A stretch of DNA of 64,000 bases from Diabrotica undecimpunctata (taxonomy: Eukaryota; Arthropoda; Insecta; Coleoptera; Chrysomelidae): contig NC_092804.1 in NCBI RefSeq assembly GCF_040954645.1, positions 93,132,862 to 93,196,861 on the forward strand, given 5' to 3'. The notes under the pieces are model-generated. The model had not been told where the DNA came from. It did not search any database and worked only from the letters and a program-made list of their open reading frames with translations. A program made the translations under genes and the position numbers. Of this stretch, positions 1 to 64,000 are shown piece by piece; position 1 is the first letter of the stretch; each line of letters begins with the position of its first letter.

Positions 1-661
1 TTTTCTAGTCTCATTTGTTTGCTACATATGATGTCTGCATAGAAGATTATCTCAAAACAAATATAATTAAGTGGTAAAATAGATATTTGTGTTTAAATGG
101 GTAGTAGTGCTTATGCAAAAAAAGAAAGAATGGTTAATTTATCTAACAAAAAATATACCACTTTCACCAATATTGTATACTGATAAATGTTTTATCTCCT
201 ATTTAGGGGTAATAAGTAATCAATATAAGAAATGTCAAATTTGCAATTATCTTTATTAGCAATAGCTTGCTGACTATACTCTACATGTTGAGTCCAAATA
301 ATTAAACCTCGTCCATTCAGAAAAGAGCGCTTTAAATTGCAAAGTCAATTGCGTGCAGGAGATCGTTCTAGCCTATGACAACTAAGAAAGTGTGATGAAT
401 CTTGCACCACGCTCACATTCATATAGTTTATCGGTGTATGCGGACAAGAATCATCCAGGCAGAATAAGGAAGATAACTAGCAGAAGGAAGTTCCTCTTGA
501 CGGTTCAGATGGCAAGGATCAGCTTCTTTTTTGGCATGACGAGTTTTTCTGGTATATCTTACAGTGTTTTCTCGATTTGAGTCGTCATACAATGGAACTG
601 GTTTTCGTGGAATGGATCTTAGGCCATAGTAGTGGTCTTGGCCAAAATTTCGTAATTAGCT

Positions 662-731
662 TTGTGCTCATATCCTCAATGTTGGGAACCCTATTATTTT
701 TCATTATATATGTAGATGGTTAATGCAAGCT
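662..731 (+). other. 70-bp filler in the left arm, possibly LINE RT-derived
   Basis: Absent at the equivalent point of the right arm and bordered by a short agc repeat. Translation of 680-725 gives MLGTLLFFIIYVDG-like residues, resembling the conserved block around LGPLLF..Y.ND in non-LTR reverse transcriptases. The match is short, so the assignment is weak. Confidence 0.3.
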
Positions 732-1349
732 CAAAATCGTTAAAAGGTACCCTCAACTGACTGGTCTTGTCCTCTCTCACATTAAGTTTTTCTTTGTTTC
801 TTTGCCAGCAGAGAGACCACTTCCATATTTACCATGTGGTTTTCAGCGATAAGCTTAATACCAAATACCCTAGGTTTAACGTAGTTCAGTCGTCTATGTG
901 TTGCTCGCACTAGAAATACGTCACATTTTTATTTAGTGCATATGTATGATAAGATCAAGTAAAGTTTTTTATCTCTATATATACTCTCAATATTTATAGA
1001 CATAATTAGAATAGTTGGTCCTAAAAAGGACCGATTTGACAAAATCATATTAGGGTGATTGAAAAATTAGGCTATTAATTAATTAATCGATACCCAGGGT
1101 ACGCCTGACTTCGCTGGTCATATTAGTACTTTAATCTTCGTAAAGGCTCCTTCTTTGAACCCCATAAGCAATGGCCAATCTTTTACTTTTAATTAAAAAT
1201 TTAAAATTTTACATACTGACTTTTATTTTTCAACGATATTTTCGAATCAAATTTTGTATAATAAATACCTACCTGGTAGGTATTAAAGGTATTAGGGTAT
1301 TAAAGAGTCTCTTTTGTGAAAAGTTAATAACTTTGTAACATTGGTCAAA

Positions 1350-1351
1350 AC

Positions 1352-1420
<69 letters not shown>
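1350..1420. repeat. (TA)n microsatellite
   Basis: About 70 bp of uninterrupted TA dinucleotides inside the left arm. The right arm lacks a comparable tract at the mirrored point, so it expanded or was lost after duplication. Confidence 0.97.
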
Positions 1421-1423
<3 letters not shown>

Positions 1424-1654
1424 AGCAAATCAACAGTTACGTCCAATGTATGGGGAAAAGACACGTTTATGCTTTTATTTTTTTAAACATTTTTCTACTA
1501 CGTTCTTTCTACCGCTCCGCCTTTTTTAAACGAGTTTTTTTTTAGGGCTATTTTAAACACTATGTCCTCTGCTATTACATTAATATGACTGGTTCATTAT
1601 TTTTTTTCTTTCTTGCAGCCAATAATGAATGTTGTTTATCCTGTGTATCTTCCA

Positions 1655-2992
1655 TATATCATTATTTCTTATGTCTACCTATTAGGATTTTTAATTTTGA
1701 TTATTATTAAGATTCCCATGTTAAGTGTATCTAAATGTCATCTCAACGTGTTTATTACTTGTCTTGTTTCTGCGTTACGAATATCCATCTATTATTATAG
1801 GTTGTAATGCGTAGTTTATACTCTTTGCTTTTTCAAATTGCTTTCTCACTTTCTCAGCGATAGGTTTTTTTTCCCTCATTAATACGCTTCTCGCTCGATA
1901 CAGTTATTCTAAGATATGTAGATTTCACTATTAGGCTCTATTATTTGGTTTTTATCTCAAATTTACACCTATGACGATTTTTTTATAATATCTGATGTAC
2001 TGATATTAAACTGGAGTAGAATAGTTTCTAGATAATAGAAACTTGTTAGATGATAGAAACTACTTGTTTTACAACCTAGTACACAAAAGATTAAATGTTT
2101 GTGTGTTCAATGTTTTCTAAGACTGCAAAACATAAACAGACTTACATAATAAATTACACAGGGTGATTTTATTAAAAATGCCCAATCTCTGAATTGAAGA
2201 TTTTATACTTCAAAATATGACTGTGTCCTACATGTCTAAAAATATTACTCCTTCCTGAGATACCAGAAATATAAATATGGATTTCGAATTTTGCAATGCA
2301 TTTTTATTATTAGTTTTTTAAATTATTTTCTTGTGTCGTTATGTAACTTTTGGAGGATAATGCTGGGAATAAAGTTCAATGTGTTTTTATATTTTATTTG
2401 TCGTTTTAATCTTCAAATTGGAGTTCATTTTTCGAAAAACTATAAAATTGTGACATCAAATTGCCATATAAAAGTATTGTATTGTCATGCTGTGAGCCTA
2501 TGCTGCTCTGCTTCTTTTATAAATGTCTCTCCTATTTATATTCACTTAATGCTTAAGCCATGACTATGTTTAAGGATAGTGCATTTAATTGCATGAAATT
2601 GACTTTAAATATGATAGTTTTTATTTGATGAGTAACTGATGGTATATGACGAGCATATATTGGTACTACATATTAAGTTCAACATCTGGGAGTAAGAGCA
2701 CACTTCTGTTAGTAATTTCAGGGTAAATTACGACGAATCCAGAAATAACCCATAATATTCTCCCCTTGACTTTAAATATTTTACACTGAAAACTTATCGC
2801 TGAGGAAGTGAGAAAGCAATTTGAGAAAGAAAAGAATATAAACTACGCATTACAACCTATCATAATAGATAGACATTCGTAACGCAGAAACAAGACATGT
2901 AATAAACTCGTTGAGATGACATTTAGATACACTTAACATGAGAATCTTAATAATAACCAAAATTAAAAATCCTAATAGGTACACATAAGAAA
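1655..2992. mobile_element. Non-autonomous TIR element nested in the left foldback arm
   Basis: The right arm is continuous where the left arm is interrupted. The interrupting ~1.34 kb begins ttcttatgtctacctattag and ends with a near reverse complement. Terminal inverted repeats run about 210 bp (1665-1870 against 2785-2990). The flanking duplication is short and AT-rich (about 3 bp, tat) and I cannot fix it exactly. The interior (1870-2780) is AT-rich with no recognisable transposase; the small ORF at 2291-2563 has no motif I recognise. Superfamily unknown. Confidence 0.65.
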
Positions 2993-3962
2993 TATAGCCC
3001 AGTCTGGTTAAAAAAAAAAGGTGGAAAAATGTTTCGCAGATATCTGAAGCTTTTAAGACATAGGTGGGGGATACTAGATGATGAATAGATGAAAAGATAC
3101 TCCTAGTTTTACCTTGCGTTTTTTTTAAGCAATAATTTATGGTCTCAATTTGATTTTTTGTCTATAAATTTTTTTTCTTATACTTTAAATAAACAACATT
3201 TATGTCATTTATTTATGTCAAGAATATCTTTATTTTCCCGTTTTTTTTTATTAAAATTGATAAATAATTTACAGAGATATTTGCAAAAAAGCAGTTTTTT
3301 TGCACTAATTTATAAATTTTATTAATTTTTTTATTAAAATAAAATGGTATTAATACATTTAAACATCAAGGAATTACCATCTTTTAGATTTGTGCGAAAT
3401 TTCCCCCCGATCAGTCAAATATTTTATAAGTTATTTAATTTGTTTATCCCTGAGGCTAATTATTTAAACTATTGAGCTTGCCCTATGCATGATGCTAGAC
3501 ATATTCAGCAAATTTCATAGGATTCTTTAAGACTTAGACTATCTCAGAAGTTAAATGCATATTGAGTTTTCATCGAAATTATTTACAAAATAAACGTTTG
3601 AAAAAGGGGTATGTTTTTTACTTATTGTGTTGTATTACTTATTGTTATAACAATTGCAATAACTTCTATATTTTTCAAGCTACAGACTTGTACGTACAAC
3701 CATTGGATAGCTGGTAAAAAAGCTCACATTAAAAAATAAAAAATCTTCTATGACCAATAGGAACGAAGTTAGTGACTATTTTTAAAAAAATCATATCTCC
3801 ATTGTTTATAAACATTAAGAAGTAAAATTTGCACAAATTTTGAATGAAAATCTAAACTTTATATTGAAACTTATAGCTATAAAATTTATCTAATTTTTCG
3901 AAACGATGGTACTTTCGAAAGATCGACATAGGAAAGTGGAGAGGAAATCTGTTTCAGCTCCG

Positions 3963-4515
3963 TTTTTTTTTCGGCACCGGAATTTCAAATTGCAACACGT
4001 AGGAAAAATTTACATTATCTCGGCTTCCTTTGCAGCTGCAAGCGTCTTTTTTTTATTCTGGGGTAGCTCGTCGAAATATGAATAACTACATAGTTTTCAC
4101 TGGCCGGAAAATATGGGAAACTCGGAAAAATTGAGTCCATTTAAAATTCACCCTAAATACTTACTTTTTTTTTTAATTTGCTCGAATAGTCTGTCGAAGT
4201 ATTAATAATGATGACATAATTTTCACCCCCCATAAATCTCGGAAAATCCCGGAAAATCAACATATGTTTTTTCATTTTATATCAATGATGTAATACTTAT
4301 ATATTTTATATATTTTATAAATTAAATTTCAGGTAATTTTTTACACATTATATTATTATATTCCTTATATTAATTATAATTGTTTGTATTTTTATAATTA
4401 ACAATATTGATTTTTATTCTATTTTTCTTACAAATATGATATACAATATTAATCTAATCTGCCTTACTGCTTTGATAAAATAAGTCGATTTTTTCATCAC
4501 TTGCCTTATTAAATT
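3963..4515. other. Loop of the foldback, no gene recognised
   Basis: Unique AT-rich sequence between the left arm and the RTE fragment. No coding or RNA feature could be supported here. Confidence 0.6.
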
Positions 4516-5718
4516 TTGCAATGTTTATTGAACTTTACTTTTTTTATTTTCTTTGCATACATTGGTTTAAAAGTTAAAATTTGGTTCATTTCTTCGACTT
4601 CACTGTCAGGTCTAAACCCTTTTGTTACAGGTTGTTTGTCTTCACTTATTAAGTCAGTCTTTCCATACATTAACATATTAATGGGCAATCTTAATGCCAA
4701 GGTGAGTCAAGGTAAGGTAGGAGAACAAGTAGGAAAATATGGGCTTGGAAACAGAAATGACAGAGAAGATCGATTGATTCATTTTTGCCAAAGTGAAGAC
4801 TTCGTAATAACAAATAACTTTTTCAAATTACCTCCTCGACGGTTATATACATGGAAATCTCCACAACATACCAAAGAAAAAATAGTGAGAAATCAAATAG
4901 ACTACATTATGATAGCAAGGAGGTATCATAATGCTGTTAAATGTACTAAGACGTACCCAGGAGCTGATATAGGCTCAGATCATAACCCGGTAGTTACTGT
5001 GATAGAGGCGAGACCAAAAAAGATTAGAAGACCACACAGAAAGGCACTATATTTCAATAAACTTAGAAACAAAAATATACGACAAGAAACAGGAGAAGAG
5101 ATAAATGAAAACCTCCGTTCAGTGTAGCAACAAATTAACGATACAAACAACGTTAACCAAAAATTAAAGTACATAAATACAGCTATACAAACAGCAGGAA
5201 AGAAACATCTTACAAAAACAACAACAAAGAATAAGAGGTAGACTTGATGGAACAAAGAAGAAAGATGAAGAATTACCCAGACAAATACAAAGAAATAAAT
5301 AAACACATAAAAAAGAGAATAAAAGAAGCCAAAGAGAAGTGGATTAAAGAACAATGTGAAGAAATGGAAACCTACGAGAAAAAGTACGATGCGTTCAATA
5401 TCCACAAAAAAGTAAAAGAGATAACAGAAGGCATAAAGAAATGCCAAATAGGTAAACTTAATGACAAAGATGGAAATCTTATTGTAGATCTAGAGAATAA
5501 AATAAAAATATGGACAGAATACCTGAATGAATTATTTGAAGACGATAGAAACAACTTAACTCAGATAATCAATGCAACTGGGCCAGACATATTGAAAGAA
5601 GAAGTAGAGTACGCAATAAGAAACGCTAAAAATGGAAACGCAAATGGACCTGATGAAATTCCTACAGAACTTTTGAAGCGTTTGAATGATAAATCCGTAA
5701 CCATAATATTAAATTTTG
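4516..5718 (+). pseudogene. RTE-type LINE fragment: endonuclease and start of reverse transcriptase
   Basis: The first reading frame (4516-5127) carries the second half of an apurinic-type endonuclease domain: a GNLNAK motif (family GDFNAK), a LYTWKSP block, RNQIDYI, and the catalytic SDHNPV motif near its end. After a break the frame at 5244-5732 is the charged linker and the first RT block (GNANGPDEIPTELLK). It then runs straight into the right foldback arm at about 5720. The 5' half of the endonuclease and all catalytic RT motifs are missing. Such fragments are often mislabelled craniofacial development protein 2-like in insect genomes. It resembles the copy at 16.7-19.5 kb in motif order and spacing. 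Confidence 0.85.
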
Positions 5719-5721
5719 CAG

Positions 5722-8700
5722 CGAGGAGCTAAAACAGTTTCCCCTCCACTTTCCTATGTCGATCTTTCGAAAGTAACTTCGTTTCGAAAGGGTTTAAGTT
5801 TCGAAAAATTGGATGAATTTTATAGCTATAAAATTCAATATAAAGTTTAGATTTTCATTCAAAATTTGTGCAAATTTTACTTCTTAATGTTTATAAACAA
5901 TGGAGATATAATTACCAAAAAAATTGTCGCTAACTTCGTTCCTATTGTTCATGGAAGGTTTATTTTTTTTGGTAAATGTGAGTTTTTTTACCAGCTATCT
6001 AATAGTTTTACCTACAAGTCTGTAGCTTGAAAAATATAGAAGTTATTACAATTGTTTATACGTAAAAAACATACCCCTTTTTCAAACGTTTATTTTGTAA
6101 ATAATTTCGATGAACACTCAATATTCATTTAACTTCTGAGATAGTATGAGTCTTAAAGAATCCTATGAAATTTGTTAAATGTGTCTAACATCATTCATAG
6201 GGCAAGTTCAATTGTTTAAATAATTAGTCCCAGGGATAAACAAATTGAATAACTTTTAAACTATTTGACCGATCGGGGGGAAATTTCTCACAAATTTAAA
6301 GGACGGTAATTCCTCAATGTTGAAATGTATTAATAACATTTTATTTTGTTAATAAAAAAATTAATTAAATTTATAAATTAGTCCAAAAAAACTGCTTTTT
6401 TGCAAATATCTCCGTAAATTATTTATCAATTTTATTTGAAAAAACGGGAAAATAAATATATTCTTGATATAAAAAAATGGTGTAAATATTGTTTATCTAA
6501 ATTCTAAGGGAAAAAACTTATAGATAAAAAATCAAATTCTGACCATAAATTATTGTTTAAAAAAAACGCAAGATAAAAATAGGAGTATCTTTTTATCTAT
6601 TCGTCATCTATGTATTATAGTAACCCCCACCTATGTTTTAAAAGCTTCAGATATCTGCGAAACATTTTGCCGTGAAATCGATGATTTTTGTATAACCAGA
6701 CTGGGCTAATAATGATATACGGAAGATAAACAGGATAAACAACATTCATTAATGGCTGCAAGAAAGAAAAAAAATAATGAACCAGCCATATTAATGTAAT
6801 AGCAGAGGACAGTGTGTTTAAAATAGCCCTGAAAAAAAAGCTCGTTTAAAAAAGGCGGAGAGGTAGAAAGTTTTAAATATTTGCTCTTTGCTGGGCCCAT
6901 AACCTTTTGAATATTTGCTCTTGTGATTATCTCTTTATTATTCAATAACCTCAATATGAATGTATCACAGATACATTCATATTATACCTTTTTTATTGTT
7001 CCTAAAAACTAACCATAATAAAAAGAGACTCTTTAATGCCCTAATACCTTAATACCTTTAATACCTACCAGGTAGGTATTTATTATACAAAATTTGATTC
7101 GAAAATATCGTCGAAAAATAAAAGTCAGTACGTAAAATTTTAAATTTTTAATTAAAAGTAAAAGATTAGCCATTGCTTATGGGGTTCAAAGATGGAACCT
7201 TTATGAAGATTAAAGTACTAATATGACCACCAAACTTAGGCGTACCCTGGGTATCGATTAATTAATTAATCGCCCAATTTTTCAATCACCCTAATATGAT
7301 TTTGTCAAATCGGTCCTTTTTAGGACTAACTATTCTAATTATGTCTATAAATATTGAGAGTATATATAGAGATAAAAAACTTTACTTGATCTTATCATAC
7401 ATATGCACTAAGTAAAAATGTGACGTATTTCTAGTACAACACATAGACGGCTGAACTACGTTAAACCTAGGGTATTTGGTATTAAGCTTATCGCTGAAAA
7501 CCACATGGTAAATATGGAAGTGCTCCCTCTGCTGGCAAAGAAACAAAGAAAAACTTAATGTGAGAGAGGACAAGACCAGTCAGTTGAAGGAACCTTTTAA
7601 CGATTTTGAGCTGATTACGAAATTTTGACCAAGACCACTACAATGGCTTCTCCGGCATCGGATGATGTACAGCTGTATCTCGCCAAAGTTGTTGCCTTGC
7701 TTAAACTCCAATGACCACAATAACTATCGGCCAATATCTTTATTTTGTCAGCTATTTAAAATATACGGGCCACTACAGCAAAGTGGCTATAGACAGGAAA
7801 GATTATGTACGTCACAAATACTAAATCTTACCCAACACAACGAAGACGGGTACGAAAGATATCAGATATCTGGGGTGATATTTGTCAATTTTGATACCGC
7901 TTACGTCACCATAAATTAGAGGACAAAAAACTATATGATATCCCCTTAGATAATAAAAATCACTTAATTATTCGCGTATGTCTACAGAAGAATTTCAGTA
8001 TCACTTAATGATAAGAATACCAGATGGGGAATGCAGAACAGTCTCGCTTGAAGTAGCGTAAGGCCATCTACAATATATTACATATACAAAAACAATCAAT
8101 CCATACCAGTAGATACCAGGACGATATGTAGACGATACATCTATTGTTGCACAACCAAAAACTTTTGTGGCTGAAGTGGAGAAAAATCTAAATGATACCT
8201 TAAATACTATAAAAATACAATACGAATTAATTTTAAGCCAAAGTTCGGAAAAACTCAGGTGTTCTCCTTAAATTTCCGTAATACGGACGCTTTCACAAAA
8301 ACTCTACATTCAATAGTGTAATCTAATTCTTGAACTCTAGATTTACTATAAATACTTTGAAGATAGTTTATATCGCACGCTCTCATTCACAGAAATAAAG
8401 TCTAGATTCGTAAGATCCATTCCACGAAAACCAGTTTCATTGTATGACGACTCAAATCGAGAAAAAACTGTAAGATATACCAGAAAAACTCGTCATGCCA
8501 AAAAAAGAAGCTGATCCTTGCCATCTGAACCCTCAAGGGGATCTTCCTTCTGCTAGTTAACTTCCTTATTCTGCCTGAATGATTCTTGTCCGCATACACC
8601 GATAAACTATTTGAATGTGAGAGTGGTTTAAGAGTTATCACACCTTCTTAGTTGTCATAGGCTAGAACGATCTCCTGCACACAATTGACTTTACAATTTA

Positions 8701-9027
8701 AAGCGCTCTTTTCTGAATGGACGAGGTTTAATTATTTGGACTCAACATGTAGAGTATAGTCAGCAAGCTATTGCTAATAAAGATAATTGCAAATTTGATA
8801 TTTCTTATATTGATTACTTATTACCCCTAAATAGGAGATAAAACATTTATCAGTATACAATATTGGTGAAAGTGGTATATTTTTTGTTAGATAAATTAAC
8901 CATTCTTTCTTTTTTTGCATAAGCACTACTACCCATTTAAACACAAATATCTATTTTACCACTTAATTATATTTGTTTTGAGATAATCTTCTATGCAGAC
9001 ATCATATGTAGCAAACAAATGAGACTA
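5722..9027 (-). repeat. Right arm of the ~9-kb foldback structure
   Basis: Reverse complement of the left arm, continuous apart from a LINE-derived insertion at about 7647-8409. Arm homology stops after gagactagaaaa near 9027, where an A-rich sequence follows. Allowing for insertions, both arms are about 2.5 kb of shared sequence and differ by scattered substitutions and small indels, so the duplication is older than that of the 13-kb palindrome further right. Confidence 0.85.
7647..8409 (+). pseudogene. Non-LTR reverse-transcriptase fragment (Jockey/CR1-like) inserted in the right arm
   Basis: Absent from the left arm at the equivalent point. Frame 7662-7919 carries NNYRPISLFCQLFKI, an SGYRQERLCTSQILNLTQH block and FVNFDTAYVTIN (family FVDL..AYDTVNH), i.e. 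RT blocks 2-4. A second frame at about 8120-8270 carries YVDDTSIVAQPK (the catalytic YADD block, A to V) and NLNDTL. The sequence between is deleted or frame-shifted. It cannot be functional. I do not assign it to one clade with certainty. Confidence 0.75.
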
Positions 9028-9290
9028 GAAAATAAACAAAAAAAAATAACATTTTTTTTAAATTTTAATATTTTTAAAAATACAGAGAATATCAAATTTT
9101 CTATCTAAGTCAAAATTCCATTAAATAATAAGCCCAAGTCCTTTTGTATCTATATACCTTTTTATAAAGAAGTACGTGCCTACCAACAGCAGGTATAGTT
9201 TGTGTTAGTAGGATATATAATTATCTGTTACACATTGTTAGTACACATAGTCTTCTACATTTTCAATCTTCCTATTGTCAAGAGTAATAT
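9028..9290. other. Short AT-rich spacer, no gene recognised
   Basis: Lies between the foldback end and an RTE fragment. No motif or repeat relationship to other parts of the window was seen. Confidence 0.5.
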
Positions 9291-9960
9291 TTACTTTTTT
9301 ATTTTAGCCAACATAATCTTAGTTTTCTTCAATGTGTTAGTCGTACTATGTCTGATGCTTAAGTCTGTTAACATTTTTTGTAACTCCTGTGTACAAGTGC
9401 TAATTAGTACAATGTCATTTGAAAATCGCAAGTGATTTAAGTAGCGTCCATCGATGTTAATACCTTTTTTGTTCCAATTCCAGTTTTTTTTAATATCCTC
9501 CAAAGCAAGTGTAAATAACAAAGGTGATATCGTATCCCCTTGTCTGACTCCTCTCCTCATTAATGTTTTCTAAAAGATTTTTATATTGGGGGTCTATTCT
9601 GCCGTTATCTAATGCATGAACCACCCATTCCCCATTGTTCTATGGAATCGCAAGCTTTATTAAAAAATGCCAACTTGAATGGAATTTTCGCATTTAACCG
9701 AGTGTATGCGATGATCATTTTTTGTACTCTACCCTTTGTGGAATCCGTCTTTGGTATAAGTTTAATTTATTTTGTTATAACCTTTGTTAATCATTTACAT
9801 GGGTGTGGTAAAAGACTAATTGGTCGGTTCATGTTTATTCGATCTCTTTTCTTGTGTGTTGTGCCATGACTATGGACTTTGTTGGGCATCTGTTACGGAT
9901 TTTTATTAATTCTAGAGTTATCCACCTATTTTGACCATCTCTGTCGTTATTCCGTCTTGC
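9291..9960 (-). pseudogene. RTE-type LINE reverse-transcriptase fragment
   Basis: Read on the minus strand from about 9960: NRPISLLPHPCK followed by LTKVITK (RT block 2), then FNKACDSIEQWG (degraded catalytic D block), then RRGVRQGDTISPLLFTLALE (RT block 4) and HLRFSNDIVLIS (catalytic FADD changed to FSND). Several stops and frame changes separate these blocks. Endonuclease and C-terminal parts are absent. It is a dead copy of the same broad family as 10.4-13.2 kb. Confidence 0.8.
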
Positions 9961-10059
9961 ACCGGCGATTTTTATTGGTAACACGATTAAGTAATAGAGT
10001 AAGAATCGTTCCTTAAAAGGTTGATGCGATGGTCATCGCGCGCGCGCACATGTTTGTGT

Positions 10060-10350
10060 TTGCCGTGTTTAAAATGACAATGGTTTAAAATAGCAAAGGC
10101 AAAAGAAAGTTTTTTAAAAACCCTGTACATAAAAATTAATTTTGGTATCGTTCCAATAGCTGGATTGAATATGTTATTAAATTCCGAATATTTAAAAGTT
10201 TTTCCAACAATAAAGTTAAAGTATAAGAGGGTGAAAGTAAGATATTTTATTGACAGGATGAAACAACATTCATCTGTATTGCATTTAAAAGGACAATGGT
10301 TTAGAATAGCAAAAAGTGTATCAGGCAAATGAAGTTTCTGAGTACCCTGT
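10060..10350. repeat. Imperfect direct repeat with a (CG)n-like motif alongside
   Basis: The segment tttaaaatgacaatggttta with following atagcaaa (10068-10097) recurs with few changes at about 10280-10310. A cgcgcgcgca run lies at 10038-10047. No gene recognised; the neighbouring RTE copy starts to the right. Confidence 0.4.
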
Positions 10351-10622
10351 TGTGAATAAATTCCTAAAATTTATTATTAACATTCGAACTGCTTGTTTGA
10401 TTGGGAGTGTGTGACGAAAATTGTATGTCTATATTGAGCAGTGTACGAGATATTGAGATATTGAAAGAAGCTGAAAAGAAATACTGTCCTCGTCCTGAAA
10501 ACAATAACAAAAAATTAAGCCATAACACAAAACATCTTCTAGAGGAAAGAAGAAAACTTAGGGAAAATCGGGATCATAACCAAAATGAACTAAGAATTTT
10601 GAATAAGAAAATTAAAAAGGAA

Positions 10623-11636
10623 TTAATTACTATTTAAATGGGAATAAGCCACAATTAAAGGTTAAAATACGTTTATTGACGTTTTAATTTCCACTTCGGA
10701 AATCGTTCTCAAAATACAAACATTAGAAAATTAAACAAATTTTGTTTTTTGTTACTTAGTGAAAAATTCTTCTAATAATTTAATTTTATCTGACTCATCT
10801 ATATTGACAATTCAGACATACATTATACATTTTAAAGTAGACGACTTTAAAATGATATTGCCAATATTGTTGAGTTGCGTTCCTGGGACGACTTTACTTA
10901 TAAGATAGTTCATTCGATTACATGAAATCAACTTTAACTTGAGAATATCCGTCAGAAAAGATCCTAACATGTAATTCGTCTTTAAAAAGACAAATACATG
11001 CCATGATGACAGTAAAATTCTCCTGTTAGTGATTTCATAGTAAATTATGAGTTATTTTTAAATAACAAACATATAAAATCGGAATTTGGTGTTTATTGAA
11101 GGTAAACTAAATGCACGATCAATACCTACCATGTCGGGATAGTATTATGAGGTTTTTTCCTGGTTTTTTTCCCTCATAATTTACTATGGAATCACTAACA
11201 GGAGAATTTTACTGTCATCATGGCATGTATTTGTCTTTTTAAAGACGAATTACATGTTATGATCTTTTCTGACGGATATTCTCAAGTTAAAGTTGATTTC
11301 ATGTAATCGAATGAACTATCTTATAAGTAAAGTCGTCCCAGGAACGCAACTCAACAATATTGGCAATATCATTTTAAAGTCGTCTACTTTAAAATGTATA
11401 ATGTATGTCTGAATTGTCAATATAGATGAGTCAGATAAAATTAAATTATTAGAAGAATTTTTCACTAAGTAACAAAAAACAAAATTTGTTTAATTTTCTA
11501 ATGTTTGTATTTTGAGAACGATTTCCGAAGTGGAAATTGAAACGTCAATAAACGTATTTTAACCTTTAATTGTGGCTTATTTCCATTTAAATAGTAATTA
11601 ATTTAAAATGCCACAAGAAAATAGCTTCAGAACAAC
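10623..11636. mobile_element. 1.0-kb palindromic insertion, Penelope-related or retrozyme-like, with 12-bp target duplication
   Basis: The LINE sequence attaaaaaggaa occurs at 10611-10622 and again at 11637-11648, a clean 12-bp target-site duplication. The insert is a large inverted repeat: about 410 bp from 10623 (ttaattactatttaaatggg) matches the reverse complement ending at about 11603, around a ~160-bp centre. An asymmetric 33-bp tail (11604-11636) follows the right arm only. Each arm carries near its outer end the block gatttccgaagtggaaatt with GAAACGTC (right arm), a degenerate hammerhead-type core. Variable-length duplications of 10-15 bp are usual for Penelope-like and LINE-mobilised elements and unusual for cut-and-paste transposons. 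No ORF of note inside. Confidence 0.7.
11505..11552 (+). ncRNA. Degenerate hammerhead-ribozyme-like motif (right arm)
   Basis: Order seen: TTGAGAA (core CUGANGA with changes), stem II GATTTCC/GGAAATT closing on gaagt, GAAA, then CGTC (candidate NUH site GTC), then AATAAAC, which pairs with upstream GTTT..ATT as stem I. Two core positions deviate, so cleavage activity is doubtful. The mirrored copy in the left arm (10671-10721, minus) also has GAAA changed to AAAA. Confidence 0.4.
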
Positions 11637-13165
11637 ATTAAAAAGGAAGTTAGAAAAGATCTGAGACGATACAATACGATGGCAATAACTAGAGTAATAG
11701 AAGAAAACAAAAGCTTGAAAGTACTCAGACAGAACATGTCCATTGGAAGAAAGAACGTCCACAAATTAAGAAATGAACAGGGGCAAACCATTGAGGATAG
11801 AGTTCAAATTATGAACACGATAGAGAGTTTTTATAGACAACTATACAAAGAACAGCAATGTAACCGGAGTGGATCATTACCAAAGATAATCAATCAGGGA
11901 TCTGAAATTTTACCAGACGTAACACCCAATGAAGTTCGAAGGTCAGTGCAAGAAATGGAAAACAATAAGTCTCCCGGAGGCGATGAAATAGTGGTAGATG
12001 CCTTGAAAGTGGCTGGAAAAAGATTATGGCAGGTCCTTGCCAAACTATTCACTACATGTTTGCAGGAAGCAATAACACCAACCCAATGGTATAACGCAGA
12101 AATTATCATACTTCATAAAAAAGGGGATGCTACCGACCTCAGGAATTACAGGCCCATAAGTCTACTTTCACATATTTATAAACTATTTACAAAAATAATT
12201 ACGAAACGACTAGAAAATAAATTGGAATTTTATCAGCCCATAGAACAGGCGGGTTTTAGAAAAGGCTACGGAACAAACGATCACCTACTGGTAATAAAAA
12301 ATCTTATAGAAAAATGCACTGAATATAATAAACTTTATTATTTGTCGACTATGAAAAGGCATTCGACACCGTAAATCAACAAAAAATGTTGGAAGCCTTA
12401 ACAGAATGCCGAATTGACTATCGGTATATAAATATAATTAAACACATATACCAAAACGCAACAGCCAGTGTTAGAGTGGGTGATCATCAAACCCAGAAAT
12501 TCCCGATACAACGTGGAGTACGCCAGGGGGACACCATATCGCCGAAACTGTTCACTACGCTTTTGGAATATATATGTAAAAGGGCAAAACTGACCGACAA
12601 GGGCATAAACATAAACGGAGAAAAGCTTAGCCATCTAAGGTTTGCAGATGATCAGATGATGCAGAGCTCGGCAAGCTGAACCATATATTCAAATCGTCTG
12701 ATATACCAATATGCCTTAAAAAAAACGTTTAATCAGTGTGTTTTGCCAGTGTTAACTTACGGTGCGAAAACGTTGACCATGACAAGGAGAACAGTTCAAA
12801 AAATCCGTGTGTGTCAAAGGGCGATGGAGCGTGCTATGTTGGGCGTTTCACTACGAGACAAGATCCCAAATCGCCAGCTACGACAAAGAACAGGAGTGGC
12901 TGATGCAGTAGAGAGAGTAGCAACACTGAAATGGAACTGGGCAGGTCACGTGGCTCGAATGACAGATAATAGATGGACAAAGCGGATACTGGAATAGAGA
13001 CCAAGAGATGATGCCTACCGAAGCAGAGGTCGTCCACCAACACGTTGGACTGACGATCTAAAACGTTGTCATAGGAATTGGATGCAAGAGGCACAGGATC
13101 GAGATAGATGGAGAACTATGAGGGAGATCTATGTCCAGCAGTGGATAAGCGAAGATTGAATGATG

Positions 13166-13670
13166 ACGAAATATATATGCATGAGAGAACTGTGTCAACC
13201 AGTGTTCATTAAAGGTCAATGTACGCTTTTGCCAAGCAGCAGACCTTAAGTGAAATCGTAGGGGTAGTATCTATATTAATATTCGTTTAAAGTCAACCAG
13301 TGGGATCATCTCGTTAAATATCCAACAGCTAGAGACTGATATTTCTTTAAGTTATCCATTTAAAATCCTGTACCGTGGTTTACCACTATAATATATCAAT
13401 TTAATATTGCGAGGTCAACGATAGTTTTCGTTTATTAGTACTAATTAATAACTTTCTTTTATAATAGATAATTTTTTATTGAAAAAATATAAATGAGTTG
13501 TTACTGCACTGATTTATTTCGCTAGCCTAACCTGCTAATTATTTTCTATATCTTAGTAGAGTTTATCTTAGTCACTTATTTTCTCAGCAATCAAAACGAA
13601 GAGTATCTATATTTTAAATTCCTAGCGCTAACTGCATTTATATTATACTCTTTTGAGCGCATAACATTAA
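13166..13670. other. Intergenic AT-rich stretch, nothing recognised
   Basis: Follows the RTE 3' tail. No convincing ORF, repeat match in the window, or RNA fold was seen. Confidence 0.5.
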
Positions 13671-13745
13671 TCGGCCGTGGTGTCGCGTGTAGTATGCCGG
13701 TCTGGTAAATATTTCATATGGGTTCAAATCCTACCTCTGGAAGAC
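13671..13745 (+). repeat. tRNA-derived SINE head or decayed tRNA
   Basis: Contains an A-box-like stretch (tagtatgccgg) and, about 35 bp on, a B-box-like ggttcaaatcc followed by tacctctgg, the internal polymerase III promoter layout of tRNA-derived SINEs. The acceptor stem does not pair well, so this is not a functional tRNA. A second B-box-like ggttcgaaacc lies at about 13901-13911. Confidence 0.45.
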
Positions 13746-14036
13746 TTTTTCCTTCAATTTAAAAAGTTAATTAATTAAAAATAATATTGTGAGAATAAAT
13801 GGTTAATAGAAAATTAAATATTAAAGTTAAAATAGAATTGAAATTAAAAGATTACAAGTTGGCGCAATAACGTTATTGCATTTGGTTTCGGTCACGACTA
13901 AAGGTTCGAAACCATGCTAAGTTCCGCGTTGGCCGGTAACGCAGATCCAATGCTTACCGACATTGGCGCTGTGTCTGGGTCTGTGACGTCGCATGCGCAG
14001 TGTGTCTGTCTGGTTTGGGTGGCCCATATTCTACTA

Positions 14037-14128
14037 CGTCTGCATAGTTTCGTTACCCTTCTCAACCTGACTTGAATTCCCCTCGACTTCAATCTAATAC
14101 CGGCAAGGGCTACCGTTTCCCTTACCTC
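14037..14128. repeat. 92-bp dispersed repeat, copy 1
   Basis: Starts cgtctgcatagtttcgttac and ends cgtttcccttacctc. It matches 16281-16372 with about ten substitutions and no length change, in the same orientation. Neither copy has recognisable coding content; flanks differ, so the unit is a discrete dispersed module. Confidence 0.7.
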
Positions 14129-14357
14129 AAAAGGGTACATGAAATAACCTGCTCTTGTTCCGAAAACTAAATGAGACTGCTAGACAAAACTAAACAGCAT
14201 CTCCTGATCACAAATATTAAACTTGTGGTCATTCAGATACAAGAAAGGAAAACACAAAACACAACAATCTACTACTGAGACTACGATTGGTCGAATCTTC
14301 TCTACGACTATTTCTCGTTCATAACCTCTAACTAATCCGTGGCATAAAATACACCAT

Positions 14358-14595
14358 CTTCTTCTTCTTTAGGTACCGTCTCCTCTAAGGAGGTTGGTAA
14401 TGATCACAGCTATTTTCACTTTTGAGATTGCAGCTCTGAACAAGTCGACGGAACTGCAATTATACCACTTTCTCAGATTGTTGAGCCAGGAGATGCGTCT
14501 TCTCCCAATACTTCATTTTCCCTGTATTTTTCCCTGCATTATGGTTTGTAGCAACACATATTTATCCCCTCTCATAACGTGGCCGAGATCACCAT
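14358..14595 (-). pseudogene. RTE-type LINE 3' fragment
   Basis: On the minus strand this encodes the degraded C-terminal end of an RTE protein, parallel in layout to 33130-33360 (the region ending in a LFRAA...RIAM block). The left edge is ttcttcttcttt, i.e. a (GAAGAA)n tail on the element strand, the same tail as the copy at 33130. Confidence 0.65.
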
Positions 14596-14599
14596 CAGA

Positions 14600-15465
14600 G
14601 ATGGTTAATTACGCACATAGGACAAAACACAACTATACTCATCAGCTCAAACAAAAGTCACTCTAAACAATACAAACATTTACTCAAAATGACCGAACAA
14701 ACAATTATTCTGTAAAATCTGTGAAATCAATTAAAAATAAATACAACAATAACATTATTATTTGTTACTGTTAATAACTTTTAAAATTCATTTTAATATC
14801 AAAACATCATTTAAAATTCATATTTAAATATTCAATCTCAAATATTTGCTTTCATTACCAAATACACATAAAATTTACAATATAAACATTTCTACAGTGC
14901 ATTAAATAAAAAAACATCAATACATATGTAAATATACATTACATAAATTACTGTTTGTGAGACACTGGGGCACTATTCAAAAGAGGGGTTTCATATAAAT
15001 GGCAGAAAACTAGGGAACAATTGAAAAATATATGGCTTGGGGGAAAGGAATCTGTCTTACTTTGTTAAGACAACTTATAGGCAAATGAAATGAAAATTGA
15101 TGACACTTTGGCATCAAATACAGGAATATTCAAAAGCTAACAAATGCCAGCCACGTTGGGCGTCAATTTGAAACGAAATATTTTACCTACCACATAGGTT
15201 AAATTATAGGGGTTTAGAAATTGGAACATAAGTTACTGGGGTGGAGATAGGGCAAGCAAAATAAACGATACTGTGCGAACGGAACTCAGGGCTTATTTGG
15301 AGAACTGGGTCGTGGACAAGTGAATGGCAAGGGGTTGGATTGGGGCAACTACAAAATGAAACAAAAAGAGGGAACTTACATAAATCTCCTGGACAAATGG
15401 GCACATAAAAACAACAAGAAAGACCTCTAGCTATTTGAAATGGGACGCCGCTTCGAGAAAACTTT
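14600..15465. other. AT-rich region, no gene recognised
   Basis: No conserved motif found. The part at 14940-15420 is less AT-rich, but its longest minus-strand frame (15204-15404) shows no family signature. Confidence 0.5.
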
Positions 15466-15538
15466 AAAATTTATTAAAATCCTTTGTAAAAGGTATTATT
15501 TAAATATATACCTTTTACAAAGGATTTTAATAAATTTT
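15466..15538. repeat. Perfect 31-bp inverted repeat (hairpin)
   Basis: Bases 15466-15496 are the exact reverse complement of 15508-15538 around an 11-nt AT loop (tatttaaatat). The stem reads aaaatttattaaaatccttt and onward. It may be a tiny foldback insertion; no flanking duplication was identified. Confidence 0.8.
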
Positions 15539-15539
15539 T

Positions 15540-16280
15540 TAATATATGGTATACAGCCAACTACAGGAACGTAGATTCCTTGTGGGTTAGAAGACTTTTC
15601 TAAAATAAATAATCAAATTGGTTGGAGAAATAAATTAAACATTTATTGTTGTATCACTACAAAAAGTTACAAAAATATAGATGGCACAAAAATACTATAA
15701 TAATAGTTACAAAGATTTATATCAAAAATAACAAAGAAAACTTACATGTCATCCGTTCACAAACTTTGTTTTACAAGTGGGAGTTGCGACAAAAATTACA
15801 AAAATAGTTACTGGACTATAAACATGTGGCCAAAATAATTTATTGCAAATAAAAAATTATCTTTTTAAATAATGAAAGCAATTATTATTAAAAAAAATGT
15901 CTGTCTTTACTTTGAAATTTAAAACAAAACAAAAAGATACCTCGATTTTCACTAAATTTCACTATGCATAATGTCTGGGGTCGGGAACTGGAGCTATTAA
16001 AATTCCTGTCACTCGAACAAAAACAAAAAACTACATCTCCATACTATTTTCCATACTATGAAAAATGTTCTAAAACGGCTTCTTTATTAGGACATTAAAG
16101 TTTGAGGTTGAAACTGGCACATTCTTTTATCTTGTGTAATCGCCGTGTTACAAATATCTCATAATGAGAAACGGCATACAACAAAAGCTAGTGATTACTC
16201 TTATTTAAACAGATCATTACTTTGAGTAAAAATCACTTTTCTAACAAATTTGCCGGTTTTTCTTGACCAACTCACTACAG
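15540..16280. other. AT-rich region, no gene recognised
   Basis: No coding or repeat feature could be supported in this stretch. Confidence 0.5.
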
Positions 16281-16372
16281 CGTGTGCATAGTTTCGTTAT
16301 CCTTCTCAACTTGACTTGAATTCCCCTCGACCTCACTCTAATACCAGCAAGGGCTACCGTTTCCCTTACCTC
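16281..16372. repeat. 92-bp dispersed repeat, copy 2
   Basis: Same unit as 14037-14128, same orientation, beginning cgtgtgcatagtttcgttat and ending cgtttcccttacctc. Confidence 0.7.
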
Positions 16373-16669
16373 TCCACCAGTTCTTGTCATTAAAAAAAAA
16401 ACAAAATTCTTGTTTAAAACAGGCCTCAACTATCTCGCAAAGTGACCTTGAAACGAACTACTTTTAAATTCGTAGAAATAACACGTAATATATTGATAAT
16501 TTTAACGTTATAGTTATAACCGGAATTTGGAAATCTTTTCTTGTACCTCACAATGTAAACAGAGAATTGGCGGATTTGAATGTAAATAAAGACAACAAGA
16601 TTTATAGATAGCCCATGAGTTATTAATTTTTATACTTGCATATCAATATTTTAAGTAATTTCAATATGC

Positions 16670-19511
16670 TACCAAGTAAAAGGAAAGGATGCGCCTAGAA
16701 AAATTAAACAGTATAATAAAATATGCACCTGGAACGTTAAGACCATGTACGAAGCAGGCAAAATTTATAATGCCATCCATGAAATGGAAAGACTGAATAT
16801 CGATATAATGGGCATCAGTGAAATGCGATGGCCTGACGCCGGAAAATGTCAAATAAAAGAGCACCAAATATATTACTCTGGAAATACAGAAGGTCAACAT
16901 AAGCATGGCGTCGGAATAATTTTAAATAAACAAATAAGTTACGAATTTTGTTCCAATATCCGAGAGAATCATGCTCATTCAATTGGATTTATTTCCAGCA
17001 AAAACCAACATAATCCAAATATACGTACCCACAGCAGACAAATCTGACGAAGTAATAGAGGCTTTTTACTACGATTTAAGGAAAGTCCTAAGTAAGTTAA
17101 AAACCAATGAAGTAACGCTAGTTATGGGTGACTTTAATGCCAAAATCGGTAAGGGTAGTTATGGTGAAGTAGTAGGTTCATGGGGTCTGGGTGAGCGAAA
17201 TGAGAGAAGAGAACGCCTACTCACATTTGCTACGGGAGAAGAGTTGGTAATCACCAATACACTCTTCAAATTACCACACAGAAGTTTGTACACATGGCGC
17301 TCACCCAGTGACACGCCAAAAAACATCATAAGAAACCAGATTGACTATATTTTATTAATTAAAAGATTCAAAAACTCAATAACATCAGTGAAAATCTACC
17401 CTGGTGCAGATATTAAGTCAGACCATAACCCACTTGTCGCTAAGTTTCGTCTGAAATTTAAAAAAATCCACACCTAATCCTATAAGATACGATCTCAAAC
17501 AACTAAGAGATGATGACATAAAGCAAGAAGTAAGGGAATATCTGAAGAACAGCATATCTAAGTCAAAAGTATTTAATATGTTGACACAGAAATAAACCAC
17601 TTAGAAAACATTGGGAAGGAAATATTAGACCAATACCTGCGACCGAAAAAGACAGAAAAGAAAAAACCATGGATGACCGACGGTACATTACAGATGATGG
17701 ACAGAAGAAGAGAATCCAAGCGAAAAGACTACGTTGCATATCAATTTCTAGACAAAGAGATAAAAAAAGCTGCCAGAGAAGCTAAAAATAAAAATCTGGA
17801 AGAACAGTGTGAAAAAATTGAGATATTGGAACGTAAACACGATTCGTTCAATCTCCACAAAGAGATCAAAGAAGCAGCAGGCATGTATAAATCAAAAAGG
17901 CCGGGACACTTAACAGACGCTCAAGGAAATCCAATAGTTGATATTGAAGAAACAAAAACAACATGGATGAACTATGTGACAACAACATTTGAAGACGATA
18001 GGAATGTCACCATCACACAAAATAAAAATGACGATACCGGACCACCTATTCTCGAAGCGGAAGTAGAAGCTGCTATAAAGAACATTAAGGAGGGAAAAGC
18101 CGCAGGACCAAACGAGTTCTACTCAGAATTTTTGAAAATTATGGATAAAGACGAAGTAAAAAGACTTACCTTGATCTTCAACAATATATACCAAAGTGGA
18201 AAAATACCTCAACAGTGGCTAAGATCAACTTTTATAACAATCCCTAAAAAACCCAATGCCAAAAAATGTGAAGATTATCGAATAATAAGCCTTATGAGCC
18301 ATCTATTGAAAACCTTTTTTAAAAATTATTCATAAAAGAATATATAAAAAGTGTGAAGAACACATGACAAACACACAATTCGGCTTCAGGGATGCATTGG
18401 GTACTCGAGAGGCACTTTTCGCAATACAAGTTCTCTTTCAATGATGTAAAGACGTGAATTATGATACATATGTATGTTTTGTTGATTACCAGAAAGCGTT
18501 CGATAGAATAAAACGAACTGATGAAAATATTAAATTTAATTGGTCTAGACAGCAGAGATTGCCGTATAATAAACAATATCTATTACGAACAAACTGCAGC
18601 TGTTAGAGTTAAGGAACAGTTAACAAACGACATAAAGATAAAAAGAGGTGTGCGATAGGGATGTATATTGTCCGCATTATTGTTCAATACATATTAAGAG
18701 CACATTATGGACCTAGCGCTAACGGAGATAGACGAAGGAATACTTATAAACGGAGAACGATTGAATAACATAAGATACGTACTGTCATTTTTGCAGACAG
18801 TCTTAAAGGTCGGCAGACACTTGTCTTCAGGGTGGCAGAAGTAAGTAGCAGGTTTGGGCTTGATTTTAACATAAAAAAAACCAAATACATGGTTATAAGC
18901 AAAAATAGGATACCACCTGGTCAATTACTAGTTAACCAACAACCTATAACACAAATCACCAACCTTTGGTTATCTGGGTACAAACTTAAATGAACAGTGG
19001 GACCAATCGACGGAAATTAAGATAAGGATCGAGAGGGCAAGATTAGCTTTTGTCAAAATGAAAAAAATCTTTAACAGCCGCAATATAAAATTGGGAATAA
19101 AAGTTCGTTTACTAAAATGCTACGTCATGGACCTTAACTGAAGCATCACTTAAGAGACTCGAAGCATTTGAGATGTGGTGCTATAGACGCATGTTCAGGA
19201 TTTCCTGGATAAACAGAGTTACCAACGAAGAAGTACTACATAGAATGGGTAAAGAGCGCGAACTAGTCATAACCATAAAACGTCGCAAACTAGAATACCT
19301 GGGCCATATAATGTCCAATGAACAACGATACAACCTACTTCGGACCATACTTCAAAGTAAAGTGCATGGGAAAAGAGGTCCAGGACGAAGAAGAATATCC
19401 TGGCTGCATAACCTGCGAAAATGGTTTAACTTAACCACTACCGGACTTTTCAGGGCAGCAGTCAACAAAGTCAGAATAGCCATGTTAGTGTCCAACATCC
19501 GTAACGGATAG
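16670..19511 (+). pseudogene. Near full-length RTE-type LINE, frame-shifted
   Basis: Domain order is almost complete. The endonuclease starts at CTWNVKTMYEAGK (about 16710), then ISEMRWP, then after a +1 break GDFNAKIG, LYTWRSP, RNQIDYI and SDHNPLVA (to 17477). The linker and RT blocks follow at 17673-18335 (AAGPNEFYSEFLK, a diverged RIISLMSHLLK), then FGFRDALGTREALFA and FVDYQKAFD-like text with stops (18370-18500), a damaged RGVRxGC block (about 18645) and a C-terminal domain at 19173-19511 (MWCYRRMFRISW, YLGHIMSNE, GRRRISWLHNLR, LFRAAVNKVRIAML). The catalytic YADD block cannot be found cleanly near 18780. The copy is dead but retains the family's full architecture. The 3' edge touches a BEL/Pao fragment. 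Confidence 0.9.
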
Positions 19512-19528
19512 GCATCATAAGAAGAAAC

Positions 19529-21525
19529 ATGCTACAAAGTATACCTAGATGTCTCTTTTTAAGTCAAGAAATCACTGATGTTGAGATTCACTCATTCTCA
19601 GATGCAAGTTTAAAGGCTTATGGAGCTTATATCTACTTACGTGTGATCTATAAAGCAGAACAGGTGTCTTGTTCTCTTTTAGCATCTAAAAGTCGCATTG
19701 CTCTGCTAAAACCTTGACCCTTCCAAGATTGGAACCCATGGGTGCGCTATTGTGTAGTAAACTCACAGCAAATATTTCTACCACCGCTAACGAAAAATTA
19801 TCTCAATTAGACTATAAATATGTGGTCGGATTCAGAAATTGTTCTCGCTTGGCTTCGTTCACATCCTTCTCGTTGGACCCAATTTGTAGCAAATAGGGTT
19901 GCATAAATTTTAGATAATTCCCCTAATGCTCACTTGAGGCACGTACGATTCAAAGAGAATCCTGCCGACATACTCTTCCGAGGAATGCTATCCTCTGAAA
20001 TATTAAACTCTTTCTTATGGTTTCATGGTCCTCCATTTTTAAATCAATTTCGGTTGGATTTATTGAAATACAATCCAAAGGGTTGTATCTCTAAGTTGCC
20101 TGAAGAAAGGGAAGTCATTCTCTACGCTCGAAATGATCAAATAGATTTTTTCACCTCACTTTCTGGTAGGTTCTTCAATTTTTCAAAGTTTTTAAGAACT
20201 TTAGCCTGCATGTTTAGACTTGTTAATAATGCTAAACCGCTTTCTCGCAAATTAACTGATACCCTTGAAGTCAGCGAACTTCAAAACGCTGAACTTAAGG
20301 TTATTAAGATGCTCCAGTATTCCAACTTCTCGAGTGAGATTTCTGAGCTTAAGAAAGGTAAAACTCTATCTAATAAGTGTCTTTCACCCCTAAATCTCTT
20401 TTTGGATGAGAATGAAATGCTCCAGATGGAAACTCAGACGTTACCTTTGATCAAAGATACCCTCTTCTTCCCTCAAAAAATCGTGTAGTTCGTCTTATTC
20501 TCCACAGAGAACATGTCAGACTCAGGTTTTCAAAATACTTTGTCCCAAATTCGTCTTAAATATTGGTCTTTAAATGGACTACGTGAAGTTAAAAAGATCA
20601 TTCACCAATGTATCGTTTGTTTTAAGTTTCGTTCTAAACGCGCTACCCAGATTATGGCAGATGTACCAAAAGAACGTTTACCTTTAAGAACTAGAAACTC
20701 CTCTCGAGTATTCACTCCCTTTCAGATCCAACCTTCGCAAGGCTCCTTTAATAAAATCGTATACTGCTCTGTTTGTTTACTTGTCGAGTCGAGCTGTTCA
20801 TATTGAAGTCATTTCCGGCCTCTCTACAGAGACGTCCCTTCTCGCTCTAAAAAGCTTTATTAGCCGTAGAGGTCTTCCTTAGACAATATTCATTGACAAC
20901 GCTATGAACTTTCTTGGTGCTAGGAACCAGCTGTTTGAACTCATAAGTTTTTAAAGGAAAAGGAAAGCTCCCGTTCTATTAAATAGCTCCCGTTCTAGCG
21001 CAAAGCATTATATGCGTAGGCTCCTGGACAATCTTAAGCTTACGTTCGAAGAATTCACCACAGTTCTCGTTCAAATTGAAGCTGTGCTCAATTCCCGGCA
21101 TCTTTGCTCCCTTTCAAATGACCCCTCTGACTTTACTTATCTTACTCCTGGACACTTCTTGATTGGACAATCTCTCACCTCATTTCCGAAAAAGATGTGA
21201 TCCACATTCTCCAAAACAGAATAAATTTATAGCAACATTTGTCCAAACTCCAACAAGTGTTTTGGACAAAATGGTCTATCGACTATTTGAACAGGCTTCA
21301 AAATCGCCCTAAATGGTTTCTCCCGCATAAGAACCTAGAACCCAACGATCTCGTCTTGTTGATTGAAGACAACACTTCTCCTCTTTATTGGGTACTAGCA
21401 AGAGTGCTTAAGGTCTTTCCCGGAAAAGATGGGTGAGTAAGAATTGCCTCGGTCAAAACTAAAGATGGAGTCTTCAAACGCTCTATTACCAAATTGTATC
21501 CTCTACCCAATGACGATTTAAATTA
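19529..21525 (+). pseudogene. BEL/Pao LTR retrotransposon, 3' part of Pol
   Basis: Begins inside the RNase H region (VEIHSFSDASLKAYGAYIY, typical of BEL/Pao) and continues through the linker (RHVRFKENPADILFRGM) to the integrase zinc-binding part (QCIVCFKFRSKRATQIM) and the damaged integrase core. A late segment, [27 protein letters not shown] (21100-21180), is characteristic of BEL/Pao. The C-terminus (21239-21525) ends DDLN-stop. Numerous stops and frame changes are present; protease, RT and gag are missing upstream. Confidence 0.88.
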
Positions 21526-21618
21526 AGTTAGTATAAGATAATAATTGTAGTATATTTTCTTTTTCTTATGCTCTCTTGTCATAATATGATCTGTTTATTT
21601 GTGTTAAAGCCAGCGCTT

Positions 21619-21870
21619 CAACGGGGGCGAGTGTGTTGTAAAAACAACAAGTTATATTAAATTTTTTTTTTATAATAAACACCTACTGTGTTTATACCAT
21701 TGGAATCTGGTCAAAGCTGACCAATTATCAATTTTTATCTGTCTTAATTTACTAAAGGATGCATTCTAAGAGCTTACCCTATGGCGTCCTCTTATTTTAT
21801 CTAACAGCTATGCACTAATACCTAACATGCAAATTCACAACACAGCACTATGCTCTGCTTTTACACTAAT
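21619..21870 (+). other. Putative polypurine tract and 3' LTR of the BEL/Pao copy
   Basis: A purine-rich cgggggcgagtg sits just before tgttgtaaaaacaacaag, a plausible LTR start (TG). No 5' LTR is present in the window to compare, so the LTR end is not known. The Jockey-type LINE begins at about 21877. Confidence 0.45.
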
Positions 21871-21876
21871 TACACT

Positions 21877-24451
21877 TTACACTAACTCAAATGGTTTTGT
21901 TCGTTTGAGTCTTCTTTCTGACCCAGTATTATCGAGGAGCTGGATGGCCTCGATGTTTATGTGTTTATGGAGCCGTTGTTCGTGACTACCTGCCATCTTC
22001 TTGATAATTTTATTTACATCTTCCATCTCAAGGTCCTTGTGGAGGTCGACATTTCTGATGTACCAAGGAGCATCAACGATGTTCCTTAGTACTTTATTCT
22101 GGAATGGATGATCTGGATATTACTACATCCATACTGTCTCAGTATTTGCTTGTATATAAGTTGTTTATTATGTGTGGACAAAACTGAATTTCTTCCCATC
22201 AGCCAATACATTTTTATGTAACGGATACCTAGTTCCCCCCTTTTCTTTTTGATATGGGCTTTCCAGCGAAGCTTTGCATCAAGTGTGATACCCAAGTATT
22301 TTGCAGTAGATGCGTGCGGTATTTGCGCATCATTTATTCTAATTGGAATGTTTTGGATTTTTTTGTTTGTAAAATTAACATGAATTGATTTAGACTCGTT
22401 TAGTTTGATTTTCCATTTTTTTGTCCACTTATGGACTTTATCTATTGACAACTGTAATTTTTCTGCTGCTTCTTCACTGGTATACCTACTGCTAGAATGG
22501 CAGTATCATCTGCAAATGTGGCTAGAGCATCATTTTCTAGTTCAGGTATGTCACATGTGTATAACAGGCAGAGGACCGGACCTAACACTTACTTGAGGGA
22601 CTCCTGCTTTAATTTCTTTTAAATCTGTGTAAACGTTTTCTTGTTTGATTCTGAAGTATCTGTCAGATATGTATGACAGTAGAATTTCTGAATAATGTCT
22701 AGGCATAAAGGATTTCAGTTTATACAGTAAACCTTCATGCCATACTTTATCGAATGGCTTAGCTACGTCTAAAAATATTGTAGAGCAGGCTTTCTTTTCC
22801 TCTAACGATTTCTTAATTATTTTAATAATTCAAATTCCAAATTGGTGGTTTGGAATCAGTTTTTTCTCTTCTATTATCGGTTTCATTCTTTTTAGCAAGA
22901 GTTTCTCGAACAGCTTGACATTACTGGTAAGAGTGATATTGGCCTATAAGACGAGACTTCTGTTGGTGATTTCCCTGGTTTTGGTATCATTATTACCTCA
23001 GCTGTTTTTCATAAATTTGAGACATATCTTAATCTAAAAGCAGCATTAATTAGGTTGGTCAATTTTACTATGGCTTTGCGAGGCAGGTTTTTTAGTAATT
23101 CTCCAGTAATTAGATCGTATCCTGGGGATTTCTTCAGATTTATGTTTTCTTTTATTTCATCAACTACTTCTTTTGGGGATGTTGGTCTGATTGTCTCTTC
23201 TATCTGATTAGGCTCTATCCATAATTGATCATTAATTTGGTCTTCATGTGGTTTGAATGTATTTTCTAAATATGTGGCAAATCTCTCTGCATCTTGCTTA
23301 TTACTCCTGGCCCAACTACCATCTTCCAGTTTAATGGATGGAGAATAGATTACTGGTCTTTTTAGCCTTTTCGTTGCTTTCCATAGGGAGTATTCAGTGC
23401 TGCTATCATCCGTCAATTCTCTCAGGAAAGAACTAATTGATTCATTTTTTATATTTTGAATCTTTTTTTTAAGCTTTTGAGTTGCATTGTTCAGATTCGT
23501 TTTATCTTGAGGAGCTCTGGTTTGTTGCCATCTCCTTCTTAGTTTTCTTTTCTCTTTAATTATCTTTTTAATTTCCTTCGGATAGTTGTTTCCTTTTACT
23601 TTTGATACTTGAATCGGAGTGTTTTCCCATGCTGATTTTTGTATATTTCGAACAAACAACTCTACTTCCTCATCTAGTTGTTCAGATGTTTTTAATTGTA
23701 CAGATAATTCAATTTTTTTCTTCAAGGGTTGATTTAAATCTTTCCCAGTCTGTTAATTTGTTGGTTAATATTGGATAACACTCCTTTCTAATAATCGTGT
23801 CACTCAATGTGAGTATTATGGGTGAATGGTCTGAGTTCATATCCCAACAATCATCAATATCTACATAATTGGCTGAGATATTTTTAATAATGAAAAAGTC
23901 AATTAAGTCCGGTATCTTGTTCCGATCACTTGGCCAATGCGTCGGTCTACCCGTTGATATTGGTTCACATTTCTGTTCTTTCATAGCTGCCATCAACTCG
24001 TTCCCTTTTGGTGTTGTCAATCTTGATCCCCATTGAGTGTGCTTTGCATTAAAGTCACCTCCAATGATATATCTTTTTCCCATACTCTTCAGATATTCTT
24101 CATACTGTTCTTTTTTAATGGAATGCTTAGGGGGGCTATAAATTGAACTTATAGTAATTTCGCAATTAGTTTTGAGCTTGACACATACTGTGGTTGCTTG
24201 TATGTGTTCAGTTTCATATTTTAGCTCCTCATAATGCTGAATATTATTTTTTATTATTGTCCTGCATTGTCAGGATGTATAGTGTGGTCTGTCTTGTATC
24301 CTCTAAATTTTATGAAATATTGTTTAGTGAAATGTGTTTCGGATATGAGACACAAGTCAACTTCTTCTATGTCTAGGACTGCTTGTAGCTCATTTTGATG
24401 TGGTAGCAGTTCATTAGCATTCCATTCCATGATCCGTAATTGCTTAGCCAT
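21877..24451 (-). pseudogene. Jockey-type LINE ORF2 (endonuclease + reverse transcriptase)
   Basis: Minus strand. ORF2 starts at 24451 (MAKQLRIMEWNANEL) with the endonuclease; after a frame break it continues at 24083-23709 with GGDFNAKHTQWG and MNSDHSPIIL. The linker and early RT are at 23725-23009 (KKSPGYDLITGELLKNLP). The RT core between 22990 and 22460 is frame-shifted and partly lost. The thumb and C-terminus lie at 22451-22086 (KIKLNESKSIHVNFT, KYLGITLDAKLRWKAHI) and 22080-21877, where another frame gives RNVDLHKDLEMEDVNKII. It is 3'-complete but inactive. Confidence 0.9.
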
Positions 24452-24640
24452 TTCTAATTTTCGGTATAGCACCTTTAGCGCTATGTTCCAATCTGGTCAC
24501 TCTTACTTCTATTTGAGTTATTGTGCCCTCTATCTTAATGAGCTTTTCTAATATCATTTTTAATGCATTGTCGGTTTCTACTTCTTGATGCGACTGTTTT
24601 GTATTGTTTACTACATCACTACTCTACTTTTAATAGAGAA
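24444..24640 (-). pseudogene. C-terminal remnant of Jockey-type ORF1
   Basis: Minus-strand text (EVETDNALKMILEKLIKIEG and on to RVTRLEH) is a short coiled-coil-like tail ending at 24444. Its stop codon overlaps the ORF2 start in the sequence atggctaa, giving an 8-nt overlap of ORF1 and ORF2, an arrangement consistent with coupled translation. Upstream ORF1 is cut off. Confidence 0.65.
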
Positions 24641-24654
24641 GGAATAACAAATTT

Positions 24655-25203
24655 TCACAACCTGTATTACTGGGCACATGACAATCTCCATCTACCGAAA
24701 GAAACATCTCTTCAGTAAAAATTTAGTGTCAACGTTTGGGTAGGAGTTATCGGACGAGAGTTAATAAGACTTTTTGCCAGGCAGATTAAATAGTCAAGTG
24801 TACTTAGACTTTCTAGAGAATGAATTACCACCACTCTTAGAAGATTTACCCCTCGCCCTCAGACGAAGAATGGTGTACCAACATGATGGATGCCCTGTAC
24901 ATTGTGCACGTGATGTTACGGCTTGGTTCAACAATCACTAGGCCAATAGGTGGATCGGACGAACTGGACCGATTTTGTGGCCAGCTAGATCGCCCGATTT
25001 AACACCGTGTGACTACCACATCTGGGGCAGATTCAAAGAACTATCAAGTTCCAATCCGAACTAGAGCTCATTTATTGGGAAGGATTATCGAAGCAGCTGA
25101 AATTATAAGGGCAGAACTGGGGTTAAAAGTAACCACATCAGAAATACGACGCAGGGCAAGAGCGTGCATTATGAAGGGTGGTTCTCATTTTGAACAACAA
25201 TGA
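24655..25203 (+). pseudogene. IS630/Tc1-mariner-superfamily transposase, C-terminal part
   Basis: Fragments in alternating frames: YYWAHDNLHLPKETSLQ, VNVWVGVIGRELI, LPLALRRRMVYQHDGCPVHCARDVTAWF (second catalytic D in HDG), then WIGRTGPILWPARSPDLTPCDY (third catalytic region) and the tail EIRRRARACIMKGGSHFEQ. This arrangement is seen in a widespread insect transposase group. At least two frameshifts and several stops. The N-terminal DNA-binding part is missing. Confidence 0.8.
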
Positions 25204-25382
25204 GTGTTTTCTGAAATTTATGTACATACTTAATAAGACATAATAAATTTTGCAAAAAGTATGATGTCACGTTGTTGTGTTTTACCTTTCGTACCCGTTT
25301 CATTAATGAAGGTTTTTTTAACAATGCATTAAGATTCAACGAAGGCTTTTTGCAATTTAAGCAAGTAATTCGTGAGGCATTT

Positions 25383-25384
<2 letters not shown>

Positions 25385-25466
<82 letters not shown>
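25385..25466. repeat. (TA)n microsatellite, left of a Tc1 element
   Basis: Almost pure TA dinucleotides with a few substitutions, abutting the left TIR of the Tc1-like element at 25467. Confidence 0.97.
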
Positions 25467-25471
<5 letters not shown>

Positions 25472-26937
25472 GTCCAAAAGTTTGGAATATTGGAATATTT
25501 CATCTCTTTATTGATTTTTATATATAAAATCTTCTGAATAGTTAAACATCATTTTGTTTCAATTCTCAACAATACTAAATAAATCTCAAAACCAGATAAG
25601 CGATATGCGAAAAAAATATTTATTTTCTTGGAGTGAAAAACTTACAATGTAGAACTTACATTTAAAAATAAATTAGTATAGAAAAAAATAATTTTTAATA
25701 AAACTAATAATAAGTATTTCCTCCATTGGCCTGTATGCAAGCCTGTAGGCGATTTGAAATGCTGCCGATTAACTGGTCGAGCTGGGCTTGCGGAATTCTA
25801 TCCCACTCTTCACGAGCAGCATCTTTAAGTTCTCGAAGTGTAATAGGGGGATTGTTTCGCTTCTTAATGAGCGTGTTTTGAGAATGTCTCAAGCATGTTC
25901 AATAATGTTAATGTCGGGGGAATTCGAGGGCTACTGTAATGTAGATATTCCTTCTTCTTCAAGAAAATTTTGTACTGCTGATGTTCGATGAGGAGGTGGG
26001 TTGTCATGCATAAACACAAATTCATCACCTACTGTACCTCGGAATAGACGTACGACAAAATTTAAAACTTCCTTGATGTATACAGCACCAGTGACTCTTC
26101 TCTCCAGAACCAGCAGTGACGTCCGTGTACCACTCATAATACCACCCCAAACCATAATACTGCCACCTTCAAATGGGACACGCGGTTTAGCTGTTTCTAG
26201 AGGGCCTTGTCGTCCTGGGGCCCTCCAAACCAGTGTTCTTCGCGAATCAGATACCAAGTCGATTTTTGACTCATCAGAGAACATCACGTTATTCCAGTTA
26301 GGATCATGATGCACCATTTCTCTAGCCCATTGCAACCTTAGTATTTTGTGTTGGTAGGTTAGTTTAGGAACCCGTAGCGGTCTTCTACGATACAAATTTA
26401 CCGCATTTTGTCTGCGTGTTATTATTTGCCGTAATATATTCAGTCCTTGAAGCCTAGAAATTTCTCTGGATATACCACTTGTAGATTCCAGACGATTTCT
26501 ACGAGCTATAAATGTTATTTGCCGGTCTTGTGCTGCTGTTGTACATCAATTTCTACCACTTGGGGACGATCCTTAACGTCATTTGTATCTTGGAATTTTT
26601 TTTTAATTTTCGATACAGCACTCTAAGTAACATTAGCAATATTCGCGATATAACTTTGACTAAAGTCCTGTTGTAACAAAGCAATTACTCTGGATCTGTC
26701 AAAATAAGATATCACGTTTTTAGGCATTTTTAAACGGCTCAATTCAAATTTAAACAAAGACTGAAATAATGTGGAAATACGCTAATCAGTTGAATGTGAC
26801 CAAAATCATACAAAAAGGATTCAAATTTTTTATCATTTTCATTTAATAACCGTCTAGAATGAATATCAACAACAGTTTTAAAACCACCATAGGGGGAGAT
26901 ATATTATTTGTACGTATTCCAAATTTTTGGACATGTG
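25467..26937 (-). mobile_element. Tc1-like transposon inserted in a (TA)n tract
   Basis: Ends are catatgtccaaaagtttgg on the left and, reverse complemented, cacatgtccaaaaatttgg on the right, a diverged TIR pair. Both sides are (TA)n, consistent with the TA target of this superfamily. The enclosed transposase is on the minus strand. Confidence 0.8.
25704..26727 (-). pseudogene. Tc1-like transposase (DD34E type)
   Basis: Minus strand, starting at 26727 (MPKNVISYFDRSRVIALLQQ), with a helix-turn-helix N-terminal part interrupted by stops near 26630 and 26480. The catalytic core is in frame at 26395-25931: VMFSDESKIDL (first D), GGSIMVWGGIM, FMHDNPPPHRTS (second D). After a break near 25910 the C-terminus continues (LRELKDAAREEWDRIPQ, LIGSISNRLQACIQANGG) to 25704. 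The third-acid block before that break is damaged. Total span of about 340 codons is normal for the family. Confidence 0.9.
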
Positions 26938-26939
26938 TG

Positions 26940-27479
<540 letters not shown>

Positions 27480-27553
27480 TACTCTCCAAAATTAACGCCC
27501 GACCTCAACTCTACCATAATTATTATTAAGCTATTTTTCTTGTGTATCCTTGA

Positions 27554-28342
27554 ATCATCATCATCAATTAGCCTATACTTGTCCACTGCTGAACGTAGGC
27601 CTCTCGTAAAATTTTCCACCTATTTCTATCTTGAGCTTCTTGCATCCAGTTTCTGGTGATGCGCTTGGTATTATCCGTACGTCTAGTCGGTGGTCGTCCT
27701 CTGCTTCGATATACCTCTTGCCTTGGTCGCCATTCCAGAATCTTTCTGGTCCACCTATCATCCGTTAATCTGGCAACATGTCCGGCCCAAGCCCATTTAG
27801 CAATGGCTATTTTTTCAACTGCATCTGTGACTCCTGTTCTTCTTCTTATTTCTAGAATTGGTACTTTATCTCTGATGGTAATACCTAATATTGTTCTTTC
27901 CATAGCGCGTTGTGTAACTCTTATTTTGTCTATTATTCTTTTTGTCACAGTCAGTGTTTTTGCACCATATGTAAGAACTGGTAAAACGCACTGGTTAAAA
28001 ACCTTTCTTTTTAAATAAACTGGGATAATAGACTTCCAAAGGCAGCCCATGTGAGTCCTATCCTTCTTTGTATTTCAGTTGTCTGATTATCTCGTCCTAA
28101 GTGAATCTCATGCCCTAGATATTTGTAAGCTATTACTTGGTCGATGCTATGGCTTTCAATCAGAATTTTACCGCTTACTACAAGGTTGGTCATAAATTTT
28201 GTCTTTAAGGTGTTAATTTTAAGACCAATTGTTTTTGACACTTTATAGAGCGTGTGCAGCATTTTTGTAGCTTTATTAACTCTATCAGATATTAAAACGA
28301 TGTCATCAGCAAATCTTAGGTGGTTCAGATCTTCCCCATTTA
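27554..28342 (-). pseudogene. 5'-truncated RTE-type LINE with 9-bp target duplication
   Basis: The host sequence tatccttga is present at 27545-27553 and 28343-28351. Minus-strand coding: LNHLRFADDIVLIS at the right end, then KINTLKTKFMTN and YKYLGHEIHLGRDNQTTEIQ (28262-28011), and the C-terminal domain at 28050-27568 (VLPVLTYGAKTLTVTKR, WAGHVARLTDDRWT, RGRPPTRRTDNTKR, NWMQEAQDRNRWK). It finishes at the left with a (GATGAT)n-type tail. Truncated inside the RT; one frameshift near 28015-28050. Otherwise well preserved, so fairly young. Confidence 0.9.
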
Positions 28343-28679
28343 TATCCTTGATTGCATTTCAATAAATTTTGTTGTTCATTGCAGACTTATTTCTAAGTAA
28401 TTACTGTATTAATGATTTCTGGGAAGTGTCAACATTTCACCTAGATACGAGGTGTAAAAATAAATTTGATACTTCATCCTATTTTGGAATACCCTGTGGA
28501 ATTTACTTAAAGCAAATGCTACATCTTAATATTAATACTTTAAAAAAGTTTAAATTTTTTTTTTCACCATTTTCGTAAAAAAATCATCGATATCTTTATT
28601 ATCAAAAAAGAAAAGTATGTTCAAAGCATAACGTGACTTTATTGAATTGTAAAAATTCAATATTCAATTTAAGAAATCT

Positions 28680-28753
28680 GAGCAGAGATGAATGTGTTCA
28701 GGCAATTACTTTAGCTGATGTAGGGTTACGTTATCGTGAAATAGGCTTGAGGT
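28680..28753 (+). pseudogene. Tc1 transposase N-terminus (piece 1)
   Basis: LRNLSRDECVQAITLADVGL and YREIGLR, the first helix-turn-helix of a Tc1 transposase, interrupted by the gypsy LTR at 28754. Continues at 32701. Confidence 0.75.
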
Positions 28754-28902
28754 TGTCCTGTGGTCTGTGAACTGTGTTTGTCATTTGTCATCTTAGTTTT
28801 AGTTAATGTCATATGTAATTGTCATGTTATTCATTCAAACAAAACAATGCTAATTTCTTGTATATTAAAACCTAGTTTATAAAGGTTTTGCATTTCATTA
28901 CA
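28754..28902 (+). repeat. 5' LTR of the gypsy element
   Basis: Begins tgtcctgtgg and ends tttcattaca (TG...CA), 149 bp. Identical by eye to 32554-32700 except that the 3' copy lacks the last two bases. Very short for a Ty3/gypsy LTR. Confidence 0.92.
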
Positions 28903-28920
28903 ATTTAATATACAAGAAAT
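28853..28920 (+). promoter_or_regulatory. Candidate self-priming site: PBS complementary to the element's own LTR
   Basis: The 17 nt at 28904-28920 (tttaatatacaagaaat), starting 2 nt after the LTR, are the exact reverse complement of 28853-28869 (atttcttgtatattaaa) inside the LTR. I see no match to a tRNA 3' end of the usual TGG-start form. In Tf1/sushi-type elements the first bases of the transcript fold back onto the PBS to prime reverse transcription. The leader is only 25 nt before the gag ATG at 28928. Confidence 0.6.
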
Positions 28921-28927
28921 ATCAAAT

Positions 28928-31438
28928 ATGGATAAGCTACTACGACCATACAGATTCGATGCAGATCCTAACTCTCCTAGATCGTCTCAAGAATGGATGC
29001 ATTGGAAAGCTACATTTAAAAACTTTATTTCCTCTGTGATTGATGTTTCAGAGGAGGAGAAATTCAAACTACTGGTAAATTACGTGAGCAACAATATCTA
29101 TGAACTCATCTCTGATTGTAGAAAGTATTCTGAAGCCAAAAGTATTCTCGAAGCAGCTTTTGTTAAACCCAAAAATGAAATTTTTGCCAGACATATCCTA
29201 ATGACAAAAAAACAACAAACTGGTGAAAACATAGGTCAATACGTTCAACATCTTAAAGTGCTTTCCAAAGACTGTAATTTTCTAGCCGTTTCTGCAGACC
29301 AAAATAGAGAAGATTATATAAGAGACTCTTTTATTAATGGCATTCTTTCTAATTACATAAGACAACGTTTACTAGAAAACAACACTATTACTCTGCAAGA
29401 TGCCATAGTGAAAGCCCAGTCTCTGGAGTCAGCTTCAAAACACTCTGAGGCTTATACAACTCCTGTACAAATTATTAATGCAATTTCTTCCGAAACCAGA
29501 GAGCACACTAATTATACTTCTGCTGCTGTGAAAAGTTGGAAATGTTACTTTTGTGGATCAACTGAAAGGCATCCTCGTAGCCTATGCCCTGCTAGAGACA
29601 AAGTTTGTAAGAAATGCTCGAAAGTTGGACATTTTTCCAAGGTATGTATGCTTCAGATGCCCAATTCAGTATCAGCTGCTGTTTTAGCTACTACTACATC
29701 TAGTTCCAATGTTAGAAATCTTGCTGCTGCCCCTCAATGCTTATCTAAAAGTGTTACTGAGATAAAGGTGAATGGAAATACAACTGAAAGTTTAATAGAC
29801 ACAGGTAGTTCTGAGTCATATATCAGTAAGAATTATGCATTGTCTATAAACGTGAAAACATTTAGAAGTCATGCAAATATAATAATGGCTTCAACAGCAC
29901 TCAGAACGACTATCTCAGGACACTGCTTTGTTAATTTAGAAATAAACGAACATTCCTATAAAAATGTCAAATTATCAATAATTCAAGATTTATGTGCTGA
30001 TGTAGTTATAGGTCATGACTTGCTTAAACAACATTCTTCTCTAGAAATCACTTTTGCTGGCTCAAAAATGCCTTTAGTTATTGATCGTATAGATAACATT
30101 TGTAGTTTGGCATACTTAAATATAGAGCCACCCAAATTATTCTCCAATCTAGAAAATGATTGCAAACCGAGGGCAACTAAATCAAGAAAATTTTCAACTG
30201 AAGATAGAAAATTCATATCTGACGAGATACAGTATCTGCTATTGAATGGAATCATAGAAGAAAGCAACTCTCCTTGGCGTGCACAAGTACTTATTACAAA
30301 AAGTGAAACACACAAAAAGCGAATGGTGGTAGATTATTCACAAACGATTAATAAATTTACTTACTTAGATGCCTATCCTCTCCCAGATGTTGAAGATATT
30401 GTTAGAAAAGTAGCAAGATCTTCTGTCTTCAGTACTATTGATCTTAAAAATGCATACCATCAAATTCGAATCAAAAATGAAGAGAAAATATACACTGCTT
30501 TTGAAGCCAACGGCCAACTATACCAATTTTGCCTGATTACTTTTGGGGTAACCAACGGAGTGGCTTGTTTTCAAAGGGTTATCGATGGTATTATTAAATC
30601 CGAACATTTAAAAGGTGTATATGCATATCTTGATGACATTACGGTTTGTGGATTAAATCAACAACAACATAATGAAAATCTTAATAAATTTATGGAAGTA
30701 GCGAAGAAATACAATCTAACAATAAATCAAAATAAAAGTTCTTATACACTAAATTCAATCAAACTTTTGGGTTATCAAATAGAAAATCAGACCTTAAAAC
30801 CTGATCCTGAAAGACTTGAACCATTAAAGAAGTTACTCTTACCAAACGATTCACAATCACTTAAGAGAGCTGTCGGAATGTTTGCACATTATTCCAAATT
30901 TATCCCACAATTTTCAGAAAAGATACAAAAACTAGTCACATGCAATACTTTTCCTTTAACAGAACAAGCAGCTGAAGCTTTCCAAATTCTTAAATCTGAA
31001 ATTATTTCTTCAGCCGTTACTACGATTGATGACAAGATTCCTTTTATCGTTGAATCTGATGCTTCAGATTTTTGTATTGCTGCTTCTCTTAGCCAAGGAG
31101 GAAGACCTGTTGCTTTCTTTTCAAGAACATTATCAAAAAGTGAAAGAAATCATTCATCTGTGGCAAAAGAGGCTTATGCAATAGTGGAAGCTCTTAGAAA
31201 ATGGAGACATTTCTTGATAGGTAAAGATTTTCGACTTATAACTGATCAAAAGTCTGTCTCTTTTATGTTCAATATGCGCCACACTAGTAAGATAAAAAAT
31301 GAGAAGATTATCAGATGGCGCCTTGAATTATCATGCTACAGTTTCGATATTCAGTACCGACCAGGAGTTGAGAATGTGAGTGCCAGATACTTTCTCACGA
31401 GTGAGCTGTTCAATAAATCCTCGACCAAGTCTATTTGA
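28928..31438 (+). CDS. Gypsy Gag-Pol polyprotein (gag, protease, RT, RNase H)
   Basis: Single ORF of 836 codons. Residues 1-200: gag. About 206-240: two zinc knuckles, the second CKKCSKVGHFSKVC of the CX2CX4HX4C form. About 290: protease with LIDTGSSESYIS. About 430-640: reverse transcriptase, with VVDYSQTINKFT, DLKNAYHQIRI and the catalytic YLDD in YAYLDDITVCG. About 700-810: RNase H (ESDASDFCIAASLSQGG, AKEAYAIVEALRKWRHFL). There is no frame break between gag and pol. The frame ends prematurely near 31380 by a one-base change, so integrase lies in other frames. It starts at the ATG nearest the LTR. If the break is a sequence error the element could be intact. Confidence 0.95.
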   Translation: MDKLLRPYRFDADPNSPRSSQEWMHWKATFKNFISSVIDVSEEEKFKLLVNYVSNNIYELISDCRKYSEAKSILEAAFVKPKNEIFARHILMTKKQQTGENIGQYVQHLKVLSKDCNFLAVSADQNREDYIRDSFINGILSNYIRQRLLENNTITLQDAIVKAQSLESASKHSEAYTTPVQIINAISSETREHTNYTSAAVKSWKCYFCGSTERHPRSLCPARDKVCKKCSKVGHFSKVCMLQMPNSVSAAVLATTTSSSNVRNLAAAPQCLSKSVTEIKVNGNTTESLIDTGSSESYISKNYALSINVKTFRSHANIIMASTALRTTISGHCFVNLEINEHSYKNVKLSIIQDLCADVVIGHDLLKQHSSLEITFAGSKMPLVIDRIDNICSLAYLNIEPPKLFSNLENDCKPRATKSRKFSTEDRKFISDEIQYLLLNGIIEESNSPWRAQVLITKSETHKKRMVVDYSQTINKFTYLDAYPLPDVEDIVRKVARSSVFSTIDLKNAYHQIRIKNEEKIYTAFEANGQLYQFCLITFGVTNGVACFQRVIDGIIKSEHLKGVYAYLDDITVCGLNQQQHNENLNKFMEVAKKYNLTINQNKSSYTLNSIKLLGYQIENQTLKPDPERLEPLKKLLLPNDSQSLKRAVGMFAHYSKFIPQFSEKIQKLVTCNTFPLTEQAAEAFQILKSEIISSAVTTIDDKIPFIVESDASDFCIAASLSQGGRPVAFFSRTLSKSERNHSSVAKEAYAIVEALRKWRHFLIGKDFRLITDQKSVSFMFNMRHTSKIKNEKIIRWRLELSCYSFDIQYRPGVENVSARYFLTSELFNKSSTKSI

Positions 31439-32540
31439 ACTACATCAATCCTTGTGTCATCCAGGAATCACCAGAATGGTCCATTGGATAAAGACACGTA
31501 ACTTACCATATACTATTGATAAAGTCCGTGAAATGACCAATCGCTGTCCTATCTGTGCAGAAATAAAACCAAAGTTTTTAAAAACTCAAGGGGAGATTAA
31601 TTAAAGCTACTTCGTCTTTTGAAAGATTGTCTCTGGATTTTAAAGGACCGCTTCCATCTAGATCTCATAACAAATATATCCTAACAATTGTTGACGAATA
31701 TTCTCGATTCCCCTTTGTATATCCATGTCAAGATGTTTCAGCGAAAACTTTTGTGAAGTGTCTTACAAACTTATTCTCTTTATTTGGAATGCCTAGTTAT
31801 ATCCATTCAGATCAAGGGGGGGGCATTTATGTCTCAAGAAGTCAAAACATTTCTCCATTCACAAGGAATACCTACAAGCCGAACAACATCTTAAAATCCT
31901 GAAGGCAATGGCCAGACAGAAAGATATAATGGAAAGAATTATATGGAAAACTATTTCTCTTGATTTAAAATCTAAACATTTAAAAACTGAACAGTGGGAA
32001 GAAGTAGTTGAGATAGCTCTTCATTCAATTCGTTCTCTTTTGTGTACATCTACAAACAGTCTCCCTCATGAGCGAATGTTTCATCATTCCAGAAAAGCTA
32101 TAAATGGAGCTGCGCTTCCTTCATGGTTGATAACCCCCGGAAAAGTATTTATGAAAAAAAATGTGAGGCAGTCCAAATATAAACCCCTCGTTGAAGAAGT
32201 ACAGCTAATTGAAGCAAATCCAAACTATGCTGTTGTTAGACGTGAAGATGGTAAAGAAACAACAGTAGCCTAAGACAACTTCACCACGAGGAGATGCATC
32301 TCTACTGGACTGTGTTAGTGGATCGGAATCTGCGGTTTCTAATGAACAGTTTATCAAAGATCCACCAAGCCCTAGATTGAGTATATGTGAGGAAAATCCA
32401 AATATTTCTCCTGTTAACGTTCTGGAAGATCAAGGTAATATTGAAAGTGTTTTAAAGGAAGAAAATAAAGACAGTCTTATTAGAAGAGGTACCAGGGAAA
32501 GAAACACTCCTGCTTAGCTTAAAGACTTTGTTCAAAAATA
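31380..32540 (+). pseudogene. Gypsy integrase and C-terminal tail, frame-shifted
   Basis: Zinc-binding part at 31380-31604 (LHQSLCHPGITRMVHW, CPICAEIKPKF: H-H-C-C), catalytic core at 31627-31830 (SLDFKGPLPS, first D; YIHSDQGG, second D), then a break at a run of seven G (about 31815-31821), and 31908-32273. A further frame to 32518 reads RRGTRERNTPA, a common gypsy C-terminal signature. Breaks coincide with cc, gggg and ggggggg runs. Confidence 0.9.
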
Positions 32541-32553
32541 AAGTTCGGGTGAA

Positions 32554-32700
32554 TGTCCTGTGGTCTGTGAACTGTGTTTGTCATTTGTCATCTTAGTTTT
32601 AGTTAATGTCATATGTAATTGTCATGTTATTCATTCAAACAAAACAATGCTAATTTCTTGTATATTAAAACCTAGTTTATAAAGGTTTTGCATTTCATTA
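32554..32700 (+). repeat. 3' LTR of the gypsy element
   Basis: Identical to the 5' LTR over 147 bp. Preceded by a weak purine-rich stretch (cgggtgaa). Confidence 0.92.
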
Positions 32701-33118
32701 GAGCGGTTAGAGGTATCTCATACCACAATACCACGAGTCATTCAACGTTTTCGAGAAACAAATAACCATACGAAACGGCGTGAACAAGGAAGAGGAAAAC
32801 TTACAACACCACGACAAGATCAGTTTATCAGGCTTCGTGCTATAAAAGAACGTTTTCTTACAATGAGACATTTACAAATACACGTGACAAATGTTCATAA
32901 TATTCAAATTAGTAGAAACACTATACAAAGGCGTCTTGCTGAACAAGATCTGCATATAAGGATACTAGTCAGAGCTTTAAACGTTAATCATTGTAGAAGT
33001 AGATTACAATTTTCCAGAGAGCACCTTGACTGGAATGTTGATGACTGGGAGTACGTGTTGTTCACTAATGAATCGTGGTATTGCTTATATAGCTCAGTGT
33101 GAGAGTTGATCGACGGCC
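32701..33118 (+). pseudogene. Tc1 transposase middle part (piece 2)
   Basis: Continues piece 1: ERLEVSHTTIPRVIQRFRET (second helix-turn-helix), RRLAEQDLHIRILVRALNVN, FSREHLDWNVDDWEYVLFTNES, the last being the first catalytic block (DES changed to NES). Interrupted at 33118 by an RTE insertion. Confidence 0.88.
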
Positions 33119-33129
33119 AAGAGAACGCT

Positions 33130-34556
33130 TCTTCTTCTTCACGTGCCATCTCCGCGACGGAGGTTGGCAATCATCATGGCTATTCTGATCTTAGATGCTG
33201 CTGCTCTGAATAGTTCAATTGATGTGCATCCGTACCATTCCCTCAAGTTACGCAACCATGAGATTCTTCTTCTTCCTACACTTCTCTTGCCCTGGATTTT
33301 CCCTTGTATAATCAATTGAAGTAGGTTGTATCTCTCATTACGCATAACATGCCCCAAGTATTGCAGCTTTCGTGTCTTGATGGTTTCCAATACTTCCATT
33401 CTTTTGTTGATTCTTCTCATGACTTCGTTGTTTGTTACATGCTCGGTCCATGATATCTTCAGGATTCTTCTATACACCCACATTTCAAATGCTTCCAACT
33501 TTTTAGCAGTCGACGCGTTAAGTGTCCATGCTTCTATCCCATAAAGCAGAGTCGAGAAAATATAACACCTTGCCAGCCTAACTCTCAAGTCCAATTTTAG
33601 TTCTCTTGCACAAAGTACCTTTCTCATTTTATTGAAGTTTGTACGTGCTTTCTCTATTCGAACTTTGATTTCTTTGGAGTAATCGTTTGTGTGATTAATT
33701 ATTGTGCCAAGATAGTGGTAGTTTTCAACTTGTTCTAAAGCACGTAATTGTCAGGCTTTCACCATTATTTTGGGTTTTTGATATCCCCATAAATTTGGTT
33801 TTCTTGGTGTTTATTGATAATTCATATTCTTCTTCATACTCAACTATCTTGTTCATTAACTTTTGGAGGTTGTCTGTTATTATGATAGTATCGTCCGCAT
33901 ATCTAATGTTGTTAATTGGTGTTCCATTGACCTTGATTCCTGCTGTTTCTCCCTCAAGAGCTCTTTTCATAATTTCTTCAGAGTATGCATTGAATAGTAG
34001 TGGTGACAATACACACCCCTGTCGCACCCCTCTTTTAACTTCGAACTCTTCTGATATGTGTTCATTAATGCGTACGTGTGCCTGCTGTTTATAATATAGA
34101 TTTGTTATAATTCGAAGGTCATTGTGTTGTAGTTGTTTTGCTTTGAGGATGTCCATTAGCTCTTTTTGGCGGACTTTGTCGAAAGCTTTGTTGTAGTCTA
34201 TGAAACAGACGTGCATATATTGGTTCACATCTAAGCATCTCTGGATTAGTACGTTGAATGCAAATAGAGCTTCACGGGTATCTACGCCATTACGGAATCC
34301 AAATTGAGTTTCTTCAATATCCATATCAAGTGTTTTGTAAATGCGTTTATGAATGATCTTTAAAAACAATTTAAGTATGTGAGACATCAGGCTTATGGTG
34401 GTCGGTGCATTCTCTAGCATTTTTCTTTTTTGGGGGACAAATGAATGTTGAGGTCAACCATTCGTTAGGTATGACACCCGATTGATAAATTTTATTAAAA
34501 AGCTTTAAGAGGACATCAATGTCCTCATTTTCTATTATTTTAAGGATATCAATAGG
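33130..34556 (-). pseudogene. 5'-truncated RTE-type LINE with 12-bp target duplication
   Basis: Target caagagaacgct at 33118-33129 and 34557-34568. Minus-strand coding from the right: 34574-34371 (DVLLKLFNKIYQSGVIPNEW), 34420-33725 with RT core (TISLMSHILKLF, QFGFRNGVDTREALFAF, FIDYNKAFDKV, RGVRQGCVLSPLLFN, IRYADDTIIIT with the catalytic pair intact), then 33627-33139 with the C-terminal domain (YGIEAWTLNAS, LKISWTEHVTNNEVM, YLGHVMRNE, GRRRISWLRNLREW, LFRAAASKIRIAMM). Left edge is a (GAAGAA)n tail. Two frame breaks only. Confidence 0.92.
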
Positions 34557-34568
34557 CAAGAGAACGCT

Positions 34569-35107
34569 ACGCACAGTGTAATATATGACCTATTACTTTA
34601 TTCAATGGTGGATCTGTGATGGTTTGGGAAGGGATATCTCTTACAGTGCAAACAGACCTTGATGCTTTACGAAGAGGTTTCTTAACAGGTGAAAGGTATA
34701 TTACAGACATTTTGTCTAACCATGTATATTTGCTCCCATAACCTACTACCCTACTGCTAACCATACCATTTGCTCCTTACGTAGGAAATAATTTTCTTTT
34801 AATGCAAGATCACGCTCGACCACATGTTGCACGCGTAGTTCGCAAATATTAGGAAGAAGTTGGAATACAAACCATGAACTGGCCACCCTGCAGCCCTGAT
34901 CTCAATCCCATAGAGAATTTGTGGGATAATATTGATCGTCAACTCAGGAACCGAGAACCACCACCTGTCTCTCTTGACGACATAGAAGTTATGGAGAGAG
35001 AAGTTTGGGATGCAATTGATCAAAACCAAATACGCCGCTTGATTTTAAGTATGCCTCGCCGCTGTGAAGAAGTAATTAGATGTAGAGGTAGAAATACTCG
35101 TTATTAA
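34569..35107 (+). pseudogene. Tc1 transposase C-terminal part (piece 3)
   Basis: GGSVMVWEGISLTV-like text (about 34605), FLLMQDHARPHVARVVRKY (second catalytic D), an in-frame stop, then MNWPPCSPDLNPIENLWDNI (third acid E) and the tail RRCEEVIRCRGRNTRY. Together with pieces 1 and 2 this gives a family-typical length. The stop and the D-to-N change make it inactive. Confidence 0.92.
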
Positions 35108-35582
35108 GTGTTTTTGGGAACGGGGAGTTGTTAAAGAATATTTAGGTTATATTTTCTTAGGCTTTATTTGTATTAAATGTCAATAAAGTTTATGTAAGTA
35201 ATGTTTCCTTTGCTTTAAATGTTGATAAAAACTTGTTACATTTAAAGTTCTGTATAATCTTTGATAATAGAGATATCGAGATAATTTTTTTACGAAAATC
35301 TTAAGAAAGAACAAGTCTATCTCAAAATATTAATAAGATGTAACGTTTATTTCAAATAAACTCCACAGGGTGTTGCAAAAAACAATGAAAAAACACAACT
35401 TTATTTTTACACCATGTATACGGGTAAAACGTTGATATTTTTTAGAAAACATTAATACATTGATTTAATAGAAATAGACCTATAATATGAAAAAAATATC
35501 ATCAAAATAATCATTAGTTCAGAAGAAAAATAGCTTCAAACTTATGGTACATTTAAGTGGTGCGTTAATTTTGGACAGTAGT

Positions 35583-35585
35583 GTA

Positions 35586-35646
<61 letters not shown>
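35583..35646. repeat. (TA)n microsatellite
   Basis: TA tract between the right end of the long-TIR Tc1 element and PLE sequence. Confidence 0.97.
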
Positions 35647-35649
<3 letters not shown>

Positions 35650-35651
<2 letters not shown>

Positions 35652-36878
35652 GTTGAAGGTAACTTTTGTGCAACACGTACACTTTCAATTTCCTTTTCTC
35701 TACCAATATGTAGATGATTTAATAACAGCAATACCATAAGATGAGGTACAGAATACACTTACAATTTTTAATTCATTTAATACTTATTTGCAATTCACGG
35801 TTGAGGAGGAGTCAAACTCTTTGGTACCCTTTCTTGATACAAGAGTTGTTAGAACGGAAGATAACACCAGCTGTTTAGATTGATATAGAAAAACTACTAA
35901 CTCAGGTAGATATATACCCTTTAACTCATATCATCCCATGAAACAGAAAGTTAACATCGTTCTAGCAATGAAAAATAGAATATTAAAAATCTCACATCCG
36001 ATTTTTACTGAAAACAATTTAAAACTGTTGTTTGGCATATTACTATGCAATTATTATCCTAAAAATTTGCTCAATAAACTTTTGTATTCACACACAGAAC
36101 GTAGTGCAAGTGGCGATATGTCTGCTCATGATCGGTCAACATCTAATAGCGTCGTGCAGGTGAAGTATGGATCATTACCTTATGTAGAAGGTTTAGCACA
36201 ATCTCTCACTAGACTATTTAATCAATTTAACATCAAAATAGCCAATTATAACAACAAAAAACTCAATTTGTTCTATTCTAAACTAAAAGATCCAGTTCCC
36301 CTAGATAAGAACTGTAACGTAATCTACGGTATACCCTGTGAAGATGGCAAAATATACATAGGCCACACAAGTCAACAACTCAGTAAGCGCCTAGCCTTTC
36401 ACAAAAGTGACTGTAAACATAACCCCCTAGCAACAAGTTTGAGTATTTATGTTAACGACAATGACCATCGTGTCTTATATGATGAGGCTATAATTCTAAA
36501 TAGAGCTGAAAAAGAAGCTCATCGTTAAACCTTAGAGATGTGTTATATTGATAGACCTATTGGTCAAAGAAGAAGAGGAAGACCCAGAACAAGATTCCTA
36601 GATAACATCGATGAAGACATGAGAAATATGGAAATACGTGCTTGGCGGAGGAAGGCGATGGATAGGGACGACTGGAGAAAAATTCTTGGGGAGGCTAGGA
36701 CCCACACAGGGTTGTAAAGCCAAAATGATGATGATGATGTGTTATATTAATAATTGTTTTAATTCACTAAACCACAAAAAAGATGTTGATAACTTAAGTT
36801 CCATCTATATTTATATTTTACAACAGAAATTCACTAAAAATAAAAAACTACCACCTTCCTATATTAGATTTACATAAT
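35650..36878 (+). pseudogene. Penelope-like element: RT end, linker and GIY-YIG endonuclease, 5'-truncated
   Basis: Reads YQYVDDLITAIP (RT catalytic block, about 35705), LQFTVEEESNSLVPFLDTRVV, YRKTTNSGRYIPFNSYHP, then linker (35938-36250) and a GIY-YIG domain (NVIYGIPCEDGKIYIGHTSQ, KRLAFHKSD). Its C-terminal tail is split by an RTE insertion and resumes at 36749 (NNCFNSLNHKKDVDNLSSIY). Stops after SCLD and elsewhere. The RT + GIY-YIG order defines EN+ Penelope-like elements. Confidence 0.9.
36550..36735 (+). pseudogene. Very short RTE-type LINE 3' end inserted in the PLE
   Basis: Target gatgtgttatatt at 36537-36549 and 36736-36748 (13 bp). The insert encodes RPIGQRRRGRPRTRFLDNID and WRRKAMDRDDWRKILGEART, the C-terminal end of an RTE protein, with an atgatgatgatg tail. 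Confidence 0.88.
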
Positions 36879-36889
36879 ACTGTTGCTCC

Positions 36890-37425
36890 ACACTTCACTG
36901 GAACGTGCTGTTATTATTTTCTGCCTGTTGTGACTCAGTTTATTGCATGCACTGCATGTGTACTTAAATTTAATTTAATCCACAAGTCAATTGTTAACTA
37001 TTTTAAAATTTTTATAACTTAACTTTATGTACAAACCATGTTTTTATATATGGACATATTGTGTTTATTCCACTCACATAAATGAATGTAGAAGACAACA
37101 ATGAAATATCTGTGATATACTAACATCTACACAGATGTGTTATTTCCCTTTTGAGAACAAGATTTAACTTTTATTTTATATCTATCAACATCACTAAAGT
37201 AGACTTTACACTACTTGTTTCTATGATGTTTTAAAAAACCGTGTTTACACTGCATGATAAGTTATGACTTATGATATGAGTGACAATGAGTGAGGTTTTA
37301 TTGATTTTTCTTTTTGTTTATGGTCAGAGATATATGACACAGTATAGGTATCAACTATTAGATTTTGAAACCATTATAATGGAAAATAAAGCTTTGATTG
37401 CATTGGCTTCCCAACTTTTAATAAT
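36890..37425. other. AT-rich spacer, no gene recognised
   Basis: No supported feature. Follows the PLE C-terminal stop. Confidence 0.5.
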
Positions 37426-37429
37426 AATA

Positions 37430-37560
37430 CGCCGGCAAAACTGCGTACAGCACTAAGAAGAAAAAGATCAGACGCCTTTGGGCTCGCAGATGGCTCTTAC
37501 GAAGAAATCGTGGACAGGGTATATCAAATTTAGTATTGATATTATACCAAATTAAAAATA
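37430..37560 (+). pseudogene. Possible Harbinger/PIF transposase N-terminal scrap
   Basis: Translation gives KKKKIRRLWARRWLLRRNRG, resembling the RRWWVRPWLxRR block at the start of Harbinger-type nucleases. Only about 40 codons remain, with no catalytic part. Confidence 0.4.
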
Positions 37561-37652
37561 ATTAATACAGAAACTAAACTAAAATTATGACTAAGAAGAC
37601 TATAAAACACTAAACTAAGAATAAAATAAACTAAATAGGTAAATAATAAAAG

Positions 37653-37798
<146 letters not shown>

Positions 37799-38002
37799 GT
37801 GCTTGTCAGCCACATGGTTATATTAAAATAATTTTAAATATTTAATAAAGGTTTATTTGTCATTGTTCCCGTCCTGTCCGTCAATAATAAAAGACACTTA
37901 CTTAGAAGCACCCATCTTTTATTGATTCCTTAGTATTGGGCCGTTCCCGTTTACCTTCAACTGCCTGTTGTTTACCAGTAACCCATTACTGTCTATGACT
38001 TT

Positions 38003-38004
<2 letters not shown>

Positions 38005-38095
<91 letters not shown>

Positions 38096-38098
38096 TAT
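38005..38098. repeat. (TA)n microsatellite left of the palindrome
   Basis: About 95 bp TA tract ending about 40 bp before the palindrome. Confidence 0.97.
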
Positions 38099-38193
38099 AT
38101 TAGAAGTGATTATTTCGACCAAAAAATAATTTATAAATACGTTCAAATTATCGGGTATAGTGGTCTATAATAAAAATCTTTCTTTTTTCTAAA

Positions 38194-38238
38194 TTACTCA
38201 ATATTTCGCTATTTATTTAAAAGCTTCCTCAGGAGTAA
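38194..38238 (-). ncRNA. Hammerhead ribozyme candidate, left arm
   Basis: Mirror copy of 38328-38372 on the minus strand, with the same core and stems. Confidence 0.55.
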
Positions 38239-38327
38239 AAGAATTTAAAAGATTTCGCAAATCAAAACTGACATTGAAGTATTTGAAATATTGAAATATT
38301 TTTATTTGCGAAATCTTTTAAATTCTT

Positions 38328-38372
38328 TTACTCCTGAGGAAGCTTTTAAATAAATAGCGAAATATTGAGTAA
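38328..38372 (+). ncRNA. Hammerhead ribozyme candidate, right arm
   Basis: Stem I strand TTACTC (38328-38333), core CTGAGGA (38334-38340, fits CUGANGA), short stem II GCT...AGC, GAAA (38359-38362), then T-ATT with ATT (38364-38366) fitting the NUH cleavage triplet, then GAGTAA (38367-38372), which pairs perfectly with TTACTC to close stem I. Stem III is essentially absent, as in the minimal hammerheads known from Penelope-like elements. Stem II is short, which may weaken activity. Confidence 0.55.
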
Positions 38373-38424
38373 TTTAGAAAAAAGAAAGATTTTTATTATA
38401 GACCACTATACCCGATAATTTGAA

Positions 38425-38425
38425 C

Positions 38426-38490
<65 letters not shown>
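38425..38490. repeat. (TA)n microsatellite between palindrome and PLE
   Basis: Pure TA tract joining the palindrome end to the 3' end of the inverted PLE copy (agtaaactcttaaat). Confidence 0.97.
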
Positions 38491-38495
<5 letters not shown>

Positions 38496-39540
38496 AACTC
38501 TTAAATATTGGGGAAATCTGCAAGAAAGACTCTAATGAGTATCAATTGTTTCGCCGAACGTTTTCGCCAAAGAGAATTAATTTATCTTCTTTAGGGCTGA
38601 AAGAGAATAAATTATAATTAGCTACCATATATTATCTATTAAAAACATTATTGATCTTACCGTAACTTAGAATTGTAGAGTTACAATATTAAAAAACTTT
38701 GCTAGTAACAACATAATGGTGTTTTTTGTTACTATGTGCTAAAAAAAGTTTTTTTAACGTTGTAAATGTATGGTAGCTTTGAACTTAAAACGCAAAGGTT
38801 TACTCAAGGTTAATTGAAAAACCCAATGTAACTACATTTAAAAGGAGGTAATTCTTTGAATTGTCGGCAATAACTAAATTTTTGAATGTTAGAAAGTTTA
38901 AATGTGAGGTTCTGTTTTAGCCAGAACGCATGTGCTGACAAATTCAAGTAGTTCTTTTGAATCTTTATGTCGTTAAGGTTCATTGGTAAAACCGAATGAA
39001 ATTAAATCCCAGTATAGGAAAATATTATTTTAGATTTTCTTTTTTAATTATATTATATTGTTCATGTATTATTATAATATCTTATTGAGACGTATCTAAG
39101 AAAAGCAAGGGAATGTTATCTTTTTTAGTTAATGAAAATTAATTATTAAAGTAGGTTAGTTGTTAATGGATATATCAGTCAAGTTAGTTATCTGTGATGT
39201 TGTATTGTTCTTGGTATCTGATTTAAGTAAGAAGTGGTATATATCGCTTAGATTGTTAATGTCACTCTTAACATTAATGGAGAAATCGTTAAGGAAAATA
39301 TAAGACATTTCAATGGACTCTCTTTTAGATTTATTGTTCTCACGGTGGAGAATTGTAGTGTTAGTATAGTCCATGAGATGACCAGTGGAATGGACATGTT
39401 TAGCTAATGCACAGCGGTCAGGGTGAAGTCGAGAATCACTTTTGTGTATGTAATACTTGCTTTCAATAATTGAGATGTTTGGCCGATGTAGAAATTGCTG
39501 CAAGAGAGGCATGGAATGTTGTAGACAATGTTACTAAGCC
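38491..39540 (-). pseudogene. Penelope-like element 3' part, inverted copy
   Basis: Minus strand. Coding 39512-39156 covers the end of the GIY-YIG domain and the C-terminal tail (LHPDRCALAKHVHSTGHLMD, then RENNKSKRESIEMSYIFLND). The rest to 38491 is 3' untranslated sequence. It mirrors 41865-42905 with a small number of differences. At about 38548-38600 the mirrored 3' region contains a degraded hammerhead-like block. Confidence 0.88.
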
Positions 39541-40250
39541 TATCTATGGGAGTCTTATCTTTTATCTCTTAGTGTTCTTAGTGACAAAAGCAGACAAAGG
39601 TAATCTTAGAAAGAACTCACTACTTACAACTGTGTTCTTCTCTCATTGATAATGATAGATCTTACATTTCACTTACATTCAATCCCACTTCTCTACAAAG
39701 GAAATGCAATACATTAATCGCATCCTTAGCCTCTTCCAATGAGATTGACCGTAACACAAAGAAAAAAAAACGGGTGTGGCAGTCCAGTGGGACTGCCGGT
39801 GGAAGTTACACTTCTATACACGCATTCGCCGTTACAAATTTATTTGGGAGTCAATCGGCACAATCATTACATATGTAGTTTTATAGGTAAGACATAGCAG
39901 AAAGAGAAACAGAATTAATAACAACTTACTAACAATGAAGGATTGAATCAATATTTTGATGAAAATGTATATTTTTATTTTCATATATGTATGAAAGGAG
40001 TTGAATGCAAAAATTTTTTTACGCATACTCTGCAGTAAAATTCATTGTTTATTTTGTTATTAATATAATAATACAATACAAATTAAACTGCAATATTCAT
40101 AAGTATTTAAAAATGACAATAATATACATAAAAAAAATACACTACAATACAGTGCAACATAATTCCATATAATAATACAATACAAATTAAAATGCAATAT
40201 CCATAAGTATTTAAAAATGACAATAATGTAATAATATTAATAAAAAAGTC
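39541..40250. other. Centre of the PLE inverted pair, left part
   Basis: AT-rich, with no gene recognised. Holds a direct duplication: acaatacaaattaaa...tatttaaaaatgacaataat at about 40071-40125 and again at 40172-40228. The second copy leads into the tRNA-like sequence. Confidence 0.6.
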
Positions 40251-40322
40251 CTCCCCGACTGGGAATCGAACCCCGGTCTCCCGCGTGACAGGCGGGGATA
40301 CTGACTACTATACTACCGAGGA
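40251..40322 (-). tRNA. tRNA-Asp (GTC), possibly a pseudogene
   Basis: The 72-nt minus-strand sequence starts tcctcggtagtatagtagtc and ends gtcggggag. The anticodon arm cccgcctgtcacgcggg carries anticodon GTC in a perfect 5-bp stem. The acceptor stem pairs 7/7 with one wobble. The T loop is ttcgatt. Deviations: one mismatch in the T stem (cgggg/cccag) and the usual GG of the D loop reads AG. It lies in the centre of an inverted PLE pair, so it may be a real tRNA gene used as landing site or a transposed relic. Confidence 0.8.
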
Positions 40323-40640
40323 CATGACACAAAGGTATTTCAAAATTGACAGTTCTGGATCATACAGTGATTTATTGAGATTATTATTTTGAAATGCAAA
40401 AGACTAATATAATTATGAACATTTAATAAATAATACAAAACATATCACATAAATAATAATATTAATAAATATTTTATTATATGTATAATATTATATGTAT
40501 ATATATCTTTATATAATATATATAATATTAAATTATATATACAAAAGGAACATTTTTATATTCGAGAGAGGAAGAGAGAGAAAATATATCTTCTGTCTCT
40601 CTTACTCATTATCTTACATATTTAATGATTTCACAGATTC
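40323..40640. other. AT-rich spacer, no gene recognised
   Basis: Between the tRNA-like sequence and the PLE reverse transcriptase. Simple TA-rich runs near 40470-40540 and a gagagagga run near 40565-40580. Confidence 0.5.
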
Positions 40641-42237
40641 ACTCCCATACAAATTTCCAACGTGGAGCGCGCGTATAGAAGTATAACATCAAAACTAACA
40701 ACATATAATGGGAACATTGCAAAGTTTTATGCTTTGCCAAAAATCCACAAACAAACACTATCGGTTCGTCCCATAGTAGCTTCCATTGGAACTCCCACTG
40801 AAAATATATCAGCTTTTTTTACAGACATACTTACTAATGCATATAATTACGAAATTCAATATTACATTAAAGATTCCTTTGAGATGGTAAATAAATATAA
40901 TGGTTACATATTAACATCAAATTATGTCCTCGTTAGCCTTGACGTTGTATCCTTATTCAGCAACGTTCATCTAGGAATATGTTTGACATCAATAGAGATC
41001 AACTGGGACCGTATTAGAGGTTGTTGTTCCATGTCTTATGACAGATTCATCAGCATCGTCGAATTTCTCTTTAACAACACTTACTTTTCATTTAATGGTA
41101 AATTCTATCAACAAACTTTCGGTACCCCTATGGGAGCAAAGATTTCTCCTATCATTGCAACTTACGTTATGGATTATGTATTGGACTCAGTCATTCCTTT
41201 ACCATCCTTTAAAATTCCATTTATTAAAAAATATGTTGATGATATCATTTTGGCTATACCCAATGACAAGGTAGATGAACTATTAGATACTTTCAATGGT
41301 TATGACCCCTACATCCAGTTCACTATAGAGAGGGAAGATGGTAATTGGTCCGTCCCCTTTCTCGACATAAGGATGATCAGGGAAAACAACAACATTAAAA
41401 TAGATTGGTATCAAAAACCGACCCATTCTGGTAGATACCTTAACTAATACTCAGATGAAAAATAGAGTAATAAAACTATCAGATCCTTCATTTCATACAA
41501 AAAAACTACAAATCCTACAGAAACTTTTTATTTCAAACGCTTATCCAACACCATTAGTGAATAAGATTTTGTTTAATACTATCCATAACGAAGATACTTC
41601 ACCTTCCTTCGCGACTAACAATGCTGATCCTGATGTCTTAAGTGGGAACCCAGTCTCGGATACTCCTATCAACAAATATTTTTCATTACCATATTTCAGA
41701 GATATCACTCCGGGGTTAACAAGGATTCTGAAAAGTGTTGAAAATAGCTTTGGTAATAATAATAACAACATTAAACTTAATGTGGCTTGTAGATCAGCCC
41801 TAACAATTAATAATCTTTATTCTAAGATAAAAGATAAGACTCTCATAGATAGGTTTAGTAACATTGTCTACAACATTCCATGCCTCTATTGCAGCAATTC
41901 CTACATCGGCCAAACATCTCAATTATTGAAAGTACGTATTACACTACACAAAAGTGATTCTTGACTTCACCCTGACCGCTGTGCATTAGCTAAACATGTC
42001 CATTCCACTGGTCATCTCATGGACTATACTAACACTACAATTCTCCACCGTGAGAACAATAAATCTAAAAGAGAGTTCATTGAAATGTCTTATATTTTCC
42101 TTAACGATTTCTCCATTAATGTTACGAGTGACATTAAAAATCTAAGCGATATATACCACTTCTTACTTAAATCAGATACCAAGAACAATACAACATCACA
42201 GATAACTAACTTGACTGATATATCCATTAACAACTAA
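40641..42237 (+). pseudogene. Penelope-like element: reverse transcriptase + GIY-YIG endonuclease
   Basis: 40662-41447: RT with FYALPKIHKQTLSVRPIVAS, SLDVVSLFSNV (first catalytic D), QTFGTPMGAKISPIIA, KKYVDDIILAIP (catalytic DD), WSVPFLDIRM and WYQKPTHSGRYLN. A break at about 41445-41455 removes the few residues between RYLN and the linker. 41455-41964: linker and GIY-YIG (NIVYNIPCLYCSNSYIGQTS, VRITLHKSDS). A stop at 41962-41964 (TGA, where the inverted copy has CGA) is followed by the same tail in frame to 42237. The N-terminal part of the RT is missing. Confidence 0.92.
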
Positions 42238-42905
42238 CCTACTTTAATAATTATTTTCATTAACTAAAAAAGATAACATTCCCTTGCTTTTCTTAGATAC
42301 ATCTCAATAAGATATTATAATAATACATGAACAATATAATATAATTAAAAAAGAAAATCTAAAATAATATTTCCCTATACTGGGATTTAATTTCATTCGG
42401 TTTTACCAATGAAAATTAACGACATAAAGATTCAAAAGAACTACTTGAATTTGTCAGCACATGCATTCTGGCTAAAACAGAACCTCACATTTAAACTCTC
42501 TAACAATCAAAAATTTAGTTATTGCCGACAATTCAAAGAATTACCTCCTTTTAAATGTAGTTATATTGGGTTTTTCGATTAACCTTGGGTAAACCTTTGC
42601 GTTTTAAGTTTAAAGCTACCATACATTTCCAACGTTAAAAAAACTTTTTTTTGCACATAGTAACAAAAAACACCATTATGTTGTTACTAGCAAAGTTTTT
42701 TAATATTCTAACGCTACAATTCTAAGTTACGGTAAGATCAATAATGTTTTTAATAGATAATATATGGTAGCTAATTATAATTTATTCTCTTTCAGCCCTA
42801 AAGAAGCCAAAATAATTCTCTTTGGCGAAAACGTTCGGCGAAACAATTGATACTCATTAGAGTCTTTCTTGCAGATTTCCCCAATATTTAAGAGTTTACT
42901 ATTTG
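42238..42905 (+). repeat. PLE 3' untranslated region, with degraded hammerhead-like block
   Basis: Mirrors 38491-39155. The segment 42793-42840 (ccctaaagaagcc ... ggcgaaaacgtt) has the layout of a PLE hammerhead: a CUGANGA-like ctaaaga, stem gcc/ggc and GAAAACGTT. The core G of CUGA is lost. It ends gagtttacta at 42905. Confidence 0.6.
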
Positions 42906-43466
42906 CTCCCCTACTACTAAGAATCAGCAGATTCCGACGTCCGATGTTATAAAACGGAAGAAATCAATATTTTTATTATTATTGTAATTATTATGTTTCA
43001 ATAGTAACTTTTAAAAATCCTTAAAAGTAGTAGTTTGTAGTATTTCTCAAAATTGTAACTTTTTATTTCGAAATAAAGTTTTTTTTTTGGGAAACGTAAC
43101 GTTGAAGAGACATACAGAAACTTGGTCGTTTCCTGGTTTACATTAGTTTGATGAAATCCTGAAGAACCTGGTAGAAGAGAAAAATATATTGGAAATCAAA
43201 CGCGATCATCCTTGCGTAAGTTTTTCCTCCGTTTACCATTATTTATGAGCATTTATTATTTTTATTGAATTTTTAAACATTTCCATTGAATTTATTTTAT
43301 ATTATTTGAAATATTTTTACTTCAACGAGTTTTTATATATTTGCATTTATATTTTTACATGTTTGCATATATTTTATAAGTACATTGAATGATATTTCCC
43401 AAAAGCCTGCTATCCTGAAATCTACAAACCTCTAAATCCAAGCCTGCATCTAAATTACATTCCAAA
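42906..43466. other. Spacer or leader of a retroelement; no gene recognised
   Basis: AT-rich. Lies between the PLE end and a gag fragment and may include that element's untranslated leader. No LTR pair could be found. Confidence 0.4.
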
Positions 43467-43676
43467 ATGCCGATGACCAATAGCGATATTGCTAGCCTTT
43501 GTTCAACTCTGCCCGAATTCTCTTCTGGAGACAACCTCTCCACCTTTATCAAAGCAGTAGATAATTTAATTGTTTTCCTAGGCACCCAAGATTTAAATCC
43601 GTCCCAAGAGTTTATCTTAAATTCCCATATCGTATCTCGAATTAAAGGAGAACCTAGAAATCTCCTAACTTTCTAA
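43467..43676 (+). pseudogene. LTR-retrotransposon gag N-terminal fragment
   Basis: 69 codons reading LCSTLPEFSSGDNLSTFIKA, then VFLGTQDLNPSQEFILNSHI and RIKGEPRNLLTF, a layout of gypsy-type gag starts in insects. It is cut off directly by the 5' end of the R1-clade LINE region at about 43680. Confidence 0.65.
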
Positions 43677-43684
43677 TAAAACCA

Positions 43685-46600
43685 ATTGGAGAGGAGGTCG
43701 TTCTCTCTTCTCTTGTCCGGACCCGGTCACTAAATTGTGTGAGGCTAACGCAACGGGACAAGCTTAGGACTGCTAGGAAGCTAAGAGTGATAAGCGTGGT
43801 TCGGGACTGGAGATGGTACGGCCAGTACCTACCTACAGTCATCTACCCCGGGTGAGAGCAGCCAATTCAAGCTGCTCTGCCATACACCGTCATGGGAGAA
43901 GTGACTGTGTCTGGTATCTAGTTGCACCCATGCATGTCGGTCTTACCGGCATGCATTCGTGCGACTTCCGCTGGGAGGAGTAAACCTCATGAAAAAATTC
44001 GCAATCTTCAGGTGTTATGCGACCCGTGCCTATGGGATGAATGGCCTAGCGTCAGATGGTCTCGAACGGAGCCTTCGGGGAGAATGGCATTTTCTCGTTG
44101 TTTGGTAGACTTGGCGAGATAAGATATTTCGGAACTACTCGCGGAATGTATATATGGATATGAATAAAGGAAATGATGTTGGAGGAGTGGGAGGCGAGGG
44201 CTCGGGAGTATACGCTCGATCTGAGAAGATCGGGCGAACATCCCCGCTGCGTGTACAGCGGGGGTGCTGCGGATGAGACTTGCAAAACTCCCGTTGGCAT
44301 GGTAGGTGTCAGAGTCATGAGGGTGAAAGTAGAGATTAGGCCGAGCTCTGGGTTTGAAAGTTCTCCAGAGCCGGTAGATTTAGACGACGCTGGTGATAGT
44401 TCGGGCTGGTCCCAGGTGGGGGCAACAGGCAGAGGAGTACGGAGTCGTCGAAATCGCCGGAGCATCAATCCCCCTGTAAAACTCAATAAGATTGGGAGGA
44501 AGACGTCCTGGCTGAAGGCAAAGTAGGAAGAGGTATTGAGGTTGACGAAAGTCAACGTCAACACTAAAATGAAAATTAAGTCTGACGTAATAAAAATAAA
44601 AAAATCAACAGCCCATTGAACTGTGGGTTGAAGAGGGAGATATCCCGTGCCAGGAAGCTCCTCTCTTTGGCCAGCTGATAGGGACATAATAAAAGAGAGG
44701 AACCAAGGAAGTGTGTGGCTTCGACGGAGATGCAGACGGACGCGTCTCTTGTCGGACCTAATAAAGTGAATAAAGGTGCGCCGGCTACAGTGTCTGATGA
44801 CCTGCAGGTGAATGAGAATAGGGCGAACGAAATTCGAAAGAGTTGGGATGAGATTATGGATCTAGTCAAACAAGAATGGCCGGAGGCGCTTTTCGAGTGG
44901 ACAAATATGTGTGAGGGTCGTTTCCTGGAATCCGCTGGTGATAAGGCCCTTGCAATAACCGCGGACACGGCAGATGCCGCCATGATCGGCAAGCTTCGGG
45001 AGAGATGTCCGGAATTGCCGGGAGTGTGCAACAGGTGTACACGGAAAAGTGCATATACAAGTTCATCCTTGGAAAAGGAGAGGATCCTGCGGCAATAAAG
45101 TTCCTGTCGGCATGTAAGCTGCTGGGGAGAAAATGGAAAAGTGTGGGAGAACGAGTGTTGGACTTGCCGCTCTGGGAACTCAGGTGTAGTGGAGCTTAAA
45201 GATCGTAGTGTTTGGAAAGTGTGGTGAAGAGGCGAGAGTGATCAAGCCCAAGGTACGAAATTGAGTGGTAATTGTAGAGAAGGCGAAGGACAAAAATAAT
45301 GCCAAACTCATACAGAGGCTCAGGACGGGCCCGTGTGACAGGAGTGATATTACCATCAAGAGAGTGCGAAAGACAAGAGAACAAGGGGTAGTTCTCGAGC
45401 TGGAGGGCGGTAGTGAGGTGGTAGAAAAGGTCAGAGAAGTTGTCGCCTCGATGCCCTCCTGCGTTGCGAAAGTGACTACCAGGGGTGGTACAGCAAGGAG
45501 AAGACTTCTCTTTATAGGTATGGATGCGGCCACGACAGCTAAGGACGTTACTGACGTAATCAAAAGTGGTGCTAGCAGAAAAGCATCATGCGATGTGTTA
45601 GGACTCCGGCCTTCACGGAATGGCTTAAACGCATAAACACGTAAGGCAGAAAGTGCCCATTCTGCGATGATATAGGCATAAAGCTTATGAACATACCATT
45701 AATGAATAAAAGAAAGAAGATCGCAAGGGATGCTGGGGATGTAGCCAAGAATAGTACATTCTCAAGGAATACACGGCCTAGATAAACTGCAATGTAAAGG
45801 GTCATTTGTGTGGGTCGAGATACTGCCCTAATTTCAGACACCTGGTCTATGAAGCTAGACATTGCTTCGAAACTGGGAACTAAAGAAGCGCATATCCTCT
45901 TCTCGACATGGCAACGAATTGCGGTGCTGAGCTGAGGGTTTTGCAGACCAATGTGGGCAGGGTGAAACTGCCACACGATCTCGCCCTGACTTTCGCAGCT
46001 GAGGGGAGATATGATCTTCTCGTGGCGGCGGAACCGAACCCTATGTTGGTGAGAAATATTTCACCGAATATAGTGTTAGGTGAGTACGAGAATAGGTTAA
46101 ATACAATTATGGAAGAGGTGAGGCGACTGGGTAACGAGTGCGTGGTGCTCGGCGACTTCAACGCAAAAATCTGCAGAATGGAGCAGAGCACGAGATCTAA
46201 TGGTTTTAAACTTAAGTTTTGAGCCAACATTTGTGAGATGGTACATCGACGTCACCCTCGCTACGCACGGAGCTGACTGATGTGTCAAGAGCTGGGTACT
46301 ACTGAAGGAGTATACCGGCATGGAACATTAATTCATCGGCTTCTCGATTGGCAAGACGTGACACGTTGGGGGTAGACCCAAACCTTGCCTGTCGAGGTGT
46401 CGGGGATATCACGTACTCTGGGGTGAAGATGATGAGAGTATTAGATGGGTGGTACATGGAGCTCAACGTGTTACACCTTCGGTGGAAGGCCTGGAGCAGG
46501 TTGTGAAAGCCCGTTGCATATGAATAAAATTGGAACTAAGCTTACAGGTAGAATGCCTTACTGGTGGTGTGTCGAGATACAGCAACTGAGGAGGGAGTGC

Positions 46601-47090
46601 GTCGCCCTTCGCCGGCACTTGACAAGGGCGAGAATACGTCGGAGTGCGGAAGAGGTGGAACGTGTAAATACGTCTTACCGTGCGAGAAGGGAGTTCAATA
46701 GGAGGATGAGACTCGAGAAGAGGCATAGGAGGAGACTGTGTGACAAGCTGGACGATTTTGACCTGAGATGAAGGGTATATTTCGACGCGTGTGCTCTGTA
46801 TGACATCACCATGGACCAGAAGCTAGAGATAGTCACTAAACTGTTTCCACAAAGAGGGTCGCATGGTGCGCGGAGAGACGTGGAGGCTAAGCGTGGGATT
46901 CCCTTTACGTTGGATGAACTGGCTGTGATGGTGGGTTCCCTCAAATCTATCAGGGCTCAAGGTCTAGATGGAGTCCCGCCAGAGGTGGTTGTACATCTGG
47001 GGCGTTTGGAGCCCACGTGGCTTCAACAGCACATAAATGCTCTTCTTGCCGCTGAGTCATTTCCAGATCCCTGGAAAATCTCGCGACTCG
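43685..47090 (+). pseudogene. R1-clade LINE, 5' part: leader, ORF1, endonuclease, start of RT
   Basis: More GC-rich than its surroundings. Order: leader (43685-44170); ORF1 pieces at 44173-44526, 44715-45098 and 45265-45636, with basic stretches; a damaged C-terminal ORF1 part with CPFCDDIG (about 45655); endonuclease pieces at 45908-46222 (LRVLQTNVGRVKLPHDLAL, then an internal deletion, then CVVLGDFNAKI); R1-type linker at 46445-46771 (RMPYWWCVEIQQLRRECVAL, RARREFNRRM); and the first RT block at 46811-47090 (DGVPPEVVVHLG, PDPWKISRL). Continues at 60306 after a 13.2-kb insertion. Confidence 0.88.
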
Positions 47091-47479
47091 AGTAATTAGG
47101 CAGCACCGGTTCTGGCTATTTTCCCATGTTAAATCCCATAAGAAATCGCTAAGGTCCATTCTGGTCATTTTTGGCTCTTTTTGTGGTGGAGGCGCGACGG
47201 CTCATCGGATCGCGACGTATGAGGTATTGTTGGAACCGTACGCGCAATGGTGCGATGGCGGTAGGGCAAAGGGGGCGAGAGGGGCCGGGCGAGGGGTGCG
47301 GGGGGATAGGGGTACTCGAGGTGTCGTCGATACATGAAAATAGCGTTAATTCTTCTTCTTTTGTGAAAAATCGTCCAAACGTGAAGATAGCGTGAATTCT
47401 TCTTCTTTTCGTATCGTTCAAACTTGAAAATAGCGTCAATTTTTTTAAAGCGTAACAGGGGCTGTTGGTAAAAGGGTGC

Positions 47480-48440
47480 GTTGGCTCGGCGGATCGTGAC
47501 GAACAAAGGGGTCGTTGTAAATGGGGAGGAGGTAACAAATACATTGAAGCAAAAAACAAAGATGGCGGCATTATCAAAACGGCACTAAGCTGTTAACGTC
47601 TAAACGGCTCAACGTACAACAACGTGCAAGGTATCGTTGGAAAGGGGAGGGGGTAACGAATACGATGAAGAAAAAATACAAAGATGGCGGCATTGCCAAA
47701 ACGGCACTAAGCTGTTAACGTCTAAACGGCTCAACGTACAACAAAGTGCAAGGTATAGATGGAAAGGTGAGGAGGTAACGAATACGTTACAGCAAAAAAC
47801 AAAGATAGCGGAATTGCCAAAAGGACACTAAGCTTGTAGCGTCTAAACTGCTCAACGTATAACAATGTGTAAGGTATCGATGGAAAGGGGAGGGACAAAC
47901 GAATACGTTGACACGAAAACAAAGATGACGTCATTGTCAAAAGGACACTAATCTTGTAAAGTCTAAACAGCTCAACGTACAACAACGTGCAAGGTATCGA
48001 TGGAATTGGGAGATGGTAATGAATATGTTAAGACAAAAAGCAAACGCAAAGACAATGCCAAAACGGCACTATATCATATCTCCATCGTTATTTGTCAGAT
48101 TACTACGCGAAAAACGTTAAATGAAAGAGGAGGGGGTATCGAATACGTTAACACAAAAACAAAGACAAATTGCCAAAAAGGCACTACACCGTATCTTCGT
48201 TTCTATTGGTTCGATCTTCGCGAATGAGGGCTCGTTGGAAAGAGGAGAAGATATCAAAATATTTTATCATAAAAACAAAGACGAAAACATTGTCAAAATG
48301 GCACTATATCGGATCTTTGTTGCGATTGATCGAATTTTAGCATAATAGACGTTAAAGGAATGGAGAGTAGTCACTGAGGCTAACAGAGAAACAAACATGA
48401 CAACATTGTGAAAACGACGCTAAATCATATCTTTGCTGCT
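47480..48440 (+). repeat. ~121-bp tandem repeat array (left arm)
   Basis: Units start at ggcactaagctgttaacg and run through caaggtatcg, gaggaggtaacgaatacg and acaaagatggcggcattgcc. Four close copies (about 47581-48060) are followed and preceded by more diverged ones, about eight in all. All share a gccaaaa-ggcacta junction. Confidence 0.85.
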
Positions 48441-48599
48441 ATTGGACCTATTTAGAAGGGGATTCCACGTACATTACAGTTCATCATCCCGTCTCACCAC
48501 CTGTAGGTTTCATCCTTTAACTATGCCCAAACCATCTAACACCTGTCATCATAAAAAGACACTTTTTTAGTTTATCGCTTCTTCTTTCTCTCTCTCTCT

Positions 48600-48905
48600 C
48601 TCACGAAACAATCGACCAATAGTGGTATAGGAACATCCACAAGTAAACGCCTGAATGGTGATATGTCAACGTCCAATGATGACATGTAAACGCCCCAAAC
48701 CGTGGTGTTACGTATTCTCATATCACCAGGCCCTAACCAATACGTACCCTCATGCACCACGCCCCAACATGTATCGACCAATGATGACATAGGAACGGTA
48801 AGTAAACGCCTTAATGGTAACATGTAAACGCCCCTCGACACAATGAGAATGAAGTCATGACCAAAGAGATTCCACCCCGAGGCGCGCAGTCGTGTGGGAT
48901 AAAAG
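48600..48905 (+). promoter_or_regulatory. Motif cluster upstream of the GNAT-like ORF (left arm)
   Basis: Contains several copies of gtaaacgcc / ggcgtttac (four), accaat-atgatgac or accaatagtggtatagga repeats, and short inverted units, within 250 bp directly before the ORF. A TATA-like ggataaaag lies at about 48898-48906. Mirrored at 58565-58870. Promoter function is inference. Confidence 0.4.
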
Positions 48906-48970
48906 TCGACCTGATAGAGGTTACATGATTGAATAAAATTCTGTATGTATCAAGCCTTCTAAGAAGTAAG

Positions 48971-49126
48971 ATGGATAAAATCAAGTTGTTCAGAGGTTCG
49001 AACGTAGTCAGAAAAATAAAACGCTTAAATTTAGATGACATACTTATTGATCAATGGATGACAAACACTGAAGTTACCTGCTATATCTTTTATATCAGCG
49101 GAGAACCAGTATCGTTTGTTCTATAA
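48971..49126 (+). pseudogene. GNAT-like acetyltransferase ORF, truncated copy (left arm)
   Basis: Starts ATGGATAAAATC; the first 51 codons match the right-arm copy with one difference (T for S near codon 37, QWMTNTE). It ends at the same TAA stop. The sequence that continues the frame in the right arm is deleted here (about 187 bp), leaving only the 3' end from catggaataatg. Confidence 0.6.
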
Positions 49127-49654
49127 TCAAATTCATGGAATAATGAAGTATACTGTAATGTTTAGATATTCATAATAAAATCGAAATAAACATATAAACA
49201 ACATATCGTGTTATATTTCTTCCACACTTATTGCAGTCTACCACACTGTACTCTGTAATAACGGAATAGGTAATAGAATATAGAAAAACGTGATATTCTC
49301 AAAGGACATACGATGGGTATATCGCATCAGAATGACTAGAAAATAATTCACAGTTAACCTTTCGATGTTTGGCAATTTTAAACTTCGGACAACAACATGT
49401 AACGTACCCTAACTGTAAACGAACTGTAACAGATATCTAACGCGATCGAACATATAGCAGAAGTATACCTGACACTATCTAACGCATATGCAATGTATAG
49501 CAGACGCGTTCTAACTCATATTAGACGTATAACAGTTGTAAACTAGACTCAAGATAGGACAGAACAATCGCTAAAGAAAATCTGTCGGAAAAAAAACGAA
49601 ATTTGTCAGAGTAAGAAATGAAAGAATCGTAAGAAATTATATGCGTTAATCACA

Positions 49655-49790
49655 GAATAACGAAGGACATCGCAACTACACTGGTATAGACACGTCCACA
49701 GAATGGGCGACAACAAAAAACTATTATATTGGACACAACAGGAAAGACGGAAATGTAGGTCATCAACTACTATACATAAATATATAAATC
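49655..49790 (+). pseudogene. LINE C-terminal scrap inside the left arm
   Basis: Reads LHWYRHVHRMGDNKKLLYWT and QQERRKC, resembling the LxWxGHVxRM...W.P.GRR.RGRP block after the RT in RTE-type LINEs. The mirrored copy is at 57495-57630 on the minus strand, so it was present before the arms were duplicated. Confidence 0.55.
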
Positions 49791-49869
49791 TCATCTGAGC
49801 AGTCATTACAAGTATCCTCCGAACAGTAACTACTATACACAACTCACAAATACGATTATTGGTATGCGA

Positions 49870-50372
49870 TAACGTTTTATTGCATAATATATTTTATCTA
49901 CAACAATTACTATTTTACAACGATATTCAGATATAATCCAATTATAACGAGGACTAAAAACGAATTTACCATTCTTCCAGTATGTTCAAACAACTAACGT
50001 ATATTACTCGACATAGATATGAGTTGGATGATCACAAACCGACAAGGACCTAAACGTTCTCTACAAGCCACATCTGAACGACCACTACTATACACAAATC
50101 TCCACTGAACGTACAATTCGACAAGAGTCTCCGCTGAACACTCACTAATACATACAGATCTCATCTGAACGTATAATTAGCCAAGAGCCTTATCTACATA
50201 TCCACTACTATACATAAATCTCCAAGATGACTATTTTTCGATTTGATGCATAGTATATTTTATCTACAACAATTACCATTTTACAATGATATTCAGATAT
50301 AATCCAATTATGACGAAGACTAACCAACGAATGATTACCATCCATAAATTATGTTCAAACAAACTAACGTGC
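49870..50372 (+). repeat. Direct duplication of ~130 bp with inner subrepeats (left arm)
   Basis: atattttatctacaacaatt ... caatta...acgaagactaa recurs: 49880-50000 and 50248-50372. Between them three copies of a ~65-bp unit (cacaaatctccactgaacgt, caagagtctc) occur. Mirrored in the right arm at about 56930-57420. No gene recognised from 49130 to 50980 apart from the LINE scrap. Confidence 0.6.
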
Positions 50373-50989
50373 CGAAAGACCATTACTTTATATCTTCGTT
50401 GTTACTTATCTGATTTTGACGTACAAGGCGTTAAATGAAAGGTGAAAGGAAAGCGTAAATATGTGCATACTATAGTTTATCTACGACGAGCAAGTAATTT
50501 ATTGTTTTAAAGTGGATAATGAACATTGGTCTCTGTAAGAATATATGTTGGTCACAGACGGTTCTTCAATAGCCATCAGGCAACAATTTCCCCTGATCAT
50601 GTTTATAAAACATACGGAATGCACTGTATATACCTAACCCTAGTTGACAGCGCACTTTGCAGGTCCCGTCTCACGATCAACTAATAGGTTTAAGTACAAC
50701 TCCCTTCGTGAAGTTACACACGCGTGAATCCGTGCAGGAAAATGTCGACCATCCTTTTTATACTCCGTAAAGGACCATCAAATATTCAACGTTAAAATAT
50801 TTCAGGTGTATTAACAAAGAAAAATTAAATTAAATACATTTTTAGAGTATATATAATTATAGAGTATATATAGTTTTAGAGTATATCCTTTGGATGTGAA
50901 AATTAAAAGTAAATATATTATGTTATATAAAAGAAAAACTCAGCCATCGAGTAAATACATGACTACCACAATACGCTACGGTAACTCTA

Positions 50990-51470
50990 AGACTGAAATG
51001 ATGTACATAAAATGATAGAAAAACATGTATAAAATATCTGATATAGAACCATGTGAGACAGAAAGCATGGACAATAATGATGGAAAATGTATAAAATATC
51101 CGACATAGAAACACGTAAAAAATAAACGCTGTACATAAAATGATAGAAAATGTGTGTAATATCTGAAATACAAACACATAAGGCAGAAAGCATGGACAAT
51201 AATGATAGAAAATGTATAAAATATCTGACATAGAAACATGTAAGACAGAAAAGCTGTACATAAAATGATGGAAAATGTATAAAATATCTGACGTAGAAAC
51301 ACGTAAGAAAGAACTGCTGTACATAAAAATGTATGAAATACCTGACATAGAAACACATAAGGCAGAAAGCATGGACAATAATGAATGAAAATGTATAAAA
51401 TATCTGACACAGAAACACGTAAGGCTGAAAGCATGGATAATAATGATAGAAAATGTATAAAATTGTATGT
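50990..51470 (+). repeat. ~62-bp satellite-like array A (left arm)
   Basis: Units share aaaatgtataaaatatctga and catagaaacacgtaag, followed by one of two variant halves: gcagaaagcatggacaataa or aaagaaatgctgtacataaa. About eight units. Open reading frames across it (up to 206 codons) are by-products of repeat length and base content. Confidence 0.92.
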
Positions 51471-51479
51471 TTTAAATAA

Positions 51480-52375
51480 TACATAAATTAATAAACAATA
51501 TGAAAAACTTGGAAAAAAAAATAATGGATAACAGATGTGGTATAAAACCAAAATTTTAAAATATTTTTTGTATGTCTCTATTTTTTTAATCAACAATTAC
51601 TTACTTTATTATTTGTGAAATGCACTGTTCCATTTTAAAAACGAGAAAATTAAACAATATATTTACAAATAATATTGCATGTTTTAAATAATGCAGAAAT
51701 AAATTACATACATAATGACAAACTTAGAATGATGGTGTATAAAATCAAATACAAGCCCTCTAAAATATATAAAATAGTACTTACTTTTTTTAAATTGTTT
51801 TACTTGTAGCACAAATTTTTTTGTAACACAAAACGAACACGTTATTACAAAGGCGAACTGCAGACTGAGTATAACAGAATGGATCCGTTCATTAAATAGT
51901 CAGGCTGGTATGACGTAACTCGACTGGAAATTATCGAGAATTGCAAGCCGAATCTTGTCTGTACACACGTGCACCGGATATTGTCGACTGTGAAAACGCT
52001 GAATCGTGAGACAATGTTAAAAAGGAATGCAGTGACATCCGGTAACGTTCTCGTTAGCAGTATTTCGCATCATATTACGTCCAGCCGTATATGTATATCT
52101 ATATGACTAACAAGCTGATTCTTGAAAAAAATTGTTGCACGTGTTTCCGACGACCGTGTGAGAAATGTTAAAAGGAAATGCACATCCGCTAGTTGGAATA
52201 TTTATAAAGATTTATAAGTTTAATTATATAATATACGAAGTTACTCGCAAATTACTAGTAATATATAAATTAAAAAGTCAACGAATTTTTGCTATTACAC
52301 TATTCGTTGTGGATGAAATATATACGAGGTTGATTAAAAATTACTTGTAAAATATAAACTGAGAAAATTTAAAAG
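51480..52375 (+). other. Spacer between arrays A and B (left arm)
   Basis: Unique, moderately GC-balanced at 51840-52160. No ORF with a recognisable motif. A segment at 51641-51705 (acgagaaaattaaacaatat onward) recurs in the palindrome centre at about 53685-53745. Confidence 0.6.
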
Positions 52376-53190
52376 TTCTTAGAAACACGTAAAAAAGAAA
52401 TGTTGTACATAAAATGATAGAAAATGTGTGAAATATCTAAAATACAAACACGTAAGGCAGAAAGCATGGACAATAATGATAGAACATGTATTAAATATAA
52501 CTGCTGTATATAAAATGATAGAAAATGTATAAAATATCTAACATGGAAACACGTAAGAAAGAAATGCTGTACATAAAAAATGTATGAAATATCTGACATA
52601 GAAACACGTAAGACAGAAAGCATGGACAATAATGATGTAAAATGTATGAAATATCGAATAAAAATTGAGAAGTACTGGAAAGGATGATAGAAAATGTATA
52701 AAATATCTAACATAGAAACACATAAGAATGAAAGCATGGACAATAATGATGTAAAATGTAGAAAATATCTGATATAGGAACACGTAAGAAAGAAATGCTG
52801 TACATAAAATGACAGAAAATGTGTAAAATAGTTGACATACAATCACGTAGGGCAGAGTGCATGGACAATAATGATAGAAAATGTATAAAATATAACTGCT
52901 GTACATAAAATGATAAAAAAAATCTGACAAAGAAACACGTAAGGCAGAAAGCATGGACAATATTGATGGAAAATGTATAAAATATCTTACATAGAAACAT
53001 GTAAGACAGAAAAGCTATACATAAAATGATAGAAAAATGTATAAAATATCTGACATAGAAACACGTAAGAATGAAAGCATGGACAATAATGATGTAAAAT
53101 GTATAAAATATCTGACATAGGAACACGTAAGAAAGAAAATGTCTAAAAAATATATGGCATAGAAACAAGTAAGGCAGAAAGCATGGGTAA
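52376..53190 (+). repeat. ~62-bp satellite-like array B (left arm)
   Basis: Same unit as array A, about thirteen copies with internal deletions. Arrays A and B are separated by a unique spacer. Confidence 0.92.
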
Positions 53191-53334
53191 TAATGAACGA
53201 TTTACATGTAAAATTTGCTGAATAGAGAATAATTATATGTCGAAACCGGCAGAGTCTAACATATTATTCAATTGCCAACAATGAGCATAGATGTAAACAA
53301 CAAAAAAATCTTTATTATCCCCATCACAAACATC

Positions 53335-53950
53335 GCTAACACTGAATATTACCAACAGGCAAAGGTCTACTCGGATGGTGTTACGATGAAAAAAGGAGTG
53401 TCTAAAAGTAAATCGACGTCGGCATATTGTACGGTTACTCTAGAGTTCAAATACGACAAAAAAAATGGTTATTGCTGTAATACAGATGCTATGATATAAA
53501 TAAAAGTAATGTTTAAAGTATTTGTTTGTTTTTGTTTATAACTCAGTTGTTGAAATGACCTATTGTAAATACGAAGAAAATGTTCTAATAGAATACCTGC
53601 GGGAACACTTTACAACAATATTTTTAACAAAATATGGTGTGTACAAAAATATTATTCAGCAAAGGAGTGAGAATTTTAAACGTAATACGAGAAAATTAAA
53701 CATATTGACAAATAATATTGCATGTTTTAAATAATGCTGAAATATATAGCTTATATATATATATATATATATGCTGTATAAACTTAATTACGTTGACATT
53801 TGACGGGGGCGTGACGTGGTAAAAGCAATGAAAAAATTGTCGCTTTTCATCGTTTTACGAACTTGTTGATCCCGTATAGAGACATGTAAAATCATTGATA
53901 AATAGAAATTTTAAAAAATGTTAAAAAAGCGATGTAAAACGATGAAAAGT
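53335..53950. other. Unique centre of the giant palindrome
   Basis: Holds the 3' part of a 73-codon ORF starting at 53281 (MSIDVNNKKIFIIPITNIA), whose first ~18 codons lie in the arm. It also holds a second small ORF (53555-53734), a short (TA)n run (53753-53772) and a 16-bp inverted repeat (gtaaaacgatgaaaag and its complement, 53843-53858 / 53934-53949) next to the right arm. I do not recognise either ORF. Confidence 0.7.
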
Positions 53951-54094
53951 GATGTTTGTGATGGGGATAATAAAGATTTTTTTGTTGTTTACATCTATGC
54001 TCATTGTTGGCAATTGAATAATATGTTAGACTCTGCCGGTTTCGACATATACTTATTCTCTATTCAGCAAATTTTACATGTAAATCGTTCATTA

Positions 54095-54910
54095 TTACCC
54101 ATGCTTTCTGCCTTACTTGTTTCTATGCCATATATTTTTTAGACATTTTCTTTCTTACGTGTTCCTATGTCAGATATTTTATACATTTTACATCATTATT
54201 GTCCATGCTTTCATTCTTACGTGTTTCTATGTCAGATATTTTATACATTTTTCTCTCATTTTATGTATAGCTTTTCTGTCTTACATGTTTCTATGTAAGA
54301 TATTTTATACATTTTCCATCAATATTGTCCATGCTTTCTGCCTTACGTGTTTCTTTGTCAGATTTTTTTTATCATTTTATGTACAGCAGTTATATTTTAT
54401 ACATTTTCTATCATTATTGTCCATGCACTCTGCCCTACGTGATTGTATGTCAACTATTTTACACATTTTCTGTCATTTTATGTACAGCATTTCTTTCTTA
54501 CGTGTTCCTATATCAGATATTTTCTACATTTTACATCATTATTGTCCATGCTTTCATTCTTATGTGTTTCTATGTTAGATATTTTATACATTTTCTATCA
54601 TCCTTTCCAGTACTTCTCAATTTTTATTCGATATTTCATACATTTTACATCATTATTGTCCATGCTTTCTGTCTTACGTGTTTCTATGTCAGATATTTCA
54701 TACATTTTTTATGTACAGCATTTCTTTCTTACGTGTTTCCATGTTAGATATTTTATACATTTTCTATCATTTTATATACAGCAGTTATATTTAATACATG
54801 TTCTATCATTATTGTCCATGCTTTCTGCCTTACGTGTTTGTATTTTAGATATTTCACACATTTTCTATCATTTTATGTACAACATTTCTTTTTTACGTGT
54901 TTCTAAGAAC
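54095..54910 (-). repeat. ~62-bp satellite-like array B (right arm)
   Basis: Mirror of 52376-53190, nearly base for base. Confidence 0.92.
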
Positions 54911-55805
54911 TTTTAAATTTTCTCAGTTTATATTTTACAAGTAATTTTTAATCAACCTCGTATATATTTCATCCACAACGAATAGTGTAATAGCAAAAAT
55001 TCGTTGACTTTTTAATTTATATATTACTAGTAATTTGCGAGTAACTTCGTATATTATATAATTAAACTTATAAATCTTTATAAATATTCCAACTAGCGGA
55101 TGTGCATTTCCTTTTAACATTTCTCACACGGTCGTCGGAAACACGTGCAACAATTTTTTTCAAGAATCAGCTTGTTAGTCATATAGATATACATATACGG
55201 CTGGACGTAATATGATGCGAAATACTGCTAACGAGAACGTTACCGGATGTCACTGCATTCCTTTTTAACATTGTCTCACGATTCAGCGTTTTCACAGTCG
55301 ACAATATCCGGTGCACGTGTGTACAGACAAGATTCGGCTTGCAATTCTCGATAATTTCCAGTCGAGTTACGTCATACCAGCCTGACTATTTAATGAACGG
55401 ATCCATTCTGTTATACTCAGTCTGCAGTTCGCCTTTGTAATAACGTGTTCGTTTTGTGTTACAAAAAAATTTGTGCTACAAGTAAAACAATTTAAAAAAA
55501 GTAAGTACTATTTTATATATTTTAGAGGGCTTGTATTTGATTTTATACACCATCATTCTAAGTTTGTCATTATGTATGTAATTTATTTCTGCATTATTTA
55601 AAACATGCAATATTATTTGTAAATATATTGTTTAATTTTCTCGTTTTTAAAATGGAACAGTGCATTTCACAAATAATAAAGTAAGTAATTGTTGATTAAA
55701 AAAATAGAGACATACAAAAAATATTTTAAAATTTTGGTTTTATACCACATCTGTTATCCATTATTTTTTTTTCCAAGTTTTTCATATTGTTTATTAATTT
55801 ATGTA
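54911..55805 (-). other. Spacer between arrays B and A (right arm)
   Basis: Mirror of 51480-52375; nothing further recognised. Confidence 0.6.
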
Positions 55806-56300
55806 TTATTTAAAACATACAATTTTATACATTTTCTATCATTATTATCCATGCTTTCAGCCTTACGTGTTTCTGTGTCAGATATTTTATACATTTTCAT
55901 TCATTATTGTCCATGCTTTCTGCCTTATGTGTTTCTATGTCAGGTATTTCATACATTTTTATGTACAGCAGTTCTTTCTTACGTGTTTCTACGTCAGATA
56001 TTTTATACATTTTCCATCATTTTATGTACAGCTTTTCTGTCTTACATGTTTCTATGTCAGATATTTTATACATTTTCTATCATTATTGTCCATGCTTTCT
56101 GCCTTATGTGTTTGTATTTCAGATATTACACACATTTTCTATCATTTTATGTACAGCGTTTATTTTTTACGTGTTTCTATGTCGGATATTTTATACATTT
56201 TCCATCATTATTGTCCATGCTTTCTGTCTCACATGGTTCTATATCAGATATTTTATACATGTTTTTCTATCATTTTATGTACATCATTTCAGTCTTAGAG
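55806..56300 (-). repeat. ~62-bp satellite-like array A (right arm)
   Basis: Mirror of 50990-51470. Confidence 0.92.
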
Positions 56301-58108
56301 TTACCGTAGCGTATTGTGGTAGTCATGTATTTACTCGATGGCTGAGTTTTTCTTTTATATAACATAATATATTTACTTTTAATTTTCACATCCAAAGGAT
56401 ATACTCTAAAACTATATATACTCTATAATTATATATACTCTAAAAATGTATTTAATTTAATTTTTCTTTGTTAATACACCTGAAATATTTTAACGTTGAA
56501 TATTTGATGGTCCTTTACGGAGTATAAAAAGGATGGTCGACATTTTCCTGCACGGATTCACGCGTGTGTAACTTCACGAAGGGAGTTGTACTTAAACCTA
56601 TTAGTTGATCGTGAGACGGGACCTGCAAAGTGCGCTGTCAACTAGGGTTAGGTATATACAGTGCATTCCGTATGTTTTATAAACATGATCAGGGGAAATT
56701 GTTGCCTGATGGCTATTGAAGAACCGTCTGTGACCAACATATATTCTTACAGAGACCAATGTTCATTATCCACTTTAAAACAATAAATTACTTGCTCGTC
56801 GTAGATAAACTATAGTATGCACATATTTACGCTTTCCTTTCACCTTTCATTTAACGCCTTGTACGTCAAAATCAGATAAGTAACAACGAAGATATAAAGT
56901 AATGGTCTTTCGGCACGTTAGTTTGTTTGAACATAATTTATGGATGGTAATCATTCGTTGGTTAGTCTTCGTCATAATTGGATTATATCTGAATATCATT
57001 GTAAAATGGTAATTGTTGTAGATAAAATATACTATGCATCAAATCGAAAAATAGTCATTTTGGAGATTTATGTATAGTAGTGGATATGTAGATAAGGCTC
57101 TTGGCTAATTATACGTTCAGATGAGATCTGTATGTATTAGTGAGTGTTCAGCGGAGACTCTTGTCGAATTGTACGTTCAGTGGAGATTTGTGTATAGTAG
57201 TGGTCGTTCAGATGTGGCTTGTAGAGAACGTTTAGGTCCTTGTCGGTTTGTGATCATCCAACTCATATCTATGTCGAGTAATATACGTTAGTTGTTTGAA
57301 CATACTGGAAGAATGGTAAATTCGTTTTTAGTCCTCGTTATAATTGGATTATATCTGAATATCGTTGTAAAATAGTAATTGTTGTAGATAAAATATATTA
57401 TGCAATAAAACGTTATCGCATACCAATAATCGTATTTGTGAGTTGTGTATAGTAGTTACTGTTCGGAGGATACTTGTAATGACTGCTCAGATGAGATTTA
57501 TATATTTATGTATAGTAGTTGATGACCTACATTTCCGTCTTTCCTGTTGTGTCCAATATAATAGTTTTTTGTTGTCGCCCATTCTGTGGACGTGTCTATA
57601 CCAGTGTAGTTGCGATGTCCTTCGTTATTCTGTGATTAACGCATATAATTTCTTACGATTCTTTCATTTCTTACTCTGACAAATTTCGTTTTTTTCCGAC
57701 AGATTTTCTTTAGCGATTGTTCTGTCCTATCTTGAGTCTAGTTTACAACTGTTATACGTATGATATGAGTTAGAACGCGTCTGCTATACATCGCATATGC
57801 GTTAGATAGTGTCAGGTATACGTCTGCTATATGTTCGATCGCGTTAGATATCTGTTACAGTTCGTTTACAGTTAGGGTACGTTACATGTTGTTGTCCGAA
57901 GTTTAAAATTGCCAAACATCGAAAGGTTAACTGTGAATTATTTTCTAGTCATTCTGATGCGATATACCCATCGTATGTCCTTTGAGAATATCACGTTTTT
58001 CTATATTCTATTACCTATTCCGTTATTACAGAGTACAGTGTGGTAGACTGCAATAAGTGTGGAAGAAATATAACACGATATGTTGTTTATATGTTTATTT
58101 CGATTTTA

Positions 58109-58501
58109 TTATGAATATCTAAACATTACAGTATACTTCATTATTCCATGATTAACACATTTACATTTACCAAACAACCGTTCCGATTCTGTGTTGGAGC
58201 AAAATGCTCTGAATTTGTTATTTTTCTTTACATGTTCTATAAGTTTGCATGCGTATCCTCTTTTTCGATGATGAGGTAATGTATATACGTAATCTAATAC
58301 TCTTGGTACATCATACTGTCTGAGTGGATCAAAGGCGCATTTTGATTATAGAACAAACGATACTGGTTCTCCGCTGATATAAAAGATATAGCAGGTAACT
58401 TCAGTGTTTGACATCCATTGATCAATAAGTATGTCATCTAAATTTAAGCGTTTTATTTTTCTGACTACGTTCGAACCTCTGAACAACTTGATTTTATCCA
58501 T
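58109..58501 (-). pseudogene. GNAT-like N-acetyltransferase ORF with one internal stop (right arm)
   Basis: From ATG at 58501 the frame runs 51 codons to a TAA (58346-58348) and then continues open, in the same frame, for 78 codons to a TAA at 58109. The second part reads PRVLDYVYTLPHHRKRGYAC, KLIEHVKKNNKFRAFCSN and ESERLFGKC. HRKRGYA fits the acetyl-CoA-binding R/Q-x-x-G-x-G/A motif of GNAT enzymes, and FCSN..S..LF.K fits the following strand and helix. About 129 residues is short but within the family range. The substrate cannot be inferred. Preceded by the motif cluster at 58565-58870. Confidence 0.6.
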
Positions 58502-59009
58502 CTTACTTCTTAGAAGGCTTGATACATACAGAATTTTATTCAATCATGTAACCTCTATCAGGTCGACTTTTATCCCACACGTCTGCGCGCCTCGGGGTGG
58601 AATGTCTTTGGTCATGACTTCATTCTCATTGTGTCGAGGGGCGTTTACATGTTACCATTAAGGCGTTTACTTACCGTTCCTATGTCATCATTGGTCGATA
58701 CATGTTGGGGCGTGGTGCATGAGGGTACGTATTGGTTAGGGCCTGGTGATATGAGAATACGTAACACCACGGTTTGGGGCGTTTACATGTCATCATTGGA
58801 CGTTGACATATCACCATTCAGGCGTTTACTTGTGGATGTTCCTATACCACTATTGGTCGATTGTTTCGTGAGAGAGAGAGAGAGAGAAAGAAGAAGCGAT
58901 AAACTAAAAAAGTGTCTTTTTATGATGACAGGTGTTAGATGGTTTGGGCATAGTTAAAGGATGAAACCTACAGGTGGTGAGACGGGATGATGAACTGTAA
59001 TGTACGTGG

Positions 59010-59850
59010 AATCCCCTTCTAAATAGGTCCAATAGCAGCAAAGATATGATTTAGCGTCGTTTTCACAATGTTGTCATGTTTGTTTCTCTGTTAGCCTCAG
59101 TGACTACTCTCCATTCCTTTAACGTCTATTATGCTAAAATTCGATCAATCGCAACAAAGATCCGATATAGTGCCATTTTGACAATGTTTTCGTCTTTGTT
59201 TTTATGATAAAATATTTTGATATCTTCTCCTCTTTCCAACGAGCCCTCATTCGCGAAGATCGAACCAATAGAAACGAAGATACGGTGTAGTGCCTTTTTG
59301 GCAATTTGTCTTTGTTTTTGTGTTAACGTATTCGATACCCCCTCCTCTTTCATTTAACGTTTTTCGCGTAGTAATCTGACAAATAACGATGGAGATATGA
59401 TATAGTGCCGTTTTGGCATTGTCTTTGCGTTTGCTTTTTGTCTTAACATATTCATTACCATCTCCCAATTCCATCGATACCTTGCACGTTGTTGTACGTT
59501 GAGCTGTTTAGACTTTACAAGATTAGTGTCCTTTTGACAATGACGTCATCTTTGTTTTCGTGTCAACGTATTCGTTACCTCCTCACCTTTCCATCTATAC
59601 CTTGCACTTTGTTGTACGTTGAGCCGTTTAGACGTTAACAGCTTAGTGCCGTTTTGGCAATGCCGCCATCTTTGTATTTTTTCTTCATCGTATTCGTTAC
59701 CTCCTCCCCTTTCCAACGATACCTTGCACGTTGTTGTACGTTGAGCCGTTTAGACGTTAACAGCTTAGTGCCGTTTTGATAATGCCGCCATCTTTGTTTT
59801 TTGCTTCAATGTATTTGTTACCTCCTCCCCATTTACAACGACCCCTTTGT
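59010..59850 (-). repeat. ~121-bp tandem repeat array (right arm)
   Basis: Same array mirrored. It has one close unit fewer: the segment at 59510-59620 fuses parts of two left-arm units, as expected from unequal recombination or slippage. Confidence 0.82.
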
Positions 59851-60299
59851 TCGTCACGATCCGCCGAGCCAACGCACCCTTTTACCAACAGCCCCTGTTA
59901 CGCTTTAAAAAAATTGACGCTATTTTCAAGTTTGAACGATACGAAAAGAAGAAGAATTCACGCTATCTTCACGTTTGGACGATTTTTCACAAAAGAAGAA
60001 GAATTAACGCTATTTTCATGTATCGACGACACCTCGAGTACCCCTATCCCCCCGCACCCCTCGCCCGGCCCCTCTCGCCCCTTCGCCCTACCGCCACCAC
60101 CCCGTAGCCAAAACAGTGTTACCCATAGCTGCGCGAAACCCGTTGCGCGTACGGTTCCAACAATACCTCATACGTCGCGATCCGATGAGCCGTCGCGCCT
60201 CCACCACAAAAAGAGCCAAAAATGACCAGAATGGACCTTAGCGATTTCTTATGGGATTTAACATGGGAAAATAGCCAGAACCGGTGCTGCCTAATTACT

Positions 60300-61118
60300 G
60301 ACTCGTGCTCCTACCTAAATTCAAGGCAGAAAAATATCGTCCCATTTGTCTTCTTTCTTGCATCGGAATGTGCACGTATCGAGCAGGTGATTGTGATGTC
60401 TGGAGGCCTGTCTCCGAGCCATATGGTTTCTGCCAGAGCAAAAGTACAGCGGATGCGGTGACCAATGAGCTTCAAAAGGCACGGGGAATTAGGGCTGTTC
60501 ACCGATGTGGCCATCCTGATTCTCTTTGACGTTCGAAATGCTTTTAATACATTGCAGTGGGGCCACGTAATGAGCTCTTTAGAAGCAAGAAACTGTTCTA
60601 GGTATCCAAAGAATGAGAAGTTTGGCTGATCTATCCGATAGGAAGATTGCGGTGTGAGAATGGTGAGACGGTGGATGTACCAGCTGGAGTCCCGCAAGAC
60701 TCTGTCCTGGGTCCGATGCTGTGCAACCTGGCATATGACTGGGTCTTAAACTGCGAATATGGGGAGAGTGTAACCCTCTTCGCATTCGCGGATGACCCCG
60801 CTATGTTGGTGGCGGCACGGGACAGGGAGAAACTCTTGCTTCGAATTACGCGTCTGTGTGTCCTCGTTGAGGATTGGATGAGCGAACAGGATCTTCCTCT
60901 CACGGAGGATAAGACGGAGGCTGTAGTACTCAGAGGCTACAAAAAGAGAGAAAGTGTTGTATTTGAGAACGCGGCAGCGAGAGTGACGCCCACAAAGTAC
61001 GTTAAGTATCTGGAGTTACTCTCTACCAGGGTACGAGTTGGGAGGAACATTTGAGGGGAGTGATCCGCAGAGCTATTCAGAGAATGGTTGCACTGGGGAG
61101 GATAATAAACAATATCGA
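60300..61118 (+). pseudogene. R1-clade LINE, RT continuation after the insertion
   Basis: Resumes the RT: LLPKFKAEKYRPICLLSCIG (60305), FCQSKSTADAVTNELQKA, then the core at 60647-61054 (VPAGVPQDSVLGPMLCNLAY, LFAFADDPAMLVAARDREKL, LTEDKTEAVVLRG) and EHLRGVIRRAIQRM. The FADD catalytic pair is intact, but frame breaks occur near 60520 and 60630. It stops abruptly at about 61118, so the RT C-terminus, zinc knuckle and 3' end are missing. Confidence 0.9.
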
Positions 61119-61169
61119 TGGGCATATTTTTGTTTCATTTATGCTTATTTTATGTCCTGTGTTTATGAC

Positions 61170-61490
61170 ATGCTGTGCTAATGATGACGTATTCTCTTTT
61201 CTTTCGATAGCATTACGATGTTCTTCTCGTCTAACCTGTATTCTTCGATTGGCCTGTCCGATTTGTCGCAGTCCTCACAAGGGATTTTGTATACTCTTTG
61301 ATTTTCCAGTGCAATTTCTGTTTTTGCGGATGGTAATATGGTCAAAATTTTCCTGTTGGTATAATATAGTATATAAATATAGTCTTTGTTTTGTTTTTCC
61401 TTAAAAATCTCTCTGATTTTGTCTGTCGTGCCCTTTATATAGGACAGGATAGCTTTTCCAATTAGATTATTTTTTTTTTGCAATGTAACT
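61170..61490 (-). pseudogene. Penelope-like element fragment (linker to GIY-YIG)
   Basis: Minus strand 61483-61178: SYIKGTTDKIREIFKEKQ, then LENQRVYKIPCEDCDKSDRP, where the GIY-YIG domain begins. The YIGQT motif is altered to SDRPIEEYRL. A different PLE family from that at 40.6-42.9 kb. Confidence 0.8.
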
Positions 61491-61589
61491 ATATTAAAAG
61501 CACTATCAGAATGCAGAATAGACCACAGGTATACGAATATTTATGAAAATGTATACGTTATATTTTATAAATTAAAATTTAACTGTAAA

Positions 61590-62560
61590 TTCTCCTGTAT
61601 AATTAAGGAGATAAAAATTGGCAAAGGGGTATGGCATATATCCCAAAATCATATTGGAACCATAGTTCAAATTGATGGTCAACAGTCAGAAGTAATGAAG
61701 ATCCGTAGAGGAGTTAGACAGTGATGCGATTTATCACCACTTTCGTTTAACTTATATTCTGAAGAAAAATTTTAAAACCACGCTCATAACATCAAAGCGT
61801 GAGTTACCATTAACGGAAAATTAATTAACAACTTACGATATGCAGATGACACTGTGATCAATGCAACGAGTATAGAAGATCTACAACATATAATCGAAAG
61901 CTTAGGTATGAATAGTGCTGAGATGGGAATTACTATAAACGTCAAAAAAAAATATGAAATATATACTAATTACAAAAGACTACAAAATATTCACCACATA
62001 TTGATAATTATAATAACGTGGTAGAACAACTAGAAAAATATCAATACTTGGGAACTTTGATCAATGAAATCAATGATCATACTGCATAAATAAACAGCCA
62101 AATAGAGATTGTCAAATCAGCATTTACACGAATGAGCCACTCCTAACGTGTAGAAATCCTAATTTGGAAATCAGACTACGTACCATTCGATGTCACATAT
62201 TTTCAATATTAATATATGGAGCTGATGAACTAATCACCTCTATACAACAATAAAACTGGAATACCTAGGCCAAGTAATGAGGGGACCAAATTATAAAATT
62301 TTGAGATTCAGGATACATGGAAAGATTCAAGGAAGAGATCTGTTGGCCGAAGGCCGAATTCTTGATAGAAGAATCAACATCGAAAATTAAAATAGCCAAC
62401 CTCCTAAGAAGACAGCACTCCAGAGAAATGGGAGTAACTATTTCTCTGGTTATTACCCACCATGGTTGGAATTATTCGTGCTTAATCTGTAGGGCAGCCT
62501 CAAGTGGATTTCTGAGAAGACTGTCCGAGCTGACACTAGGAATAGCACTCATTCAATAAC
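61590..62560 (+). pseudogene. Decayed RTE-type LINE RT and C-terminal fragment
   Basis: KIRRGVRQ-stop-CDLSPLSFNLYSEE (61695-61770), VTINGKLINNLRYADDTVIN (catalytic YADD intact, about 61805-61865), LQHIIESLGMNS, and further on YLGQVMRGPNYKILRF (about 62260) and GRILDRRINIEN. Many stops; the 3' part (62420-62560) is not clearly assignable. Confidence 0.75.
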
Positions 62561-62886
62561 CCTCGCTGTACAGAGTTTATGCAGGTGTAACATCCTCGGG
62601 ATTAAGGAGAGCAGTAGTGTTAGATCAAATTTCACCATTTGATGTGTGAGTTTATCAGAAAATATAGTATTTAATATGTCACAAAAAAATAATTTCACAA
62701 TTTTATCATTAAAATTGGAGATTGTTCTTTATTTTATTGCGAGTTAACTTCATGGTTTTATTGTCAAAATAAATTCAACACGGAGCAAAATTTACGAAAC
62801 CTAAATTTTATTTTTTTAAAAAACAAATAAAATGGATAAAACAAGGTCCATTTAAAACTTGATTTATTTATTTATGTTTTTAGTTG
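62561..62886. other. Intergenic and probable 3' UTR of the NSUN5-type gene
   Basis: AT-rich. The part next to 62886 would be the 3' untranslated region of the minus-strand gene. No other feature seen. Confidence 0.5.
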
Positions 62887-64000
62887 CTAATTCACAAATT
62901 TATTTCTTTTTTCTTTTTTTGAAATTATTTTTGTTTTTTTATCTACATTTATCATTTCGTAAACGTTCTTTTGTTCTTTGTTCTTTTTTGTATTGATTTT
63001 TGATTCACTTGTAACTTCTGCAAGCTGATCATTTATGACAATACCTCGTTCTAGAGCAACTTCTGCTTGTTTCAACTTTTTACTCTTTTTATTGTTCGAA
63101 ATAATTGATGTTTGATCAATACGTTCTTGTGATAGATTTTCTAATTTTTCAGACGATTTAGTCGTCTTATTTTTCGATTTTTTTAATTGCATACTTTTCA
63201 AATTATCATGATCTGCTACCGAAGATATCTCACTTTTTGTTAACTCCTTTTTTCTTTTTATTTTCCGATTTTCTCCATTTTGTAATATACTTATTTTCTC
63301 ACATTTCTCTGATTCTTCATCAAACTTCCGTATCTTCCTGTCACTTGCAGTTTTATCTAGTATATATTTTTTTTCGGTTAAAGTATCACCTGTATAATGT
63401 TTCTTCTTTTTTTGTTTATATTTCGAAATAACTTCATTCTGATTGGGATTTTTGGAACCATTACGACATTTATCGTTTTGTTCGCAATCTTCATTTATAT
63501 AAACATTTTGTATGTTCTTCTTTTCTTTTTTATCTTCTGTTTTATGGACGTGGTTTTCACTAAATTCTTTATCGATTAAATTCTGCTTATATTTTCTTTG
63601 TTTCTTTAACTTCCATTTTTCGTTTTCTTGGACATGCTTTTTAAAATTAAAGATTCTAGTACTGAAAAATTGATTTTCTTCAGCTTCCTGTAATCTCTCA
63701 AAGATCGCTACGAAAAATCCATTAGTATAATCAGAATGAGGTTTTGCATACAGACAGAACTTTCCTATATCTCCATAATCGGATGAACCGAAACTATGCC
63801 ATGTTTCACCAACAAATTGACTAGCTGAAATTAACTTAAAATTGTAATTTGTTTCCAATACTTGGCGCACAACATCTTCGTTTTCTTCAGACATTATTGA
63901 ACATGTAGAATAAACAACTCTTTTGGCACTTGGAAATTTAGTAAGGGCATGTCGAAGAATTTTTATTTGAAATCCAGTTAGGCTTGACAACCTCGAGGGC
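62887..64000 (-). CDS. NSUN5-type 28S rRNA (cytosine-C5) methyltransferase, C-terminal part
   Basis: Minus strand, open from the window edge (64000) to a stop at 62887. It begins SRLSSLTGFQIKILRHAL and continues FPSAKRVVYSTCSIMSEENE, the motif with the conserved TCS cysteine of the NOL1/NOP2/Sun (RsmB-like) methyltransferase family. In NSUN5/Rcm1 this enzyme methylates one cytosine of the large-subunit rRNA in the nucleolus. The catalytic domain ends at about residue 110 (GFFVAIFERL). The remaining ~260 residues are a Lys/Glu/Asn-rich low-complexity tail with likely nuclear or nucleolar localisation signals. The in-frame TTG at 63990 is an internal Leu codon and not a start. This looks like a 3'-terminal exon; the SAM-binding part lies outside. 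No break is seen: a live host gene. Confidence 0.9.
   Translation of the reverse strand, partial: PSRLSSLTGFQIKILRHALTKFPSAKRVVYSTCSIMSEENEDVVRQVLETNYNFKLISASQFVGETWHSFGSSDYGDIGKFCLYAKPHSDYTNGFFVAIFERLQEAEENQFFSTRIFNFKKHVQENEKWKLKKQRKYKQNLIDKEFSENHVHKTEDKKEKKNIQNVYINEDCEQNDKCRNGSKNPNQNEVISKYKQKKKKHYTGDTLTEKKYILDKTASDRKIRKFDEESEKCEKISILQNGENRKIKRKKELTKSEISSVADHDNLKSMQLKKSKNKTTKSSEKLENLSQERIDQTSIISNNKKSKKLKQAEVALERGIVINDQLAEVTSESKINTKKNKEQKNVYEMINVDKKTKIISKKEKRNKFVN

Follow-up and report, generated by a model that had tools for sequence, protein, structure and literature searches.

Polinton/Maverick elements are marked by AG..CT ends and 6-bp target duplications, and vertebrate Mavericks are 12.7–24.6 kb long, with terminal inverted repeats (TIRs) of 46–1,447 bp (PMC8097293). 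Long, internally repetitive inverted repeats are also found in the Foldback/Galileo elements of Drosophila, whose TIRs are extended by recruiting inner sequence; the TIRs given there for Galileo, a member of the P superfamily, reach ~1.25 kb (PMC3573991). IS3EU and GingerRoot elements leave 6-bp duplications and end in TA..TA or, occasionally, TG..CA (PMC10045372). Fully inverted, palindromic non-autonomous Tc1-mariner elements of 0.65–2.2 kb have been described in the leaf beetle Callosobruchus (PMC10849321). In the snapback genomes of AAV, one end of a linear genome is doubled as a mirror, symmetric or asymmetric, and the product is replicated with helper functions (PMC8235507).

The window analysed here, 64,000 nt of contig NC_092804.1 of the beetle Diabrotica undecimpunctata, contains a near-perfect palindrome of 13,209 bp (47091–60299; Table 1). 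That it was inserted as one unit, as the original prediction held, is confirmed by the GACTCG target-site duplication and by AGT...ACT ends that are the exact limits of the mirror symmetry. Joining the flanks with a single copy of the duplication restores a frame that runs open through the site (...WKISRL/VLLPKFKAEKYRP...), again as predicted; the interrupted frame appears by eye to be an R1 reverse transcriptase, an identity that rests on this reading, and a Pfam search with its 107-aa left piece alone gave no match. The two arms of ~6.2 kb were also recovered, around a centre of 610 bp rather than the 616 bp claimed. Aligned, the arms show 18 substituted positions along with indels; the larger differences comprise a 38-bp stretch close to the right end, a single 121-bp tandem unit and 188 bp found in the right arm only. 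Substitutions are unevenly distributed, with fewer in the inner arm and most arm differences in the outer part. In the centre, the left arm continues to ~53744 and is followed by filler that includes a TA run and then by what is left of the inner right arm (~53774–53953); this arrangement is a scar left by two internal deletions rather than an original loop. A small frame (53260–53496) matches SSRP1 weakly and below the cut-off (E 0.0012), and a search for its relatives found none.

Table 1. Features of the palindromic element and its insertion site (positions in the window).
Feature	Position	Strand	Remark
Open frame split by the insertion, left part (R1-like by eye)	46772..47090	+	resumes at 60306
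Target-site duplication GACTCG, left copy	47085..47090	+	sequence
Left arm	47091..53337	+	starts AGTAATTAGGCAGCACCGG
121-bp tandem repeat near left end	47523..48044	+	mirror copy 59430-59841
GNAT gene, left arm	48971..49131	+	same stop as right arm; shortened by the 188-bp difference
62-bp tandem repeat array	50988..51463	+	mirror copy ~55822-56297
62-bp tandem repeat arrays (52573-52893 and 52907-53139)	52573..53139	+	mirror copies ~54146-54771
Unequal centre, 610 bp	53338..53947	.	
Right arm	53948..60299	-	mirrors left arm; ends CCGGTGCTGCCTAATTACT
GNAT acetyltransferase gene, right arm, 130 codons	58112..58501	-	one in-frame stop, codon 52
188 bp of GNAT gene, right arm only	58153..58340	-	
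Target-site duplication GACTCG, right copy	60300..60305	+	sequence

The element is not alone. Further copies were found elsewhere in the genome, and the duplication does not vary in length, being 6 bp at all eight independent sites with both ends readable, window copy included; copy E9, whose left end is lost, was left out of this count. Both results favour the original prediction. AGT starts 15 of the 16 ends of these sites, the exception being the left end of E11 (ATT). The search for family copies scored the best 40 of 850 candidates, and another genome search of the analysis the best 40 of 161; because only the best candidates were scored, such counts are lower bounds and an absent partner may be unscored. 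The fullest copies are 17.4–17.8 kb long and consist of two 8.6–8.9 kb arms with an unequal spacer of ~60 bp. This spacer is common to E2, E3, E6 and E15, which argues for one founding palindrome transposing as a palindrome. E3 lies at C10:2370691–2388096. The centre is often lost through unequal deletions among family copies, and the window copy, judged from its sequence, is an internal-deletion derivative of the 17.4–17.8 kb palindrome. In 9/9 copies each arm is most closely related to the other arm of its own copy, a result equalled in none of 200 shuffles; this indicates that every transposition is accompanied or followed by equalisation of the arms. The 30.5-kb copy E2 was considered as an autonomous parent and rejected; its big interior frames are nested Gypsy plus a gag-like piece just under cut-off, and minus-strand Pfam analysis of its middle gave nested Gypsy domains alone.

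The original prediction overlooked both the shortening of the window copy and a disrupted acetyltransferase gene carried by the arms. An element without genes is thus rejected, and what stands of the prediction is that no polymerase or integrase appears in the parts scanned. The GNAT gene is intact in 2/9 copies. With X at the stop, the window version scores 21.2 bits against PF00583 (cut-off 20.7), whereas the intact E11 copy reaches 20.6 bits, just below the cut-off, and the Diabrotica virgifera relative P0001 scores 22.8 bits. A protein search with the gene, X at the stop, found one relative; one with a single GNAT piece gave no match, and viral_contigs, searched with a GNAT piece and the element terminus, yielded no relatives. 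The dN/dS is 1.2–1.35, based on few differences, indicating no purifying selection; a value of 0.87 was dropped because it took in frameshifted copies. An AlphaFold model (pLDDT 41) was too poor for use. From the right arm and centre of the window copy, six-frame Pfam analysis yielded GNAT, a weak Zn_ribbon_Com match (E 0.0033, below cut-off) and nothing else, with no PolB, integrase, transposase, capsid, packaging ATPase or protease. By eye, no polymerase or integrase was recognised in frames of at least 140 aa from 16 pieces of 8 copies. A Peptidase_C5 profile had no match in the genome and none in the controls either, and is hence uninformative. Since PolB and integrase were not seen in the scanned parts, the family is at most a non-autonomous Polinton relative, not an autonomous member.

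PolB-bearing Polintons are present in the same genome, and some are mirror forms in which a second PolB lies inverted to the first. The PolB search scored the best 78 of 916 candidates, so the matches listed are part of the total; they were sorted by us into P1, P2 and P3, outside which fall an outward pair (C4:81190082/81198538) and the places C1:53311555, C1:92649860, C9:62496602 and C9:49831711. For P1 (best 40 of 108 candidates scored), 10 outward pairs and no other close orientation were found among the 40 scored places; the 22 listed places of P3 include 10 outward pairs, and the 21 of P2 none. Neighbouring GNAT matches formed 34 inward, 0 outward and 5 same-strand pairs. Single GNAT copies of a 78% class are also present, one of them at C1:94098840. 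In the copies compared, mirror P1 arms are 99.5–99.9% alike over 4.4 kb, and one P1 mirror has a centre that is palindromic throughout. A P1 mirror lies at C10:1575130–1591572. The full GNAT palindromes match typical P1 elements in length. One mirror P1 whose ends were read (AGTAGAAAAGGATGC) has flanks that match at 5/6 bases; beyond AGTA its ends are unlike those of the GNAT palindrome family. Polintons with one listed PolB are presumably asymmetric. L053 and L057 were treated in the PolB tree as single elements, and their inverted partners were found later. The sequences suggest that the mirror form arose repeatedly, a claim kept at this strength because the single-PolB rows L047 and L063, nested among mirrors, may themselves be deleted mirrors.

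Compared with the described systems, the GNAT palindromes are like Polintons/Mavericks in AG..CT ends, 6-bp duplications, inverted ends and about equal length, but their arms form nearly the whole element, far beyond the TIRs given for vertebrate Mavericks, and they carry a GNAT gene, with PolB, integrase, ATPase and capsid not seen in the parts scanned. The P1/P3 mirrors are likewise palindromic to the centre or nearly so, with arms at least 99.5% alike in the copies compared; unlike the GNAT palindromes, they carry outward-facing PolB and, in the one that was read, another terminal sequence. Foldback and Galileo share the long repetitive inverted repeats and their inward extension, but the ends differ and Galileo TIRs are shorter. 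P-type target duplications are 7–8 bp, unlike the 6 bp here, and Pfam found no transposase domain in the window right arm and centre. The Callosobruchus elements are equally palindromic but smaller and assigned to Tc1-mariner, against 17.4–17.8 kb and 6-bp duplications here. AAV snapback genomes offer the same doubling of one end; however, AAV replicates by rolling hairpin whereas protein priming is expected of Polintons, and the GNAT palindromes are mirror forms that have integrated and are passed on as a family. A nearer parallel may be the symmetric recombinants of adenovirus.

We lean, if modestly, towards reading the palindromes as self-complementary, satellite-like, non-autonomous Polinton derivatives that arose by fold-back during replication and are moved in trans. 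During protein-primed strand-displacement copying of a Polinton, one strand would fold back, so that one half is copied twice and a mirror genome with two good ends results, as in AAV snapback genomes. The mirror element would be inserted by the integrase of a putative helper Polinton and may also be copied by a Polinton polymerase. A single strand would fold into an 8.7 kb hairpin in which arm differences are mismatches, so that copying or mismatch repair would re-equalise the arms each cycle. The predicted Polinton derivative finds backing in the ends, the duplications and the PolB Polintons of the same genome, though as a deleted member of a family and not a one-off. More tentatively, the mirror genome could be a stable inherited way of life, P3 and part of P1 spreading as palindromes with two outward PolB genes and the GNAT palindromes being satellites of these, copied in hairpin form with both arms reset each cycle; we hold this extension to be possible rather than probable. 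Counting for the Polinton link, the 6-bp duplications (8/8) and AGT (15/16) are the published Maverick signature. Counting against are the polymerase and integrase not seen in the scanned parts of the family, the mirror P1 ends that depart from the family past AGTA, an AGTAAT end where vertebrate Mavericks have exactly (AGT)2 or (AG)3, and a GNAT gene without purifying selection. The fewer inner-arm substitutions of the window copy could also be produced by gene conversion after insertion.

Equal arms are predicted by replication fold-back and by fold-back in the chromosome alike. In the latter, the ordinary TIRs of a Polinton-derived element would be extended by break repair from the opposite end (TIR1-F1-F1-TIR2, as for Galileo), and gene conversion would keep the arms of each inserted copy alike. 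The Galileo authors propose this route and mention expanded Polinton inverted repeats (PMC3573991); the minisatellites in the arms, as in Galileo and Foldback elements, and the mainly outer position of the arm differences in the window copy fit it too. The spacer shared by several copies implies, however, that arm extension preceded spread, and mirrors in more than one Polinton group are more simply accounted for by a general replication route, so that we consider a chromosomal origin unlikely, if still a serious competitor. A separate, non-Polinton DNA transposon family that has 6-bp duplications and AGT ends by chance would explain why no Polinton gene was seen in the arms, the right arm and centre having given only GNAT and the weak Zn_ribbon_Com match, and such duplications are also left by IS3EU and GingerRoot; but the termini of those elements are not AG..CT, and length and mirror design agree with the Polintons of the same genome, which makes this account improbable. 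Assembly of long palindromes is difficult, and in the window copy the inner arms are nearly identical, as a duplicated or folded read would make them. Yet substitutions and indels separate the two arms, the target duplication is the precise limit of the symmetry, a frame is restored once the element is removed, and the design recurs in many copies, each with different flanks and duplications; an assembly artefact is accordingly rejected as scarcely credible.

Returning to the replicative fold-back that we favour, Polinton replication in animals is, to our knowledge, inferred mainly from Polinton genes. Integrated mirror genomes are the expected trace of fold-back in strand-displacement copying, and sequence data can therefore be used to test the mode of replication. 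The divergence between its two arms may give the age of each insertion, in the manner of LTRs, and taken together the copies make up a natural series of giant palindromes losing their centres in chromosomes. These beetle palindromes are large, near-perfect mirror-image elements that seem to be mobilised by virus-like Polinton machinery, and the mirror elements of this genome hint at a folded-back way of copying Polintons.

The palindrome lies at the predicted place and is 13,209 bp long, with the target-site duplication GACTCG on either side and a mirror symmetry that stops precisely at the AGT and ACT termini. Its two arms differ by 18 substitutions, a 38-bp difference close to the right end and one 121-bp tandem unit; an extra 188 bp is found only in the right arm. 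Excision of the element plus one duplication restores an open frame, which by eye resembles an R1 reverse transcriptase. Pfam returned no match for the left piece of the interrupted frame alone. Positions are collected in the table.

Features of the window and loci elsewhere in the same genome
Feature	Location	Remark
Palindrome	window 47091-60299	
Right-arm GNAT gene	window 58112-58501, minus strand	130 codons
RNA methyltransferase frame	window 62890-63999	RsmB/F type (Pfam)
tRNA-Asp gene	window 40251-40322	
Retroelement- and transposase-like frames	window 4513-41964	numerous, by eye
LTR-type polyprotein	window 28883-31438	851 aa, by eye
Family end with GNAT copies and P2 PolB	C53:137044-168015	
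P3 pair, example	C3:18441624-18453476	outward PolB genes; centre is locus L070
Unpaired stop-free GNAT copies	C1:94098840, C4:108873795, C10:81310040, C11:23136858, C2:81211547, C8:132890499, C5:71911536	

The 1.74-Gb genome was searched for the family's ends. About 304 bp of the end (window 47097-47400) matched at least 49 places (best 40 of 850 candidates scored), many of them inverted pairs with 12-30 kb between partners. Both ends were examined in ten further paired copies, whose duplications are AACGAA, CGTAAA, GCGGAT, CTCGTG, CTAATT, CTTGTA and TACTAG. Four copies on contigs C10 and C11 (E6, E7, E8 and E10; loci L017, L020, L021 and L023) have common flanks and the CTAATT duplication, and so represent a single insertion that was multiplied along with its surroundings; they also have in common a tandem copy of the end, ∼103 bp further out. 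Other copies with 6-bp duplications, as envisaged in the original prediction, exist: all eight independent sites, the window included, have duplications of this length. AGT begins 15 of the 16 ends at these sites, the exception being the left end of copy E11 (ATT); in copy E9 the left end is missing.

The longer copies indicate what the complete element looks like. E3 measures 17.4 kb, each arm taking up ∼8.6 kb, and E2 (30.5 kb in total) comes to 17.8 kb without a nested Gypsy element (10.3 kb) and another nested piece (2.4 kb). The E2 arms are almost identical right up to an unequal spacer of ∼60 bp. This spacer is recognisable also in E3, E15 and E6, so the palindrome arose once in their ancestry and was passed on. 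Placed on the E3 arm, the window element comprises positions 9-6707 in forward orientation followed by 8451-8271 and 6312-569 in reverse, and so bears two deletions around the centre, the first with filler and the second with GAT microhomology. Other unequal central losses are seen in E4, E5, E6 (where the loss ends at the spacer), E11 and E15. When the arm part beside the centre was the query, 12 of the 43 long matches listed formed six inverted pairs within ∼650 bp; the other 31 were unpaired, and their partners may lie among unscored places. Loss of palindrome centres is thus probably common.

Arms were compared over a block of ∼2.2 kb without minisatellites. Divergence between the left and right arms of one element is 0.12-2.74%, compared with 0.41-4.32% between arms from different elements. 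A maximum-likelihood tree of 18 arms places the two arms of all nine elements as sisters, with eight label changes, the minimum, which none of 200 shuffles reached; eight of the nine sister branches are strongly supported and that of E2 has 88/84. The arms were therefore equalised at or after each transposition, much as the LTRs of retrotransposons are made equal. Such equalisation is compatible with replication and with gene conversion alike. Differences between the window arms are concentrated in the outer 2.6 kb, a slope that E2 lacks.

The 188 bp confined to the window's right arm belong to a gene interrupted by one stop, and the left-arm version is cut short. With X at the stop, the product matches GNAT acetyltransferases (PF00583, 21.2 bits, cut-off 20.7), and a protein search found a single relative, a Diabrotica virgifera N-acetyltransferase (130 aa, 71% identity). 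E11 and E15 carry an intact gene in each of their arms; it is frameshifted in E5 and E9, and degenerate in E6; the window element, E2, E3 and E4 have an in-frame stop at codon 52 in common. Because this broken allele occurs at four sites, an intact arm gene is not required in cis. dN/dS between frame-keeping copies is 1.2-1.35 with few differences, so no purifying selection is visible. Judged from these sequences, GNAT is a passenger in the palindromes. Genome-wide, 136 GNAT matches merge into 116 places, 68 of which make 34 inward-facing neighbour pairs at most 30 kb apart; other neighbours comprise five same-strand pairs and no outward ones. Contig C11 (33.9 Mb, ∼2% of the genome) holds 11 of the 34 inward pairs; it might be a sex-linked chromosome or one rich in repeats. 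Seven unpaired stop-free copies, 77-78% identical to the palindrome family's, possibly represent the source of the arm gene, either host-like or autonomous.

The same genome yields at least 177 matches to the PolB profile PF03175 (best 78 of 916 candidates scored), most listed ones being sorted by profile range and score into groups labelled here P1, P2 and P3. Among the matches listed, P1 occupies 29 places with at least six outward pairs, P2 21 places with no close pair, and P3 22 places with at least ten outward pairs; the single inward P3 pair is formed by genes of two adjacent elements on C3. When P1 PolB DNA was used in part as the query, the 40 places scored (the best of 108 candidates) included at least ten outward pairs, and no close pairs of any other orientation. 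Three P1 pairs show 99.5-99.9% mirror identity over the 4.4 kb surrounding PolB. The P1 mirror on C10 has outer arms of 3.47 kb that are 100% identical, ends AGTAGAAAAGGATGC and flanks GTGTAC/GTCTAC (5/6 bases equal); that on C7 remains palindromic through the middle (96% over 1.2 kb), and a P3 pair on C3 has arms 99.8% alike around ∼280 bp. Four P1 mirrors span 16.4-17.9 kb, and nine P1 elements with one PolB among the matches listed range from 9.6 to 32.8 kb, with four at 17.6-17.9 kb. By coordinates, the distance from PolB to the closer end is ∼3.5-3.7 kb in two mirrors and two other elements. A tree of 20 PolB loci unites the two arms of the C10 pair, and likewise those of the C5 pair; the C7 arms cluster with one of the two C6 arms, surrounded by loci with one listed PolB and apart from the C5 pair. 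This suggests that mirror forms arose repeatedly.

The ten outward P3 pairs lie on C3, C5, C6, C10 and C1. Eight of them have a near-constant PolB spacing of 11.3-11.6 kb, and most of the ten have long open frames; P3 is possibly a Polinton group that multiplies in palindromic form, and it might be autonomous. On C53, a family end accompanies inward GNAT copies 28 kb apart with a P2 PolB in between, probably a P2 Polinton nested inside a GNAT palindrome.

Long fold-back elements were already known, as were TIR extension in Galileo, in an account that also remarks on Polintons (PMC3573991), and palindromic leaf-beetle Tc1-mariner elements reaching 2.2 kb (PMC10849321). Among the hits listed in literature searches, titles and the openings of abstracts showed no palindromic or mirror Polinton. 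Vertebrate Mavericks have 6-bp duplications, inverted repeats of up to 1,447 bp and AGT-type motifs at their ends, to which a role in protein-primed replication is ascribed (PMC8097293). The anatomy of the GNAT palindrome fits a mirror genome retaining one Polinton end in duplicate. Its displaced strand would fold onto itself, exposing arm differences as mismatches and providing a ready-made duplex end. AAV snapback genomes, symmetric and asymmetric, are mirror forms of this type and replicate with helper functions (PMC8235507). The ends, duplications and length point to a Polinton integrase as the enzyme that would insert the GNAT palindromes.
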